Shown one piece after another: positions 1-42,762 of a stretch of 42,762 nucleotides of DNA. The DNA is taken from positions 1 through 42,762 of IMG/VR virus record IMGVR_UViG_3300043411_001592. The stretch is one strand, 5' to 3'. The position numbers were made by a program, and so were the translations under genes. Source of the stretch: a virus. The first letter of the stretch is position 1; every line of letters begins with the position of its first letter. Under the pieces are notes generated by a model that was not told where the DNA came from, searched no databases, and saw nothing but the letters and a program-made list of their open reading frames with translations.

Positions 1-27
1 CCCGGCCGCTCTGTGAAACGCGTGGTG

Positions 28-56
28 TTTACAGCGGCAATTCGGCGTGATATCAT
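28..56 (+). promoter_or_regulatory. Sigma70-like promoter of the late block
   Basis: TTTACA (28-33) and TATCAT (51-56) are separated by 17 bp, each one mismatch from TTGACA and TATAAT. The site lies 22 bases upstream of the first plus-strand gene, whose AAGGAG ribosome site is at 66-71. It is the best promoter match in the window and probably drives packaging and head genes. This is inferred from consensus match and position only. Confidence 0.65.
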
Positions 57-77
57 CATATTCGCAAGGAGCGAACT

Positions 78-323
78 ATGAAATTGACGTCTCGCCAGTT
101 GTCGGCGTTGTTCGCGGACGAGTACCGCGGTCGGTGGCTCGTGGTCCACAAGTCCGGAGAGGTGCTCCAGAGCTCCACCGACTTCCGGTCGCTGCGCGCC
201 TACCTGGACGCCGAGTCGACCGAACACCTCGTCCTCCGCATCCCGCGGAAGGAGGACACGCAGGTTCTGGTGGTAGCCGCCGTCGAGCCGGTGACCTCGC
301 CCACCGACGAGGTGAAGGCGTGA
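78..323 (+). CDS. Small hypothetical protein, first gene of the late block
   Basis: This 81-residue protein is not one I recognise. It begins with ATG eight bases after AAGGAG and its TGA overlaps the next ATG by one base, so it is translationally coupled. The sequence is mixed alpha/beta and charged, with no membrane segment, signal peptide or cysteine motif. Being first after the promoter and upstream of terminase genes, it may be a small packaging or early-late protein; that is position-based inference only. Confidence 0.75.
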   Translation: MKLTSRQLSALFADEYRGRWLVVHKSGEVLQSSTDFRSLRAYLDAESTEHLVLRIPRKEDTQVLVVAAVEPVTSPTDEVKA

Positions 324-1186
324 TGTACGATGTCGACGCTCTCCCCACCCACCGGGTGACGCCGCAGACGCTGCGAGACATCCTCGCGCGCGTCATCGAG
401 GAGTACACCGCGAACGCGATGCAGGGGCTCGCTGCTGGTGACCTGGAGCCGCTCGACCTACTCAAGCTGTCGGGCTCGGGTCCGCGGAAGGACCTCATCA
501 TCCAGCACGAGCTGCGCGTCTCCACGGTGATGCTCCGCGAGTCGGAGATGTGCGCTCACCTGTCGCAGCGCCAGGCCGAGGGCCACGTGCGCGTGCACAT
601 CATGCACGCGCTCAAGTCGCTCCAGTCCGAGCAGGGCGGGTGCGACTGGCGGATGGTGGCCGCGGTCGCGAAGCGTGCGGACCAGTCCTCGGCCGTCGAG
701 GTCGAGTACGCCGGGCCGAAGGTGCTGCACGAGAACGACCCGGCCATCCACAACTCGCACGACCCGACCGAGCTCCGCCAGCGCACCACCCACGTGCAGG
801 TGAAGGTCCCGGTCATCCACCTCACGATGGTCTTCGCCGACGTGGCGGGCGCCACGCTCACCGACCCCAACACCCACGGGGGCGGCGACAACCCGGGCGA
901 GATGTCGAAGTACTGCGAGTCCCGCCGGTACGGCGACATGCCCACCGGGATGCGGAACAACCGGCAGCTCGCCGAGGTCATCATCCGGCAGGTGCACGGG
1001 GCCCCGGAGCAGGGGACGGACCCGCGGAAGGTGGCGCCGCCGCGGGCGGTGCTCCCGCCCGTCCCGCCGAACGAACCCCACCCCTCGAAGGATGAGGGGC
1101 TCCGCCTGATGGCGGAAGGTCTCGCTCCCGCCGCGGTCGCGAAGCGGCTCGGCGTCGCCGTGGACGTGGTCAAGAGCTGGTCTTGA
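323..1186 (+). CDS. Hypothetical protein with C-terminal helix-turn-helix-like segment
   Basis: The start is ATG at 323, overlapping the previous stop, giving 287 residues. The N-terminal two thirds is helical and charged, with no family I recognise. The last ~30 residues (LRLMAEGLAPAAVAKRLGVA, then a VVKSW end) read like a helix-turn-helix of the type seen in small terminases and resolvases. Its place shortly before the large terminase makes a DNA-recognition role in packaging possible, but a small-terminase assignment is speculative. A Pro-rich linker (PPRAVLPPVPP) separates the putative DNA-binding tail. The stop overlaps the next start by four bases. Confidence 0.8.
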   Translation: MYDVDALPTHRVTPQTLRDILARVIEEYTANAMQGLAAGDLEPLDLLKLSGSGPRKDLIIQHELRVSTVMLRESEMCAHLSQRQAEGHVRVHIMHALKSLQSEQGGCDWRMVAAVAKRADQSSAVEVEYAGPKVLHENDPAIHNSHDPTELRQRTTHVQVKVPVIHLTMVFADVAGATLTDPNTHGGGDNPGEMSKYCESRRYGDMPTGMRNNRQLAEVIIRQVHGAPEQGTDPRKVAPPRAVLPPVPPNEPHPSKDEGLRLMAEGLAPAAVAKRLGVAVDVVKSWS

Positions 1187-1578
1187 TCAAGGTCCCCCCG
1201 TTCTTCCCCTGCCCGGTGTGCCGGCTGCAAGTGCAGAAGGGGCGGGGACCGAACGGGCTCGTGTGGCACGACTGCACGGAGGTGCAGCGCTTGCAGGCGC
1301 TCGCCGACGCGCAGGTGATGACGCTGGAGCTGGCGACCGCGAAGGTGCTCACCGTGGCCGTCGAGAAGGCCGCCACGATGAGCGGGAAGGAGCTGTCGGC
1401 GCTGGTCGGCAACCTGGCGAAGCTCCGGGAGGCGGAGCAGGACACCACCTCGAAGAAGGAAGCGACCGATGGCCCGTCGAAGCGGCTCCTCGACCTCCTC
1501 CGGCCCGATGACCCCGACGCGCGAGAGGACACCGCGCCTGTTCCGGCTCACGCCCGCCGCCGCCGAGAAGCTTCGTAG
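1183..1578 (+). CDS. Small protein with a Cys/His zinc-site-like N-terminus
   Basis: This 131-residue protein starts at a TTG that overlaps the TGA of the preceding gene (TTGA). Near the N-terminus a CPVC pair is followed about 20 residues later by HDC, a spacing compatible with a single zinc site. The middle is helical (LQALADAQVMTLELATAK) and the C-terminus is basic (RRRREAS). Its last 110 bases overlap the next gene in another frame. Function is unknown; the position before terminase suggests a DNA-binding or packaging accessory role. Confidence 0.65.
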   Translation: MIKVPPFFPCPVCRLQVQKGRGPNGLVWHDCTEVQRLQALADAQVMTLELATAKVLTVAVEKAATMSGKELSALVGNLAKLREAEQDTTSKKEATDGPSKRLLDLLRPDDPDAREDTAPVPAHARRRREAS

Positions 1579-1705
1579 GCTCGCGGAGCTGTCGGACATG
1601 TCCGAGAACTACGTGGTGGACGCCATCTTTCGGCGCTGGACCGAGAAGGAGCTGCTCAAGGTCATCCAGCGCTTGAAGGCCGCGGACGCGGACGACCGGC
1701 GATGA
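1469..1705 (+). CDS. Ribbon-helix-helix-like small DNA-binding protein
   Basis: This 78-residue protein contains a segment (RLFRLTPAAAEKLRRLAELS and following DMSENYVVDAIFRRW) with the beta strand plus two helices expected of a ribbon-helix-helix (Arc/CopG-like) fold. The ATG at 1469 has GAAGGA eight bases upstream and is preferred over the later in-frame ATG at 1508, which lacks a good ribosome site. It overlaps the previous gene by 110 bases and the terminase by four. It could autoregulate the operon or act in terminase DNA recognition; neither can be decided from sequence. Confidence 0.6.
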   Translation: MARRSGSSTSSGPMTPTRERTPRLFRLTPAAAEKLRRLAELSDMSENYVVDAIFRRWTEKELLKVIQRLKAADADDRR

Positions 1706-3306
1706 CGCTCGAACGCGAGTGGGTCAAGCTCCTCGACGATCCCCGACGGTTCATCCGCCGGATGTACATCGAGGACTTCTACAACAAGGAGCGCGAGCTT
1801 AACGAGCTTCTTCCGGAACAAGAGCAGTGGATTGATGCTCTCTGCTCGGAAGACCGGAACTTCTCGATCTGCGTGAAGCCGCGCCAAGTCGGGGTCACAA
1901 CCGGCTCACAGCTGTTCCTGACCTGGAAGCTGCTCACGTCGTCACGCGCGCGCCGCGTGCTCCAGCAGGCGCACGAGGAATCGGCCATCAAGCGTCTGTG
2001 TCGGATGCTCCGGGTGGCCCACAGCAACCTCCCGGACGAGATTCGGCCCGGCCTCGCGGTCGACAACCAGGACGAGAGTGAGTTCGCCCACAACAGCGCC
2101 GCGTTCTCCCGCTCGCTCGCCGGCGGCGTCGGCGGGCAGGCCCGCGGGTGGACCGCGACCGACCTCCACGCAACGGAGATGGCGAAGTGGAAGGGCTCGA
2201 CCTCCGCGGTGAGCGCGGCGGACGGGCTCACCGCCGACGAGGAGGCGTTCAACTCGGCGATGAACGCCATCCACGACCCGACGGCCTCCGTCATCGTGGA
2301 ATCGACCGGGAACGGGCCGTTCGGGCTGTTCTACCAGCTGTACCAGCAGGCGCAGACGGACCCAAAGTGGAATTTCATCTTTATCAGTTGGCTCTCCGTC
2401 GCCCGATACGCCGACGATGTGTCCGACGTGGACGCGGCCGACATCCTCCGCGAGCTCGACGAAGACGAGGTCGAGCTGATGAAGGAGTACGGCGCGACGG
2501 TCGAGCAGATCGCCTTCCGCCGCACCCGCATGCGCTCGCTCAAGATGTCCCCGCTGATGTGGGACCGCGAGTTCCCGAAGACGCCGGCGGACCCCTTCAT
2601 GCTGTTCGAGCGCGGGTGGTTTGACCTCCGCGTGCTGAACCGGATGGCGCAGTTCGCCGCGAACACGCCAAGCCTGCGCGAGAACGAGCTCCGCATCTTC
2701 CACCCGTGGGAGGAGGGCCGCGAGTACTTCATGGGGGTCGACACGTCGGGCGGCGTGGGCGCGGACCACGCGGTGATCTCGGTGTGGCGGGACGACCTGG
2801 TGCACGTCGCGCTGTGGGCGGCGAACACGGTGGACCCCGAGGGCCAGGCGCAGCGTGTCTCGGAGGTCGGCGGGCTGTACCGCCGCCCGCTCACCCTCAT
2901 CGAGGCGAACAAGTACGGCATCCTGGTCATCCGCCGGGTGGCGCAGCTCGGCGGGTGCCGCCTGTGGAAGGACAAGGACGGAGACGACTTCTGGAGCGAG
3001 GGCGGGCGGGCCGGCGACAGCAAGCGCGCGTTGATGACGCACGCGCGCGAGCTCGTCAACGGAGACTGGGTTGTGCCCCGGGACCGCGCCACGGTGAGCC
3101 AGCTCCAGAACATCGTGGAGAAGCCCAACGGCAAGATCGAGGGCCGTGGCGACGCGCACGATGACTTCGGAATCGCCGCCTGCCTCGCCTGGTACGCCGG
3201 ACGGAACCGATTCACACAGGATAAGCTCGCAACCGAGACGATTCGCGAGAACATTCGCCGAATCAACCGAGCTTTTGGAGGTCCGAATGCGCATCGAAGA
3301 CGATGA
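1702..3306 (+). CDS. terL: Terminase large subunit
   Basis: This 534-residue protein is the packaging motor: an ATPase followed by a nuclease that translocates and cuts DNA at the portal. The P-loop region is KPRQVGVTT (59-67), with valine where the canonical Walker A lysine would be and a lysine at 59. E159 (LHATEMAKW) fits the Walker B glutamate and STGNG (201-205) the coupling motif. The RNase H-like nuclease shows D347 (GVDTSGG), E401 (LIEANKYG) and D487/D488 (AHDDFG). Length and order match phage large terminases. The ATG overlaps the previous stop by four bases and the 3' end overlaps the portal start by 20 bases. Confidence 0.93.
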   Translation: MTLEREWVKLLDDPRRFIRRMYIEDFYNKERELNELLPEQEQWIDALCSEDRNFSICVKPRQVGVTTGSQLFLTWKLLTSSRARRVLQQAHEESAIKRLCRMLRVAHSNLPDEIRPGLAVDNQDESEFAHNSAAFSRSLAGGVGGQARGWTATDLHATEMAKWKGSTSAVSAADGLTADEEAFNSAMNAIHDPTASVIVESTGNGPFGLFYQLYQQAQTDPKWNFIFISWLSVARYADDVSDVDAADILRELDEDEVELMKEYGATVEQIAFRRTRMRSLKMSPLMWDREFPKTPADPFMLFERGWFDLRVLNRMAQFAANTPSLRENELRIFHPWEEGREYFMGVDTSGGVGADHAVISVWRDDLVHVALWAANTVDPEGQAQRVSEVGGLYRRPLTLIEANKYGILVIRRVAQLGGCRLWKDKDGDDFWSEGGRAGDSKRALMTHARELVNGDWVVPRDRATVSQLQNIVEKPNGKIEGRGDAHDDFGIAACLAWYAGRNRFTQDKLATETIRENIRRINRAFGGPNAHRRR

Positions 3307-5131
3307 GGTTGCGGAGATTGTCGGCCTGCACCTCCGGATTCAGGACGACCGCGCCTCCGAGGACGCTTGCTTCGAGGCGGCGTTCGAGAGCGAGTTCTGG
3401 CGCGCGAACCCGTTCGGCATCGAGAACGGGGGCCGGGTGATGGACATGATGGCGGCCACGGCGGAGGGCGACCCGTTCCCGCTCAAGGTCGAGAGCAACC
3501 AGATCGTGAGCTTCGTTGGGGCCCACGTGTCGAACCTGTACTACCGGGCGCCGCAGTCGAAGCTATCGCCGCCCGCGGTGCAGGTGAAGCCCGGCCGGAA
3601 GTCCGACCTCGACACGCCGTCGGTCGAGGCGCTGCTGGACCACTGGATGTCGCTGAAAGACGTGAAGGCGCGCACCACGTACGGCTTCCAGCTCGCGTTG
3701 ATGGGGGGCGCGGCGGCCTTCAAGGTCGGGCACCGCGAGGGGTCCGCGGACCACCCCCTCGCGCAGGTGTGGCTCGACACCCTCCCGCGGTGGGAATGCC
3801 TGTTCGACGAGCGCGCCCGCGAGGGGCAGGAGTCGTTCCGCGGCCACCTCCGATGGGAGCGCATCGACCGCGCCCGCCAGCTGCTGGGTGACGAGCTCGA
3901 AGGCATCCGAGGCGCGCGCCTGCCCGACGTGATCTCGGCGTCCACCGGCATCCCGCTGGACGCTGGACGGTACCCCGACGGCCGGACGGAGGCCGGGCGG
4001 TACGTGCAGGTGCTGGAGTTCTACGACCTGCACGAGGAGACGCTCCGATTCTACCTCGTGGACCCCGACAGCACGGAGGGCAAGCCCGCGGACCCGCGGT
4101 GCGTCCTGGTCGGGAAGCCCCTCCCGCTGCCGTACCAGAACGCCGACGGGACCCCGGCCATCCCCATCATCCCCATCATCCTCGCGAACCACCCGCGGTT
4201 CCCGCTGCGCGGCATCCCAGCGGTGCGAAGGGTCTACCGGCAGAACGCCGAGACCAACTTCATGCTCACCGTGGTCGCGAACGCGATGCGGCGGGACGCG
4301 GCCCGGATGACCGTCTACCTCAAGAAGCACGGGATGGACGAAGATTTCATCCGCGCCATCCAGAACCCGACGGATGGGGAGTGGGTGGGGGTCGACTCCG
4401 AGACGCTGGACGGCCTGTGGAAGGTCCTCGAAGCGCCCCAGTTCGCCCAGTCGCTGCCCCAGTACCGGCAGTGGATGGAGGCCGCGCGCCAGGACGCGCA
4501 GGGCTTCTCCGACATCATGACCGGCCGGCAGGGTAAGTACCTGTCGGCGACCGAGGCCGAGCTCCTCGCCGGTGCTGGCGAGTCGACCGCGACGGAGATC
4601 GCCTCTCGGATGGCGAGCGCGCTCGCGTCCACGTGCTCGATGTTCCTCACGGTGCTCGGCGAGCACCTCGGGAAGACGGCCATCCAGGTGACGAAGGGGA
4701 CGGCGACGCACAAGGTCACCGCCGATGCGCTGCTCGTCGGGTGGCAGGTGGAGGTCCTCGACGCGGCCTCCACGCCCGTGCGAGACCAGCAGAAGAAGGT
4801 CGACTTTTTGCAGGTGGTGGACCGCCTGTTGGAGCTGGTGAAGATCGCCGCCCCGCTGCCCCCGGTCGCGCCCGCGGTCGAAGGAGCGCCGCCCCCGGTG
4901 CCCGAGCTCGCGCCCGAGGTCCGAGCGGCTGCCGTCGTGGTGCTGGACTACATCGTGACGCTGTTCCAGCTGCCCGACTCGCTCAAGTGGAGCGCGTTGG
5001 AGGTTGCGGCGAAGCGCTTCCAGCCCGAGACGCCCCCGCCCGCGGCGGCGGAACCCGCTCCGGAGACGATCTCGGAGGAGGACGTTCGGGCCCTCCTCGC
5101 GGAACGAATCGGCCCAATGGTTGGAGGATAG
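3287..5131 (+). CDS. Portal protein
   Basis: This 614-residue protein starts at ATG 3287, preceded by TTTTGGAGG at good spacing and lying inside the end of the terminase gene. Position after terL, length, mixed alpha/beta content, the YYRAP segment, the ENAETNF-like helix (VYRQNAETNFMLTVV) and a Pro/Ala-rich C-terminal tail before an acidic end fit a portal. The portal forms the dodecameric DNA gate at one capsid vertex and docks the terminase and adaptor. There is no fused protease or MuF domain. A TAG stop is followed immediately by the next ATG. Confidence 0.87.
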   Translation: MRIEDDEVAEIVGLHLRIQDDRASEDACFEAAFESEFWRANPFGIENGGRVMDMMAATAEGDPFPLKVESNQIVSFVGAHVSNLYYRAPQSKLSPPAVQVKPGRKSDLDTPSVEALLDHWMSLKDVKARTTYGFQLALMGGAAAFKVGHREGSADHPLAQVWLDTLPRWECLFDERAREGQESFRGHLRWERIDRARQLLGDELEGIRGARLPDVISASTGIPLDAGRYPDGRTEAGRYVQVLEFYDLHEETLRFYLVDPDSTEGKPADPRCVLVGKPLPLPYQNADGTPAIPIIPIILANHPRFPLRGIPAVRRVYRQNAETNFMLTVVANAMRRDAARMTVYLKKHGMDEDFIRAIQNPTDGEWVGVDSETLDGLWKVLEAPQFAQSLPQYRQWMEAARQDAQGFSDIMTGRQGKYLSATEAELLAGAGESTATEIASRMASALASTCSMFLTVLGEHLGKTAIQVTKGTATHKVTADALLVGWQVEVLDAASTPVRDQQKKVDFLQVVDRLLELVKIAAPLPPVAPAVEGAPPPVPELAPEVRAAAVVVLDYIVTLFQLPDSLKWSALEVAAKRFQPETPPPAAAEPAPETISEEDVRALLAERIGPMVGG

Positions 5132-5566
5132 ATGCCGTTCTACGAGTACAAGTGCGAGCGATGCAACACCACCACATCGCGGTGGAACACCATCGCGAAC
5201 CGCGCCACGAAGGCGTGCGACGTGTGCGGTGACCCGATGCTCAAGCTGGTCACCGCGGTTCGTCCGCTGTGGACCGGCGACGTGGGAGGGGTCGGGAAGC
5301 ACTTCCCCTACTTCGACCGGACGCTCAACTGCGAGGTGACCTCGAACCAGCACCGGCAGCGCCTGTGCCGCGAGCGCGGCCTGACCCCCACCGACGGGGA
5401 CTACGACTTCGCGGAGGAGGCGCGGGAGACCGAGCGCCGCGGGGCGCTGGTCGACGCCGAGATGCGCGCCGACTGGGACTACAAGATGAACGGACCCCAC
5501 CGGGCCGAGTACCGGCGGGCGCTCGACGTGATTGCGGCCGAGAAACTCAAGCTGTGGAGGGAGTGA
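5132..5566 (+). CDS. FmdB-like zinc-ribbon protein of the head module
   Basis: The 144-residue protein opens with MPFYEYKCERCNTTT and a second CDVCG pair, the two CxxC knuckles and MPxYEYxCxxC start typical of the FmdB zinc-ribbon family. After the ribbon, the sequence is charged and helical, with HFPYFDRTLNCEVTSNQHR in the middle. Related small ribbons occur between portal and scaffold genes in some podoviruses; a role in virion assembly is inferred from location. GGAGG precedes the ATG, inside the end of the portal gene. The stop overlaps the following ATG. Confidence 0.75.
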   Translation: MPFYEYKCERCNTTTSRWNTIANRATKACDVCGDPMLKLVTAVRPLWTGDVGGVGKHFPYFDRTLNCEVTSNQHRQRLCRERGLTPTDGDYDFAEEARETERRGALVDAEMRADWDYKMNGPHRAEYRRALDVIAAEKLKLWRE

Positions 5567-6060
5567 TGGACGAGTTCGACCAGGAAGATGCGGCGATGAA
5601 GGCCGCGCGTCAGGACGGGTTGGGGGCCGCCATCCCGATGGCGGAGGGTGACCTCTCTCCGGCCCCGCTGAACGCGCTGGCGGACATCTTGCGGGAGGCC
5701 ATCCCCGCGCTCACCAACAACGAGATCACGCCGGAGTCCCTCGCGCTCGCCGAGGTGACCGAGCCCGTTCCCCAGATGCCCGCCGACATCGGGTCGCAGG
5801 TGATGGCCATCGCGGGCATGGTGGACGCCTACGCGTCGAAGATTCAGGGGCTCGACCGGTACAAGTTCGACCCCATGGCGCTCATGACCTCGGATACCGG
5901 GGTCCAGGAGATGGCGAACACCATCGCCAGCATGGCCGCAGACAAGAAGGTCGTGGCCGCGATGCAGGCGCCGCTGCCCGAGGGCGGCGACGAGGAGGCC
6001 GGCGAGATGCCGGCCGACGAGAAGACCGAGGAAACCGACTTCGAACCCGAGGTGAGCTGA
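5566..6060 (+). CDS. Hypothetical acidic protein between portal and scaffold
   Basis: This 164-residue acidic, methionine-rich protein begins at ATG 5566, overlapping the previous stop, and its own stop overlaps the next ATG by one base. It is helical in the middle (SQVMAIAGMVDAYASKIQGL) and ends in a highly acidic tail (DEEAGEMPADEKTEETDFEP). No family is recognised. Position and composition suggest a head assembly chaperone or scaffold partner; this is inference. Confidence 0.75.
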   Translation: MDEFDQEDAAMKAARQDGLGAAIPMAEGDLSPAPLNALADILREAIPALTNNEITPESLALAEVTEPVPQMPADIGSQVMAIAGMVDAYASKIQGLDRYKFDPMALMTSDTGVQEMANTIASMAADKKVVAAMQAPLPEGGDEEAGEMPADEKTEETDFEPEVS

Positions 6061-7100
6061 TGGAGCCGAAGAATGCCGCTGCTGCTGTCGTTGCTGGTGA
6101 TGCTGCTGCGCCCCCGGCCCCCAACACGGCCGCCGCGCCCGAAGGTGCGGCCCACGAAGGCGCCGCAGCCGAAGGCGCCGCAGCCGCCGAGGGTGAAGCC
6201 TCTGCGGTGGTGGCCACCCCGGCGGCGGAGAAGCCGCCGAAGCTCGTCGACCGCCTCCTCGGCGGCAAGGGTGAGCTGCCCGAGTGGGCGGCGGAGCTGG
6301 TTGCGGAGCAGGCCGAGACCGGCGAGTACGACCTCCCGGACGAGGTGATCGAACAGCTCCCCATCGAGGCGAAGCAGCTCATCGCGCTCGCCATCCACCG
6401 CGGGAAGTCCGCGAAGACCGAGCTGGACGCCCAGATCGCCGCGCAGAAGAAGGCGGAGGCCATCGCGGCCGACCGCGAGGTGAACGCGAAGAAGCTGGAG
6501 TCCGACGCCTTCAAGTGGGCGCGTGACCCCAACCTCAAGGCGTTCATCGAGGCGATGAAGCCGAAGGGCGACGCTCCCGACCCGTTCTCGCCCGAGGGCA
6601 TCGAGCACATCGCCCAGCGGAAGGCCGCGGAGATGATGGAGAAGTGGTTCGGCGCCATCCAGCAGGCGGACGCCTCCATCACCGAAGCCGCGCGCCAGGC
6701 GGAGGCCGACCGTGCGGAGTCCGTGAAGCGGGATGAGCTCAAGAGCTACATCCAGGCGAACGTGGAGGACTTCCGGAACCCGGAGATGCTCAAGCGCATC
6801 AAGGCGCTGGTCTCCGACACGGGCGGGAAGATCTCGGCACAGCGCGCGCACAAGCTGGTGCTGGCCGAGATGGCGCTGGAGACCGCCGACGATGGAGCCG
6901 CCGCGCTCGCGGAGGCGCGCAAGCGCGTGCAGCCCGGGGGCGGCGCCGGTCGCCCCATCCCCACCCTCCCGAGGTCCATCGAGGGAGACATCAACCAGGT
7001 AGAAGCCTGGTATCAGAAGAACCCGGCGGCTCGCGCGCGAGACCTTGCAGAGGCAATGAGGGATGCGTCCATCGGGGAGACGATGAAGCGTCGCGAGTAA
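6060..7100 (+). CDS. Putative scaffolding protein
   Basis: This 346-residue protein sits directly before the major capsid gene. The first ~60 residues are Ala/Pro/Glu low complexity and the rest is strongly helical and charged (AKTELDAQIAAQKKAEAIAA and similar), as in scaffolds that guide procapsid assembly and then leave. The C-terminal end (DLAEAMRDASIGETMKRRE) is a charged helix, where scaffolds commonly contact coat protein. No protease motif is visible. The call rests on position, composition and length, not on a recognised signature. Confidence 0.7.
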   Translation: MEPKNAAAAVVAGDAAAPPAPNTAAAPEGAAHEGAAAEGAAAAEGEASAVVATPAAEKPPKLVDRLLGGKGELPEWAAELVAEQAETGEYDLPDEVIEQLPIEAKQLIALAIHRGKSAKTELDAQIAAQKKAEAIAADREVNAKKLESDAFKWARDPNLKAFIEAMKPKGDAPDPFSPEGIEHIAQRKAAEMMEKWFGAIQQADASITEAARQAEADRAESVKRDELKSYIQANVEDFRNPEMLKRIKALVSDTGGKISAQRAHKLVLAEMALETADDGAAALAEARKRVQPGGGAGRPIPTLPRSIEGDINQVEAWYQKNPAARARDLAEAMRDASIGETMKRRE

Positions 7101-7142
7101 TCGCGTGCTACGCTCGCGAGTAGCAGGCGCAAGGAGCAAGCA
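7101..7142 (+). promoter_or_regulatory. Capsid gene leader with TACGCT box and small hairpin
   Basis: This 42-base gap holds TGCTACGCT, resembling an extended -10 element, and GCTAC...GTAGC arms that could form a 5-bp stem, then AAGGAG before the capsid ATG. The same GCTACGCT string recurs at 8737-8744 before the adaptor gene. A promoter or mRNA-stabilising leader would suit a highly expressed coat protein, but no clear -35 box is visible. Confidence 0.35.
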
Positions 7143-8210
7143 ATGGCTGGTACGCAGGTACTGACCGTCAGCAAGGAAGTGCTGTCGGTCCAGATGTTCA
7201 AGCACCTCGCCGACTACCGGCGGACGCGGCAGGTGAACCTTCCGTTCTTCGACATGGTCATGAAGGCCGCCAAGCCGTGGGACGGGTCCGACACCATCCT
7301 CCTGCCGCTCGACGTGGACGAGCACTCGCAGGCGACGCAGCTCGTCACCGGGTACGAGCAGTACGACAACGCCGTCCAGACCACGATGATCAACGGGCAG
7401 CTCTACCCCGCGTGGGTGGTCCAGCCCGCGATGATCTCGGAGATGGACGAGAAGGTGGCGGGAGGGTCGGGGAACGTCATCGACCGCGCGAAGAAGAACG
7501 TGGAGAACGTGAACGACCACCTCCGGCGCTCCGCGCAGAAGGCGTGGCTCCGCGGCCCGACCTCGAACGGCTCCTACGTGGCGCCCCGCGGCTTCGCCGG
7601 CTTCAACACCGCGAACGGCATCGACTTCGCGACCGGCTTCTACGAGGCCGCGGCGACGGGCGCGAACACCGTCCACGGCGTCTCCCGCCTGACCTACCCC
7701 GCGGCGGTCCACCCACACCTGAACAACCAGTACTTCGACTGCAACAGCCAGGCCGGCACGAACCTGCTGAACCAGATGTACACCTCGTTCCTCGCCATCG
7801 GGCTCATCAAGGAGCAGCCGCGAGCCGCGACGAACGCGTGGTTCATGACCATCACCTCGGCGGGCCACCTCAAGAAGGCGTACCGGGTGATGGAGCAGTA
7901 CGTGAGCGACGGCGCGCTCGACGACAGCAAGCGCGTTCCGGTGGGCCCCGGCGGCGTCCCCATCCACGTGTGCGGCGACATGCCCGTGGACGGCTCGCTC
8001 TCCGGCGCCTCGAAGATGTCCGCGCTGATGGTCAACACCGGCGACGACTTCGAGGCGCGGTTCTTCAACGGGTGGAAGTTCGACATGACCCCGTGGGAGA
8101 ACATCCCCGGCACCGCCGGCGTGAAGGCGTGCCTGTTCAAGGTCGGCGGCAACATCGCCACGCGGCAGGCCGGCCTCTCGGTCGTCATCGAAAACGCGGA
8201 GGTCTACTGA
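7143..8210 (+). CDS. Major capsid protein
   Basis: This 355-residue protein follows the scaffold and precedes a decoration-like gene, with a strong AAGGAG site and its own leader. The sequence is rich in beta segments and amide/aromatic residues, and includes a long helix with RSAQKAWLRG and a region reading AWFMTITSAGHLKKAYRVME, consistent with an HK97-type coat protein. No N-terminal prohead protease target or fused protease is seen. It should be the shell-forming protein of the head. Assignment is from position, size and general character. Confidence 0.82.
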   Translation: MAGTQVLTVSKEVLSVQMFKHLADYRRTRQVNLPFFDMVMKAAKPWDGSDTILLPLDVDEHSQATQLVTGYEQYDNAVQTTMINGQLYPAWVVQPAMISEMDEKVAGGSGNVIDRAKKNVENVNDHLRRSAQKAWLRGPTSNGSYVAPRGFAGFNTANGIDFATGFYEAAATGANTVHGVSRLTYPAAVHPHLNNQYFDCNSQAGTNLLNQMYTSFLAIGLIKEQPRAATNAWFMTITSAGHLKKAYRVMEQYVSDGALDDSKRVPVGPGGVPIHVCGDMPVDGSLSGASKMSALMVNTGDDFEARFFNGWKFDMTPWENIPGTAGVKACLFKVGGNIATRQAGLSVVIENAEVY

Positions 8211-8211
8211 C

Positions 8212-8658
8212 ATGCGCAACGCGGCAACCCAGTACTTCGACATCCCGGGGAAGGGCTCGTCCAACCCCATCAAGACCATCACCCTGCACAACAACTCCGG
8301 CGTGACCATCCTCGCCGGCTACGCAGTGGCGCTCGACGAGACCCAGACCACCGTGGACCTCGGGGCGGGCATCAAGATGGCCGCTGTTGCGGACCCCCAG
8401 ATGGTCATCGGCGGCGCCGTCCGCGACATCCCGACCGGGACCTTCGGAGAAGTCCAGGTGTACGGTGTGCAGGAGAACGTGTACGTGCCCACGGGTACCG
8501 CGGCCAAGACGGTGCTGATCGGCGGGACCGTCATCGGCCGCCTCGCGGCCCAGGGTGCCGCCCACGCTGCGACCGAGCGCCCGGTGGCGCTGTGTTTGAC
8601 GCTCGCGGCGGCGGACAGGGCCACGGTGTTCTGGACGAACCCCCTCGGGTCGCCGTAG
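8212..8658 (+). CDS. Head decoration or stabilisation protein (beta-rich)
   Basis: This 148-residue protein begins one base after the capsid stop. It is predicted almost all beta: alternating hydrophobic stretches such as KTITLHNNSGVTILAGYAVA and GEVQVYGVQENVYVP, like DUF2190-type or related small capsid-stabilising proteins. No membrane or signal sequence is present. Location directly after the coat gene and before a terminator-like hairpin suggests it is made at near-coat levels and binds the outer capsid. Family membership is not certain. Confidence 0.65.
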   Translation: MRNAATQYFDIPGKGSSNPIKTITLHNNSGVTILAGYAVALDETQTTVDLGAGIKMAAVADPQMVIGGAVRDIPTGTFGEVQVYGVQENVYVPTGTAAKTVLIGGTVIGRLAAQGAAHAATERPVALCLTLAAADRATVFWTNPLGSP

Positions 8659-8685
8659 AATCGTCTGGCCCTGATGGAAGGGCGA

Positions 8686-8735
8686 GCCGTGGTGTGGGGA
8701 GAGGGCGCCCCCGCACCACGGCTTTCTTCGTTTCG
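8686..8735 (+). terminator. Intrinsic terminator-like hairpin after the head genes
   Basis: GCCGTGGTGTGGGG (8686-8699) pairs with CCCCGCACCACGGC (8709-8722), with one G-U pair, to make a 14-bp stem with a 9-base loop. It is followed by TTTCTTCGTTT, an interrupted U-tract. It lies in the 102-base gap after the decoration gene. It probably lowers transcription from the capsid genes into the tail genes. Confidence 0.6.
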
Positions 8736-8760
8736 GGCTACGCTGGCCGTGGGAGGTACT

Positions 8761-10170
8761 TTGAACCTCGCGACCATCGGCCGCCGCGTGGAGGAGGCGC
8801 TTCACCACGCCCCCGAAACGCTCTCGTGGAAGACCGAGCTCTACGCAGTCATCGACCGGGTGTACCAGGGCGTGCTGACCTCGCGGAGCTGGCCGTTCCT
8901 GCTCCGCGCCGCGAACATCCCCGCGTTCCCCGACACCGCCATCACCCCCACCCTCGGAACGCTGCCGGCCGACGCGGCGGGGCGGACGATTCAGGAGTCG
9001 GTGGTGGACCTCGCGGATGCGGGGCTGTTCCCGAACGAGGGGGCGAACGATACGGCGCTCCAGTCGTGGCTCGTTGGGGGTGAGCTCCACGTCACCAACG
9101 CCGCCGCGCGCGACTCCCTCACCGCCAACTGGTCGGCGGCGCCGTTCGTCATCGAGCGGGTGAAGGTGAGCGCGACGCTGCCGAAGTTCCACCTCGACCC
9201 CCGCGCGTCGCTGGGCGCCATCGACGGCACCGAGGGCCTGGAGCTGCGGTTCCCTCGCATCCGGCTCCCCACCGACGTGGCCGAGCTGATCTCGGTGCAG
9301 GACGACACCGGCGCGTTCATCCCCGCGGTGAACCCGACCCAGGCGCGGGTGATGGAGCCGATCGACCCGGCCCCGGGCGACCCGAGGGTGTACGCCGAAG
9401 ACGCCGGCTTCGCCAACCGGTTGCCGATCAGCCCCCTCGGGCTCCAGATGGCCCGTCACGACCAGTCGCAGCAGGATTCGATGGTGGTCCGCGACCCGGA
9501 GCACGTCGTGACCTCGTCCGCGTCCGGTACCTGGTCGCCGGGAACGTGGGAGGTGGCGTTGTGCTGGTCGTACAGCGGGCGGTTCGGCCCGCTCACCGAG
9601 CCGCAGACCGTCACCACGCCGGTGAACGGCGCAATCGTCATCAACGGGCTCCCGGTGGTCGACTCCTCGGAAGCGGCGCGGCGCATCGCCATCTTCGTGC
9701 GGAACAAGGCGTCGACGGGGCCCTACTACTACGAGGCGACGGTGTCTGACCCGACCGTCGCCGCCATCACCATCCAGAACCGACTTGCGGCCACGAAGCC
9801 GTGGGAGGCGAGTCGGTATGAGGACGAGGCGGGCCCGTACACGCACATTCACCTCTACCCGCGCCCGAGCCGCTTCCGGATGCTGCGCATCGAGTACCGG
9901 TTCCGGCCGCAGCGCCTCTCCGAGCCGTCCGACACCCCCCTCCTGCCCGAGCAACACCACGAGCTGCTGGTGTGGCTCGCGGTGCAAGAGCTCGCGGCCT
10001 CCGACCAGCAGACGCTGGTGGAGCGGGCGAAGGTGCTCGCCCGGGAGGCGATGAATCGGCTCCTGTCGAAGTACCCCGAGGCGAGGTACCGCATCGTGAA
10101 GGGCCAGGTCGGAGCACGGGGCGATGCGCTGCCCTTCCTGCACGCCGCGAACATCCGGTACATCCCGTGA
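8761..10170 (+). CDS. SU10-like head-tail adaptor protein with an inserted Ig-like domain
   Basis: The start chosen is TTG at 8761, four bases after GGGAGG, because upstream in-frame codons cross the terminator hairpin. This gives 469 residues. The N-terminus (RRVEEALHHAPETLSWKTEL) and the C-terminal helices (LLPEQHHELLVWLAVQELA, ~395-413, then a helix with AREAMNRLLSKYPEARY) match the adaptor ring that joins portal to tail in SU10-like podoviruses. Residues ~246-336 read as an inserted Ig/fibronectin-like beta domain (LCWSYSGRFGPLTEPQTVTT). A GTG at 8749 is an alternative start. The stop overlaps the next gene by four bases. Confidence 0.72.
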   Translation: MNLATIGRRVEEALHHAPETLSWKTELYAVIDRVYQGVLTSRSWPFLLRAANIPAFPDTAITPTLGTLPADAAGRTIQESVVDLADAGLFPNEGANDTALQSWLVGGELHVTNAAARDSLTANWSAAPFVIERVKVSATLPKFHLDPRASLGAIDGTEGLELRFPRIRLPTDVAELISVQDDTGAFIPAVNPTQARVMEPIDPAPGDPRVYAEDAGFANRLPISPLGLQMARHDQSQQDSMVVRDPEHVVTSSASGTWSPGTWEVALCWSYSGRFGPLTEPQTVTTPVNGAIVINGLPVVDSSEAARRIAIFVRNKASTGPYYYEATVSDPTVAAITIQNRLAATKPWEASRYEDEAGPYTHIHLYPRPSRFRMLRIEYRFRPQRLSEPSDTPLLPEQHHELLVWLAVQELAASDQQTLVERAKVLAREAMNRLLSKYPEARYRIVKGQVGARGDALPFLHAANIRYIP

Positions 10171-12134
10171 ACGGCCCCCGCGTCACCGTGGCGCTGACCG
10201 GAATGGACGACCGGCTCAAGCCGGCCGAGGGGTCGTGCGCCTACATCCACGACATGGAGCGCGACGCGGAGGGGGTGTGGCAGCCCGTGGCGGGGACGCT
10301 CGACATCACCACGTTCGGGCCCGGGACCGAGGGCGTGACCGCGCTGCACTGGTTCAACCCGCGTGGCGGCCAGCGGTGGTTGCTCGCGGAGCGCCGGTTC
10401 GACGCGGAGTCGTCCCGCATCGTCTACGCCGACTGGTGGGCCGGCGGGGCGACGGTGATCGCGGAGCGGCGGCGGCTCGACTCGGTGCAGCTCGGGACGC
10501 AGTTCATCGACTTCGGGCGTTGGTGCTACATCCTGTCGCCGGTGGACGGGCTCATCCGGTGGAACGGATTCGAGACGTGGCCGGCCGGCTTCACCACCCC
10601 GCCTGCCCCTCCGCTCGTCGCCGGCCCCGGACAGGGCTTCACCGAGGTCGACCGGGCCGCGAAGGACTACAACACCGTGGGCGGCATCACCGCCGAGCTC
10701 CGCCGCGGTGTCGGTCCCTTCGCCTCCTCCTCCGCCGCGGACGAGTCGTGGTTGTACGGGTACGCCGTGACGCTCGTGAACGACCTCGGGCAGGAGTCGC
10801 CCCCGTCGGCCATCGTGTGGGCGGTCGGCGCCAACGCGGACCCCGACGGCCGGTACCTGGTCCGCCTGTCACTCGCGCGCCCGCCAGCGAACGCCCGAGG
10901 CGTGCGGTGGTGGCGCACCACGAACCTCGCCGGCATCACCACCCCGGCCGGCGGAGCGGACCTGTACCTGCTGCACGAGTCGCCCGCCTGCGGCCCGGTC
11001 GACCTCATCGACCACAAGTCCGACGGCGAGCTCGGGCCCCTGCTGGACCGAGATCAGCTCGGGCCAACGCCTGTCGGGGCTCGTTGTCTGGTGTTCTGGA
11101 ACAGCACCGCGTGGGCCGGCGGGATGCCGGACAACCCGACGCGGATGCAGTACAGCTCCCCGTTGTACGTCGAGCAGTGGCCGACCGAGAACTACCTGGA
11201 GATCGGCTCCGCGCAGACGGGCGGCATCGTGGCGGGCGCGGAGACGGGCCGCGGTCTGGTGGTGTTCAAGGAGGGCGGGGTCTACATCATCCGGGGGAAC
11301 CCCGCGGCCGGCTTCCACGTGGAGGCGGTGGACGAGTCGGTGGGCACCGAGAGCCCGCTGGCGGTGGTGAACGTCCCCTCGGTGGGGCTCCTGTTCCTCG
11401 CCCGCTCCGGACCCCACGCGGTGGTGTCCTCGGGCAACCTGGACGTGCCGTTGCGGGTGGTCCCCCTCGGCGGCCCCGTCGCGCGGTGGTGGCGCCGCAA
11501 GGTCGGGTCGAACCTCCGCGGCGCCCGAGCGGTGTACGACCCCGTGCGCGGTGAGGTGTGGTTCGCGGTCCCCGAGGGCGGCGACCCGGACCCCCGGGTG
11601 GGCATCGTGCTGCACGTAGCCACGGGGGCGTGGAGCGTCCGGGAGGACTGGCCGATCGGCGCGATGACCCACTACCGGGGCCGGACCTTCGTGTCCTCCT
11701 GGGGGAACCCCGGCATCCACGTGCTGACCCGGGCGTCGCGGACGAAGTTCGACGAAGCCATCGCACCTCAGCTCCACTTCGCGGCGCGGTTCGATGTCGA
11801 ACGCCACGTGCACCGAGTCGAGGTCGAGCTCGTTCCCTGGGGCGAGGTGTCGACGGTCGCAGTGGAGACCCGCGGCGACAGCGCTTCGTGGACGGAGCAG
11901 GTGGCCGCGCGCCCGCTCGTCCACCCGAAGCACGACCGGCCGGCGTGGGGCACTGCGCTGTGGGATGCGGCGGCGACGTGGAGCGACTTCGAGCTGTCGC
12001 ACGTTGCGGTGTCCGTGCGCGAGCACTTCGCCCGCCTGTTCGAGACCCGCCTTCTCCTTGGCCGCTCGCGCGTCGTGTCCGCCGCGCTGGTCGTCGGGGA
12101 CACCACCGGTCCGTCCGTTCGGGAGCGCCGATGA
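10167..12134 (+). CDS. Tail nozzle-like (tubular) protein
   Basis: The start is GTG 10167 in a GTGA overlap, giving 655 residues. The sequence is beta-rich and resembles nozzle proteins that extend the channel below the adaptor: repeated blades such as GLVVFKEGGVYIIRG, LLFLARSGPHAVVSS and EVWFAVPEGG are propeller-like, as in T7 gp12 and SU10 nozzles. Residues ~188-274 contain an Ig-like domain (YAVTLVNDLGQESPPS) resembling the insert of the preceding adaptor. The stop overlaps the next ATG by four bases. Function is inferred from position and fold-like pattern. Confidence 0.7.
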   Translation: MNGPRVTVALTGMDDRLKPAEGSCAYIHDMERDAEGVWQPVAGTLDITTFGPGTEGVTALHWFNPRGGQRWLLAERRFDAESSRIVYADWWAGGATVIAERRRLDSVQLGTQFIDFGRWCYILSPVDGLIRWNGFETWPAGFTTPPAPPLVAGPGQGFTEVDRAAKDYNTVGGITAELRRGVGPFASSSAADESWLYGYAVTLVNDLGQESPPSAIVWAVGANADPDGRYLVRLSLARPPANARGVRWWRTTNLAGITTPAGGADLYLLHESPACGPVDLIDHKSDGELGPLLDRDQLGPTPVGARCLVFWNSTAWAGGMPDNPTRMQYSSPLYVEQWPTENYLEIGSAQTGGIVAGAETGRGLVVFKEGGVYIIRGNPAAGFHVEAVDESVGTESPLAVVNVPSVGLLFLARSGPHAVVSSGNLDVPLRVVPLGGPVARWWRRKVGSNLRGARAVYDPVRGEVWFAVPEGGDPDPRVGIVLHVATGAWSVREDWPIGAMTHYRGRTFVSSWGNPGIHVLTRASRTKFDEAIAPQLHFAARFDVERHVHRVEVELVPWGEVSTVAVETRGDSASWTEQVAARPLVHPKHDRPAWGTALWDAAATWSDFELSHVAVSVREHFARLFETRLLLGRSRVVSAALVVGDTTGPSVRERR

Positions 12135-12724
12135 GGTCATGGCCCGTAGACCGCCCCATCGCGGGCGAGTTCGTTGCCCCGCTGGAGCTGAACGCCGAGC
12201 TCGCCGAGCTGTCCGCCTCGGCGCACGACATCGACTACGACAACATCGGCGGCGTCGCCATCATCACCGGGGACAAGGTTGCCGACGGGGCGTGGGGCAA
12301 GGTGTGGACGAAGCCCATCACCTCCGACGGCTCCCTCCGGACGCACACCGCGGGGGACAACCAGGTTCAGGTGTTCGAGCTGCCCAACGACGGGGACACC
12401 GCACCGATGCTGATGGTCGTGGACACCGGGGACTGCGAGCTCGCGCTATCGCTCGGCGCGTGCTGGAGCGCGACGCAGGGTGCCACAGCGGTGCCCATCA
12501 AGCTCTGGCTCGGCATCCGTCTGGATGGGGTGGTCGTGGCCCAGTCGCCGATCGGCTCCCCCATCGCCACCCGCTGCCACCAGCTCATCCGCCAGTCGGT
12601 CCCGGTCGCCGCCGGTCGCCACGTCATCGACGCGGTGTACGGCATCCACGATTCGGGGCTCGCCTCCACCACCGTGGTGCAGTGGCGAGACCGCCGCCTG
12701 ACCGCCCGAGAGGTTGCCCGATGA
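12131..12724 (+). CDS. Beta-rich tail protein, first of three similar genes
   Basis: This 197-residue protein starts in an ATGA overlap with the nozzle gene. An N-terminal helical segment (LELNAELAELSASAHDIDYD) is followed by a beta sandwich-like region with SLGACWSATQGATAVPIKLWLGIRLDGVVV, then a strand-rich end (RHVIDAVYGIHDSG). The helix-then-sandwich layout recurs in the next two genes. It is probably a minor tail or fibre-attachment protein exposed on the virion; no family is recognised. Confidence 0.72.
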   Translation: MRSWPVDRPIAGEFVAPLELNAELAELSASAHDIDYDNIGGVAIITGDKVADGAWGKVWTKPITSDGSLRTHTAGDNQVQVFELPNDGDTAPMLMVVDTGDCELALSLGACWSATQGATAVPIKLWLGIRLDGVVVAQSPIGSPIATRCHQLIRQSVPVAAGRHVIDAVYGIHDSGLASTTVVQWRDRRLTAREVAR

Positions 12725-13362
12725 AGGTCACGATTCCCGTCATCGACCCAGGCGCGGCCCGAGACGTGGCGCCGGTGAACGCGGCGTGGGCCGCCATCGA
12801 AGCCGCGAGCTCGGCGGTCGACGCATACAACCTGGCCGAGGAGGGGCTGGACTTCCGGGCCTTCGCGGCCGACACGTCTGGCTCGCGGCTGGAGCTCATC
12901 ACCGAGACCACGCGGGACACCACCCTCTCTCTCGCCGCCGCGTTCACCACCTTCACGCACAACGCCACGTCGTTTCGTACCGCCTCCCCGCTGGTGACGT
13001 TGCCGGTGAACAGCGCGCTTCGAGTGATCTCCTCCGTGCACTTCCATTCGGTCGACGGCGGCGGCTCCGAGTTCGGCATCCTGGCCGGAACCCAGTTCGG
13101 GATGCGGCACGTGTGGAAGCTGAACGGGGGCGGAACGGCAGTCATCCCCGCGTCCGAGCGCTTCTTCTGGACCGGGGCGCCAGGCGTGACCTCGCACCTT
13201 CACGGGAACGTGCTCATCGAGTCGTGGTTCGTCCCCACCATCCCGACCGCGGTGGAGTGGGTCGAGCTCCAGTACCAGCTCGACATCGCGGATCAGGTGC
13301 GGCCGACGGTGAGCTCTTTCATGGTGGACGTGTTCAAGAACGTCACGGTGGAGGTGAGCTGA
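12721..13362 (+). CDS. Beta-rich tail protein, second of three similar genes
   Basis: This 213-residue protein starts at ATG 12721, overlapping the previous stop by four bases. The N-terminus (PVNAAWAAIEAASSAVDAYN, then LAEEGLDFRAF) is helical and resembles the attachment segment of podovirus fibre proteins. The rest is beta-rich with a LHGNVLIESWFVP segment and ends in FKNVTVEVS. It likely forms a tail spike or collar appendage with its neighbours. No enzymatic motif is apparent. Confidence 0.72.
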   Translation: MKVTIPVIDPGAARDVAPVNAAWAAIEAASSAVDAYNLAEEGLDFRAFAADTSGSRLELITETTRDTTLSLAAAFTTFTHNATSFRTASPLVTLPVNSALRVISSVHFHSVDGGGSEFGILAGTQFGMRHVWKLNGGGTAVIPASERFFWTGAPGVTSHLHGNVLIESWFVPTIPTAVEWVELQYQLDIADQVRPTVSSFMVDVFKNVTVEVS

Positions 13363-14087
13363 TGGGCGTCGTTCTCGCTGACCACGTCGCCGGAACCACG
13401 ATGTCTTGGTCCGACATCCAGGCCAACCTCGACCTCGCGCGTGCGTGGGTGAATGCCATCCCCGTGGCCGACCTGTCGGCCGACGCCATCCGGCGCGAGC
13501 ACCTGGTCCGGCCCGTCATCACCGGGTTCCCGCAGAACGCGATGGTGGGCCCGATGCAGTCGGTGCACCGGCAGCGGCTGTTCACCAACCGCCCCGACCT
13601 CGTGCGGTGGCAGGGGTGGGGCGCCACACCCGACCGGCTCACCGTCCACCCCCCGAGCACGAACAAGCAGACGGGCGTGTGGCGGCTGCCGGTGGGGGCC
13701 ACCATCGACGTTCGGCGAACCAGTCCGAACGTGCTCGCCACGGTGAGCTTCGACGCGAACATTCGGGCGAACACCACGACCCCCATCTACTACCCGGACG
13801 GCGCGGGCGGAGGGAACGCGGGCGGGCACTTCGCCCTTCACTGGTTCGAGTTCGCGACCGGGGTGGACAACGAGATCCCGATGTCCGCCCGGTACGTGTC
13901 GCCGCTCGACGCGGCGCCTGGCACGACGCTTTCGAACTACATCGACGACATCCACTGCTTCGCGTCTCGCCAGTTCGACCCCCCGGGGACCTTCCAGCTC
14001 CAGCTCTGCTATCACCCGGACCGCGACCCGACGGTGGTAGATCAGATAGACTTGGCGAAGATTGAGCTTTCCATCGAGGTGTACTGA
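13362..14087 (+). CDS. Beta-rich tail protein, third of three similar genes
   Basis: This 241-residue protein starts in a TGATG overlap. Its N-terminal helix (WSDIQANLDLARAWVNAIP) and following DAIRREHLVRP segment look like a virion-binding domain. The C-terminal two thirds is a beta sandwich (HFALHWFEFATGVDNEIPMS, GTFQLQLCYHPD) ending in KIELSIEVY, much like the end of the previous protein. It is probably a structural appendage. The shared design suggests duplication within this locus. Confidence 0.72.
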   Translation: MGVVLADHVAGTTMSWSDIQANLDLARAWVNAIPVADLSADAIRREHLVRPVITGFPQNAMVGPMQSVHRQRLFTNRPDLVRWQGWGATPDRLTVHPPSTNKQTGVWRLPVGATIDVRRTSPNVLATVSFDANIRANTTTPIYYPDGAGGGNAGGHFALHWFEFATGVDNEIPMSARYVSPLDAAPGTTLSNYIDDIHCFASRQFDPPGTFQLQLCYHPDRDPTVVDQIDLAKIELSIEVY

Positions 14088-14755
14088 TGGACCCCGTGAC
14101 CTTGTCCCTCCTCATCGCCGGCGGCCTCGGGACCACGCAGGGCGTGATCTCCAGCTTCCAGAACAACGCCGAGCAGAAGCGGAACCGTGAGCAGCTCGAC
14201 GAGTTGCTCGCGGCCGAGAAGTCCGGGAAGATGGGCCTCACCGGCGCCGAGCAGCAGCAGATGTCGAACGAGCTCGTGTCGCCCATCCAGTCGGCGACCA
14301 CGGCGATGCGGACGCGCGCCGAGCAGGCGCAGGCCGCGATGGGGAACACCAGCGGCGCCAACCTGGCGCGGCTGCGCGAGGAGCAGACCCGCGCCGTCTC
14401 CGGTGCGCAGCAGGCGGCAGCGGGCCAGGTGCAGGCCGCCGACCTGGCCGCGCAGCAGCGGCAGCGGAACGAGCTGGAGCAGCGGCTCGCGCTCAAGAGC
14501 GCGATGCGTCGTGACGACGTGAACGCCATCCTGGGCGGGGTGTCCGCCGTCGCTGGCCCGTTGGGCGGGCTCGCCGGGGCTCCGCCCGGCACCAACCAGC
14601 TCTCCGGGATGTTCGGGCAGGCGTTCACTGGCGCCGAGAAGTCGCAGCTCGCAGACTTCAACGCCCAGAACCCCGGCGTCATCGACGACATCGTGAACGA
14701 GATCCTCTCGGGCAGCGCCACCGGCAACGGCTCGACCGCGGCGGGGGTGGTCTGA
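14087..14755 (+). CDS. Putative internal virion (ejected) protein, coiled coil
   Basis: This 222-residue protein has a hydrophobic N-terminus (LSLLIAGGLGTTQGVISSF), a long Gln/Ala-rich coiled coil (residues ~30-145, e.g. TRAVSGAQQAAAGQVQAADL) and a glycine-rich hydrophobic segment (ILGGVSAVAGPLGGLAG). This resembles small internal head proteins such as T7 gp14 that enter the envelope during DNA ejection. It overlaps both neighbours by one base, and lies before two larger candidates for the same complex. The role is inferred. Confidence 0.68.
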   Translation: MDPVTLSLLIAGGLGTTQGVISSFQNNAEQKRNREQLDELLAAEKSGKMGLTGAEQQQMSNELVSPIQSATTAMRTRAEQAQAAMGNTSGANLARLREEQTRAVSGAQQAAAGQVQAADLAAQQRQRNELEQRLALKSAMRRDDVNAILGGVSAVAGPLGGLAGAPPGTNQLSGMFGQAFTGAEKSQLADFNAQNPGVIDDIVNEILSGSATGNGSTAAGVV

Positions 14756-16389
14756 TGGCCGCCCCGCAGCAGCTCGGCGGCTCGGACCTCTCGGGGCTCG
14801 GGCTGTTCTACGTCCCGCCCACCGAGGTCCCGAACATCGCGGCGGCGTTCATCGCGAACTACACCGCCACCCGGGTGCCGTGGGCGGCGGAGGTGTTCAA
14901 GCGGCGGCTCGCGGCCCTCGACCCGACCGCCCGCAACGCCGCGCTGGTGCGGCTGCAGGAGGCCCGGAACAAGCTGGTTGCCGAGATGGCGGCCGACCAG
15001 CGCAACGCCGAGCGCATCGGCGCGGACAAGGGCATCGAGGCCGCCCGGGTGCTCCAGACCATCATCCAGGCGAAGGCGAAGGAGCAGGAGACCTTCGGTG
15101 GCATCGCCGAGGCGAACATCCAGGCGCAGACGGAGGCGCTCAAGGCGCGGCAGATCAGCAGCGGCGCCGCGAAGCGCATCGCCGCCGACATCGACCGCGC
15201 CAAGTCCGCCGCGGACTACCAGCTGTCGCAGCTCGGCAACAACCCGGACCCGGCGGCCGTCGCCGAGGTGATGTCCGGGTACCACCAGACCATCCGCAAC
15301 GCGCGGAAGGCGATGGAGACCGAGCAGCTGGACGCCGGCGAGAAGGACGCCATCGGCGACATGGTGACCGGCCAGACCTGGGCAGACCCGGGGGTTGCGG
15401 AGAAGGCCGGGCTCATCCATGATGCGTACTTCCAGCCGTCCGAGCGGGGTGAGACCCGGTCGTTCGGGGTGGGTCGGCTCAACGTCGAGCAGGCCGGAGA
15501 CGACGCCATCAGCTTCCTCATGCGTTCGCGTGGAGCCGACGGCGGCAGCGGCGGGGCTTCTTCGGTCGATTCTTCCCCCCAGCCCGCGCCGTCGGTTCCA
15601 CGTTCGCCCCCCTCCGCCGCGCCTGCGACCCCGAACCCATCGCCTGCTCCTGGGGTGACTGGTGGTCAGGCGGGGGGTGGGCCACGGGCCGACACCACCC
15701 GCACCGCGGCCGCCCGGCCGTCCGACGTGTACTCGCGCGAGCTCGCACGCATCGACGAGCTGATGAACGAGGTGAAGTCCGGCGAGGACGGGCCGTTCGG
15801 GCAGCTCGGCGGCTTCACCGACCCGTTGTACGGGCTCGACCAGCGGAAGCCCCGCCGCGAGAAGGCGGAGCCCGTGCTTCGGGAGAAGCGGAAGGGCCCG
15901 TCTCTGGCGTTCGCCGCGCTCAAGCCGAAGCCGAAGCCGGTGGAGCCCGAGGCCGACCTGGACACCCTGGCGGACGAGGTCAGTCCAAACTCGTACTCGG
16001 TGAGTTCGAAGTCCACCGTCGCCTACGACGGAGGCATCGGCGACGCCGAGCCGAAGCCGAAGCCGAAGCGCGCCCCGTCCGTCCCGCCGGCGCCGTCGAT
16101 GTGGGACGAGGCGATGCTGCTCGAACAGTTCCTGCCAGACAAGGCCCAGCCGCTGCCGGACGAGGAACGGCAGAAGCTCCACGACCGGTTGCAGCAGAGC
16201 CACGCCCAGCCGCTGCCGGACGAGGAACGGCAGAAGCTCCACGACCGGTTGCAGCAGAGCCACGCCCAGCCGCTGCCGGACGAGGAACGGCAGAAGCTCC
16301 ACGACCGGTTGCAGCAGAGCCATGAGATGCTCTCCGAGGAAGACCTCGACGAGCTTGAGGGCAAGGCCCCGGCGAAGAAGAAGCGGTAA
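14755..16389 (+). CDS. Putative internal virion protein with a triplicated 20-residue repeat
   Basis: This 544-residue protein has an N-terminal helical coiled coil (to ~residue 240) and a Pro/Ser/Ala-rich linker (~260-320). Its C-terminal half is charged and Lys/Pro-rich, with three identical 20-residue repeats (AQPLPDEERQKLHDRLQQSH) at 464-523. The protein ends KAPAKKKR. It follows a gp14-like protein and precedes the 1773-residue protein, so an ejection-complex role analogous to T7 gp15 is plausible by position. No lytic transglycosylase motif is apparent. The repeats look recently amplified. Confidence 0.68.
   Translation: MAAPQQLGGSDLSGLGLFYVPPTEVPNIAAAFIANYTATRVPWAAEVFKRRLAALDPTARNAALVRLQEARNKLVAEMAADQRNAERIGADKGIEAARVLQTIIQAKAKEQETFGGIAEANIQAQTEALKARQISSGAAKRIAADIDRAKSAADYQLSQLGNNPDPAAVAEVMSGYHQTIRNARKAMETEQLDAGEKDAIGDMVTGQTWADPGVAEKAGLIHDAYFQPSERGETRSFGVGRLNVEQAGDDAISFLMRSRGADGGSGGASSVDSSPQPAPSVPRSPPSAAPATPNPSPAPGVTGGQAGGGPRADTTRTAAARPSDVYSRELARIDELMNEVKSGEDGPFGQLGGFTDPLYGLDQRKPRREKAEPVLREKRKGPSLAFAALKPKPKPVEPEADLDTLADEVSPNSYSVSSKSTVAYDGGIGDAEPKPKPKRAPSVPPAPSMWDEAMLLEQFLPDKAQPLPDEERQKLHDRLQQSHAQPLPDEERQKLHDRLQQSHAQPLPDEERQKLHDRLQQSHEMLSEEDLDELEGKAPAKKKR
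16144..16323 (+). repeat. Three perfect 60-bp tandem repeats inside a virion gene
   Basis: Units lie at 16144-16203, 16204-16263 and 16264-16323. They are identical in DNA except for one silent CAC to CAT at the very end. They encode 20-residue helical units and keep the frame. Identity at synonymous sites points to recent duplication. Confidence 0.95.
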
Positions 16390-16409
16390 GCTGTGGACGG
16401 AGGGCCCGA

Positions 16410-19400
16410 ATGGCCAAGCCGTACCAGGAACCCGACTTCGACGCCATCGAGACGCAGCTGCGCGGGGGAGGCGCCCCCGCCGGCCCGATGACGCCCCCGC
16501 TGGTCCCGGCCTACCCCCAGCAGAAGGAGGCCGACATCCCGGCGGCGAAGGCGCGGGTGGCCGCCGCGGGTGAGGAACGGTTCGCGCTCGGGCACCCCTC
16601 CGACGAGGCCGCATTCCGCGGCATGGAGCTCGCCGACGCTGCGGCCCCGACGCCAGACCCGGTGTCCGAGGACTTCGTGGACCAGCTGGCCCGCTCGTTC
16701 CTCCCGCAGGTGGTGACGCGTGACGGACGTCCGCCCACCGCCATCGAGCGGGCGAAGGCCGCTGCCGAGAACGCGCCGACGCTCGCTCGGCAGATGGCGT
16801 TCCCGGCGGTTGACCTGGCTCGCTGGGGGTTCGAGACGGGGCGGGACATCGCGGAGCCGAACCGGGACCATCCCTCGTACATCAAGACCGGCGACCCGTC
16901 TCGCAACCCGGCCACGCCCGACGATGACCTCGGGACCCCCACCGAGAACGGGGCGCTGTACCTGATGCGTGTCCTCGGGACCGCGGCGGAGGCGGTGGTT
17001 CTGGAGGGAGCCGAGCGCATCCCGGCGCCGGACGTGCAGGCCGCGGTGAACGAGCCCACGTGGACGGGCGCGGCGGCGAAGTACTTCTCGACCATCGGCG
17101 AGTCGACGATGGGGGAGCAGTACCTCGGGTTCAGCCCGGACGATGACCAGCGCGTGCCTGGCTACCTTCGCGGCGTGCTGGAGCGCATCGAGACCGGGTC
17201 GGGGTTGGAGACTGACCTCGGAGAGGGGTTCCGGCGGAAGCTCGGCGACGGGTGGGAGAACAGCGGGTGGGCCCTTGGGCTCGCGCTGTCGGTGGTGACC
17301 GACTGGGAAGGCGCGCTCGTGGCCGGCCCGAAGGCCGTGGCCCGCGTGAGGCGGAGCGCGGCCGCGTTGAAGTCCCTGGTCCCTGCGGGCGAGACGCTGC
17401 CCATCAACCTCGACCTGGAAGCGGTGAAGGGCAACGAGCTGTCCGCTGCGGACTACCTGGGCGACATGTCGGCGGAGGCGGTCGAGTCGGGCCGGATGGC
17501 GCCGGCGAACCTGCCGGAGGCCATCCAGGCGTACGCCGACCAGGCCGCGCAGAACGTGGAAGGGATGTCCTTCCGCGAGCTCGCGGCGGTCGAGGGGTTC
17601 GACCGGCTCCCCGACCTGGCCGATCCGGGGTTCGCGGCTGCCCGCGCCGAGCTTGCCGCCGCGACCGCTGGAGCGGGAGAGGCCGCGCGTGTGGCGGCCG
17701 CACAGCGGAAGCTGCTGGACTACTCCGCGGAGCAGGCGAAGGTGGCGAAGGCGGCGACCTCCGCGGCAACGCGGGCCGAGCTGTACTCCGCGCAGGCGGC
17801 GCGATCTGCGGAGGACGCGCGCGCGAACATCGAGAAGGCGAAGCTCGGCGCGAAGGAGACGGCGCAGGCCGGCGTGGCGGCTGCTCGGGCGCGGGTGGAG
17901 GAGGCGGTGAAGGCGGCGAAGGCGGCCCCCGCGAAGACCCCGGAGGCGAAGGAGGCGAAGGCCGCGGTGACCTCCGCCCGAGAGGCGCTCGTCCTGGCGC
18001 AGCAGCGCGTGAAGGTGGCGGTGGAGGAGGTGGAGAACGGCGTGGCCGAGCTGGAGGATGCGGCGGCCAAGGCGTCCCGCAAGGCCGAGAACGCCGCCCG
18101 AGTGGCCGTGGCGAAGGAGACCGCGGCGCAGGAGGCAGCGGCGGCGGCGAAGGCCGGCGTGGGCGTGGCCCCCGTGCCCGGTGGAACGCCCGGCCTGGAC
18201 CCGGGGGCGTTCGAGCTGCGGCGGGTGCGGGACGCCACCGGCAAGAGCGTGGAGCGCCCGAAGCTGCCGCCGGGCGAGGGCATCGTGTACAACGCCGCCG
18301 ACTTCTGGCGCCAGGTGACCGCCATCTACAAGCGCGCCCGAACGGACGGAGTCCTGTCGCCGATCGGGTACCACATCAACCGCGGCGAGGGGTTCCGCCG
18401 GATGGCCGACGCCTTGCAGCAGTCGGTGGACGACCCGGTGTACACGCTGCGGAGCCGGCTCGGAGACGTGGTCGAGCAGGGCGTGGGGTCGCTGGAGCAG
18501 GTGACCGCGCTGATGCTCAAGCGCTCGCTCGACGGCGACGAGGTGTGGTACGGCACCCGCCGGCCGGTGTACCGGTGGCGGAAGGTGGTGGACGAAGCAA
18601 GCCAGGCGTCCAAGCCGGCCATCGGTGCGGACTACTTCTTCGCGTCGGACGTGGAGCGGCGGCTCGCCGTCCTCCTCCGCAAGAGCGACCCCCGGGCGAA
18701 CCCGGTGCGGCTGCGCTCGACGGTGCCGGCCCCTCTCAAGCCCACCCCGGGGCAGACCATCGGCGCGGCGCTCGCTCGCACGGTCACCGGCGGCCCCCCG
18801 GCTGCCGCTGTTCGGCCGAGCTCGCGCACCGCAGAGGTCATCCGGGAGGCGTACCGGCTCGCCATCCGAGACCGGCTCGGCACCGACCGGCTCAAGATGC
18901 TCCCGACGGGTGCGATGGTCCCGCTCGAAGACCACAAGCTCATCCTCGCCCGCGCCGCGGAGCTTGTGGGGTTGTCCAGCACGCAGGCGTTCGAGTTCGT
19001 TGCCGGCCGGCTCCAGCTGTCCGAGGCGCAGGTGGAGAGCATGCGCCGTCTCGTCCCCACGTTCGACCCGGGCATCCCCGACAAGGCCGCCCGAGCTGGG
19101 GCGTACGAGGCCGCGCGGCTCGCCGCCATCCGGTCCGTCGCCCCCGCGTTCGCCGACGCCCGGTACCGCATCCAGGGGGTGCGGCCGCTCATGGAGCGGA
19201 TGCTCGGCGCGTTCAAGGACGCCGGGCTCAAGCGGTTCAAGGCGGACCGGTGGTTCGAGCGGGGCGCCATCGGGTGGTTCGTCACCGGGTTCTCCGAGCG
19301 CTTCATGCGCGATGCCCTGGACCGGATGCCGCCCACCGTGCGGACCGCCTGGAAGAAGCTGGGGCTCCAGATCGGGCAGCTGGCCGACGAGCTCGCGCGG

Positions 19401-21731
19401 GAGATTCGGGGCACCGCTGACCCCGAGGAGGCGCTCCGCGCCACGATGATGCGGTCCGGCATCCCGCACCGAGAGGAGCTGGACATGGCGGCGCGGGCGC
19501 TCGACGCCAACGTGGACCCGCTCAAGGTCCGGGACGAGGTCCGGACCCGCTGGACCGGCACCGACCGCCCGACCTGGCTCGACCACGAAGACGACCTCAT
19601 CGTACGCGCCGGTCTCCGGCGCTGGGCGTGGGCGACCCGCGGGCGCGCGGCCAGCATCGCGCGGGAGTACTTGCTCGTGAACTTTGCCGTGGCCGGCCAG
19701 AAGGTCGACGCCGACTCGGCCCTCTACGACGCGGTCATGAAGCTCCCGGACGAGGACATGTTCCCCCTGTTCGAGGAGATCGGGCACCGCGGCGACGTGG
19801 CCGGCCCCATCCTGCGCGCAGCGTTCGAACAGCGGTTCCCCGGGAAGGCGCTCCCGGACACGCAAGAGGTCCTCATCGCGTTCGCGCTCCACCTTCGCGC
19901 GAAGTCGCGGATGGGCGAGGCGTTCGAGCGGATGGTGCGGCAGGGGATGGCCGTCCGCCGCTCGGACCCGCGCGTCCCCACGCTGGAAGCGGTGATGAAC
20001 GGCTCCGAGCGCACGTGGAACGAGGCCGCGCAGCGGTGGGACTACCACTACACCTCGGCTCAGGTGGAGTGGGCACGCAACCGGCTCCGAGACTGGGGCA
20101 TCGAGCCCGGAGCGGGCGGCACGCTCGTCGACGCGAAGGGGAACAGCACGGGCGTGCTGGTCCCCGCCTTCCTGCGGGACGAGGTGGCCCGCCTGTTCGA
20201 GGTCGGGGTGGTCAGCTCGCGCGAGATGACCGGCTACCAGGCAGCAAACCGGCTATTCCGCCTGTTCAAGGAGGCCCACACCCACGGCATCCTGCTGCCC
20301 AACCCCTCTCACTTCCTCGGGCAGGCGCTCGGCGTCCTGCCCGCGCTCGCGACCAACCAGGGGCTCGGAGGGGCTACCTCGGCTCTGGGCACCCTGATGT
20401 ACCGACACCCCGGCCTCGTGGGCTCCCTGACCCGTCGGCTGGGCGGGAAGGGGTTCCCGGAGTTCCTCTCCCGCTCCCCCGATGCCGACCTGCTCCGGAC
20501 GGTGGACGGGTCGGTGCACTTCGTGGACGAGCTGGAGCGCGTCGCCCGGGACTTCCAGCTCGGGGAGACCCGGACGGACTTCGAGGTGGCCGACTCCCTC
20601 CGGGAAGTCCTGGTCCACGAAGACGCCGGCCCCCTCCAGTGGCGCCGCATCAAGACCGGCGCCGCGTGGTGGCAGTCCCAGATCCGCGACTTCGCCGGCG
20701 CGTTCGACATGAACGCCCGCCTGGCGGTGTACGTCGACCTCGTGCGGCAGGGCAAGCCGCTGGAGGAGGCAGCGCTTGAGGCGCGCCAGGCGGTCCTCGA
20801 CTTCCGGGACCTGACCCCGTACGAGTCGAAGTACCTCCGACTGGTGTTCACGTTCTACGCATTCATGAGGAAGAACGCAGACTCGTACATGCGTGCACTG
20901 CTGCTTCACCCGGCGCGGGTGCTCGGGCAGATGCGCCTCGCCCACGGGTCGCTCACCAGCTCGGGCCTGACCGACGTCGAGCTCGGTGGGATGACGGACG
21001 CGGACAGCGCCCGGATGACGGTCTACGAAGACCGGGAGGTGGTGTCGGAGGAGGGCCGGCCACACCCGGCCTACCGCCTCAACCGGGTCGCGAGTTCGCC
21101 GCTCGGGGTGGCCGAGTGGCTTGGAACTATGCGCATGATCCTTCCCATTCCTGGGTCCGGACCCGACACGCAGGCGCTGCTTCAGTCGGTGAACCCGCTC
21201 GCGCAGGCCATCGCCATTCCGCTCCAGGGGCGCCGCCTGGAGACGACGTTCGAGCGCGCGTGGGCGAACCGCATCCCGCCCGTGCTGCTCGACCTGCCGT
21301 GGGGTGGAGACATGCTGGCCGATGCCGTCGGAGCTGGGTGGGAGCCGCTCACCGCCACCGATGACCCGCTCGTGGCCGACGATGACGCCACCCTCGAAGC
21401 CGGTGCCCCGGCCTACTGGTCCGCGGGCTCCCCCTCGACCACCGCAAGCCCGGCCGCGCGCAAGACGCAACGGCTGTTGTGGCAGGAGTTCCTCGTGTTC
21501 TTCGGGCGCCCGATGCGCGAGACCGAAGCGCTCGCGGAGGCCATCGGGCTCGACGAGACGCCGCCGAACGTCACCCAGTCCGAGGCCGCGTTCGACTACC
21601 TCACCGGGTTCAAGCACCGGCCGGTGCTGAATGAGGAGCACGTGAAGCGCCGGCGCCGGGCGAAGCTGGAGGCCGAGCTCGGGGCGGTCGCGAACGAGGT
21701 GCGCCCGCCGGAGGACGTTGGACCGAGGTAA
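16410..21731 (+). CDS. Giant polyvalent-type protein, probably carried in the virion
   Basis: At 1773 residues this is the largest gene. The first ~60 residues are disordered and Pro-rich. Residues ~407-583 form an Ala/Lys/Glu coiled coil. The ~1277-1517 region (NPSHFLGQALGVLPA; DFAGAFDMNARLAVYVDLVR; DFRDLTPYESKYLRLVFTFY; FMRKNADSYMRALLLHP) resembles LPD38-type modules of large polyvalent phage proteins, which are thought to be delivered with the genome. The size and place after two internal-protein candidates suggest a T7 gp16-like ejected protein. I find no clear catalytic motif. GGAGGG precedes the ATG. It is too long to be a fibre and lacks fibre repeats. Confidence 0.7.
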   Translation: MAKPYQEPDFDAIETQLRGGGAPAGPMTPPLVPAYPQQKEADIPAAKARVAAAGEERFALGHPSDEAAFRGMELADAAAPTPDPVSEDFVDQLARSFLPQVVTRDGRPPTAIERAKAAAENAPTLARQMAFPAVDLARWGFETGRDIAEPNRDHPSYIKTGDPSRNPATPDDDLGTPTENGALYLMRVLGTAAEAVVLEGAERIPAPDVQAAVNEPTWTGAAAKYFSTIGESTMGEQYLGFSPDDDQRVPGYLRGVLERIETGSGLETDLGEGFRRKLGDGWENSGWALGLALSVVTDWEGALVAGPKAVARVRRSAAALKSLVPAGETLPINLDLEAVKGNELSAADYLGDMSAEAVESGRMAPANLPEAIQAYADQAAQNVEGMSFRELAAVEGFDRLPDLADPGFAAARAELAAATAGAGEAARVAAAQRKLLDYSAEQAKVAKAATSAATRAELYSAQAARSAEDARANIEKAKLGAKETAQAGVAAARARVEEAVKAAKAAPAKTPEAKEAKAAVTSAREALVLAQQRVKVAVEEVENGVAELEDAAAKASRKAENAARVAVAKETAAQEAAAAAKAGVGVAPVPGGTPGLDPGAFELRRVRDATGKSVERPKLPPGEGIVYNAADFWRQVTAIYKRARTDGVLSPIGYHINRGEGFRRMADALQQSVDDPVYTLRSRLGDVVEQGVGSLEQVTALMLKRSLDGDEVWYGTRRPVYRWRKVVDEASQASKPAIGADYFFASDVERRLAVLLRKSDPRANPVRLRSTVPAPLKPTPGQTIGAALARTVTGGPPAAAVRPSSRTAEVIREAYRLAIRDRLGTDRLKMLPTGAMVPLEDHKLILARAAELVGLSSTQAFEFVAGRLQLSEAQVESMRRLVPTFDPGIPDKAARAGAYEAARLAAIRSVAPAFADARYRIQGVRPLMERMLGAFKDAGLKRFKADRWFERGAIGWFVTGFSERFMRDALDRMPPTVRTAWKKLGLQIGQLADELAREIRGTADPEEALRATMMRSGIPHREELDMAARALDANVDPLKVRDEVRTRWTGTDRPTWLDHEDDLIVRAGLRRWAWATRGRAASIAREYLLVNFAVAGQKVDADSALYDAVMKLPDEDMFPLFEEIGHRGDVAGPILRAAFEQRFPGKALPDTQEVLIAFALHLRAKSRMGEAFERMVRQGMAVRRSDPRVPTLEAVMNGSERTWNEAAQRWDYHYTSAQVEWARNRLRDWGIEPGAGGTLVDAKGNSTGVLVPAFLRDEVARLFEVGVVSSREMTGYQAANRLFRLFKEAHTHGILLPNPSHFLGQALGVLPALATNQGLGGATSALGTLMYRHPGLVGSLTRRLGGKGFPEFLSRSPDADLLRTVDGSVHFVDELERVARDFQLGETRTDFEVADSLREVLVHEDAGPLQWRRIKTGAAWWQSQIRDFAGAFDMNARLAVYVDLVRQGKPLEEAALEARQAVLDFRDLTPYESKYLRLVFTFYAFMRKNADSYMRALLLHPARVLGQMRLAHGSLTSSGLTDVELGGMTDADSARMTVYEDREVVSEEGRPHPAYRLNRVASSPLGVAEWLGTMRMILPIPGSGPDTQALLQSVNPLAQAIAIPLQGRRLETTFERAWANRIPPVLLDLPWGGDMLADAVGAGWEPLTATDDPLVADDDATLEAGAPAYWSAGSPSTTASPAARKTQRLLWQEFLVFFGRPMRETEALAEAIGLDETPPNVTQSEAAFDYLTGFKHRPVLNEEHVKRRRRAKLEAELGAVANEVRPPEDVGPR

Positions 21732-21749
21732 GCTACCCCCGAGGTGCTG

Positions 21750-22211
21750 ATGCGGTACGGGAAGGTGATCACCGTCGACAACGTCATCAACGCGGGGGCG
21801 GGCACCACGTACACGTGGTGGTACAACGGCGCTCCGCCGGGGTTCGGGCTCATCCCGGACGCAAGCCGCAACTCCCCGCCGTGTGGGCGGCTGCTCGGCG
21901 TCGGCGTGCAGCAGCTCGCGACCGGCAGCGGCTGGGTTCTGTCCAGCTTGCAGCTGTACGTGGTCCACCGCGACCCGACACAGAACAGCTTCGCGTTCCC
22001 CATCGGCGGCGGCGCGGTGCTGTACGACTCGGGCCCGAAGACCGTGGGTCTCGTGGCGTCGGACACGGCCACGATGTTCGACGACGTGTTCGGCGAGTTC
22101 TCGCCGGCGTTCGGTTCGGGCCACCTCGCCATCGGCTTCCAGTGGTCGGCGGTGGGTGCCGGGTCGTCGACCATCCGGACGTTCCTCCACACCGAGCTGG
22201 AGGCCCCGTGA
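21750..22211 (+). CDS. Small beta-rich virion protein
   Basis: ATG 21750 follows GAGG by five bases; an in-frame GTG at 21744 overlaps that site and is less likely. The 153-residue protein is beta-rich and aromatic (TTYTWWYNGAPPGFGLIP, SSLQLYVVHRDPTQNSF), ending FLHTELEAP. No family is recognised. It opens the fibre-like gene cluster, overlaps the next GTG by four bases, and may be a fibre subunit or adaptor. Confidence 0.68.
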   Translation: MRYGKVITVDNVINAGAGTTYTWWYNGAPPGFGLIPDASRNSPPCGRLLGVGVQQLATGSGWVLSSLQLYVVHRDPTQNSFAFPIGGGAVLYDSGPKTVGLVASDTATMFDDVFGEFSPAFGSGHLAIGFQWSAVGAGSSTIRTFLHTELEAP

Positions 22212-22948
22212 ACATCCCGAACCCGCAGTCCACGCGCGAGTACCCGGGCGGAGGCTTCCCCCGGTTCTTCCGGCCGACCATCGCCGGGCTCCCGACGGCG
22301 GACCCGGGCGCTGTCGCATCGGCGGCCATCCGTGTGCGGCGAGGCCGCTTCACGTTCGCGAGCGGGACCCCCGCCTCGGTGTCGCGCCTCCCCTCCGCGA
22401 TGGCGGTGTGGGAGGTCCAGGGTCTGCACGACCTGGTGTCCCGCGGGATGTCGACGGTCGACATCGGGAACATCATCCAGGCGTCGCTGTTCGTGGACCA
22501 GGCCGTGGCCCCGACGGACGAGGTGTTCGCCGTCGGCTTCTCCGCGGGCGCGGTGAGCGCCGCCAACGTCGGCGTGGCGTGCATGCTGGAGGCCGTGGCG
22601 GGCGTGTGGCGCGCGCAGCACGCCGTGAACACCGGCGCCGGATGGGCCATCACCAACGCGGCGGCGACCGCGGCGAGCACCCGGGGCGTCCTGCTCCAGT
22701 GCCCGACCGGGACGGCCACGACCCAGGGGCGCCCGAGCGCGGTGCCGTACGACTCGGGTCGGGCGCGGGTGGTGACCGCCAACTCCCAGACCGCGCCCAC
22801 CACCTCGGCGGTGGCCGGCGGGTGGGACCGGTTCTTCGTCGGCGCCGGGTGGGCGACCGGTGTGGGTGGCGTGGGGCGCACGGTCACGCTCGACGTGTCC
22901 GCGCTCCTGATGAAGCTCGAACAGCTGGCCGACTTCGGAATCGCGTAG
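22208..22948 (+). CDS. Putative tail fibre or spike protein
   Basis: The GTG start at 22208 lies in a GTGA overlap and yields 246 residues. The sequence is low in charge, Ala/Gly/Thr/Val-rich and beta-prone (RVRRGRFTFASGTPASVSRL, TLDVSALLMKLEQLADFGIA), typical of virion surface proteins. It sits between another small beta protein and an SGNH-like hydrolase. No enzymatic residues stand out. Probably a host-contact protein. Confidence 0.62.
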   Translation: MNIPNPQSTREYPGGGFPRFFRPTIAGLPTADPGAVASAAIRVRRGRFTFASGTPASVSRLPSAMAVWEVQGLHDLVSRGMSTVDIGNIIQASLFVDQAVAPTDEVFAVGFSAGAVSAANVGVACMLEAVAGVWRAQHAVNTGAGWAITNAAATAASTRGVLLQCPTGTATTQGRPSAVPYDSGRARVVTANSQTAPTTSAVAGGWDRFFVGAGWATGVGGVGRTVTLDVSALLMKLEQLADFGIA

Positions 22949-22956
22949 GAGGTCCC

Positions 22957-23736
22957 GTGCTGCGTCCCGTCCCTGACTTCCCCTGGCGGCCGGCGATGGC
23001 GAAGGTGGCGACGCCGGTGATCTGCTCCCGGTTCGGCTTCGTCACGCATTCCTACGGAAACGCGACGTTCGCCGATGCTACCTGGGGCGGCGTGGCCGTG
23101 CAGGCCGGGTGGACGTTCTGGGATGAGGGGGTGGCGCAGGCGGTGTACCCCAACCTGTCGCCGAAGTTCCCGGCCGGCGTGGGCTACCTCATCGACCGCG
23201 CCATCGTGAACGGGGCGGCGGGCGGATGGGTGGCCCGCCGCTCCACCAACGGCATCAACGTCAACTACCCCGACGCATACGCGCAGCTCTACGAGCTCAA
23301 GGCCGACGAGACGGCGCTCGGTGGCACGCTCGACGTGCTGTTCCCGTGGTACGGGGCGAACGACGCCCAGACGGCGGAGGAGGCTGGGTTCTTCGCATCC
23401 GAGTTCGGGGGAAAGACCAGCGCGACGGCTAATAGTTCGTTCGAACACTACATCCGAGAGGCCCGCCTGCTGTTCCCGAAGGCGTTGATCCTCCTGATGG
23501 GGGAGAAGACCTCGGACGCGGGCGCCTACCCGTACGTGGCCGATGGGACGATGGACCGGGTCCGGCAGCGCATCGCCGGGACCGTCCCGGGGTGCCGCTG
23601 GGTCGACATCCTCCTTCCGTCGGGCACCGCGCCGGCCGGCTGCACGCTCGGCGTGGACACCATCCACTTGAGCGCGAATGCCACCGGGTACGGCGAGGCG
23701 ATGCTTCGCGCGTCCGCGAACAACTGGCGGGGCTGA
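22957..23736 (+). CDS. SGNH/SASA-like hydrolase, putative tail esterase
   Basis: The 259-residue protein starts at GTG 22957, four bases after TAGGAGG. It shows an SGNH-style set: S32 in THSYGNA where GDS or GQS would be, N135 in WYGANDA, and D234/H237 in VDTIHLS, followed by NATGYGEAM. The order and spacing fit SGNH esterases such as the SASA and carbohydrate esterase groups. In this fibre cluster it could remove acetyl groups from capsule or O-antigen during adsorption. The first block is atypical, so activity is not assured. Its stop overlaps the next start. Confidence 0.58.
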   Translation: MLRPVPDFPWRPAMAKVATPVICSRFGFVTHSYGNATFADATWGGVAVQAGWTFWDEGVAQAVYPNLSPKFPAGVGYLIDRAIVNGAAGGWVARRSTNGINVNYPDAYAQLYELKADETALGGTLDVLFPWYGANDAQTAEEAGFFASEFGGKTSATANSSFEHYIREARLLFPKALILLMGEKTSDAGAYPYVADGTMDRVRQRIAGTVPGCRWVDILLPSGTAPAGCTLGVDTIHLSANATGYGEAMLRASANNWRG

Positions 23737-24254
23737 TGGCCGAGGTCCGCTACGACATCGGACGGCGGCGGCTCCAGTACCACCGCGGCGGGAACCGGTG
23801 GGCGGACGTGGCCGGGGGCACGCTCACCAGCGACGACGCGGCGAAGATCGCGGCGTCGGTCGTGCCGGCGGGCGGCGGGAGCGGACCGGCGCTCGGCACC
23901 ACGGTGGTCACCGAGACGGCATTCGGTCAGGCGTCGGCGGTCGGCACCTCTGCCAACGCGGCGCGCGAGGACCACTCGCACGGGACTCCGGCTGCTCCCT
24001 CCGGTGGTGGCCTGTGGGGGACAACCACCGTCAACCTGGGGACGAACGCCGTTAACGGCTCGTTCACCATCGCGGACGGCGCGATCACTGCCGGGATGAA
24101 GCTGGTGGTGGCCTGGCTCGCGGTGGACGATGAGCCGGAGTTCGACGGCATCGCCTGCGCTGCGCGCCTCGCGACGGCGGGCTCGGTGGTGGTCCACTGG
24201 CGGGCTACGGGTCCACGCAACGGGGACCACGTCTTCGTCTACGGGGGTGGGTGA
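23736..24254 (+). CDS. Putative tail fibre protein with DHSHG motif
   Basis: This 172-residue protein begins in a TGATG overlap. The N-terminus (MAEVRYDIGRRRLQYHRGGN) looks like a virion anchor. The segment ASAVGTSANAAREDHSHGTP is a motif often found in phage fibres, where a GTS...REDHxHG loop ends a repeat unit. The C-terminus is beta (GMKLVVAWLAVDDEPEFDG). It is likely a short fibre or fibre linker. Motif recognition is from general knowledge, without a database search. Confidence 0.66.
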   Translation: MAEVRYDIGRRRLQYHRGGNRWADVAGGTLTSDDAAKIAASVVPAGGGSGPALGTTVVTETAFGQASAVGTSANAAREDHSHGTPAAPSGGGLWGTTTVNLGTNAVNGSFTIADGAITAGMKLVVAWLAVDDEPEFDGIACAARLATAGSVVVHWRATGPRNGDHVFVYGGG

Positions 24255-24898
24255 TGGCACGAATCGAGGGCGCTGGAGCCGCGAACAAGGCCCAGGTCGA
24301 GAGCAACGGCGCGCTGCGGGTGGCCGTCGCTCCTGGGCGAGGGCCGATGTTCGCCATCGGTGAGCAGACCGGCACCCTCGCGGCGGCCCTCGCGGCCAAC
24401 GCGTGTGTGTTCGCGATGCGGCTCGACCCGGGCGCGGCGCTCAACGCCTACATCACCCGCCTCCGGTTGAGCTTCACCACCATCGCGGCGTTCACCGTCC
24501 CCGTGACGGCGGGACGGCGGCTCCAGGTCATCCGCGGTTCCGGCGCGGCGGCGGCCTCGGGCACCGCGGTGGCGGTGGTCATCCCGCATGAGACGGGGGT
24601 GAGCTCGGAGTTCGCCGCAGCGAACGGCGGCGACGTTCGAATCTCGGCGTTGGCCGCCCTCACGGTAACCGGCATCACCTTCGAGGCGAACCCGCTCCGC
24701 ACGATGACGCTGGCCCACGTTGGCGCCGCCGGCGCCTTCATGGAGCAGCTCTACGAGCTGGAGTCGGAGGCCCCCATCGTGCTCCAGCCGGGGCAGCTGC
24801 TCGCCGTTCGAACGCCCGTCGCGATGGACGCGGCTGGCACGTGGCAGCTCGGCGTGAACACCTCGTGGTACGAGGCCCCCGCGCCAACCGCGCTCTGA
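24254..24898 (+). CDS. Beta-rich virion protein at the end of the fibre cluster
   Basis: ATG 24254 is preferred to the adjacent in-frame GTG at 24251. The protein is 214 residues, Ala-rich and mainly beta (NAYITRLRLSFTTIAAFTVP, QLLAVRTPVAMDAAGTWQLG). It resembles hypothetical receptor-binding or capsid-fibre proteins seen near phage fibre genes. No enzymatic residue pattern is visible. The stop is followed by a 36-base gap with a TACACT box and GGGAGG for the next gene. Confidence 0.62.
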   Translation: MARIEGAGAANKAQVESNGALRVAVAPGRGPMFAIGEQTGTLAAALAANACVFAMRLDPGAALNAYITRLRLSFTTIAAFTVPVTAGRRLQVIRGSGAAAASGTAVAVVIPHETGVSSEFAAANGGDVRISALAALTVTGITFEANPLRTMTLAHVGAAGAFMEQLYELESEAPIVLQPGQLLAVRTPVAMDAAGTWQLGVNTSWYEAPAPTAL

Positions 24899-24934
24899 CC
24901 TGGGTTCCGGGGTACACTTCCCTCGGGAGGTCGT

Positions 24935-25228
24935 ATGAAGGCGGCAACGGCAATCACGGTGGCGAAGACGGTGGGCCAGCTCGGCCCCCTGGCGTTGAAG
25001 GTGGCCGAGGACATCCTGCCGTATGTGTCCGACGGCAACGTGTCGTACGAGGACATCCGGGTGCTGGCGCAGCAGTTCGCCGAGCAGCATCCCGACCTCG
25101 TGAAGGTGAAGGTCAACGGCATCGACATCGTGGGCCCGGAGGAGGAGGAGGCCGCGGTGCTGTTCGTGGCCGGGGTGGTCGCGAACGCGGTGAAGGCGGC
25201 CCGGCAAGATCCGTACGGGCCGTTCTGA
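24935..25228 (+). CDS. Hypothetical protein before the lysis genes
   Basis: This 97-residue protein has a good GGGAGG site. It is helical with hydrophobic patches (TAITVAKTVGQLGPLALKVA and AAVLFVAGVVANAVKAA), but acidic residues lie between and no clean membrane span is evident. Its TGA overlaps the next ATG. Similar small proteins beside holins in other phages are uncharacterised. A lysis-timing or virion role is possible but unproven. Confidence 0.65.
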   Translation: MKAATAITVAKTVGQLGPLALKVAEDILPYVSDGNVSYEDIRVLAQQFAEQHPDLVKVKVNGIDIVGPEEEEAAVLFVAGVVANAVKAARQDPYGPF

Positions 25229-25551
25229 TGGCGCCGCCGCCGGACCTCGACCTTCACGTGAAGGTCGCCAAGCTGGAGGAACGGCTGGAACACCACGCCG
25301 TTCGCTCCGACGAGCGCCACGCGGAGGTGATGTCGGCGCTGGCCGAGCTCCGCGGCGAGCGGTCGAAGGACGCCCCGTTCCGCTCGCGCGGGGCGACGCC
25401 GACCTTCACGCTCCAGGCGAAGGGCGCGGTGAGGGAATGGCTCCCGCTCATCGCCTTCATCCTCTCCGCGCTCGGCGTCGGAGCTGGTGTGGGCGGCTGG
25501 ACGATGACCCAGGCCGAGAAGGCATCGGAGCAGAGCTCCGATGCCCCGTGA
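25228..25551 (+). CDS. Holin-like protein (coiled coil plus C-terminal membrane segment)
   Basis: This 107-residue protein has an N-terminal charged coiled coil (residues ~8-45) and one hydrophobic span near ~71-92 (LPLIAFILSALGVGAGVGGW). The layout matches XhlA-type holins and related lysis proteins. It lies two genes before an M15 peptidase, in the usual lysis cassette position. With one membrane span it would insert N-in or N-out; topology cannot be fixed. An Rz-like spanin is less likely, as there is no N-terminal anchor. Confidence 0.6.
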   Translation: MAPPPDLDLHVKVAKLEERLEHHAVRSDERHAEVMSALAELRGERSKDAPFRSRGATPTFTLQAKGAVREWLPLIAFILSALGVGAGVGGWTMTQAEKASEQSSDAP

Positions 25552-25762
25552 ACCCCACATCCACCGGGCCTACCAGGCAGACTGGTGGCCTGCCGCGAAG
25601 GCGCTCGCCGACGCCGGGTTCGACCCCATCATCCTCGACCCGGACGCCGAGGGGGATGAGGACTTCTTCGACGGCAACGAGGACCACGGCGTGATCTCGG
25701 TCAAGGCGCACGTGGGCCTCGGGTGGGTGGTGCTCGTCAACCAGACCCAGGAGACCCCGTGA
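25541..25762 (+). CDS. Small hypothetical protein in the lysis cassette
   Basis: This 73-residue acidic protein (DPDAEGDEDFFDGNEDHG) overlaps the holin-like gene by 11 bases, and its stop overlaps the next GTG by four (GTGA). The overlaps support translation. It lacks a membrane segment or signal. It could be a soluble accessory of lysis or a virion protein. No family is recognised. Confidence 0.6.
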   Translation: MPREPHIHRAYQADWWPAAKALADAGFDPIILDPDAEGDEDFFDGNEDHGVISVKAHVGLGWVVLVNQTQETP

Positions 25763-26223
25763 ACCTGACCGCACACTTCACCCTCGCCGAGCTCACCTGG
25801 ACCAACACCGGACTCCCGAACGACGCCGACGCCGACGAGACGTGCCGGCTCCGCGCGCTCTGCTCGGCAGCGCTCCAGCCGTTCCGCGAGAAAGTGGGCC
25901 GACTCCAGGTCACGAGCGGCTTCCGCTCCCTCGCGGTGAACAACCGCCTGCGCGAGCTCGGCAAGTCCGCGTCCCTCACGAGCCAGCATCTTCTCGGCGA
26001 GGCGGCCGACGTGGTGCCGCTCGACATGCCGTTGATGTCCGCGTGGGGCACCCTCGTGCAGATGGTGCGCGCCGGGCTCCCGATCGACCAGGCCATCATC
26101 TACACGGGGCGGCCGACCGGGGGCGGGTGGATTCACCTCTCCCACAGCGCCACGCGCTGCCGCCGGGAGCTGTTGGAGCAGCCGTTCGCCAAGCCGGGGC
26201 AGTACCCGACGTGGAAGGGCTAG
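25759..26223 (+). CDS. Endolysin-type M15 peptidase
   Basis: This 154-residue protein contains the M15 zinc peptidase signature: SGFRSLAVN (53-61), H77 and D84 in SQHLLGEAADV, and H126 in WIHLSH. These three should bind zinc. M15 enzymes cut D-Ala peptide bonds in peptidoglycan, releasing phage at the end of infection. The catalytic glutamate normally found shortly before the last WxH is not obvious here (DQAIIYTG). There is no signal peptide, so export would depend on the holin. It is the last gene of the late block; the minus-strand operon ends seven bases downstream. Confidence 0.78.
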   Translation: MNLTAHFTLAELTWTNTGLPNDADADETCRLRALCSAALQPFREKVGRLQVTSGFRSLAVNNRLRELGKSASLTSQHLLGEAADVVPLDMPLMSAWGTLVQMVRAGLPIDQAIIYTGRPTGGGWIHLSHSATRCRRELLEQPFAKPGQYPTWKG

Positions 26224-26229
26224 GCCGGC

Positions 26230-26616
26230 TCATCGCCGCTCCTTGCAGAGGTGAGCTCGGTGTCCGACGAGCTCACCCTCGGGGTTGAGGATCACGCGGG
26301 ACTTGTGCCCGCTGTCGAAGTAGAGCACCACCACGGCGCCCTTCCCGTGGTACGACGCGCGGACCTCGGGCGGGTCCCACGTGACTCGGTGCCCCCAAGG
26401 GTTGGCCCACCGCAGGACGGGCGCCCCGCAGTCGCGGCACGTCCCCTGGACGGGCGGGGCAGCTCCAGCTCGCGCCATCCGGCCGCGTCCCCGACCGACC
26501 GGCCGCGGAGGGGCGGGCGCCACCTCGCGCGGCTGCTCGGGACGGAAGCTCGCGACCAGTTCCGCCGCGTCGTCGGACGGCAGCGGCTTGGTGCGGAAAT
26601 GGTCGTACTTACCCAC
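26230..26616 (-). CDS. Hypothetical protein with a CxxC site, last gene of the recombination operon
   Basis: The start chosen is GTG at 26616, which overlaps the TAA of the upstream gene, giving 128 residues. A zinc-ribbon-like half site (CRDCGAP) lies mid-protein and a Pro/Arg linker precedes it. A later region (RASYHGKGAVVVLYFDSGHK) is beta-like, and another Cys comes near the end. No family is recognised. A nucleic-acid contact role is possible given the operon. Confidence 0.6.
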   Translation of the reverse strand: MGKYDHFRTKPLPSDDAAELVASFRPEQPREVAPAPPRPVGRGRGRMARAGAAPPVQGTCRDCGAPVLRWANPWGHRVTWDPPEVRASYHGKGAVVVLYFDSGHKSRVILNPEGELVGHRAHLCKERR

Positions 26617-26950
26617 GGGCGCGGCTCGTGCGGTAGTGCTGGCGGAGCCACTGGAGCAGCTCCGCACGGGACGCAGTCCACCCGGTGGCGACCGGCCGGC
26701 CACCGACGACCCTCACGACATGCCACCCGAGCGGGTGGGGGCCTTCCGTCAGGGCGAGCGCGTCGGGACCCAGGTAGACGATGAGCTCGCCGTTGTCGTA
26801 GACACCGTGCATGTCGAGCTGGTCGACGACCGCACGCACCCACGCCGTCTCGGCCGGGTCCGCCGACACCGCCCGGGCCAGCGCCACCAGCCCGACCGTC
26901 GCCACCGCCACCAGCACGCCGCCGATGAGGCCGGCCTCGATGGGGGTCAT
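26609..26950 (-). CDS. Small protein with N-terminal membrane anchor
   Basis: ATG 26950 sits in an ATGA overlap with the upstream gene. The 113-residue protein starts with a hydrophobic segment (residues ~5-28, GLIGGVLVAVATVGLVALA) and then a soluble domain with VDQLDMHGVYDNGELIVYLG and a terminal basic helix. It is probably a single-pass membrane protein with a cytoplasmic or external domain. Function is unknown; early phage membrane proteins sometimes modify the host envelope or block superinfection. Confidence 0.65.
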   Translation of the reverse strand: MTPIEAGLIGGVLVAVATVGLVALARAVSADPAETAWVRAVVDQLDMHGVYDNGELIVYLGPDALALTEGPHPLGWHVVRVVGGRPVATGWTASRAELLQWLRQHYRTSRARG

Positions 26951-27513
26951 GGCGCACCGTCCGTCGCCAGGTGCGGCCGGTCGAGGTCGAGGTCGGCGTC
27001 GACCGACGACGGGACCTCGTCCCACGCCGCGGCGTCCTCCTCCGGGATCGGGGCGACGAGGCCCGGCTGCAAGCCGACCCGGATGCGCTCGAACTCGGCG
27101 ACCGAGTCCACCAGGACGAACGGGTGCGGCCCGTGCAGCGAGCACTCTTCGTGGACAGCGCACCACCCAACGCCCGACGGGTCGACGAGGTCGGCCCGGG
27201 TCGTGCACCCGCGCTCACCGCACGCCGGCCGGCCGACGTACGGCACGATCTGCCGCAGCGTGCGGAGGTCGACCCACCCGTCGTTAACCGCCGCGGCCCA
27301 CCGCGCGCTCACGTCGACCGCCACGGCTGACTCGTGCGCAGCCAAGATGGCGGTCAGCTCCGGCGGAAGCTGGACCACCAGCTGCACCTTCGGGCCGTGA
27401 GGCATGAGCGACAGCCGGGCCTGTTCCGGTCGGTTGATGACCAGGACGAGCCGTCCGGCCTTCCAGTGCGTATGCCAACCCTTGCCCCTGGGTCCGGCTT
27501 CGAACTCCATCAT
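26947..27513 (-). CDS. Hypothetical protein downstream of RecT
   Basis: The start is ATG 27513, overlapping the recT stop as ATGA. The 188-residue protein has a central Cys cluster (RPACGERGCTTRADL and GWCAVHEECSLHG) consistent with a metal site. The first ~60 residues include strands KVQLVVQLPPELTAIL; the tail is acidic. It is unfamiliar. It may take part in recombination or DNA protection, but only its place in the operon supports that. Confidence 0.68.
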   Translation of the reverse strand: MMEFEAGPRGKGWHTHWKAGRLVLVINRPEQARLSLMPHGPKVQLVVQLPPELTAILAAHESAVAVDVSARWAAAVNDGWVDLRTLRQIVPYVGRPACGERGCTTRADLVDPSGVGWCAVHEECSLHGPHPFVLVDSVAEFERIRVGLQPGLVAPIPEEDAAAWDEVPSSVDADLDLDRPHLATDGAP

Positions 27514-28814
27514 GGCTCACCCCGGAGCCGGCGGCTGGGCAGCTTCGCGAGCAGCGCCGAGAGCTTCTCGTCGGGGAGCCCCGCGAGGATGGGTCCGTCG
27601 CCGTCGATCTCGATGCCGCCGACCTCCACGCAGGCGCGCGCGATGATCTCGGGGCCGTCCTCCTCCGCTTCGAGGAGGGAGATGGTGTCGGTGAGCTGGA
27701 CGATGAGCGGAGCGGCGGGCGGCGTCTCCACTTCCGGCGGCGGGTCCGCGGGGATGGCGGGGGTGTACACCACCGTCTCGTTCTCCGTCACGTGCCAGAA
27801 CCCGGCGGCCTTCCCGACCCGGATGACCTCCTGGTACCGGTTCTCGGGCATCTTGGAGACCACCAGCACCTCGCGGAGGCGCTTGCGGAACGCCTCCGAT
27901 GGGATCTTGACGGGGTCCCCCTTCGGGTTCTTCTCGGCCAGGAGCTTGTGGACCAAGTCCGCCGCTGCCTTCGGGTCGAAGTCCCGCTCACCTGCCGGCT
28001 TGGCCGCCGGCTCCGCTGCACCCTGCTCCCGCTCGTTGGAGTGACTGCTGTTGTTCTGGGGGGTGGGCGCGGCAGGAGCCGGCGGCGAGGCGACGGCGGA
28101 GTGTAGCGCGGCCATCCCGAGAGCGGGGGCCGCGGTTGGCGCGGGAGCCGGGGCCGGGGTGGTGACCGACTCCACCACCAGCACGTCCGGCTCGTCCTCC
28201 ACGGGGATGCCGTGGAGAATCTCGGGCCGGTAGAGCCCGATGAGCCCGCTCGCTGCACGGTAGCGCAGCATGAGCTCGGGGTTGGTGCTGTACTTCTTGT
28301 TGCTGACCGCCCATCCTTCGGCGACGGCCATCGTCGAGTCCACCGTGTAGGTGTCGTCCGGGTCCAGCGCGGGAGACCACGCGGTGACTTCAATGTTCGG
28401 CATGCTGGCCGGCGTCTTCGCCTTCTTCGGGCGGTTCTTCCCGTTAGGCATCGACTCCCAGCCGATGATCTCCTCCCGGTTGAACTCCAGCGCGGGGGTG
28501 TCCAGGCGCTTGACGCGCCACTTCACCGCGAACCCGCTGCGGTTGCAGAGGGCGATGAGGAACTTCGTCGCCCACGACGGGCGACCGCTGATGACGTGGA
28601 TGGACTGGAGCACGAGGAACGGGTCGAGCTCCATCCTCCGCGCCACCTGGAGCGCGATCAACACGTTCGCCGGCTGCTCGCGGAACGCGTCGGGCAGGAG
28701 GCCCGAGCTCGCCAGCCGCGCGGCCACCGTGAGGGCGTGGCCGAACGCGTCGGGGTCCCACAAGATGTCGCCACGGTCGCGTTCCTGGGGGACGTAGCGG
28801 GTCAATTCGTTCAC
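27510..28814 (-). CDS. recT: RecT-family single-strand annealing protein
   Basis: This 434-residue protein starts at GTG 28814 behind AGGAG. The RecT core is recognisable: NVLIALQVARRMELDPFLVL near residues 50-70, SGRPSWATKFLIALCNRSG, and the diagnostic SNKKYSTNPELMLRYRAASG plus LYRPEILHGI. RecT/Red-beta proteins coat single-stranded DNA and anneal complementary strands during phage recombination. The exonuclease partner is encoded upstream. A Pro/Ala linker (~218-255) separates the core from a C-terminal extension longer than usual, which may bind a partner such as SSB. It likely helps make concatemers and repair ends. Confidence 0.85.
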   Translation of the reverse strand: MNELTRYVPQERDRGDILWDPDAFGHALTVAARLASSGLLPDAFREQPANVLIALQVARRMELDPFLVLQSIHVISGRPSWATKFLIALCNRSGFAVKWRVKRLDTPALEFNREEIIGWESMPNGKNRPKKAKTPASMPNIEVTAWSPALDPDDTYTVDSTMAVAEGWAVSNKKYSTNPELMLRYRAASGLIGLYRPEILHGIPVEDEPDVLVVESVTTPAPAPAPTAAPALGMAALHSAVASPPAPAAPTPQNNSSHSNEREQGAAEPAAKPAGERDFDPKAAADLVHKLLAEKNPKGDPVKIPSEAFRKRLREVLVVSKMPENRYQEVIRVGKAAGFWHVTENETVVYTPAIPADPPPEVETPPAAPLIVQLTDTISLLEAEEDGPEIIARACVEVGGIEIDGDGPILAGLPDEKLSALLAKLPSRRLRGEP

Positions 28815-28935
28815 GGGGTTCTCCTGGTTGCTTCAACGGGGCCCGCGGTGCCACCCGCGGGAAGGGTGTTCAGGGCATGGTGCCCGGAACGGCGTACAGT
28901 CCGACTTCAACGGGGCCCGCCTCGGGCGGGATGCC
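28815..28935 (-). repeat. Two 16-bp repeats, each next to a GC hairpin, between exonuclease and recT
   Basis: CTTCAACGGGGCCCGC occurs at 28831-28846 and 28905-28920. Each runs into a hairpin: CCCGCGG/CCGCGGG (28842-28861) and CCCGCC/GGCGGG (28916-28930). On the minus-strand transcript both lie between the exonuclease stop and the recT ribosome site. Neither has a U-tract, so mRNA processing or partial attenuation is more likely than simple termination. Confidence 0.6.
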
Positions 28936-29820
28936 TCATCCCTCCTTCGTCCGGAAGACCCGGACGCCGTTCTTGTTGGGCCGGAAGGTCGCGAGCAACC
29001 TCCCGGTGTGGTCCACCAGCTCCGTGGCGTCACCCATCGCAGCTGTGACCTGGTTGCGCAGCAGCGACTCGTCCGACTTGAGGTCGGCGACGGTGCCGCG
29101 GATGGCGGTCAGCCGGTGGAGCCGCTGTTCGTCCTCCTCGGTGGCGGCCCGGACCTTCCCGGGCTCGGCGCCCCACCACCGCAGCGATGCGCTGGTCGAG
29201 CGGGACCCGTCGGTCATCGGCACCTTGCCGCCCACCACGTGCTCATCGTACCAGCCGCGCACCCGGTCGAGGATGGCGGCCTCGGTGGCAGCGTCGCGCT
29301 CCACCCGGTACACCTCGAACACCCGGTCGTCGCCCCACCCGGGGGCGCGGGCGAGCGCCGCGAGGTCGGCCGTGGTCCAGCCGTACATCCGGTACAGGAC
29401 GGCGAGCTGCATGAGCACCTGGACCAGGTACTCGGGCGGGATCTGGTCCGTCCCGCCTTCGCCCCACCGTTCGGGGTGGAACGACCGCGGCGCCTTCACC
29501 TCCAGCACGCGCCGGCAGCTCGCGACGTAGAAGTCGGGCCGCACGTGGAGGAACGGAATGTCGGGGTGGGAGAGACCCGGCTGGTCGAGGGCCGGACCCG
29601 GGAACACGGACACCCCCTCGCGACGCGCGTACTCCATGCCGATGAGCGGCTCCAGCATCTTGCCGAGCGCGGCATCCGGAGACGACACGTCATCGTACCG
29701 CGGCAACTGCCCAGTGAGCCGGCACCACAAGGTGAACTCGCTGGTCCACGGCTCCCCGTCGTCGGTCCGCCGCTGTAACCCTAGGAGGACTGCCACTTCG
29801 GACGCACCGATTGTGTGCAT
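28936..29820 (-). CDS. YqaJ-type viral recombinase exonuclease
   Basis: The start is ATG 29820, in an ATGA overlap with the upstream repeat gene, giving 294 residues. The YqaJ/lambda-exonuclease nuclease core is clear: GASEVAVLLGL at the start, E57/E63, D96 in RPDFYV, E107-x-K109 in VLEVKAP, and Q134/Q138 in YLVQVLMQLAV. The enzyme digests one strand of duplex ends to give single strands for the RecT partner encoded downstream. Upstream in-frame codons through the hexanucleotide tract would add a Val/Ala repeat and are rejected. The C-terminal part is helical. Confidence 0.85.
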   Translation of the reverse strand: MHTIGASEVAVLLGLQRRTDDGEPWTSEFTLWCRLTGQLPRYDDVSSPDAALGKMLEPLIGMEYARREGVSVFPGPALDQPGLSHPDIPFLHVRPDFYVASCRRVLEVKAPRSFHPERWGEGGTDQIPPEYLVQVLMQLAVLYRMYGWTTADLAALARAPGWGDDRVFEVYRVERDAATEAAILDRVRGWYDEHVVGGKVPMTDGSRSTSASLRWWGAEPGKVRAATEEDEQRLHRLTAIRGTVADLKSDESLLRNQVTAAMGDATELVDHTGRLLATFRPNKNGVRVFRTKEG

Positions 29821-30113
29821 CACCTGCCACCCTCCCGCGAGTGAGAACGCGACCGCGACCACGACCGCGACCACGACCGCGACAGCGACAGCGCCCACCA
29901 CGACCCCGACCCCGACCACGACCCCGACCACGACCCCGACCCCGACCCCGACCGCGACCGCGACCACAACCGCGACCGCGACCGCGACCGCGACCACGAC
30001 CACGACCGCGACCACGACCGCGACCGCGACCACGACCGCGACCGCGACCGCGACCGCGACCGCGACCGCGACCCCGACCGCGACCCCGACCGCGACTCCA
30101 GCAGGCGGAGCAT
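29820..30113 (-). CDS. Arg-Ser repeat protein encoded by a hexanucleotide tract
   Basis: This 97-residue ORF begins at ATG 30113, sharing one base with the upstream stop (TGATG), and ends at a TGA overlapping the exonuclease ATG. After MLRLLES it is almost entirely Ser alternating with Arg, Trp or Gly, ending HSREGGR. Such composition is like eukaryotic SR domains, suggesting RNA binding or phase-separating behaviour, but no phage parallel is known to me. The exact fit between coupled genes argues for real translation. Against it, the tract is open in every frame, and the peptide could be a mere spacer. It would be highly basic and disordered. Confidence 0.55.
   Translation of the reverse strand: MLRLLESRSGSRSGSRSRSRSRSRSRSWSRSRSWSRSWSWSRSRSRSRLWSRSRSGSGSGSWSGSWSGSGSWWALSLSRSWSRSWSRSRSHSREGGR
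29848..30096. repeat. Imperfect hexanucleotide tract, about 40 units
   Basis: The plus strand reads as GACCNC-like units (GACCGC, GACCAC, GACCCC and rarer GACAGC), with one three-base phase change near 29899. Units differ mainly at one position. Length changes by whole units preserve every frame. Simple-repeat misassembly is possible. Confidence 0.9.
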
Positions 30114-30391
30114 CACATCGTTCCCGGGACCGGATGCTGCCACACCGCGAAGTCGACGATGGCGGCCGTCGACACGAACAGGCCATCCGGGAACCGCTCG
30201 ACCTCGGCGCTGCTGCCGTCCAGCCCCATCACGAAGGCGTCGGCCATCCGGCGTCCGGTGTCCGCCACGTACGCCGCGGGGTTGAGGAACACGACTCCAT
30301 CAAGCACCTCCTCCACCGTACCGATGCAGTGGTACGTGACGGTCCGAATGAACACGTTCTGACCAATCAAATTGTCGAGTGCTTCATTCAT
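30113..30391 (-). CDS. Hypothetical protein, first gene of the recombination operon
   Basis: This 92-residue protein starts at ATG 30391 with GGAGG at good spacing. It has an Sm/SH3-like beta pattern (NVFIRTVTYHCIGTVEEVLD, GVVFLNPAAYVADTGRR) and ends FAVWQHPVPGTM. Its stop overlaps the Arg-Ser gene start. No family is recognised with confidence, though small beta-barrel proteins that bind nucleic acid can look like this. As the promoter-proximal gene it is expected to be expressed early. Confidence 0.72.
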   Translation of the reverse strand: MNEALDNLIGQNVFIRTVTYHCIGTVEEVLDGVVFLNPAAYVADTGRRMADAFVMGLDGSSAEVERFPDGLFVSTAAIVDFAVWQHPVPGTM

Positions 30392-30466
30392 CGACTACCT
30401 CCGTCCAGAAACGCTATCACTTGGCATCGAGCGGCGCAAGGTGGTATACCTCGGTGGGAGGTGATG
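30392..30466. promoter_or_regulatory. Divergent control region
   Basis: On the plus strand TTGGCA (30421-30426) and TATACC (30445-30450) are 18 bp apart, a good sigma70-like match, followed by GGGAGG for the regulator. On the minus strand GGAGG precedes the other operon; its promoter must lie here too but I cannot place the boxes firmly. The regulator made rightward probably binds here. Confidence 0.6.
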
Positions 30467-30682
30467 ATGGCTGGAGAATCGGTCGGAGACATGATCGCCC
30501 GGGCCCGGCTCGATGTCTCCATGAGCCAGGTGGAGGTGGCGAAGGCGGTTGGAGTCGCATCAAACACGCTTTCAAAGTGGGAAACGGGCGCCGCGCGGCC
30601 TCAACTGTTCCGGTTGAAGAAGCTGTGCGAAGTGCTCAAGCTGGACGAGAACACGGTGTACGCCGTGTGGAGGAAAAAGTGA
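30467..30682 (+). CDS. XRE-family helix-turn-helix regulator
   Basis: ATG 30467 is chosen over ATG 30464 because it leaves five bases after GGGAGG. The 71-residue protein is a single Cro/CI-type domain: VGDMIARARLDVSMSQVEVA, then KAVGVASNTLSKWETGAARP and LFRLKKLCEVLKLDENTVYA. That is the recognised five-helix DNA-binding fold. There is no C-terminal dimerisation or cleavage domain, so it is Cro-like rather than CI-like. It lies beside a divergent promoter region and probably represses one or both directions. The next gene overlaps it by four bases. Confidence 0.82.
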   Translation: MAGESVGDMIARARLDVSMSQVEVAKAVGVASNTLSKWETGAARPQLFRLKKLCEVLKLDENTVYAVWRKK

Positions 30683-31236
30683 GCAGTCAACCGCAGGATT
30701 CGACAGCCGTTCGGTACGTGCCGGACTTCACGAAGGCCGCCAAGAGCGGGCCGCTCGACCTGACCGCGCTGATGGTGCGGCGGGCGAAGGGCGGCGAGCT
30801 GGTGTGGGATGCCGTGGTGGAGTTCGACCTGTCCGAGGGGGTGGGTGCCGGTGAGTGGCCGCCGAACCTGGCCGCGTTCCGCACCGGCGTGGTGCGGGCC
30901 CTCGCCGAGAACGGGGGGCCCGCGTTCAAGCTCCGCCTGGAGCCGGCGCACGAGACCAAGCTGAAGGTCGAGGCGCAGGTGAACGGGGAGTCGGGCGTGG
31001 CCTTCGACGGAGGCGCCGCCCTTCGGTACATCCAGATCTCCGCGGCGGAGGGCGTGGGTTCCATCCGGTGGGTGTTCCGCCTGTTCAAGGCGGAGGCGGC
31101 CTACATCGTGGACCTGCTGGCCTCGGACGTGTGGCTCACCACGCTCCCGAAGCAAGCCGACCTGTTCGAGGTGAAGAAGCCGTTGGCCGAGGTCACCGAC
31201 CTCCCGCCGGAGGCGGGCGACGGAGAGGGGGAGTAG
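30679..31236 (+). CDS. Hypothetical protein coupled to the regulator
   Basis: Starts at GTG 30679 in a GTGA overlap with the regulator and encodes 185 residues. It is mixed alpha/beta (LDLTALMVRRAKGGELVWDA, IRWVFRLFKAEAAYIVDLL) with no cysteine, membrane span or recognisable motif. Early position and coupling suggest a role in regulation or host modification. Its 3' end overlaps a minus-strand gene by 44 bases. Confidence 0.68.
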   Translation: MSSQPQDSTAVRYVPDFTKAAKSGPLDLTALMVRRAKGGELVWDAVVEFDLSEGVGAGEWPPNLAAFRTGVVRALAENGGPAFKLRLEPAHETKLKVEAQVNGESGVAFDGGAALRYIQISAAEGVGSIRWVFRLFKAEAAYIVDLLASDVWLTTLPKQADLFEVKKPLAEVTDLPPEAGDGEGE

Positions 31237-31597
31237 GCTCCCCCTCCCACGCGGCGCGCACCGGGCGGATGACGCTCGCCACGGTGCGCTCGCAGTCCCC
31301 CTCGATGGAGCCGTCTTCGAGCTCGCCGTCCGGAACGTGCCGACCGAACGGCTCCGTCTCCATCACCGAGTACGAGCGGGCAGCGCGGAACACCCCGCTC
31401 TCCACCTCCTCGGGCCACCCTCTCTCCGGCTGCGCCGTGCGCCCGCCGAGCAGGATGAGGGGCGGCGCCGTCCGGTTGCCGACCGCGAGGTGAGTCACCC
31501 CCCACCCACGGTGGAGCAGGAGCCCGGCCAGGATGGCCCACCCCACGGCCCCCCAGAGGAAGATGAGGGGAAGCGCGACGATGAGGAATGCGTCCAC
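31193..31597 (-). CDS. Single minus-strand membrane protein inside the replication region
   Basis: GTG 31597 follows GGAGG and gives 134 residues. The N-terminus is strongly hydrophobic (AFLIVALPLIFLWGAVGWAI, then LAGLLLHRGWG), indicating one or two membrane spans, followed by a soluble tail. It is transcribed against its neighbours, and its 3' end overlaps the previous plus gene. This isolated orientation suggests separate timing, perhaps for superinfection exclusion or a lysogeny-like trait. No family is recognised. Confidence 0.6.
   Translation of the reverse strand: MDAFLIVALPLIFLWGAVGWAILAGLLLHRGWGVTHLAVGNRTAPPLILLGGRTAQPERGWPEEVESGVFRAARSYSVMETEPFGRHVPDGELEDGSIEGDCERTVASVIRPVRAAWEGEPTPPLRRPPPAGGR
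31225..31246. terminator. Bidirectional hairpin at a convergent gene end
   Basis: GAGGGGGAG (31225-31233) and CTCCCCCTC (31238-31246) form a perfect 9-bp stem with a TAGG loop spanning the stop of the plus gene and lying inside the minus gene. There is no U-tract. A terminator or stability element is likely but not certain. Confidence 0.4.
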
Positions 31598-31677
31598 GTC
31601 GACCTCCGTGACACAATCTACCTCGGCGGGGTTGCATCCGTTCCGCCGCGGTGTCACCCTGCGTCTACAGTCGGACG

Positions 31678-31748
31678 TTGCAGCGTCCCGGCAATCATGT
31701 AGGTTGGCCCATTGTGGCCTGTCGGGCTGGCGCCCCTGCAAGGGCGCC
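31678..31748 (+). promoter_or_regulatory. Promoter-like site and leader hairpin before the replication operon
   Basis: TTGCAG (31678-31683) and TAGGTT (31700-31705) are 16 bp apart. Downstream, GGCGCCC (31729-31735) pairs with GGGCGCC (31742-31748), making a 7-bp stem-loop in the leader. A strong CGGAGG then precedes the first gene at 31775. The promoter match is moderate. Confidence 0.42.
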
Positions 31749-31774
31749 GCCCGGCGAACCCTTTCGGAGGGGGC

Positions 31775-31984
31775 ATGCCTCTCGCTCTCGAAGAACACCG
31801 CCCGATGGCGGAGATTGGCGACTACGTTCCAGCGACTCATGCCGAAGGGTCCTACCTCGTGCGGTGGTTCTGCTGCGCCTGCGCCGAGCACCAGAGGGTT
31901 GGTGTTCTCCGTGGGTACAAGGCAGAGCGCGTGAGGGAACGTCGGCTCAAGAAGGCCAAGCTCCGCGCGGGGCGTGGGGAGTGA
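31775..31984 (+). CDS. Small hypothetical protein heading the replication operon
   Basis: ATG 31775, behind CGGAGGGGG, gives 69 residues and is preferred over an earlier in-frame ATG at 31712 that precedes the leader hairpin. Residues include WFCCACAEHQ, a compact Cys/His patch, and a basic tail (RVRERRLKKAKLRAGRG). This looks like a small zinc- or nucleic-acid-binding protein. The stop overlaps the next GTG by four bases. Confidence 0.62.
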   Translation: MPLALEEHRPMAEIGDYVPATHAEGSYLVRWFCCACAEHQRVGVLRGYKAERVRERRLKKAKLRAGRGE

Positions 31985-32289
31985 GCCGGCTCGACCTCGT
32001 CATCGTGACCGACGTCACGGAGCGCGGTGGGTACGTCGGGTACGAGTTCGACATGAGCTACGAGCCGGAACGGCGGGCGGCAGCGCTCATCGAGGCCGGC
32101 TACCCCCCCACCGTCGGCGAGCCCCCGGAGACCTACGCGCAGTGGGACCTCGGGCCGCCGTTCCACGGCACCGAGGACGAGCGAGCTGAGTACCTCGCTC
32201 GCGTGGCCTCCGCCGAGGGTGTACCCTTGGAGACCATCCTTCGACGGTGGCGGTGGGTGCAGGCCCTCGCTAAAGTAGGCATCCTATGA
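31981..32289 (+). CDS. Hypothetical acidic protein
   Basis: This 102-residue protein starts at GTG 31981 in a GTGA overlap and ends four bases into the initiator gene. It contains DLVIVTDVTERGGYVGYEFD and a helical C-terminus with LETILRRWRWVQALAKVG. It is unrecognised. Strict coupling to the initiator suggests co-regulation in replication. Confidence 0.65.
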   Translation: MSRLDLVIVTDVTERGGYVGYEFDMSYEPERRAAALIEAGYPPTVGEPPETYAQWDLGPPFHGTEDERAEYLARVASAEGVPLETILRRWRWVQALAKVGIL

Positions 32290-33212
32290 AGACTTACGCA
32301 GTTCTGAACGCCGTGCGCACGTCGTCTCTCAAGGCTACCCAGCGATGGGTTCTCGTGTGCGTGGCGCACCGGGCCGGCGAGGACGGGGAATGCTGGGCGT
32401 CCGCGCCGACGCTTGGGGGTGACGCGAGGCTTTCAGAGCGCGAGGTACGGCGAACGCTGGCCGAGCTCGTGAAGCTCGGGGCGTTGAGCGTCGACCACCG
32501 GAAGGGACGAACGGCGGTCTATCGGGTGACGGGGACCTTCCCGACCCCGGACCAGAAGTCCGGAGACCCCGGACATCCGGTCACCCCGGACCATGAGTCA
32601 CCCCGGACCGGAAGTCCGGACACCCCGGACCAGAAGTCCGGACCACCCCGGACCGGAAGTCCGGACACCCCGGACCAGAAGTCCGACGATCCGATCCCTG
32701 ATAAGACCCCTGACTCGACCCCTGACTCGACCCCTCCCCCCCCCAGCCCCCCTCCGGGGGGAGAGCGGGTGGTGGAGGAGGGACCGACCGCAACGCTCAT
32801 CCGTCCAGCTGCCCCTTCGGGGCCCTCGGAGCCAGACCCCAACGCCGTTGCCCAGCTGCTGCGGCTGGAGATGGACGCCAACGAGACCGAGATCCCGGGC
32901 CGAGCATCGGCCGGCATCGTGCGTGCTGCGCTCCGCGACGGCTGGACCCCCGCCGAGCTCGCCGGCTGGTTCGAGCACGCCACGAAGCAGCTCGGCGCCG
33001 AGCGCCGCCACTGGCGCACGCTGCTCGGCTCGGGGTGGGCCGAGTCGAGGGCGAAGTGGCGGGCCGGTGCTGCTCCACCGCCCAGCGAAGCCGAGCGGGA
33101 CGCCGCCGTCCAGCGGCAGCGAGCGCAGGTTGAATCGTACTTGAAGGCCAGCCGCGAGGACCCGCGCCTCGCAGCAAAGAGGGCCATGGTTGCAGCGCGG
33201 AAGCGGACGTAA
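32286..33212 (+). CDS. Winged-helix replication initiator (lambda O-like arrangement)
   Basis: This 308-residue protein begins with a winged helix-turn-helix (residues ~15-80: SLKATQRWVLVCVAHRAG, then LSEREVRRTLAELVKLGALS and RTAVYRV). A Pro/Asp/Ser-rich linker (~85-165) follows, then a helical C-terminal domain with RASAGIVRAALRDGWTPAEL. The linker DNA holds palindromic iterons. That matches phage initiators such as lambda O, which bind an origin inside their own gene and recruit the helicase through the C-terminal part. A DnaB gene follows two genes later. Detailed family identity needs a profile search. Confidence 0.75.
   Translation: MKTYAVLNAVRTSSLKATQRWVLVCVAHRAGEDGECWASAPTLGGDARLSEREVRRTLAELVKLGALSVDHRKGRTAVYRVTGTFPTPDQKSGDPGHPVTPDHESPRTGSPDTPDQKSGPPRTGSPDTPDQKSDDPIPDKTPDSTPDSTPPPPSPPPGGERVVEEGPTATLIRPAAPSGPSEPDPNAVAQLLRLEMDANETEIPGRASAGIVRAALRDGWTPAELAGWFEHATKQLGAERRHWRTLLGSGWAESRAKWRAGAAPPPSEAERDAAVQRQRAQVESYLKASREDPRLAAKRAMVAARKRT
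32545..32687. repeat. Palindromic iterons inside the initiator gene, candidate replication origin
   Basis: The consensus CCCCGGACCAGAAGTCCGGA has CCGGAC/GTCCGG arms. Clear copies start at 32545, 32601, 32623, 32646 and 32668; degraded copies start at 32567 and 32584. The spacing of 22-23 bp (about two helical turns) means adjacent copies fall in different frames. Just downstream, GACCCCTGACTC repeats in tandem (~32705-32728). Confidence 0.75.
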
Positions 33213-33223
33213 CAGGAGGAAGA

Positions 33224-34690
33224 ATGTCCACTACGAAAGAATCGACAATGGCCATCGTGGCGTTCCTGACCGGGCTCGTGCTCGACCAGGCCGCCGAGCT
33301 GGACGCCGACGCGCCCGAGGGGACGTGGGTGAAGAAGACCGGGGAGAAGGTCGGAGGTTCGTGGGTGAAGAACGCCGGCAGCGACCCCATCCGGGTCGGT
33401 GACGCCGTAGTGAGCGCGGCGGAAGTCGACCGGCAAAGGGAGCAAGCGCTCCGGGCCAACGCTACCCGGGAGGAGGAGCACCAGAAGCTCGTTGCCGACC
33501 TCCGGCACGATGCCGAGGTGATGCGCGGGCGGCTCGACATCGCGCAGCGCGTGTCCCACGAGGCACGGCGGAAGTTGCAGGCGGAGGAGCTCAACACCCA
33601 CGAACTTTCGACCGCCTTCAACGCTGCGCAGGATCGCAACGCGGAGCTGGAAGCGCAGTTCAAGGACCTGGTGCACGCTCGCGATGTCGAGCGCAAGGAG
33701 CTGGAGACGCGGGCCGAGGAAGCGGAGACGCGGGCCGCGAAGGTCCACGAGGGCGAGCTCGCGGAGCTGCGCCGGAAGCTGGCGGTGGCGGAGAGCAACG
33801 CCAGCGAGGCGCTCATCGCGTTCCATTCCGCCCAGAACCGGGCGATGGAGATGGAGACGCGGGCCGAGGAGGCCGAGGGCGAGTGCGGGCACCAGGAGAT
33901 GGTAGCGGAGACACTGCGCCGAGAGGTCGCCGCGGTGCGCCAAGAGGTCGCCGCGCTGCACCAAGAGGCGAGGGCGAACACCGCGCGCTTGGCGGAGGCG
34001 GTCGCGCGCGCGGGGACGCTGCAAGGGCAGTTGGACCGCGGCCTCGACGGCCAGTTCAAGCGGATGGTCGAGGAGCTCGCGGTGGCCCGCGAGGGCAACG
34101 CGCTCGCCGCCGCCCGCAACGCGAAGCTCGACTTGGAAATTTCGGCGTTGAAGGCCGAGGTGCGTCGTGAGAGGTTCTCACGACTCGGATGGGAGGAGGC
34201 GGCCAACGGGGTGGTGGAGAGCTGGGCTCTCTATCAGAGAGACGTTCGGTCTCACGTCGCAAAGCTCCGGTGGAAGGCGCAGGACCGGCAGCGCAGGACG
34301 TGGCAGCGGTTGCAGAGCTTGGCGACCCATCCAACGGTCGAGTGGCAGCGCGAGCTGCGGACCGAGGGCCCCGACGGCGTAGATGAGGCTAAGATCGAGG
34401 CGTTCGACCCGAGTATGAACCTGTGGGTCCACCGCCTGGAGCAGTTGGACCGGCCCGTTCCGGCCGGGTGGTACGTCTGTCACCAGAACTACATCACCTC
34501 GGACAGGTCGGGATCTCGGCGGGTGGCGGTGGGTTCGACCGCTGGCGCTGCCCTCTCGCTGGGGAGGAAGAACGCCAACCTCTACCCGATGCCCCACCAC
34601 GTGCCCCCGCGCATGGAGGGGTACCCGAAGAACGCGGAGCACGACCCCGACGACCCGTTCTGCGACTGCACGCAGCGGTGCCAGTTCTAA
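33224..34690 (+). CDS. Long coiled-coil protein between initiator and helicase
   Basis: This 488-residue protein has an AGGAGG site. Residues ~60-310 are an almost continuous coiled coil rich in Glu/Arg/Ala (REEEHQKLVADLRHDAEVM, RKELETRAEEAETRAAK and others). The N-terminus has two similar TWVKKTG and SWVKNAG segments. The C-terminus is a compact region with WVHRLEQLDRPVPAGWYVC and a Cys-rich end (DPFCDCTQRCQF). No ATPase motif is present. It could be a scaffold for the replication complex or a structural filament; the slot is where helicase loaders lie in lambda, but it does not look like one. Confidence 0.72.
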   Translation: MSTTKESTMAIVAFLTGLVLDQAAELDADAPEGTWVKKTGEKVGGSWVKNAGSDPIRVGDAVVSAAEVDRQREQALRANATREEEHQKLVADLRHDAEVMRGRLDIAQRVSHEARRKLQAEELNTHELSTAFNAAQDRNAELEAQFKDLVHARDVERKELETRAEEAETRAAKVHEGELAELRRKLAVAESNASEALIAFHSAQNRAMEMETRAEEAEGECGHQEMVAETLRREVAAVRQEVAALHQEARANTARLAEAVARAGTLQGQLDRGLDGQFKRMVEELAVAREGNALAAARNAKLDLEISALKAEVRRERFSRLGWEEAANGVVESWALYQRDVRSHVAKLRWKAQDRQRRTWQRLQSLATHPTVEWQRELRTEGPDGVDEAKIEAFDPSMNLWVHRLEQLDRPVPAGWYVCHQNYITSDRSGSRRVAVGSTAGAALSLGRKNANLYPMPHHVPPRMEGYPKNAEHDPDDPFCDCTQRCQF

Positions 34691-34692
34691 CC

Positions 34693-36033
34693 ATGTCCCT
34701 CCCGCAGTCGGTTGAGGCCGAGCGCTCGTTGCTCGGCGGGCTGATGGTCGACCCGGTGCAGCTGGCCGAGGTCGCGCGCAAGGTGGCGCCGCCGGACTTC
34801 TACCGGCCCGAGCACCAGAAGCTGTTCGAGCTGCTGCTCACGATGCAGGCGGCGGGCCGCGGGATCGACCTCGTGACCGTCGCAGCTGAGGTCATGAAGG
34901 GCACGGGGGCCGACCGGTTCGGCGGCGCGGGGTACGTCGCCGAGCTGCCCGAACACTGCCCGAGCACCGCGAACCTCCCGCACTACGCAGCGCTGGTGCT
35001 CGAAGCGAGCTTGCACCGACGCATCCTGACCGTGCTCGACACGATGAAGGACCGGGTCACCGAGGGGCTCACCGAGCCGGCGGAGGTGGTGCACGAAGCG
35101 GTGGCCCGTCTCACCGAGGGCGGGCTCCGAGACGGGGCCGAGCGCACCACGTGGACGGCGGTGGAGACCCACGCAGAGTGGGTGGAGCGGCGGCGCCAGG
35201 AGGCCGCGGGCACGGCCGTGGCCCGGTACGTCCCGACGGGGTTCGTCGAGCTCGACGTGTGCCTCACCGGGGGCGGGCTCGCGGGCGGCCAGCTCGTGCT
35301 CGTGGGCGGGCGCCCCGGGATGGGCAAGACGGGATTCGCGCTCGCGTGCGCCGTGGACATGGCGCTCGCGGGACACGTCGTCCTGTTCGTCACGCTGGAG
35401 CAGTCGCACGAGGAGATGTGGGCGCGCGCTATGTCCACGCTCACCGGCGTCGGGACGGGTGACCTCGACGTGACCGACCCGACGGACCCGGGCATCGCCG
35501 ACGCGAGCCGTCGTCTCGGGTCGCTGGTCTTCCTCGACGTGGCGAAGGCGGGCGTGCGCGAGGTCGACCACGAGGCCGCTCGCGTGCGCGCCCGGTTCGG
35601 TAAGTTGCACGCCATCTTTATCGACTACGTGCAGTTGATGAAGCACGACCAGCGCCACGGCGAGACGCCGGCGACGTACATCGGGCGCACGTCCACCGGG
35701 CTCAAGCAGCTCGCGCGCAAGCTGGGGACGCCGGTAGTCCTGCTGTCGCAGCTGAACCGCGAGGTGGAGAAGCGGGAGGGGGCACGCGTGAAGGACGCGT
35801 CCACGTGGTGGGAGTCGGTGCCCTTGCCCCGGCCCTCTGACTTGCTCGCGAGCGGCCAGCTCGAAGCCGACGCCGACGTGATCTTGTTCCCGGTGAGCGG
35901 CGCCGGGTACCAGCTCGAAGACCGCCAGCTCGGGGCGGTGGTCGTCGCGAAGCAACGGAACGGGCCGACCGGGGTATTCCCTCTCGCGTGGGACGCGGGC
36001 TCGGCAACCTACCGCAACTGGGAGGCGTTGTGA
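34693..36033 (+). CDS. dnaB: Replicative DNA helicase, DnaB family
   Basis: This 446-residue protein opens SLPQSVEAERSLLGGLMVDP, the typical DnaB N-terminal domain. The RecA-like domain shows Walker A GRPGMGKT (206-213), FVTLEQSHEEM with the catalytic glutamate, Walker B LHAIFIDYVQLM and the QLNREVEKRE region. DnaB forms a hexameric ring that unwinds the fork and pairs with primase. As no phage primase or polymerase is seen, it probably works with host enzymes. Length matches the family. The stop overlaps the next ATG in TGATG. Confidence 0.93.
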   Translation: MSLPQSVEAERSLLGGLMVDPVQLAEVARKVAPPDFYRPEHQKLFELLLTMQAAGRGIDLVTVAAEVMKGTGADRFGGAGYVAELPEHCPSTANLPHYAALVLEASLHRRILTVLDTMKDRVTEGLTEPAEVVHEAVARLTEGGLRDGAERTTWTAVETHAEWVERRRQEAAGTAVARYVPTGFVELDVCLTGGGLAGGQLVLVGGRPGMGKTGFALACAVDMALAGHVVLFVTLEQSHEEMWARAMSTLTGVGTGDLDVTDPTDPGIADASRRLGSLVFLDVAKAGVREVDHEAARVRARFGKLHAIFIDYVQLMKHDQRHGETPATYIGRTSTGLKQLARKLGTPVVLLSQLNREVEKREGARVKDASTWWESVPLPRPSDLLASGQLEADADVILFPVSGAGYQLEDRQLGAVVVAKQRNGPTGVFPLAWDAGSATYRNWEAL

Positions 36034-36140
36034 TGCTGGTCCCCCGGCTGTTCTACTCGTCCTCCCGGTCACGTTCGGGGCCCCGCGTGCGGGGAACCTG
36101 GCACACGTCTTACACGCGTTCTCGTCTGCGTGCCCGGTGA
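36033..36140 (+). CDS. 35-residue Arg/Ser-rich micro-protein
   Basis: This short ORF starts at ATG 36033 in a TGATG overlap with the dnaB stop. It ends at TGA 36138-36140, overlapping a GTG start at 36137 (GTGA). The peptide begins MLVPRLFYSSSRSRSGPRVR and ends TRSRLRAR, so it is very basic. The double coupling is the main evidence that it is translated. It could be a nucleic-acid-binding peptide, or just a coupling leader for the resolvase gene. Confidence 0.5.
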   Translation: MLVPRLFYSSSRSRSGPRVRGTWHTSYTRSRLRAR

Positions 36141-36673
36141 TCGGCCAGCTTCCCCTCATCCCCCGGCCCCGCCAGCCGAAGGGAGAGGCCGTGTTCGCCT
36201 TCACCCTGCCCGGTGAGCCCCAGCCGTGGCAGCGCCCGAAGCCGATGCGTATCGGAAAGGGCGAGAAGGCCCGTATGGTCGAGCGCTTTCAGGGTGACTA
36301 TGCGGACTGGCGGCTCGCTACCATCGCGCTCCTGTCGGCGTGGTGGAACGGCCGGCCGTCGGTCCGGCTCCCCCTCGAAGTGCACGTGGTAGCCGTACTC
36401 CCTCGCCCGCCGAAGCGTCCGGGGTACACCATCGCGGGCGAACCCGCCGAGCATCCGTGGCCGTGGTCGAGGGACCTCGAAGGGACCGGCCGGTGCCCCA
36501 CGCTCGCGGTCGGCGACGTGGACAACTACGCGAAAGCGTTGCTAGACATCATGCAACGCACGACCCCTGCCATCCTGGCCGATGACCGGTTCGTGACCGA
36601 CCTCCGGGCGAGCAAGCGGTTCGCCGCGGTAGGGGCGGGCCCGTGCACCGAGGTCAGGGCGTGGCGCACGTGA
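36137..36673 (+). CDS. rusA: RusA-like Holliday junction resolvase
   Basis: This 178-residue protein carries RusA features: LPGEPQPWQRPK near the N-terminus, and the acidic motif VGDVDNYAKALLDIM followed by LADDRFVTDLRASKRFA, with the aspartates that bind metal for cleavage. RusA resolves four-way junctions formed in recombination and replication, so it complements RecT and the exonuclease. The GTG at 36137 is coupled to the small upstream ORF; an alternative GTG at 36191 follows GGGAGAGG and would shorten the protein by 18 residues. Confidence 0.83.
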   Translation: MIGQLPLIPRPRQPKGEAVFAFTLPGEPQPWQRPKPMRIGKGEKARMVERFQGDYADWRLATIALLSAWWNGRPSVRLPLEVHVVAVLPRPPKRPGYTIAGEPAEHPWPWSRDLEGTGRCPTLAVGDVDNYAKALLDIMQRTTPAILADDRFVTDLRASKRFAAVGAGPCTEVRAWRT

Positions 36674-36900
36674 CTCGGTCCGACCTGGCGGAGCTGGTAT
36701 CGGCGGTCGAACGGACCCATCCCGCTCACGCCAGGGCGTTGCGGTTGCTCGGGGCGGGCGGGATGCCGGCGACCGTCGGCGCGCCCGGCACGCGTGACGT
36801 GGTGCGGGTTCGCGTCGGGATCACCGTGCGTGAGGGACGGTGGGTGGCCGAGCTGGTTCGCGAGGACGGGTCGAGCGCCGTCCTCGCAAAGGTCCGCTAA
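36670..36900 (+). CDS. Small hypothetical protein at the end of the replication operon
   Basis: GTG 36670 in a GTGA overlap gives 76 residues; a GTG at 36661 is also in frame. The sequence is helical at the start (RSDLAELVSAVERTHPAHA), then beta (DVVRVRVGITVREGRWVAEL). No family is recognised. It ends one base before the convergent minus-strand gene, so little room is left for a separate terminator. Confidence 0.65.
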   Translation: MTRSDLAELVSAVERTHPAHARALRLLGAGGMPATVGAPGTRDVVRVRVGITVREGRWVAELVREDGSSAVLAKVR

Positions 36901-36901
36901 G

Positions 36902-37834
36902 CTACCAGCGGTCGGCCAGCTTGGCGGGCGCACGGGCCGCCCGGACCCGCTGGCCGATGGTGGCCTGTTCCTCGCCGTGGTCGGCGAGGGCCGCCAGGAC
37001 GGGAGCGGACGTTGTGACGAGCGCGGTCACACTCGCCACCAGTTGCGCCCCGAGCCCGCTGGCGAGCACGGACCTGGCGAGCACCAGCGCATCGATGCGG
37101 ACCGCCGCGTCGGCGAGACGGCGCAGCCGGGCGGCGCCGGGGATGCGGGTGCCGGGGCCGTGCGACACCACGGCCCACACCGTGGCGGCCCCGAGGAGGG
37201 TCACCGCCTGTCGGCCGAGGTCGGTATCGACCCAGCGCAGGACCGCGCGGGTCCGCTGGTGCCCCGTGATGCGGGTCCACCACGTGGGCGGGTCGACTCG
37301 GGCGAGCACCGCGTCGACGAGGGCGCGACCCACCGTGTGGAGCGCCTGTTGTGCGACGAGCGCCGTAGCGGCGTCGGCCATCGTGGGCATCCCGCCCGCT
37401 GCGGCGTTGGTGTTGGTGTTGGTGTCGGTGACTGCGGCCCGCACCGCACGCCAGCGCTCGTTGTCGGCGTGGCCTGAAAACGACAGCTCGTACGTGTCGT
37501 AATCCGAGGTGGACGGGTTCCACTTCGACGCCAACGTGAGAGAATTCGAGGTGTGCCAGGACAGGCGCCACCGCTCATTCCCTCCCGGGTGGATGAGATC
37601 GGCCATCCGGGGGGTCACGGCCCCGCTTCCCGCCGTCCAGGTCGCCCGCCGGTGGGCCTCGTTCACAATGTCGGCGATCTCATCGTGGGACGGGTCGAAC
37701 CAGTCGACCCACCCCCTCGCCATATCGGCGAGCTCATCAGGGAGATAGGCACCGCCCACCGCGTGCGCGCCGGCGCACCACGCGAGCATGGCCCGCCGAA
37801 GCGAGCCGTCACCCTCGAACTTGATACTCGGCAT
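36902..37834 (-). CDS. Hypothetical protein with hydrophobic C-terminal half
   Basis: ATG 37834 follows AGGAGG and gives 310 residues. The N-terminal half is soluble, with ERWRLSWHTSNSLTLASKWN and a short TNTNTN repeat near 160. The C-terminal half has two or three hydrophobic stretches (AVTLLGAATVWAVVS; GLGAQLVASVTALVTTSAP), so it may be membrane-associated. It is the last gene of the minus-strand block and is preceded by structured cassette A. No family is recognised. Candidate early membrane effector, by inference. Confidence 0.68.
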   Translation of the reverse strand: MPSIKFEGDGSLRRAMLAWCAGAHAVGGAYLPDELADMARGWVDWFDPSHDEIADIVNEAHRRATWTAGSGAVTPRMADLIHPGGNERWRLSWHTSNSLTLASKWNPSTSDYDTYELSFSGHADNERWRAVRAAVTDTNTNTNAAAGGMPTMADAATALVAQQALHTVGRALVDAVLARVDPPTWWTRITGHQRTRAVLRWVDTDLGRQAVTLLGAATVWAVVSHGPGTRIPGAARLRRLADAAVRIDALVLARSVLASGLGAQLVASVTALVTTSAPVLAALADHGEEQATIGQRVRAARAPAKLADRW

Positions 37835-37846
37835 TCTTCCTCCTAT

Positions 37847-37904
37847 CGAGCATGATGCTCGCTGCTCCCCTCGCCCGGTAGCCCGACCGAGGGGAGCCGA
37901 GAAC
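37847..37904 (-). promoter_or_regulatory. Twin-hairpin cassette A
   Basis: On the minus strand the order is GTTCTC (37904-37899), a 10-bp hairpin GCTCCCCTCG/CGAGGGGAGC with a 14-base loop (37897-37864), then AGCGAGC and GCTCGA forming a second hairpin (37861-37847), then AGGAGG and ATG. It lies between the 720-residue gene and the 310-residue gene. Confidence 0.7.
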
Positions 37905-37919
37905 ATCACACCCTGCGGG

Positions 37920-40082
37920 TCACGTCCACCCGTGGGTGAGCAGCGCGGTAGCTGCGGCGTCCGCGCTGGCGAGCACCGCCACCGGAACGCGCTCGGTGTG
38001 CAGCCGTGTGACGGCGTTCACCACGTCGGCCAGGGTATCCCCTGGTTCGTGACGCCACGCCCCGAGCAGCGTCTCGACCGCCACGTCGCGCGCGATGCCG
38101 TCGACCGACACCCCCTCGGGCAGCGCGCCCTTGCGGAGGATGGGGAGCGTGTCGTCGGGCAGCCCCGCCAGCTCCGACAGGATGGCGCGCACGTTGACCT
38201 CGGCCGCGGCCGACGGGCTGTCGAACAGTGACGCGACCGGCGCCGAACGGAGCACGCCCCACCGGCGCAGGAAGGGGGTCAGCGCGGCGCTCGCATCCCG
38301 GATACCCTGCGCGAACCTCGCCACCATCGTGGCCCGGTCCCCCCGGTGCACGATCCGGAACATGCCGAGCCGCGGGTGGTCGAGCCGGATGAGGTTCAGG
38401 CACAGGTTCCGGTCGACGGCCAACCCACCTCTGATGGCGCCCGAACCAGCGTCGTTGCTCTCCGCCCAGAATCCCGCCTTGAACACGTCCCCCGCCGATA
38501 AATTGGAGACGTTGTCGGCGTGAAACAGGCCCTCGAACCGGAGCGTGGCGCGCTCCGGATTGTACTCCACCGTCCCTCGGGCCGTGCTCCCCTCCGGGAG
38601 GGAGAGCAGCGCCCGCCGGGCGATGTCCGCCACGGCGTCCGCGTCGAGCGCGGTGTACCCGGGAGACACGGCTGCAAACACCGCGCGCGGCGCCATCGGA
38701 CCGGACACCCGGGTCCGCAGGGTGATGTCGCGGCCCGCCTGCACCCTCTCATTCCAGACCCGCGCCCGAGTCTCGGCCGAGAGGAGGGACATCACCGCGC
38801 CCGCGCGCGGTAGCTCGGACGCGTGGAGGGACACCAGCTGGCCGAATGCCTGGTCTTCCTGCACGTACTCACGGTCGAGCGCCATCGAACCGATGGCGCC
38901 ATCGCCGCTCATCCGGAGCACCGCCCCGCGGGAGGTCACGTCTTCCCGCTGCTCCGCTGCCACCATCGCGCCGACCGTAGTGAGCGCGTCGACCGTGCGC
39001 GGCATGTCCTGGTGTGCGAGGTAGCTCTGGACTAGGTTCGCTCGGCCGACCTCCACGATGACGCTGCCCGCCGCGTAGAACGGCGGGCGCTGCGCCATTC
39101 CGAGGGACGACAGGTATGCGTAGTCCCCCTCCACCCGGGCGCGGGCATCCTGTGCAACCGTCCCTCCGCGGGTGTCGTAGGTGAACGTCGGCACGGACGC
39201 CGGCTCGACTACGACCACCGCCGGCGGAGTCTCGGTGCGGGGCGGCGCGACCGAGCGGGCCGCATCGATGGCGCGCGACGCGTCGACGTAGGCACGCACG
39301 TCGCGCGCCGTCACCATCCGGGCCCGTTCCCGCGCCTCGGAAAGCGAGCCCGTGAACACGCCCCCGCCGGGGAGCGTATCGTCGGGAGTCGAGCACGTAT
39401 CGCCGACGCACGTCACCTGCGAACCATCATCGTGGGTATGGGTGGTGACCCCCCACCGGTCGGTGCGACGGAGCCAGGTACCATCGGACGGGGTGTGGTC
39501 CTCCACCGTCGCGCGAGGGGACAGCTGCCGCCCACCGGCCGAGTCAGGCCACGCGCCGCGGGTCACCGCCACCTCACCCGTTGCGCACGCCGTTGCGGGG
39601 ATGGCGCCGGACATCACCAGACGGGAGAGGACGGAGAACGCCACGTCCCCCCGTTCGTACGTCACCCCGAACGGCTCGCTACCGGGCGCGGCGCCCCGGA
39701 TGTGGTGCGGGTCGGTCGGCTGCGGGTCGACCGGGCCGGCCGAGGTAGCTCCGCTCACGGGCGAGGGACCGGACGCCACGGCCCGGCCCCCATCGTGCAC
39801 GGTGAAGGTCGGGGGCACGTGCGCGACGGGCTCCGCCACCACCACGACGTGGCGGGTCGTCTCGCCGCAGCCGACGGTGTACCGGCCGGGGGGAAGGTCG
39901 ACGGTCACGCGGAGGTGCTGCGTGCCCGAGACGCGGCCGATATCGACGAAGGGGGTACCGTGCGCCAGCGCATGGGGCGCCTTGCACCACCAATAGCGCT
40001 TGCCTTTGGGCAAGCTGGCAAGGTCCTCGGCCGAGCCGTGGAAGTCGAGCGTGGTGGAGAGGGACAGCTGGACAGCGTGCAT
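37920..40082 (-). CDS. Large hypothetical protein with weak DUF932 resemblance
   Basis: This 720-residue protein starts at ATG 40082 behind CCGGAGTGACCCC. The N-terminal ~220 residues look like a beta-rich variable domain. The C-terminal half (~330-720) has AVSPGYTALDADAV, GTVEYNPERATLRFEGLFHA and VFKAGFWAESNDAGSGAIRG followed by RNLCLNLI. These vaguely recall DUF932 proteins of phages and plasmids, with their NS-DG-S and R-xx-C-x-N motifs. That family is often linked to mobile elements, but its function is unknown. The assignment is tentative. It is the largest gene of the early block. Confidence 0.7.
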   Translation of the reverse strand: MHAVQLSLSTTLDFHGSAEDLASLPKGKRYWWCKAPHALAHGTPFVDIGRVSGTQHLRVTVDLPPGRYTVGCGETTRHVVVVAEPVAHVPPTFTVHDGGRAVASGPSPVSGATSAGPVDPQPTDPHHIRGAAPGSEPFGVTYERGDVAFSVLSRLVMSGAIPATACATGEVAVTRGAWPDSAGGRQLSPRATVEDHTPSDGTWLRRTDRWGVTTHTHDDGSQVTCVGDTCSTPDDTLPGGGVFTGSLSEARERARMVTARDVRAYVDASRAIDAARSVAPPRTETPPAVVVVEPASVPTFTYDTRGGTVAQDARARVEGDYAYLSSLGMAQRPPFYAAGSVIVEVGRANLVQSYLAHQDMPRTVDALTTVGAMVAAEQREDVTSRGAVLRMSGDGAIGSMALDREYVQEDQAFGQLVSLHASELPRAGAVMSLLSAETRARVWNERVQAGRDITLRTRVSGPMAPRAVFAAVSPGYTALDADAVADIARRALLSLPEGSTARGTVEYNPERATLRFEGLFHADNVSNLSAGDVFKAGFWAESNDAGSGAIRGGLAVDRNLCLNLIRLDHPRLGMFRIVHRGDRATMVARFAQGIRDASAALTPFLRRWGVLRSAPVASLFDSPSAAAEVNVRAILSELAGLPDDTLPILRKGALPEGVSVDGIARDVAVETLLGAWRHEPGDTLADVVNAVTRLHTERVPVAVLASADAAATALLTHGWT

Positions 40083-40097
40083 GGGGTCACTCCGGTT

Positions 40098-40154
40098 CGA
40101 GCGTCGTTGCTCGCTTCTCCCTCCGATGGCGCGCCATCGGAGGGAGATGAGAAC
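40098..40154 (-). promoter_or_regulatory. Twin-hairpin cassette B
   Basis: Minus-strand order: GTTCTC (40154-40149), a perfect 32-bp palindrome (40147-40116; arms TCTCCCTCCGATGGCG), then CGAGC/GCTCG with a 6-base loop (40113-40098), then CCGGAGTGAC and the ATG of the 720-residue gene. The long palindrome shares no sequence with the matching hairpins of the other cassettes. Confidence 0.72.
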
Positions 40155-40164
40155 AGCGACGGGG

Positions 40165-40701
40165 CTACAGCTTGGCGAGTGACTCCATCGCCCGGCGGTG
40201 GTCGTTCAGATCCTCTGCCGCGGCCTGGTCCGCCACGGCGGCCGGTACCTCCAGTGTGGCGACCTTCCCCCGTCCGCCGAGGTCGTAAGTTCGACCCACG
40301 ACCACGCTTCCGAGCGTGTATTCCCTGACGAATGACCCGCACCCGACATCCCGGATGCTGCTCGGGAGCACGCGCAGATCCAGCGCAGCGCGGATGAGCG
40401 CGGAACCTGCGCCCAGCTCGACGCTGGGCCAGCCCGACGGGCTACCGATACGGACCAGCTGACCCACGGCATGCGCCAGCGAGACGAGCGCCGGGTCGGT
40501 GACGCCGTCGAGCAGCGCCGCCCGGAGGGCGGCGTAGTGGGCGGCCCTCGCGTCGACGGCGGCCCGCTCCAGCTGCGCGAGCCGTTCCTCCGCGACCTCT
40601 CGCAGCGAGACGGCGGCGATGGTGTACAGCGTCCCGACGGGCGCGCTGCCGGTGATCTCCACGGTGGTCCCCTCGGGACCCGAACTGATACGGGTGGACA
40701 T
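40165..40701 (-). CDS. Hypothetical protein of the early block
   Basis: This 178-residue protein starts at ATG 40701 after GGGAG. The middle is helical (SLREVAEERLAQLERAAVDA and following), flanked by beta segments (GTTVEITGSAPVGTLYTIAA). No known family, cysteine motif or membrane segment is seen. It is followed downstream by cassette B and preceded by cassette C. Role unknown. Confidence 0.68.
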   Translation of the reverse strand: MSTRISSGPEGTTVEITGSAPVGTLYTIAAVSLREVAEERLAQLERAAVDARAAHYAALRAALLDGVTDPALVSLAHAVGQLVRIGSPSGWPSVELGAGSALIRAALDLRVLPSSIRDVGCGSFVREYTLGSVVVGRTYDLGGRGKVATLEVPAAVADQAAAEDLNDHRRAMESLAKL

Positions 40702-40718
40702 AGTGATTCTCCCTTGTT

Positions 40719-40772
40719 CGAGCTTGACCGCTCGCTTTCACTGCCGAGACGGGCTCGGCAGTGAACGAGAAC
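40719..40772 (-). promoter_or_regulatory. Twin-hairpin cassette C
   Basis: Minus-strand order: GTTCTC (40772-40767), a 12-bp hairpin TTCACTGCCGAG/CTCGGCAGTGAA with a 5-base loop (40765-40737), then CGAGC/GCTCG with a 6-base loop (40734-40719), then GGGAG and an ATG. It differs from cassette D by a compensated T-A to C-G pair in the large stem. Confidence 0.75.
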
Positions 40773-40775
40773 GGG

Positions 40776-41207
40776 CTAGCGTACGAGTCGGGTTACCGCC
40801 CGAATCTGGCCGACCAACCCCGGAAGTGGGGCGTCCCCCGTGGTCCAGCGGACGGCTCCGTCGTCCGGCCCGGTACCGGGCGCGACGCACCGGTCGAGGA
40901 CACTGAACATCGGACCGGCGTAGTCGCGGCCGATGTCATACGCGAGCTTCTCCCGGACGAACCCCAGAACGATGGCGCTCACCACGAACAGGTCTTCCGG
41001 GTCGGCCCGCTCCGGGAGCCCGACCAACCGCCGACCGGCCCCCCGTCCGCCTGGGTCATACACCGGCACCGGCGAGGACGGGTGGTGCCGGGCGAGCCCA
41101 CCGTCGGTCACGATGCGGGCCGGCCCGCGCGGGTCGGGTTCGTACGCATGGTCGCGCCCGTCCGCGTCGCGCAGCACGATGGTGTGGGGCGTGAAGTTGT
41201 ACAGCAT
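40776..41207 (-). CDS. LTPH-type conserved phage protein
   Basis: This 143-residue protein starts at ATG 41207 behind CGGAGTGACTC. The opening MLYNFTPHTIVLRDADGRDH resembles a widely distributed but uncharacterised phage family that begins with an NLTPH-like motif. A later hydrophobic strand (EDLFVVSAIVLGFVREKLAY) also fits that family. Its cellular role is unknown. It is flanked by cassettes C and D. Confidence 0.7.
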   Translation of the reverse strand: MLYNFTPHTIVLRDADGRDHAYEPDPRGPARIVTDGGLARHHPSSPVPVYDPGGRGAGRRLVGLPERADPEDLFVVSAIVLGFVREKLAYDIGRDYAGPMFSVLDRCVAPGTGPDDGAVRWTTGDAPLPGLVGQIRAVTRLVR

Positions 41208-41221
41208 GAGTCACTCCGGGT

Positions 41222-41275
41222 CGAGCGTCGTTGCTCGCCTTCACCGCCGAGACGGGCTCGGCGGTGAACGAGAAC
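41222..41275 (-). promoter_or_regulatory. Twin-hairpin cassette D
   Basis: Minus-strand order: GTTCTC (41275-41270), a 12-bp hairpin TTCACCGCCGAG/CTCGGCGGTGAA with a 5-base loop (41268-41240), then CGAGC/GCTCG with a 6-base loop (41237-41222), then CGGAGTGACTC and an ATG. The small hairpin is identical to that of cassette B. Confidence 0.75.
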
Positions 41276-41282
41276 AGCGAGG

Positions 41283-41831
41283 CTACAGCCCGGCCCCATG
41301 GCGCACGGTGTACCCGGCGGCGGTGAGCCGGGCGGTGAGCACGTCGAGCCGGTCCTCGGTGTTTGCGACCGATACCATGGTGTAGTGACGCCCGTCGCCT
41401 GCGTGCTCGATGCTGCTCCCTTCGATGCTCTGTTCCCTCCACGCGTCGACGGAGTCGAGGTACACCACCACCTGGCGCTCCGCGCTGGTGTCGTCCTTCT
41501 CCGCCTGGTACCCGTCCTTGGTCCACGCGTCTCCGCCCACCGACTCGATCGTCAGGACAGGCTTGACGCCCTGCGCGTCGCGCCGGTACGCGTGCCATAC
41601 CTCGGGTTCGTGGTGGTACCTGGCGACGGCCGGGAACCGGGCGCCGCCCGGCGCCGGCGTTCCGCACCCATCGCACGGTGCGAACGGCGGTTCGTCACCG
41701 TCCTCCATCCTCTCGGTCACGGTGTAGTCTTCCCACCCATCGGCGGACAGGGTGCCGCCGTCTCGGATGATGTCGCGACACTCGGTGCAGACGGAGAGGC
41801 GGAGGAGAATGGGCTCGCTGTAGTTCGTCAT
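41283..41831 (-). CDS. Hypothetical protein with two CxxC pairs
   Basis: This 182-residue protein starts at ATG 41831 after GGGAGAACGACC. CTECRDII near the start and PCDGCGTP later form a likely zinc site. The middle holds a YHHEPEVWHAYRRDAQGV stretch, and the end (DRLDVLTARLTAAGYTV) is a helix-strand unit. No family is recognised. It may be a zinc-dependent adaptor acting on host proteins or nucleic acid. Confidence 0.68.
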   Translation of the reverse strand: MTNYSEPILLRLSVCTECRDIIRDGGTLSADGWEDYTVTERMEDGDEPPFAPCDGCGTPAPGGARFPAVARYHHEPEVWHAYRRDAQGVKPVLTIESVGGDAWTKDGYQAEKDDTSAERQVVVYLDSVDAWREQSIEGSSIEHAGDGRHYTMVSVANTEDRLDVLTARLTAAGYTVRHGAGL

Positions 41832-41859
41832 GGTCGTTCTCCCTGGTGTGTGGTGTGTG

Positions 41860-42126
41860 TCAGGTTGCGGTGGAGCGAAGGCCGGCGCTGGCCGATTCCA
41901 CCCACATACAGTGGATACCGGCGGTTGCCCGTTTCGGGAAAAACACCGCGCGGCCCCCCTCGATACGTGAGTGTCCGGGGTTGAAATTGAACTTAATACC
42001 AACCTTATTCTCCAGCCAGGCGCCGAGCTTCACAATGTCAAGCAGACTGCCATCGTAGGCGTGAGGACCGGACCAGAAATCCATTCCGCCGCTGATCGGG
42101 TGCCGCACCATGATGTTCACTTGCAA
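41860..42126 (-). CDS. Small hypothetical early protein, TTG start
   Basis: TTG 42126 is chosen because it follows GGAGAACGACC at the same spacing as the downstream gene's ATG; an internal ATG at 42111 has no ribosome site. The 88-residue protein has MVRHPISGGMDFWSGPHAYD and a compact alpha/beta pattern (LLDIVKLGAWLENKVGIKFN). No motif is known. It is transcribed early in the minus-strand block. Confidence 0.68.
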   Translation of the reverse strand: MQVNIMVRHPISGGMDFWSGPHAYDGSLLDIVKLGAWLENKVGIKFNFNPGHSRIEGGRAVFFPKRATAGIHCMWVESASAGLRSTAT

Positions 42127-42162
42127 GGTCGTTCTCCGGTGTGGTGGGTGGTGGGTGGTGGG

Positions 42163-42351
42163 TCAGCTGCGGTAGGCATCGCTGGCGCGGTAGGCGTAGC
42201 GAGCGGCGCGGAACGCTGCTCCGGCGTCCGCCACGATCTGGCGGCGGTTCGGCGTCCCCCTCGGGAGACGAAGCGCGGCGTCGTATGCGTCTCGGGTGAT
42301 GTAGTAGGGATCGGCTGCGATGACGGCGTCCACGCGCTGTTCGAAGGTCAT
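42163..42351 (-). CDS. Small helical protein, first gene of the early block
   Basis: This 62-residue protein starts at ATG 42351 after CCGGAGTGACC, the leader also used by the 720- and 143-residue genes. It is all helical (VDAVIAADPYYITRDAYDAA, AFRAARYAYRASDAYRS) and Tyr/Ala/Arg-rich. Its place beside the promoter-like region suggests high early expression. No family is recognised. Confidence 0.68.
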   Translation of the reverse strand: MTFEQRVDAVIAADPYYITRDAYDAALRLPRGTPNRRQIVADAGAAFRAARYAYRASDAYRS

Positions 42352-42362
42352 GGGTCACTCCG

Positions 42363-42387
42363 GCCGGGGGTTCTCTCCCCCCGGCAC
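42363..42387 (-). promoter_or_regulatory. Leader hairpin with GAGAAC in its loop
   Basis: On the minus strand a GCCGGGGG/CCCCCGGC stem encloses a loop including GAGAAC, just before the first early gene's ribosome site. It resembles the cassette hairpins but has the box inside and in opposite orientation, and lacks the AGCGAGC hairpin. Confidence 0.45.
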
Positions 42388-42460
42388 CATCAAGCTATCT
42401 CCGCCAGTCCACTTCTGTCCACGGAATTCTACGGAAATCGTACAATGCTTGGTTCGTGGC
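42388..42460 (-). promoter_or_regulatory. Promoter-like region for the early minus-strand block
   Basis: On the minus strand TGGACA (42421-42416) and TAGCTT (42397-42392) are 18 bp apart. A TAGAAT box (42431-42426) is another possible -10. This is one of the most AT-rich stretches in the window. The exact boxes are uncertain. Confidence 0.4.
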
Positions 42461-42500
42461 TCGAAATTCGTTGCGTGTCTCGCGACCCATCCCTCCCTCA

Positions 42501-42565
42501 CGAGGCGACCTCACGAGGCGACCTCACGAGGCGACCTCACGAGGCGACCTCACGAGGCGACCTCA
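42501..42565. repeat. Five perfect 13-bp tandem repeats
   Basis: CGAGGCGACCTCA occurs five times in a row, then a degraded copy (CGAGACGACGCC). Each unit contains GAGG-CGA-CCTC inverted arms. Lying upstream of the early promoter region, it may bind a regulator or mark a replication or packaging site. Confidence 0.85.
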
Positions 42566-42762
42566 CGAGACGACGCCGGACCGGTCAGGGCGGTCCGAGA
42601 CGCCGCTCCAGCAACGATGCAGGCAGGACCGCATTCGAAACGAAGCGACGCCTGGGAACATCGGACCGTGCTCCACAATTCGGAGAGTACAGCTGGGATG
42701 CAGTCCCCATCGGCATCGTTGCAGGGTAGGGGGGGGGTACCCGGGGGTAGGTGAAACAGGGG

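Follow-up and report, generated by a model that had tools for sequence, protein, structure and literature searches.

Intercistronic elements with two mutually exclusive hairpins between successive genes of a phage: structure and possible function

Four gaps in a block of seven minus-strand genes without assigned function (36902-42351), presumed to be early genes, hold cassettes of one layout, and the question is what these cassettes form and what they could do for the genes behind them. The window (the whole 42,762-nt stretch of DNA that was analysed) contains GTTCTC-N-GCGAGC-N-GCTCG four times and no more, always on the minus strand and at the positions given in a preliminary description; 0.03 occurrences are expected in shuffled sequence. 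The perfect large stems listed there were all recovered (10, 14, 12 and 12 pairs in A, B, C and D), and a perfect stem of at least 10 pairs is found in only 0.3% of the 80-nt windows outside the cassettes. No stem of more than 8 pairs was seen among the about 130 chance matches to the pattern listed from viral and bacterial contigs. The compensated T-A/C-G pair between C and D was found as described. The stems of A and B, said to differ completely, have part of a CTCCC run in common in their arms.

The fold itself had to be redrawn. GTTCTC had been taken as a free conserved box followed by two independent hairpins. In the minimum-energy fold, GUUC is paired with GAGC in all four copies, the predicted partner of GTTCTC being GCGAGC, and the variable loop of the small hairpin is paired with the flank located 5' of GTTCTC, just past the upstream stop codon. 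As GTTCTC and its upstream flank are both paired, each cassette corresponds to a single long interrupted hairpin (predicted in 4/4 window copies, z -3.5 to -5.4), with which the two hairpins first described are incompatible. The helix has 18-26 pairs, and most copies contain one to three 1x1 mismatches. It is well supported that the GCGAGC/GCTCGA hairpin, located directly 5' of the ribosome site, is a mutually exclusive alternative of the long hairpin. The equally well supported architecture consists of four strands round a central hairpin that is always formed: strand 1, at or just past the upstream stop; the central stem; strand 3; and strand 4, with the ribosome site directly behind it. Strand 3 pairs either with strand 1 (long form, in which the following loop also pairs) or with strand 4 (small form). 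An H-type pseudoknot was rejected, only 0-1 nt being left for crossing a 5-6 bp helix.

All four elements are encoded on the minus strand. Elements, those of other phages included, fill their gap from the stop codon to the ribosome site; strand 4 lies 8-27 nt from the start codon, and the downstream genes are unrelated. Element D (41221..41282) separates the 182-aa gene (stop 41283) from the 143-aa gene (start 41207), the predicted probability of its long hairpin being ~0.99. Its strand 1 (41270..41279) comprises the lower-stem flank CGCT and GTTCTC, whose partners are strand 3 and the loop; its central stem (41240..41268) has 12 bp and a CCCGT loop; strand 3 (S5, GCGAGC, 41233..41238) is common to the long and the small hairpin; strand 4 (S3, GCTCGA, 41221..41226) is followed by the ribosome site GGAG (41214-41217). 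Element C (40718..40775) follows the 143-aa gene and precedes the 178-aa gene (start 40701). Its 12-bp central stem (40737..40765), with the one pair compensated relative to D, is followed by GCGAGC, loop GGTCAA and GCTCGA (40718..40735). Element B (40097..40164) lies between the 178-aa and 720-aa genes (start of the latter 40082); its central stem (40116..40147) is a 32-nt palindrome, i.e. 14 bp and a 4-nt loop, and its strands 3 and 4, GCGAGC and GCTCGA, enclose the loop AACGAC (40097..40114). Element A (37846..37919) follows the 720-aa gene and precedes the 310-aa gene (start 37834). Its central stem (37864..37897), in which a single G x G mismatch separates 10 bp from 4 bp, precedes GCGAGC, the loop ATCAT (partner: upstream TGAT) and GCTCGA (37846..37862).

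Selection on RNA structure, as proposed in the preliminary description, is supported by covariation, both in the window copies and in the central stems of a second phage. Among the four window copies, 10/21 pairs are changed on both sides and 96.3% of cells pair, a result matched in 0/500 shuffles. In the second phage (G003), the central stem shows 100% pairing, and in 6/10 pairs both partners vary. Covariation counts for the small hairpin are partly selected, most copies having been picked for having such a stem; two copies retrieved with a model lacking the small helix do have it (p ~0.05 each). For the lower stem, a free-register duplex test was too loose and a register-constrained test was used instead, in which C and D (2/4 window copies) are individually no better than chance. 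Folding is equally good for the sense and the antisense strand (13/25, p = 0.22), which is uninformative; energy alone is thus no proof that RNA is the active form.

The same strand logic is found in five further phage records, which have essentially no proteins in common with the window phage. One of these, G003, carries ~12 copies at successive junctions, with four different small-hairpin sequences. Small-hairpin pairs within one phage are CGAGC/GCTCG, CGGC/GCCG, CGGTGC/GCACCG and TCGTG/CACGA, and those of other phages include CATGC/GCATG and CGCGCC/GGCGCG: the letters vary, the complementarity stays. Two looser families were found in other phage contigs. In G1-G4, the upstream TGA is often part of the lower stem. 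That carriers have essentially no proteins in common points to a host reader and, since the same logic with mostly different letters is found in unrelated viruses, phages probably use the element to punctuate or control multi-gene messages.

The exact window consensus was not found elsewhere in the viral contigs (14/14 matches were chance matches), and the bacterial genome contigs gave chance matches only, among the matches listed. A model (R1) retrieves elements in other phages, a partly circular result as loci were chosen for GCGAGC/GCTCGA; it retrieved nothing from five bacterial genomes. No close relative of the window phage was found in the viral contigs by terminase, portal, capsid or 720-aa protein, nor among cultured phages (terminase at most 27% identical), and no cultured phage carrying the element was found. 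Rfam gave no match in the window and only sub-threshold ones elsewhere, no family exceeding its gathering threshold; generic microRNA-hairpin matches were discarded as meaningless here.

The structure is well supported, the function inferred. The reading that we tentatively favour is that of an intercistronic punctuation element whose long hairpin would be processed: the upstream mRNA would keep a 3' hairpin, and the downstream mRNA would gain a refolded one at its 5' end. RNase III typically acts on intercistronic hairpins that are long and interrupted, as in T7 early mRNA. The long hairpin could be a processing site of this kind, cut near the junction of the central stem and strand 3 by a host nuclease: RNase III acting on the interrupted helix, or RNase E acting between the two hairpins. 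The upstream message would then end in the stable central hairpin, while the freed strand 3 would refold with strand 4, so that the downstream message would carry a hairpin at its newly made 5' end, which might protect the message and leave its ribosome site open. The elements resemble the T7 hairpins in forming long interrupted hairpins at successive early-gene junctions with unrelated genes downstream. As in T7-type processing sites, their intercistronic helix contains internal mismatches and extends over some 20 helical layers or more. They differ from them by the competing strand 3/strand 4 hairpin before the ribosome site and by multi-copy families with near-identical ends, and cleavage is here a presumption. 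The small hairpin is nearly missing from the predicted equilibrium ensemble of the window copies and would thus come into play only once the RNA has been cleaved or unfolded. General operon punctuation is preferred to a gene-specific switch because unrelated genes are served at successive junctions.

If functional, this two-fold design would be a portable, sequence-flexible phage device punctuating polycistronic messages, and would explain individual gene stability and separate translation in tightly packed early operons. It also provides a signature that can be looked for in unannotated phages (a stop codon, a central stem, a small hairpin competing with the long one, and a ribosome site), and could serve laboratory operons as a ready-made part between genes. 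Testing by covariation and mutagenesis is unusually easy where one genome has a multi-copy family.

A close rival, slightly less likely than processing, is a ribosome-gated translational switch. A terminating ribosome covering strand 1 would let strands 3 and 4 pair and set the downstream ribosome site to one state; without a ribosome the long hairpin would form, leaving strand 4 free for weak pairing to the ribosome-site GAG. Translation of adjacent genes would thereby be coupled, in the geometry of an attenuator. The upstream stop indeed lies within strand 1 or at most ~10 nt from it, a position that tight packing of the gap also explains. Pairing of the strand 4 CUC with the ribosome-site GAG is predicted in GCTCGA-type elements (-2.6 to -4.2 kcal/mol) but is nearly missing in G003 and in another carrier (L304), so an anti-ribosome-site role is not general. 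The two folds are nearly equal in energy (long versus small-hairpin form: -4.8 to +3.4 kcal/mol), as such a switch would have it. The processing model does not require this near-equality, which counts against it. As in attenuators and riboswitch expression platforms, the 1:3 and 3:4 helices are exclusive, have one strand in common and an upstream strand accessible to ribosomes; the energies lie within 5 kcal/mol and both helices are kept across phages. Unlike those systems, the elements are intercistronic and occur at many junctions per operon, and no ligand-binding core, leader peptide or terminator was seen. Slightly less likely still is an undescribed class of phage intercistronic RNA switches: at each junction the terminating ribosome would pick the long hairpin or the small one before the next ribosome site, and in unrelated phages one modular element would so determine how strongly consecutive early genes are coupled. 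The SAH riboswitch (RF01057) was rejected (B 22.7 and D 21.0 bits, gathering score 37). Its conserved core, GAGGNGCGYUGCRRC, is not present in the elements, and matches to this consensus were fewer than expected by chance.

An unlikely reading is that a protein of the phage or the host binds the RNA at the strand 1/strand 3 motif (GUUC-U-C-R / R-G-C-GAGC, in which a U x C mismatch is conserved) and thereby represses or activates the genes downstream. This helix-base motif is invariant in 4/4 window copies, the rest covarying, but such invariance may merely reflect recent copying; other phages carry different sequences at the same place, and no common candidate protein was found among the carriers. 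The switch bound by a dedicated phage protein, as first suggested, has become less likely, the other carriers having essentially no proteins in common with this phage.

Elements acting as DNA, either as repeated ends for copying or exchange of gene cassettes between phages or as cruciform sites read by an enzyme, are very unlikely. The ends are near identical and the centre varies within one phage (C and D of the window, copies of G001, G003), and the antisense strand folds as well as the sense one; but the varying centre keeps its complementarity, the elements always lie in gene direction directly 5' of the ribosome site, and sense-strand helices hold 28 G-U pairs versus 4 A-C mismatches, a count biased towards G-U by folding of the sense strand. 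Start-associated sequences with extended inverted repeats (SAS/ESAS) are known from cluster K mycobacteriophages and cluster EF Microbacterium phages (PMC3203893, PMC7302621). They are likewise repeated intergenic elements directly 5' of start codons, in larger gaps of non-structural genes; for those of cluster K, conserved repeats with a variable spacer are described, and the authors see little support for RNA hairpins. In the phage cassettes described here, in contrast, sequence varies and pairing stays, the arms covarying. The 13-bp SAS GGGATAGGAGCCC at the ribosome site gave 11 matches with at most 3 mismatches (18.7 expected), none of them at the cassettes.

Least probable are terminators or attenuators without U-tract that would set a polarity gradient: stable GC-rich hairpins do stand right behind stop codons, but a scan of 25000-42762 for hairpins with a T-run lists 0/4 cassettes, no U-tract lies behind them, and with the next gene starting 30-40 nt on a promoter would not fit. 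An operator reading was also considered and rejected. N4-type hairpin promoters are defined by a stem of 5-7 bp, a loop of 3 nt and the presence of a gene for a virion RNA polymerase. The elements have 10-14 bp stems and 4-6 nt loops; the 1773-aa protein matches no phage family. The antitermination RNA of HK022 put resembles the elements in forming tandem stem-loops within early phage transcripts. An operon has a single put, close to its promoter, whereas the elements recur at many junctions, directly 5' of start codons.

Elements A (37846-37919), B (40097-40164), C (40718-40775) and D (41221-41282) lie on the minus strand of the window (42,762 bases, IMG/VR virus record; G+C, 70%). They are present at four of the six junctions of a seven-gene block that runs from 42351 down to 36902 and has a convergent end with the plus-strand replication genes. 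The cassette pattern of the preliminary description has exactly four matches in the window (0.03 expected by chance). One weak 72% repeat aside, no other inverted repeat in the window is as prominent as the cassettes (inverted-repeat search); outside them, perfect stems of at least 10 pairs are found in just 0.3% of 80-nt windows. Upstream of the block, near the contig end, a 13-bp unit (CCTCACGAGGCGA) is repeated six times in tandem (42496-42574), possibly a promoter or control region.

Each element includes strand 1 (flank and GTTCTC), a central stem, strand 3 (GCGAGC) and strand 4 (GCTCGA, just before the ribosome site). The layout proposed previously, a GTTCTC box followed by a large and a small hairpin, is not upheld: inverted-repeat search and RNA folding place GTTCTC within one long interrupted hairpin, and the small hairpin is retained as a competing alternative. 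In all four, GUUC forms a helix with the last four bases of GCGAGC (GAGC); between this helix and the central stem lie a conserved U x C mismatch, a single C-G pair and a mismatch of two purines. Outside the helix, the loop of the small hairpin pairs with the flank adjoining the upstream stop codon (A, TGAT with ATCA; B, GTCG with CGAC; C, CC with GG; D, CGC with ACG, the final G coming from the next position). The long hairpin (folding z-scores, -3.5 to -5.4) and its covariation are well supported: 96.3% of cells are paired in the four-copy alignment, both sides are changed in 10 of 21 pairs, and none of 500 shuffles matches the native pairing. The GCGAGC/GCTCGA hairpin competes for the GCGAGC strand and makes up almost none of the predicted equilibrium ensemble; with strand 4 kept free, only 1 to 3 kcal/mol separate it from the long form in the window.

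No close relative of the window phage was found by protein searches among IMG/VR viral contigs and cultured phages. A pattern scan (small hairpin, ribosome site, ATG) of all 2.9 million IMG/VR contigs gave 39 stretches, from which an upstream-stem filter left two sets. The first includes five other phage records (G001-G005, or G1-G5) that follow the logic of the window, the upstream flank being complementary to the small-hairpin loop. In a fixed register, the extra helix formed by the native flank has a mean of -13.1 kcal/mol, versus -8.8 with flanks of other phages; this advantage is clear in G2, G4, G5 and most G3 copies and good in A and B, whereas neither C nor D alone reaches significance. 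G003 is the strongest case, with about 12 copies at successive junctions of its minus-strand block. In nine aligned copies, its central stem is 100% paired (both sides changed in 6 of 10 pairs) and its lower stem 96% paired. Its small hairpins are always complementary (CGGC/GCCG, CGAGC/GCTCG, CGGTGC/GCACCG, TCGTG/CACGA); the last two were found by a model of the long hairpin only, and thus test the complementarity without bias, though weakly (p about 0.05 for each by shuffling).

The second set consists of about 17 loci that precede a DNA-clamp-like gene. Their layout (GACGCAAGTC, stem, TATGCGAGCGCCTTCGCTCGA) is related to that of the window but more rigid, and shows no covariation of flank-loop pairing. 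A scan for the architecture over 3.8 Mb further yielded a third family in these phages (ACGCGCTA/TAGCGCG versus GCGCGCC/GGCGCG) and locus L304 (CATGC/GCATG). Chance could account for singletons such as L304, since the 85 raw hits, many redundant, compare with 28 on reversed sequence. Loci not chosen for the cassette gave only 6 hits in 2.1 Mb; the element is thus characteristic of certain phages, not common. A second hairpin cassette of the clamp-gene phages (TGACGCGCTAAG-stem-TCATAGCGCGCC-loop-GGCGCG) lies between stop codon and ribosome site (L301, 1090; L325, 630; L377, 4099; L395, 2529; L342; L396).

The element lies between stop codon and ribosome site, and fills the whole gap in nearly every case. 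The stop codon is 33-57 nt upstream of strand 3 in most copies (often within strand 1 in G1-G4); the start codon is 8-27 nt downstream of strand 4. Sense and antisense strands fold equally well; an excess of G-U over A-C in the sense-strand helices (28 versus 4) favours RNA as the active form, but the count was made on folds of that strand, which biases it towards G-U.

Processing and protection is tentatively favoured as the function. If the RNA were cut close to where central stem and strand 3 meet, the upstream mRNA would end in a 3' hairpin, and the downstream mRNA could form a 5' hairpin immediately ahead of its own ribosome site. This reading accounts for the presence of both helices, for the high stability of the central stem and for the variety of the downstream genes, which are unrelated (they encode small unknown proteins, a helix-turn-helix protein, a membrane protein and a clamp-like protein). 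A close, somewhat less likely rival is a switch that the terminating ribosome would gate; it would account for where the stop codon lies and for the similar energies of the two folds. In GCTCGA-type elements, strand 4 is able to pair with the ribosome site, but G003 and L304 almost lack this pairing, which weakens the switch. A dedicated phage protein common to carriers is unlikely, and the reader more probably belongs to the host (a nuclease or the ribosome, for example), since the predicted proteins common to the window, G001-G005 and clamp-gene phages are DnaB-type helicases only, plus one small protein of G002 and G003.

The closest known system by layout is that of the T7 RNase III sites. 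No Rfam family scored above its threshold. By position, the nearest described repeats are SAS/ESAS of cluster K phages, for which the authors argue against RNA hairpins (PMC3203893); their consensus is not found at the window cassettes. There is a real but unproven chance that the element is an undescribed class of intercistronic switch.

The 720-aa protein (37920-40082) has no family match, Pfam included; one stretch (FKAGFWAESNDAGSGAIRGGLAVDRNLCLNLIRLD) presumably resembles DUF932 proteins. About 42 copies of CGCGAC (29848-30096) lie directly upstream of a RecE-like exonuclease ORF, which reads partly through them. About seven imperfect 22-bp copies (CCGGAC...GTCCGG; 32544-32685) within the O-like replication initiation gene resemble origin iterons of lambda-type phages. 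A 60-bp unit is present in three perfect tandem copies (16144-16322) near the end of a 544-aa gene. A single-hairpin analogue is found in the cultured Caulobacter phage CcrColossus (3590-14742): GGGCGGCGGATCGGCCGCCGCCC recurs at many junctions of successive small genes, immediately ahead of a CTGGAG ribosome site; CTTGTTAAGAAAT is also repeated.
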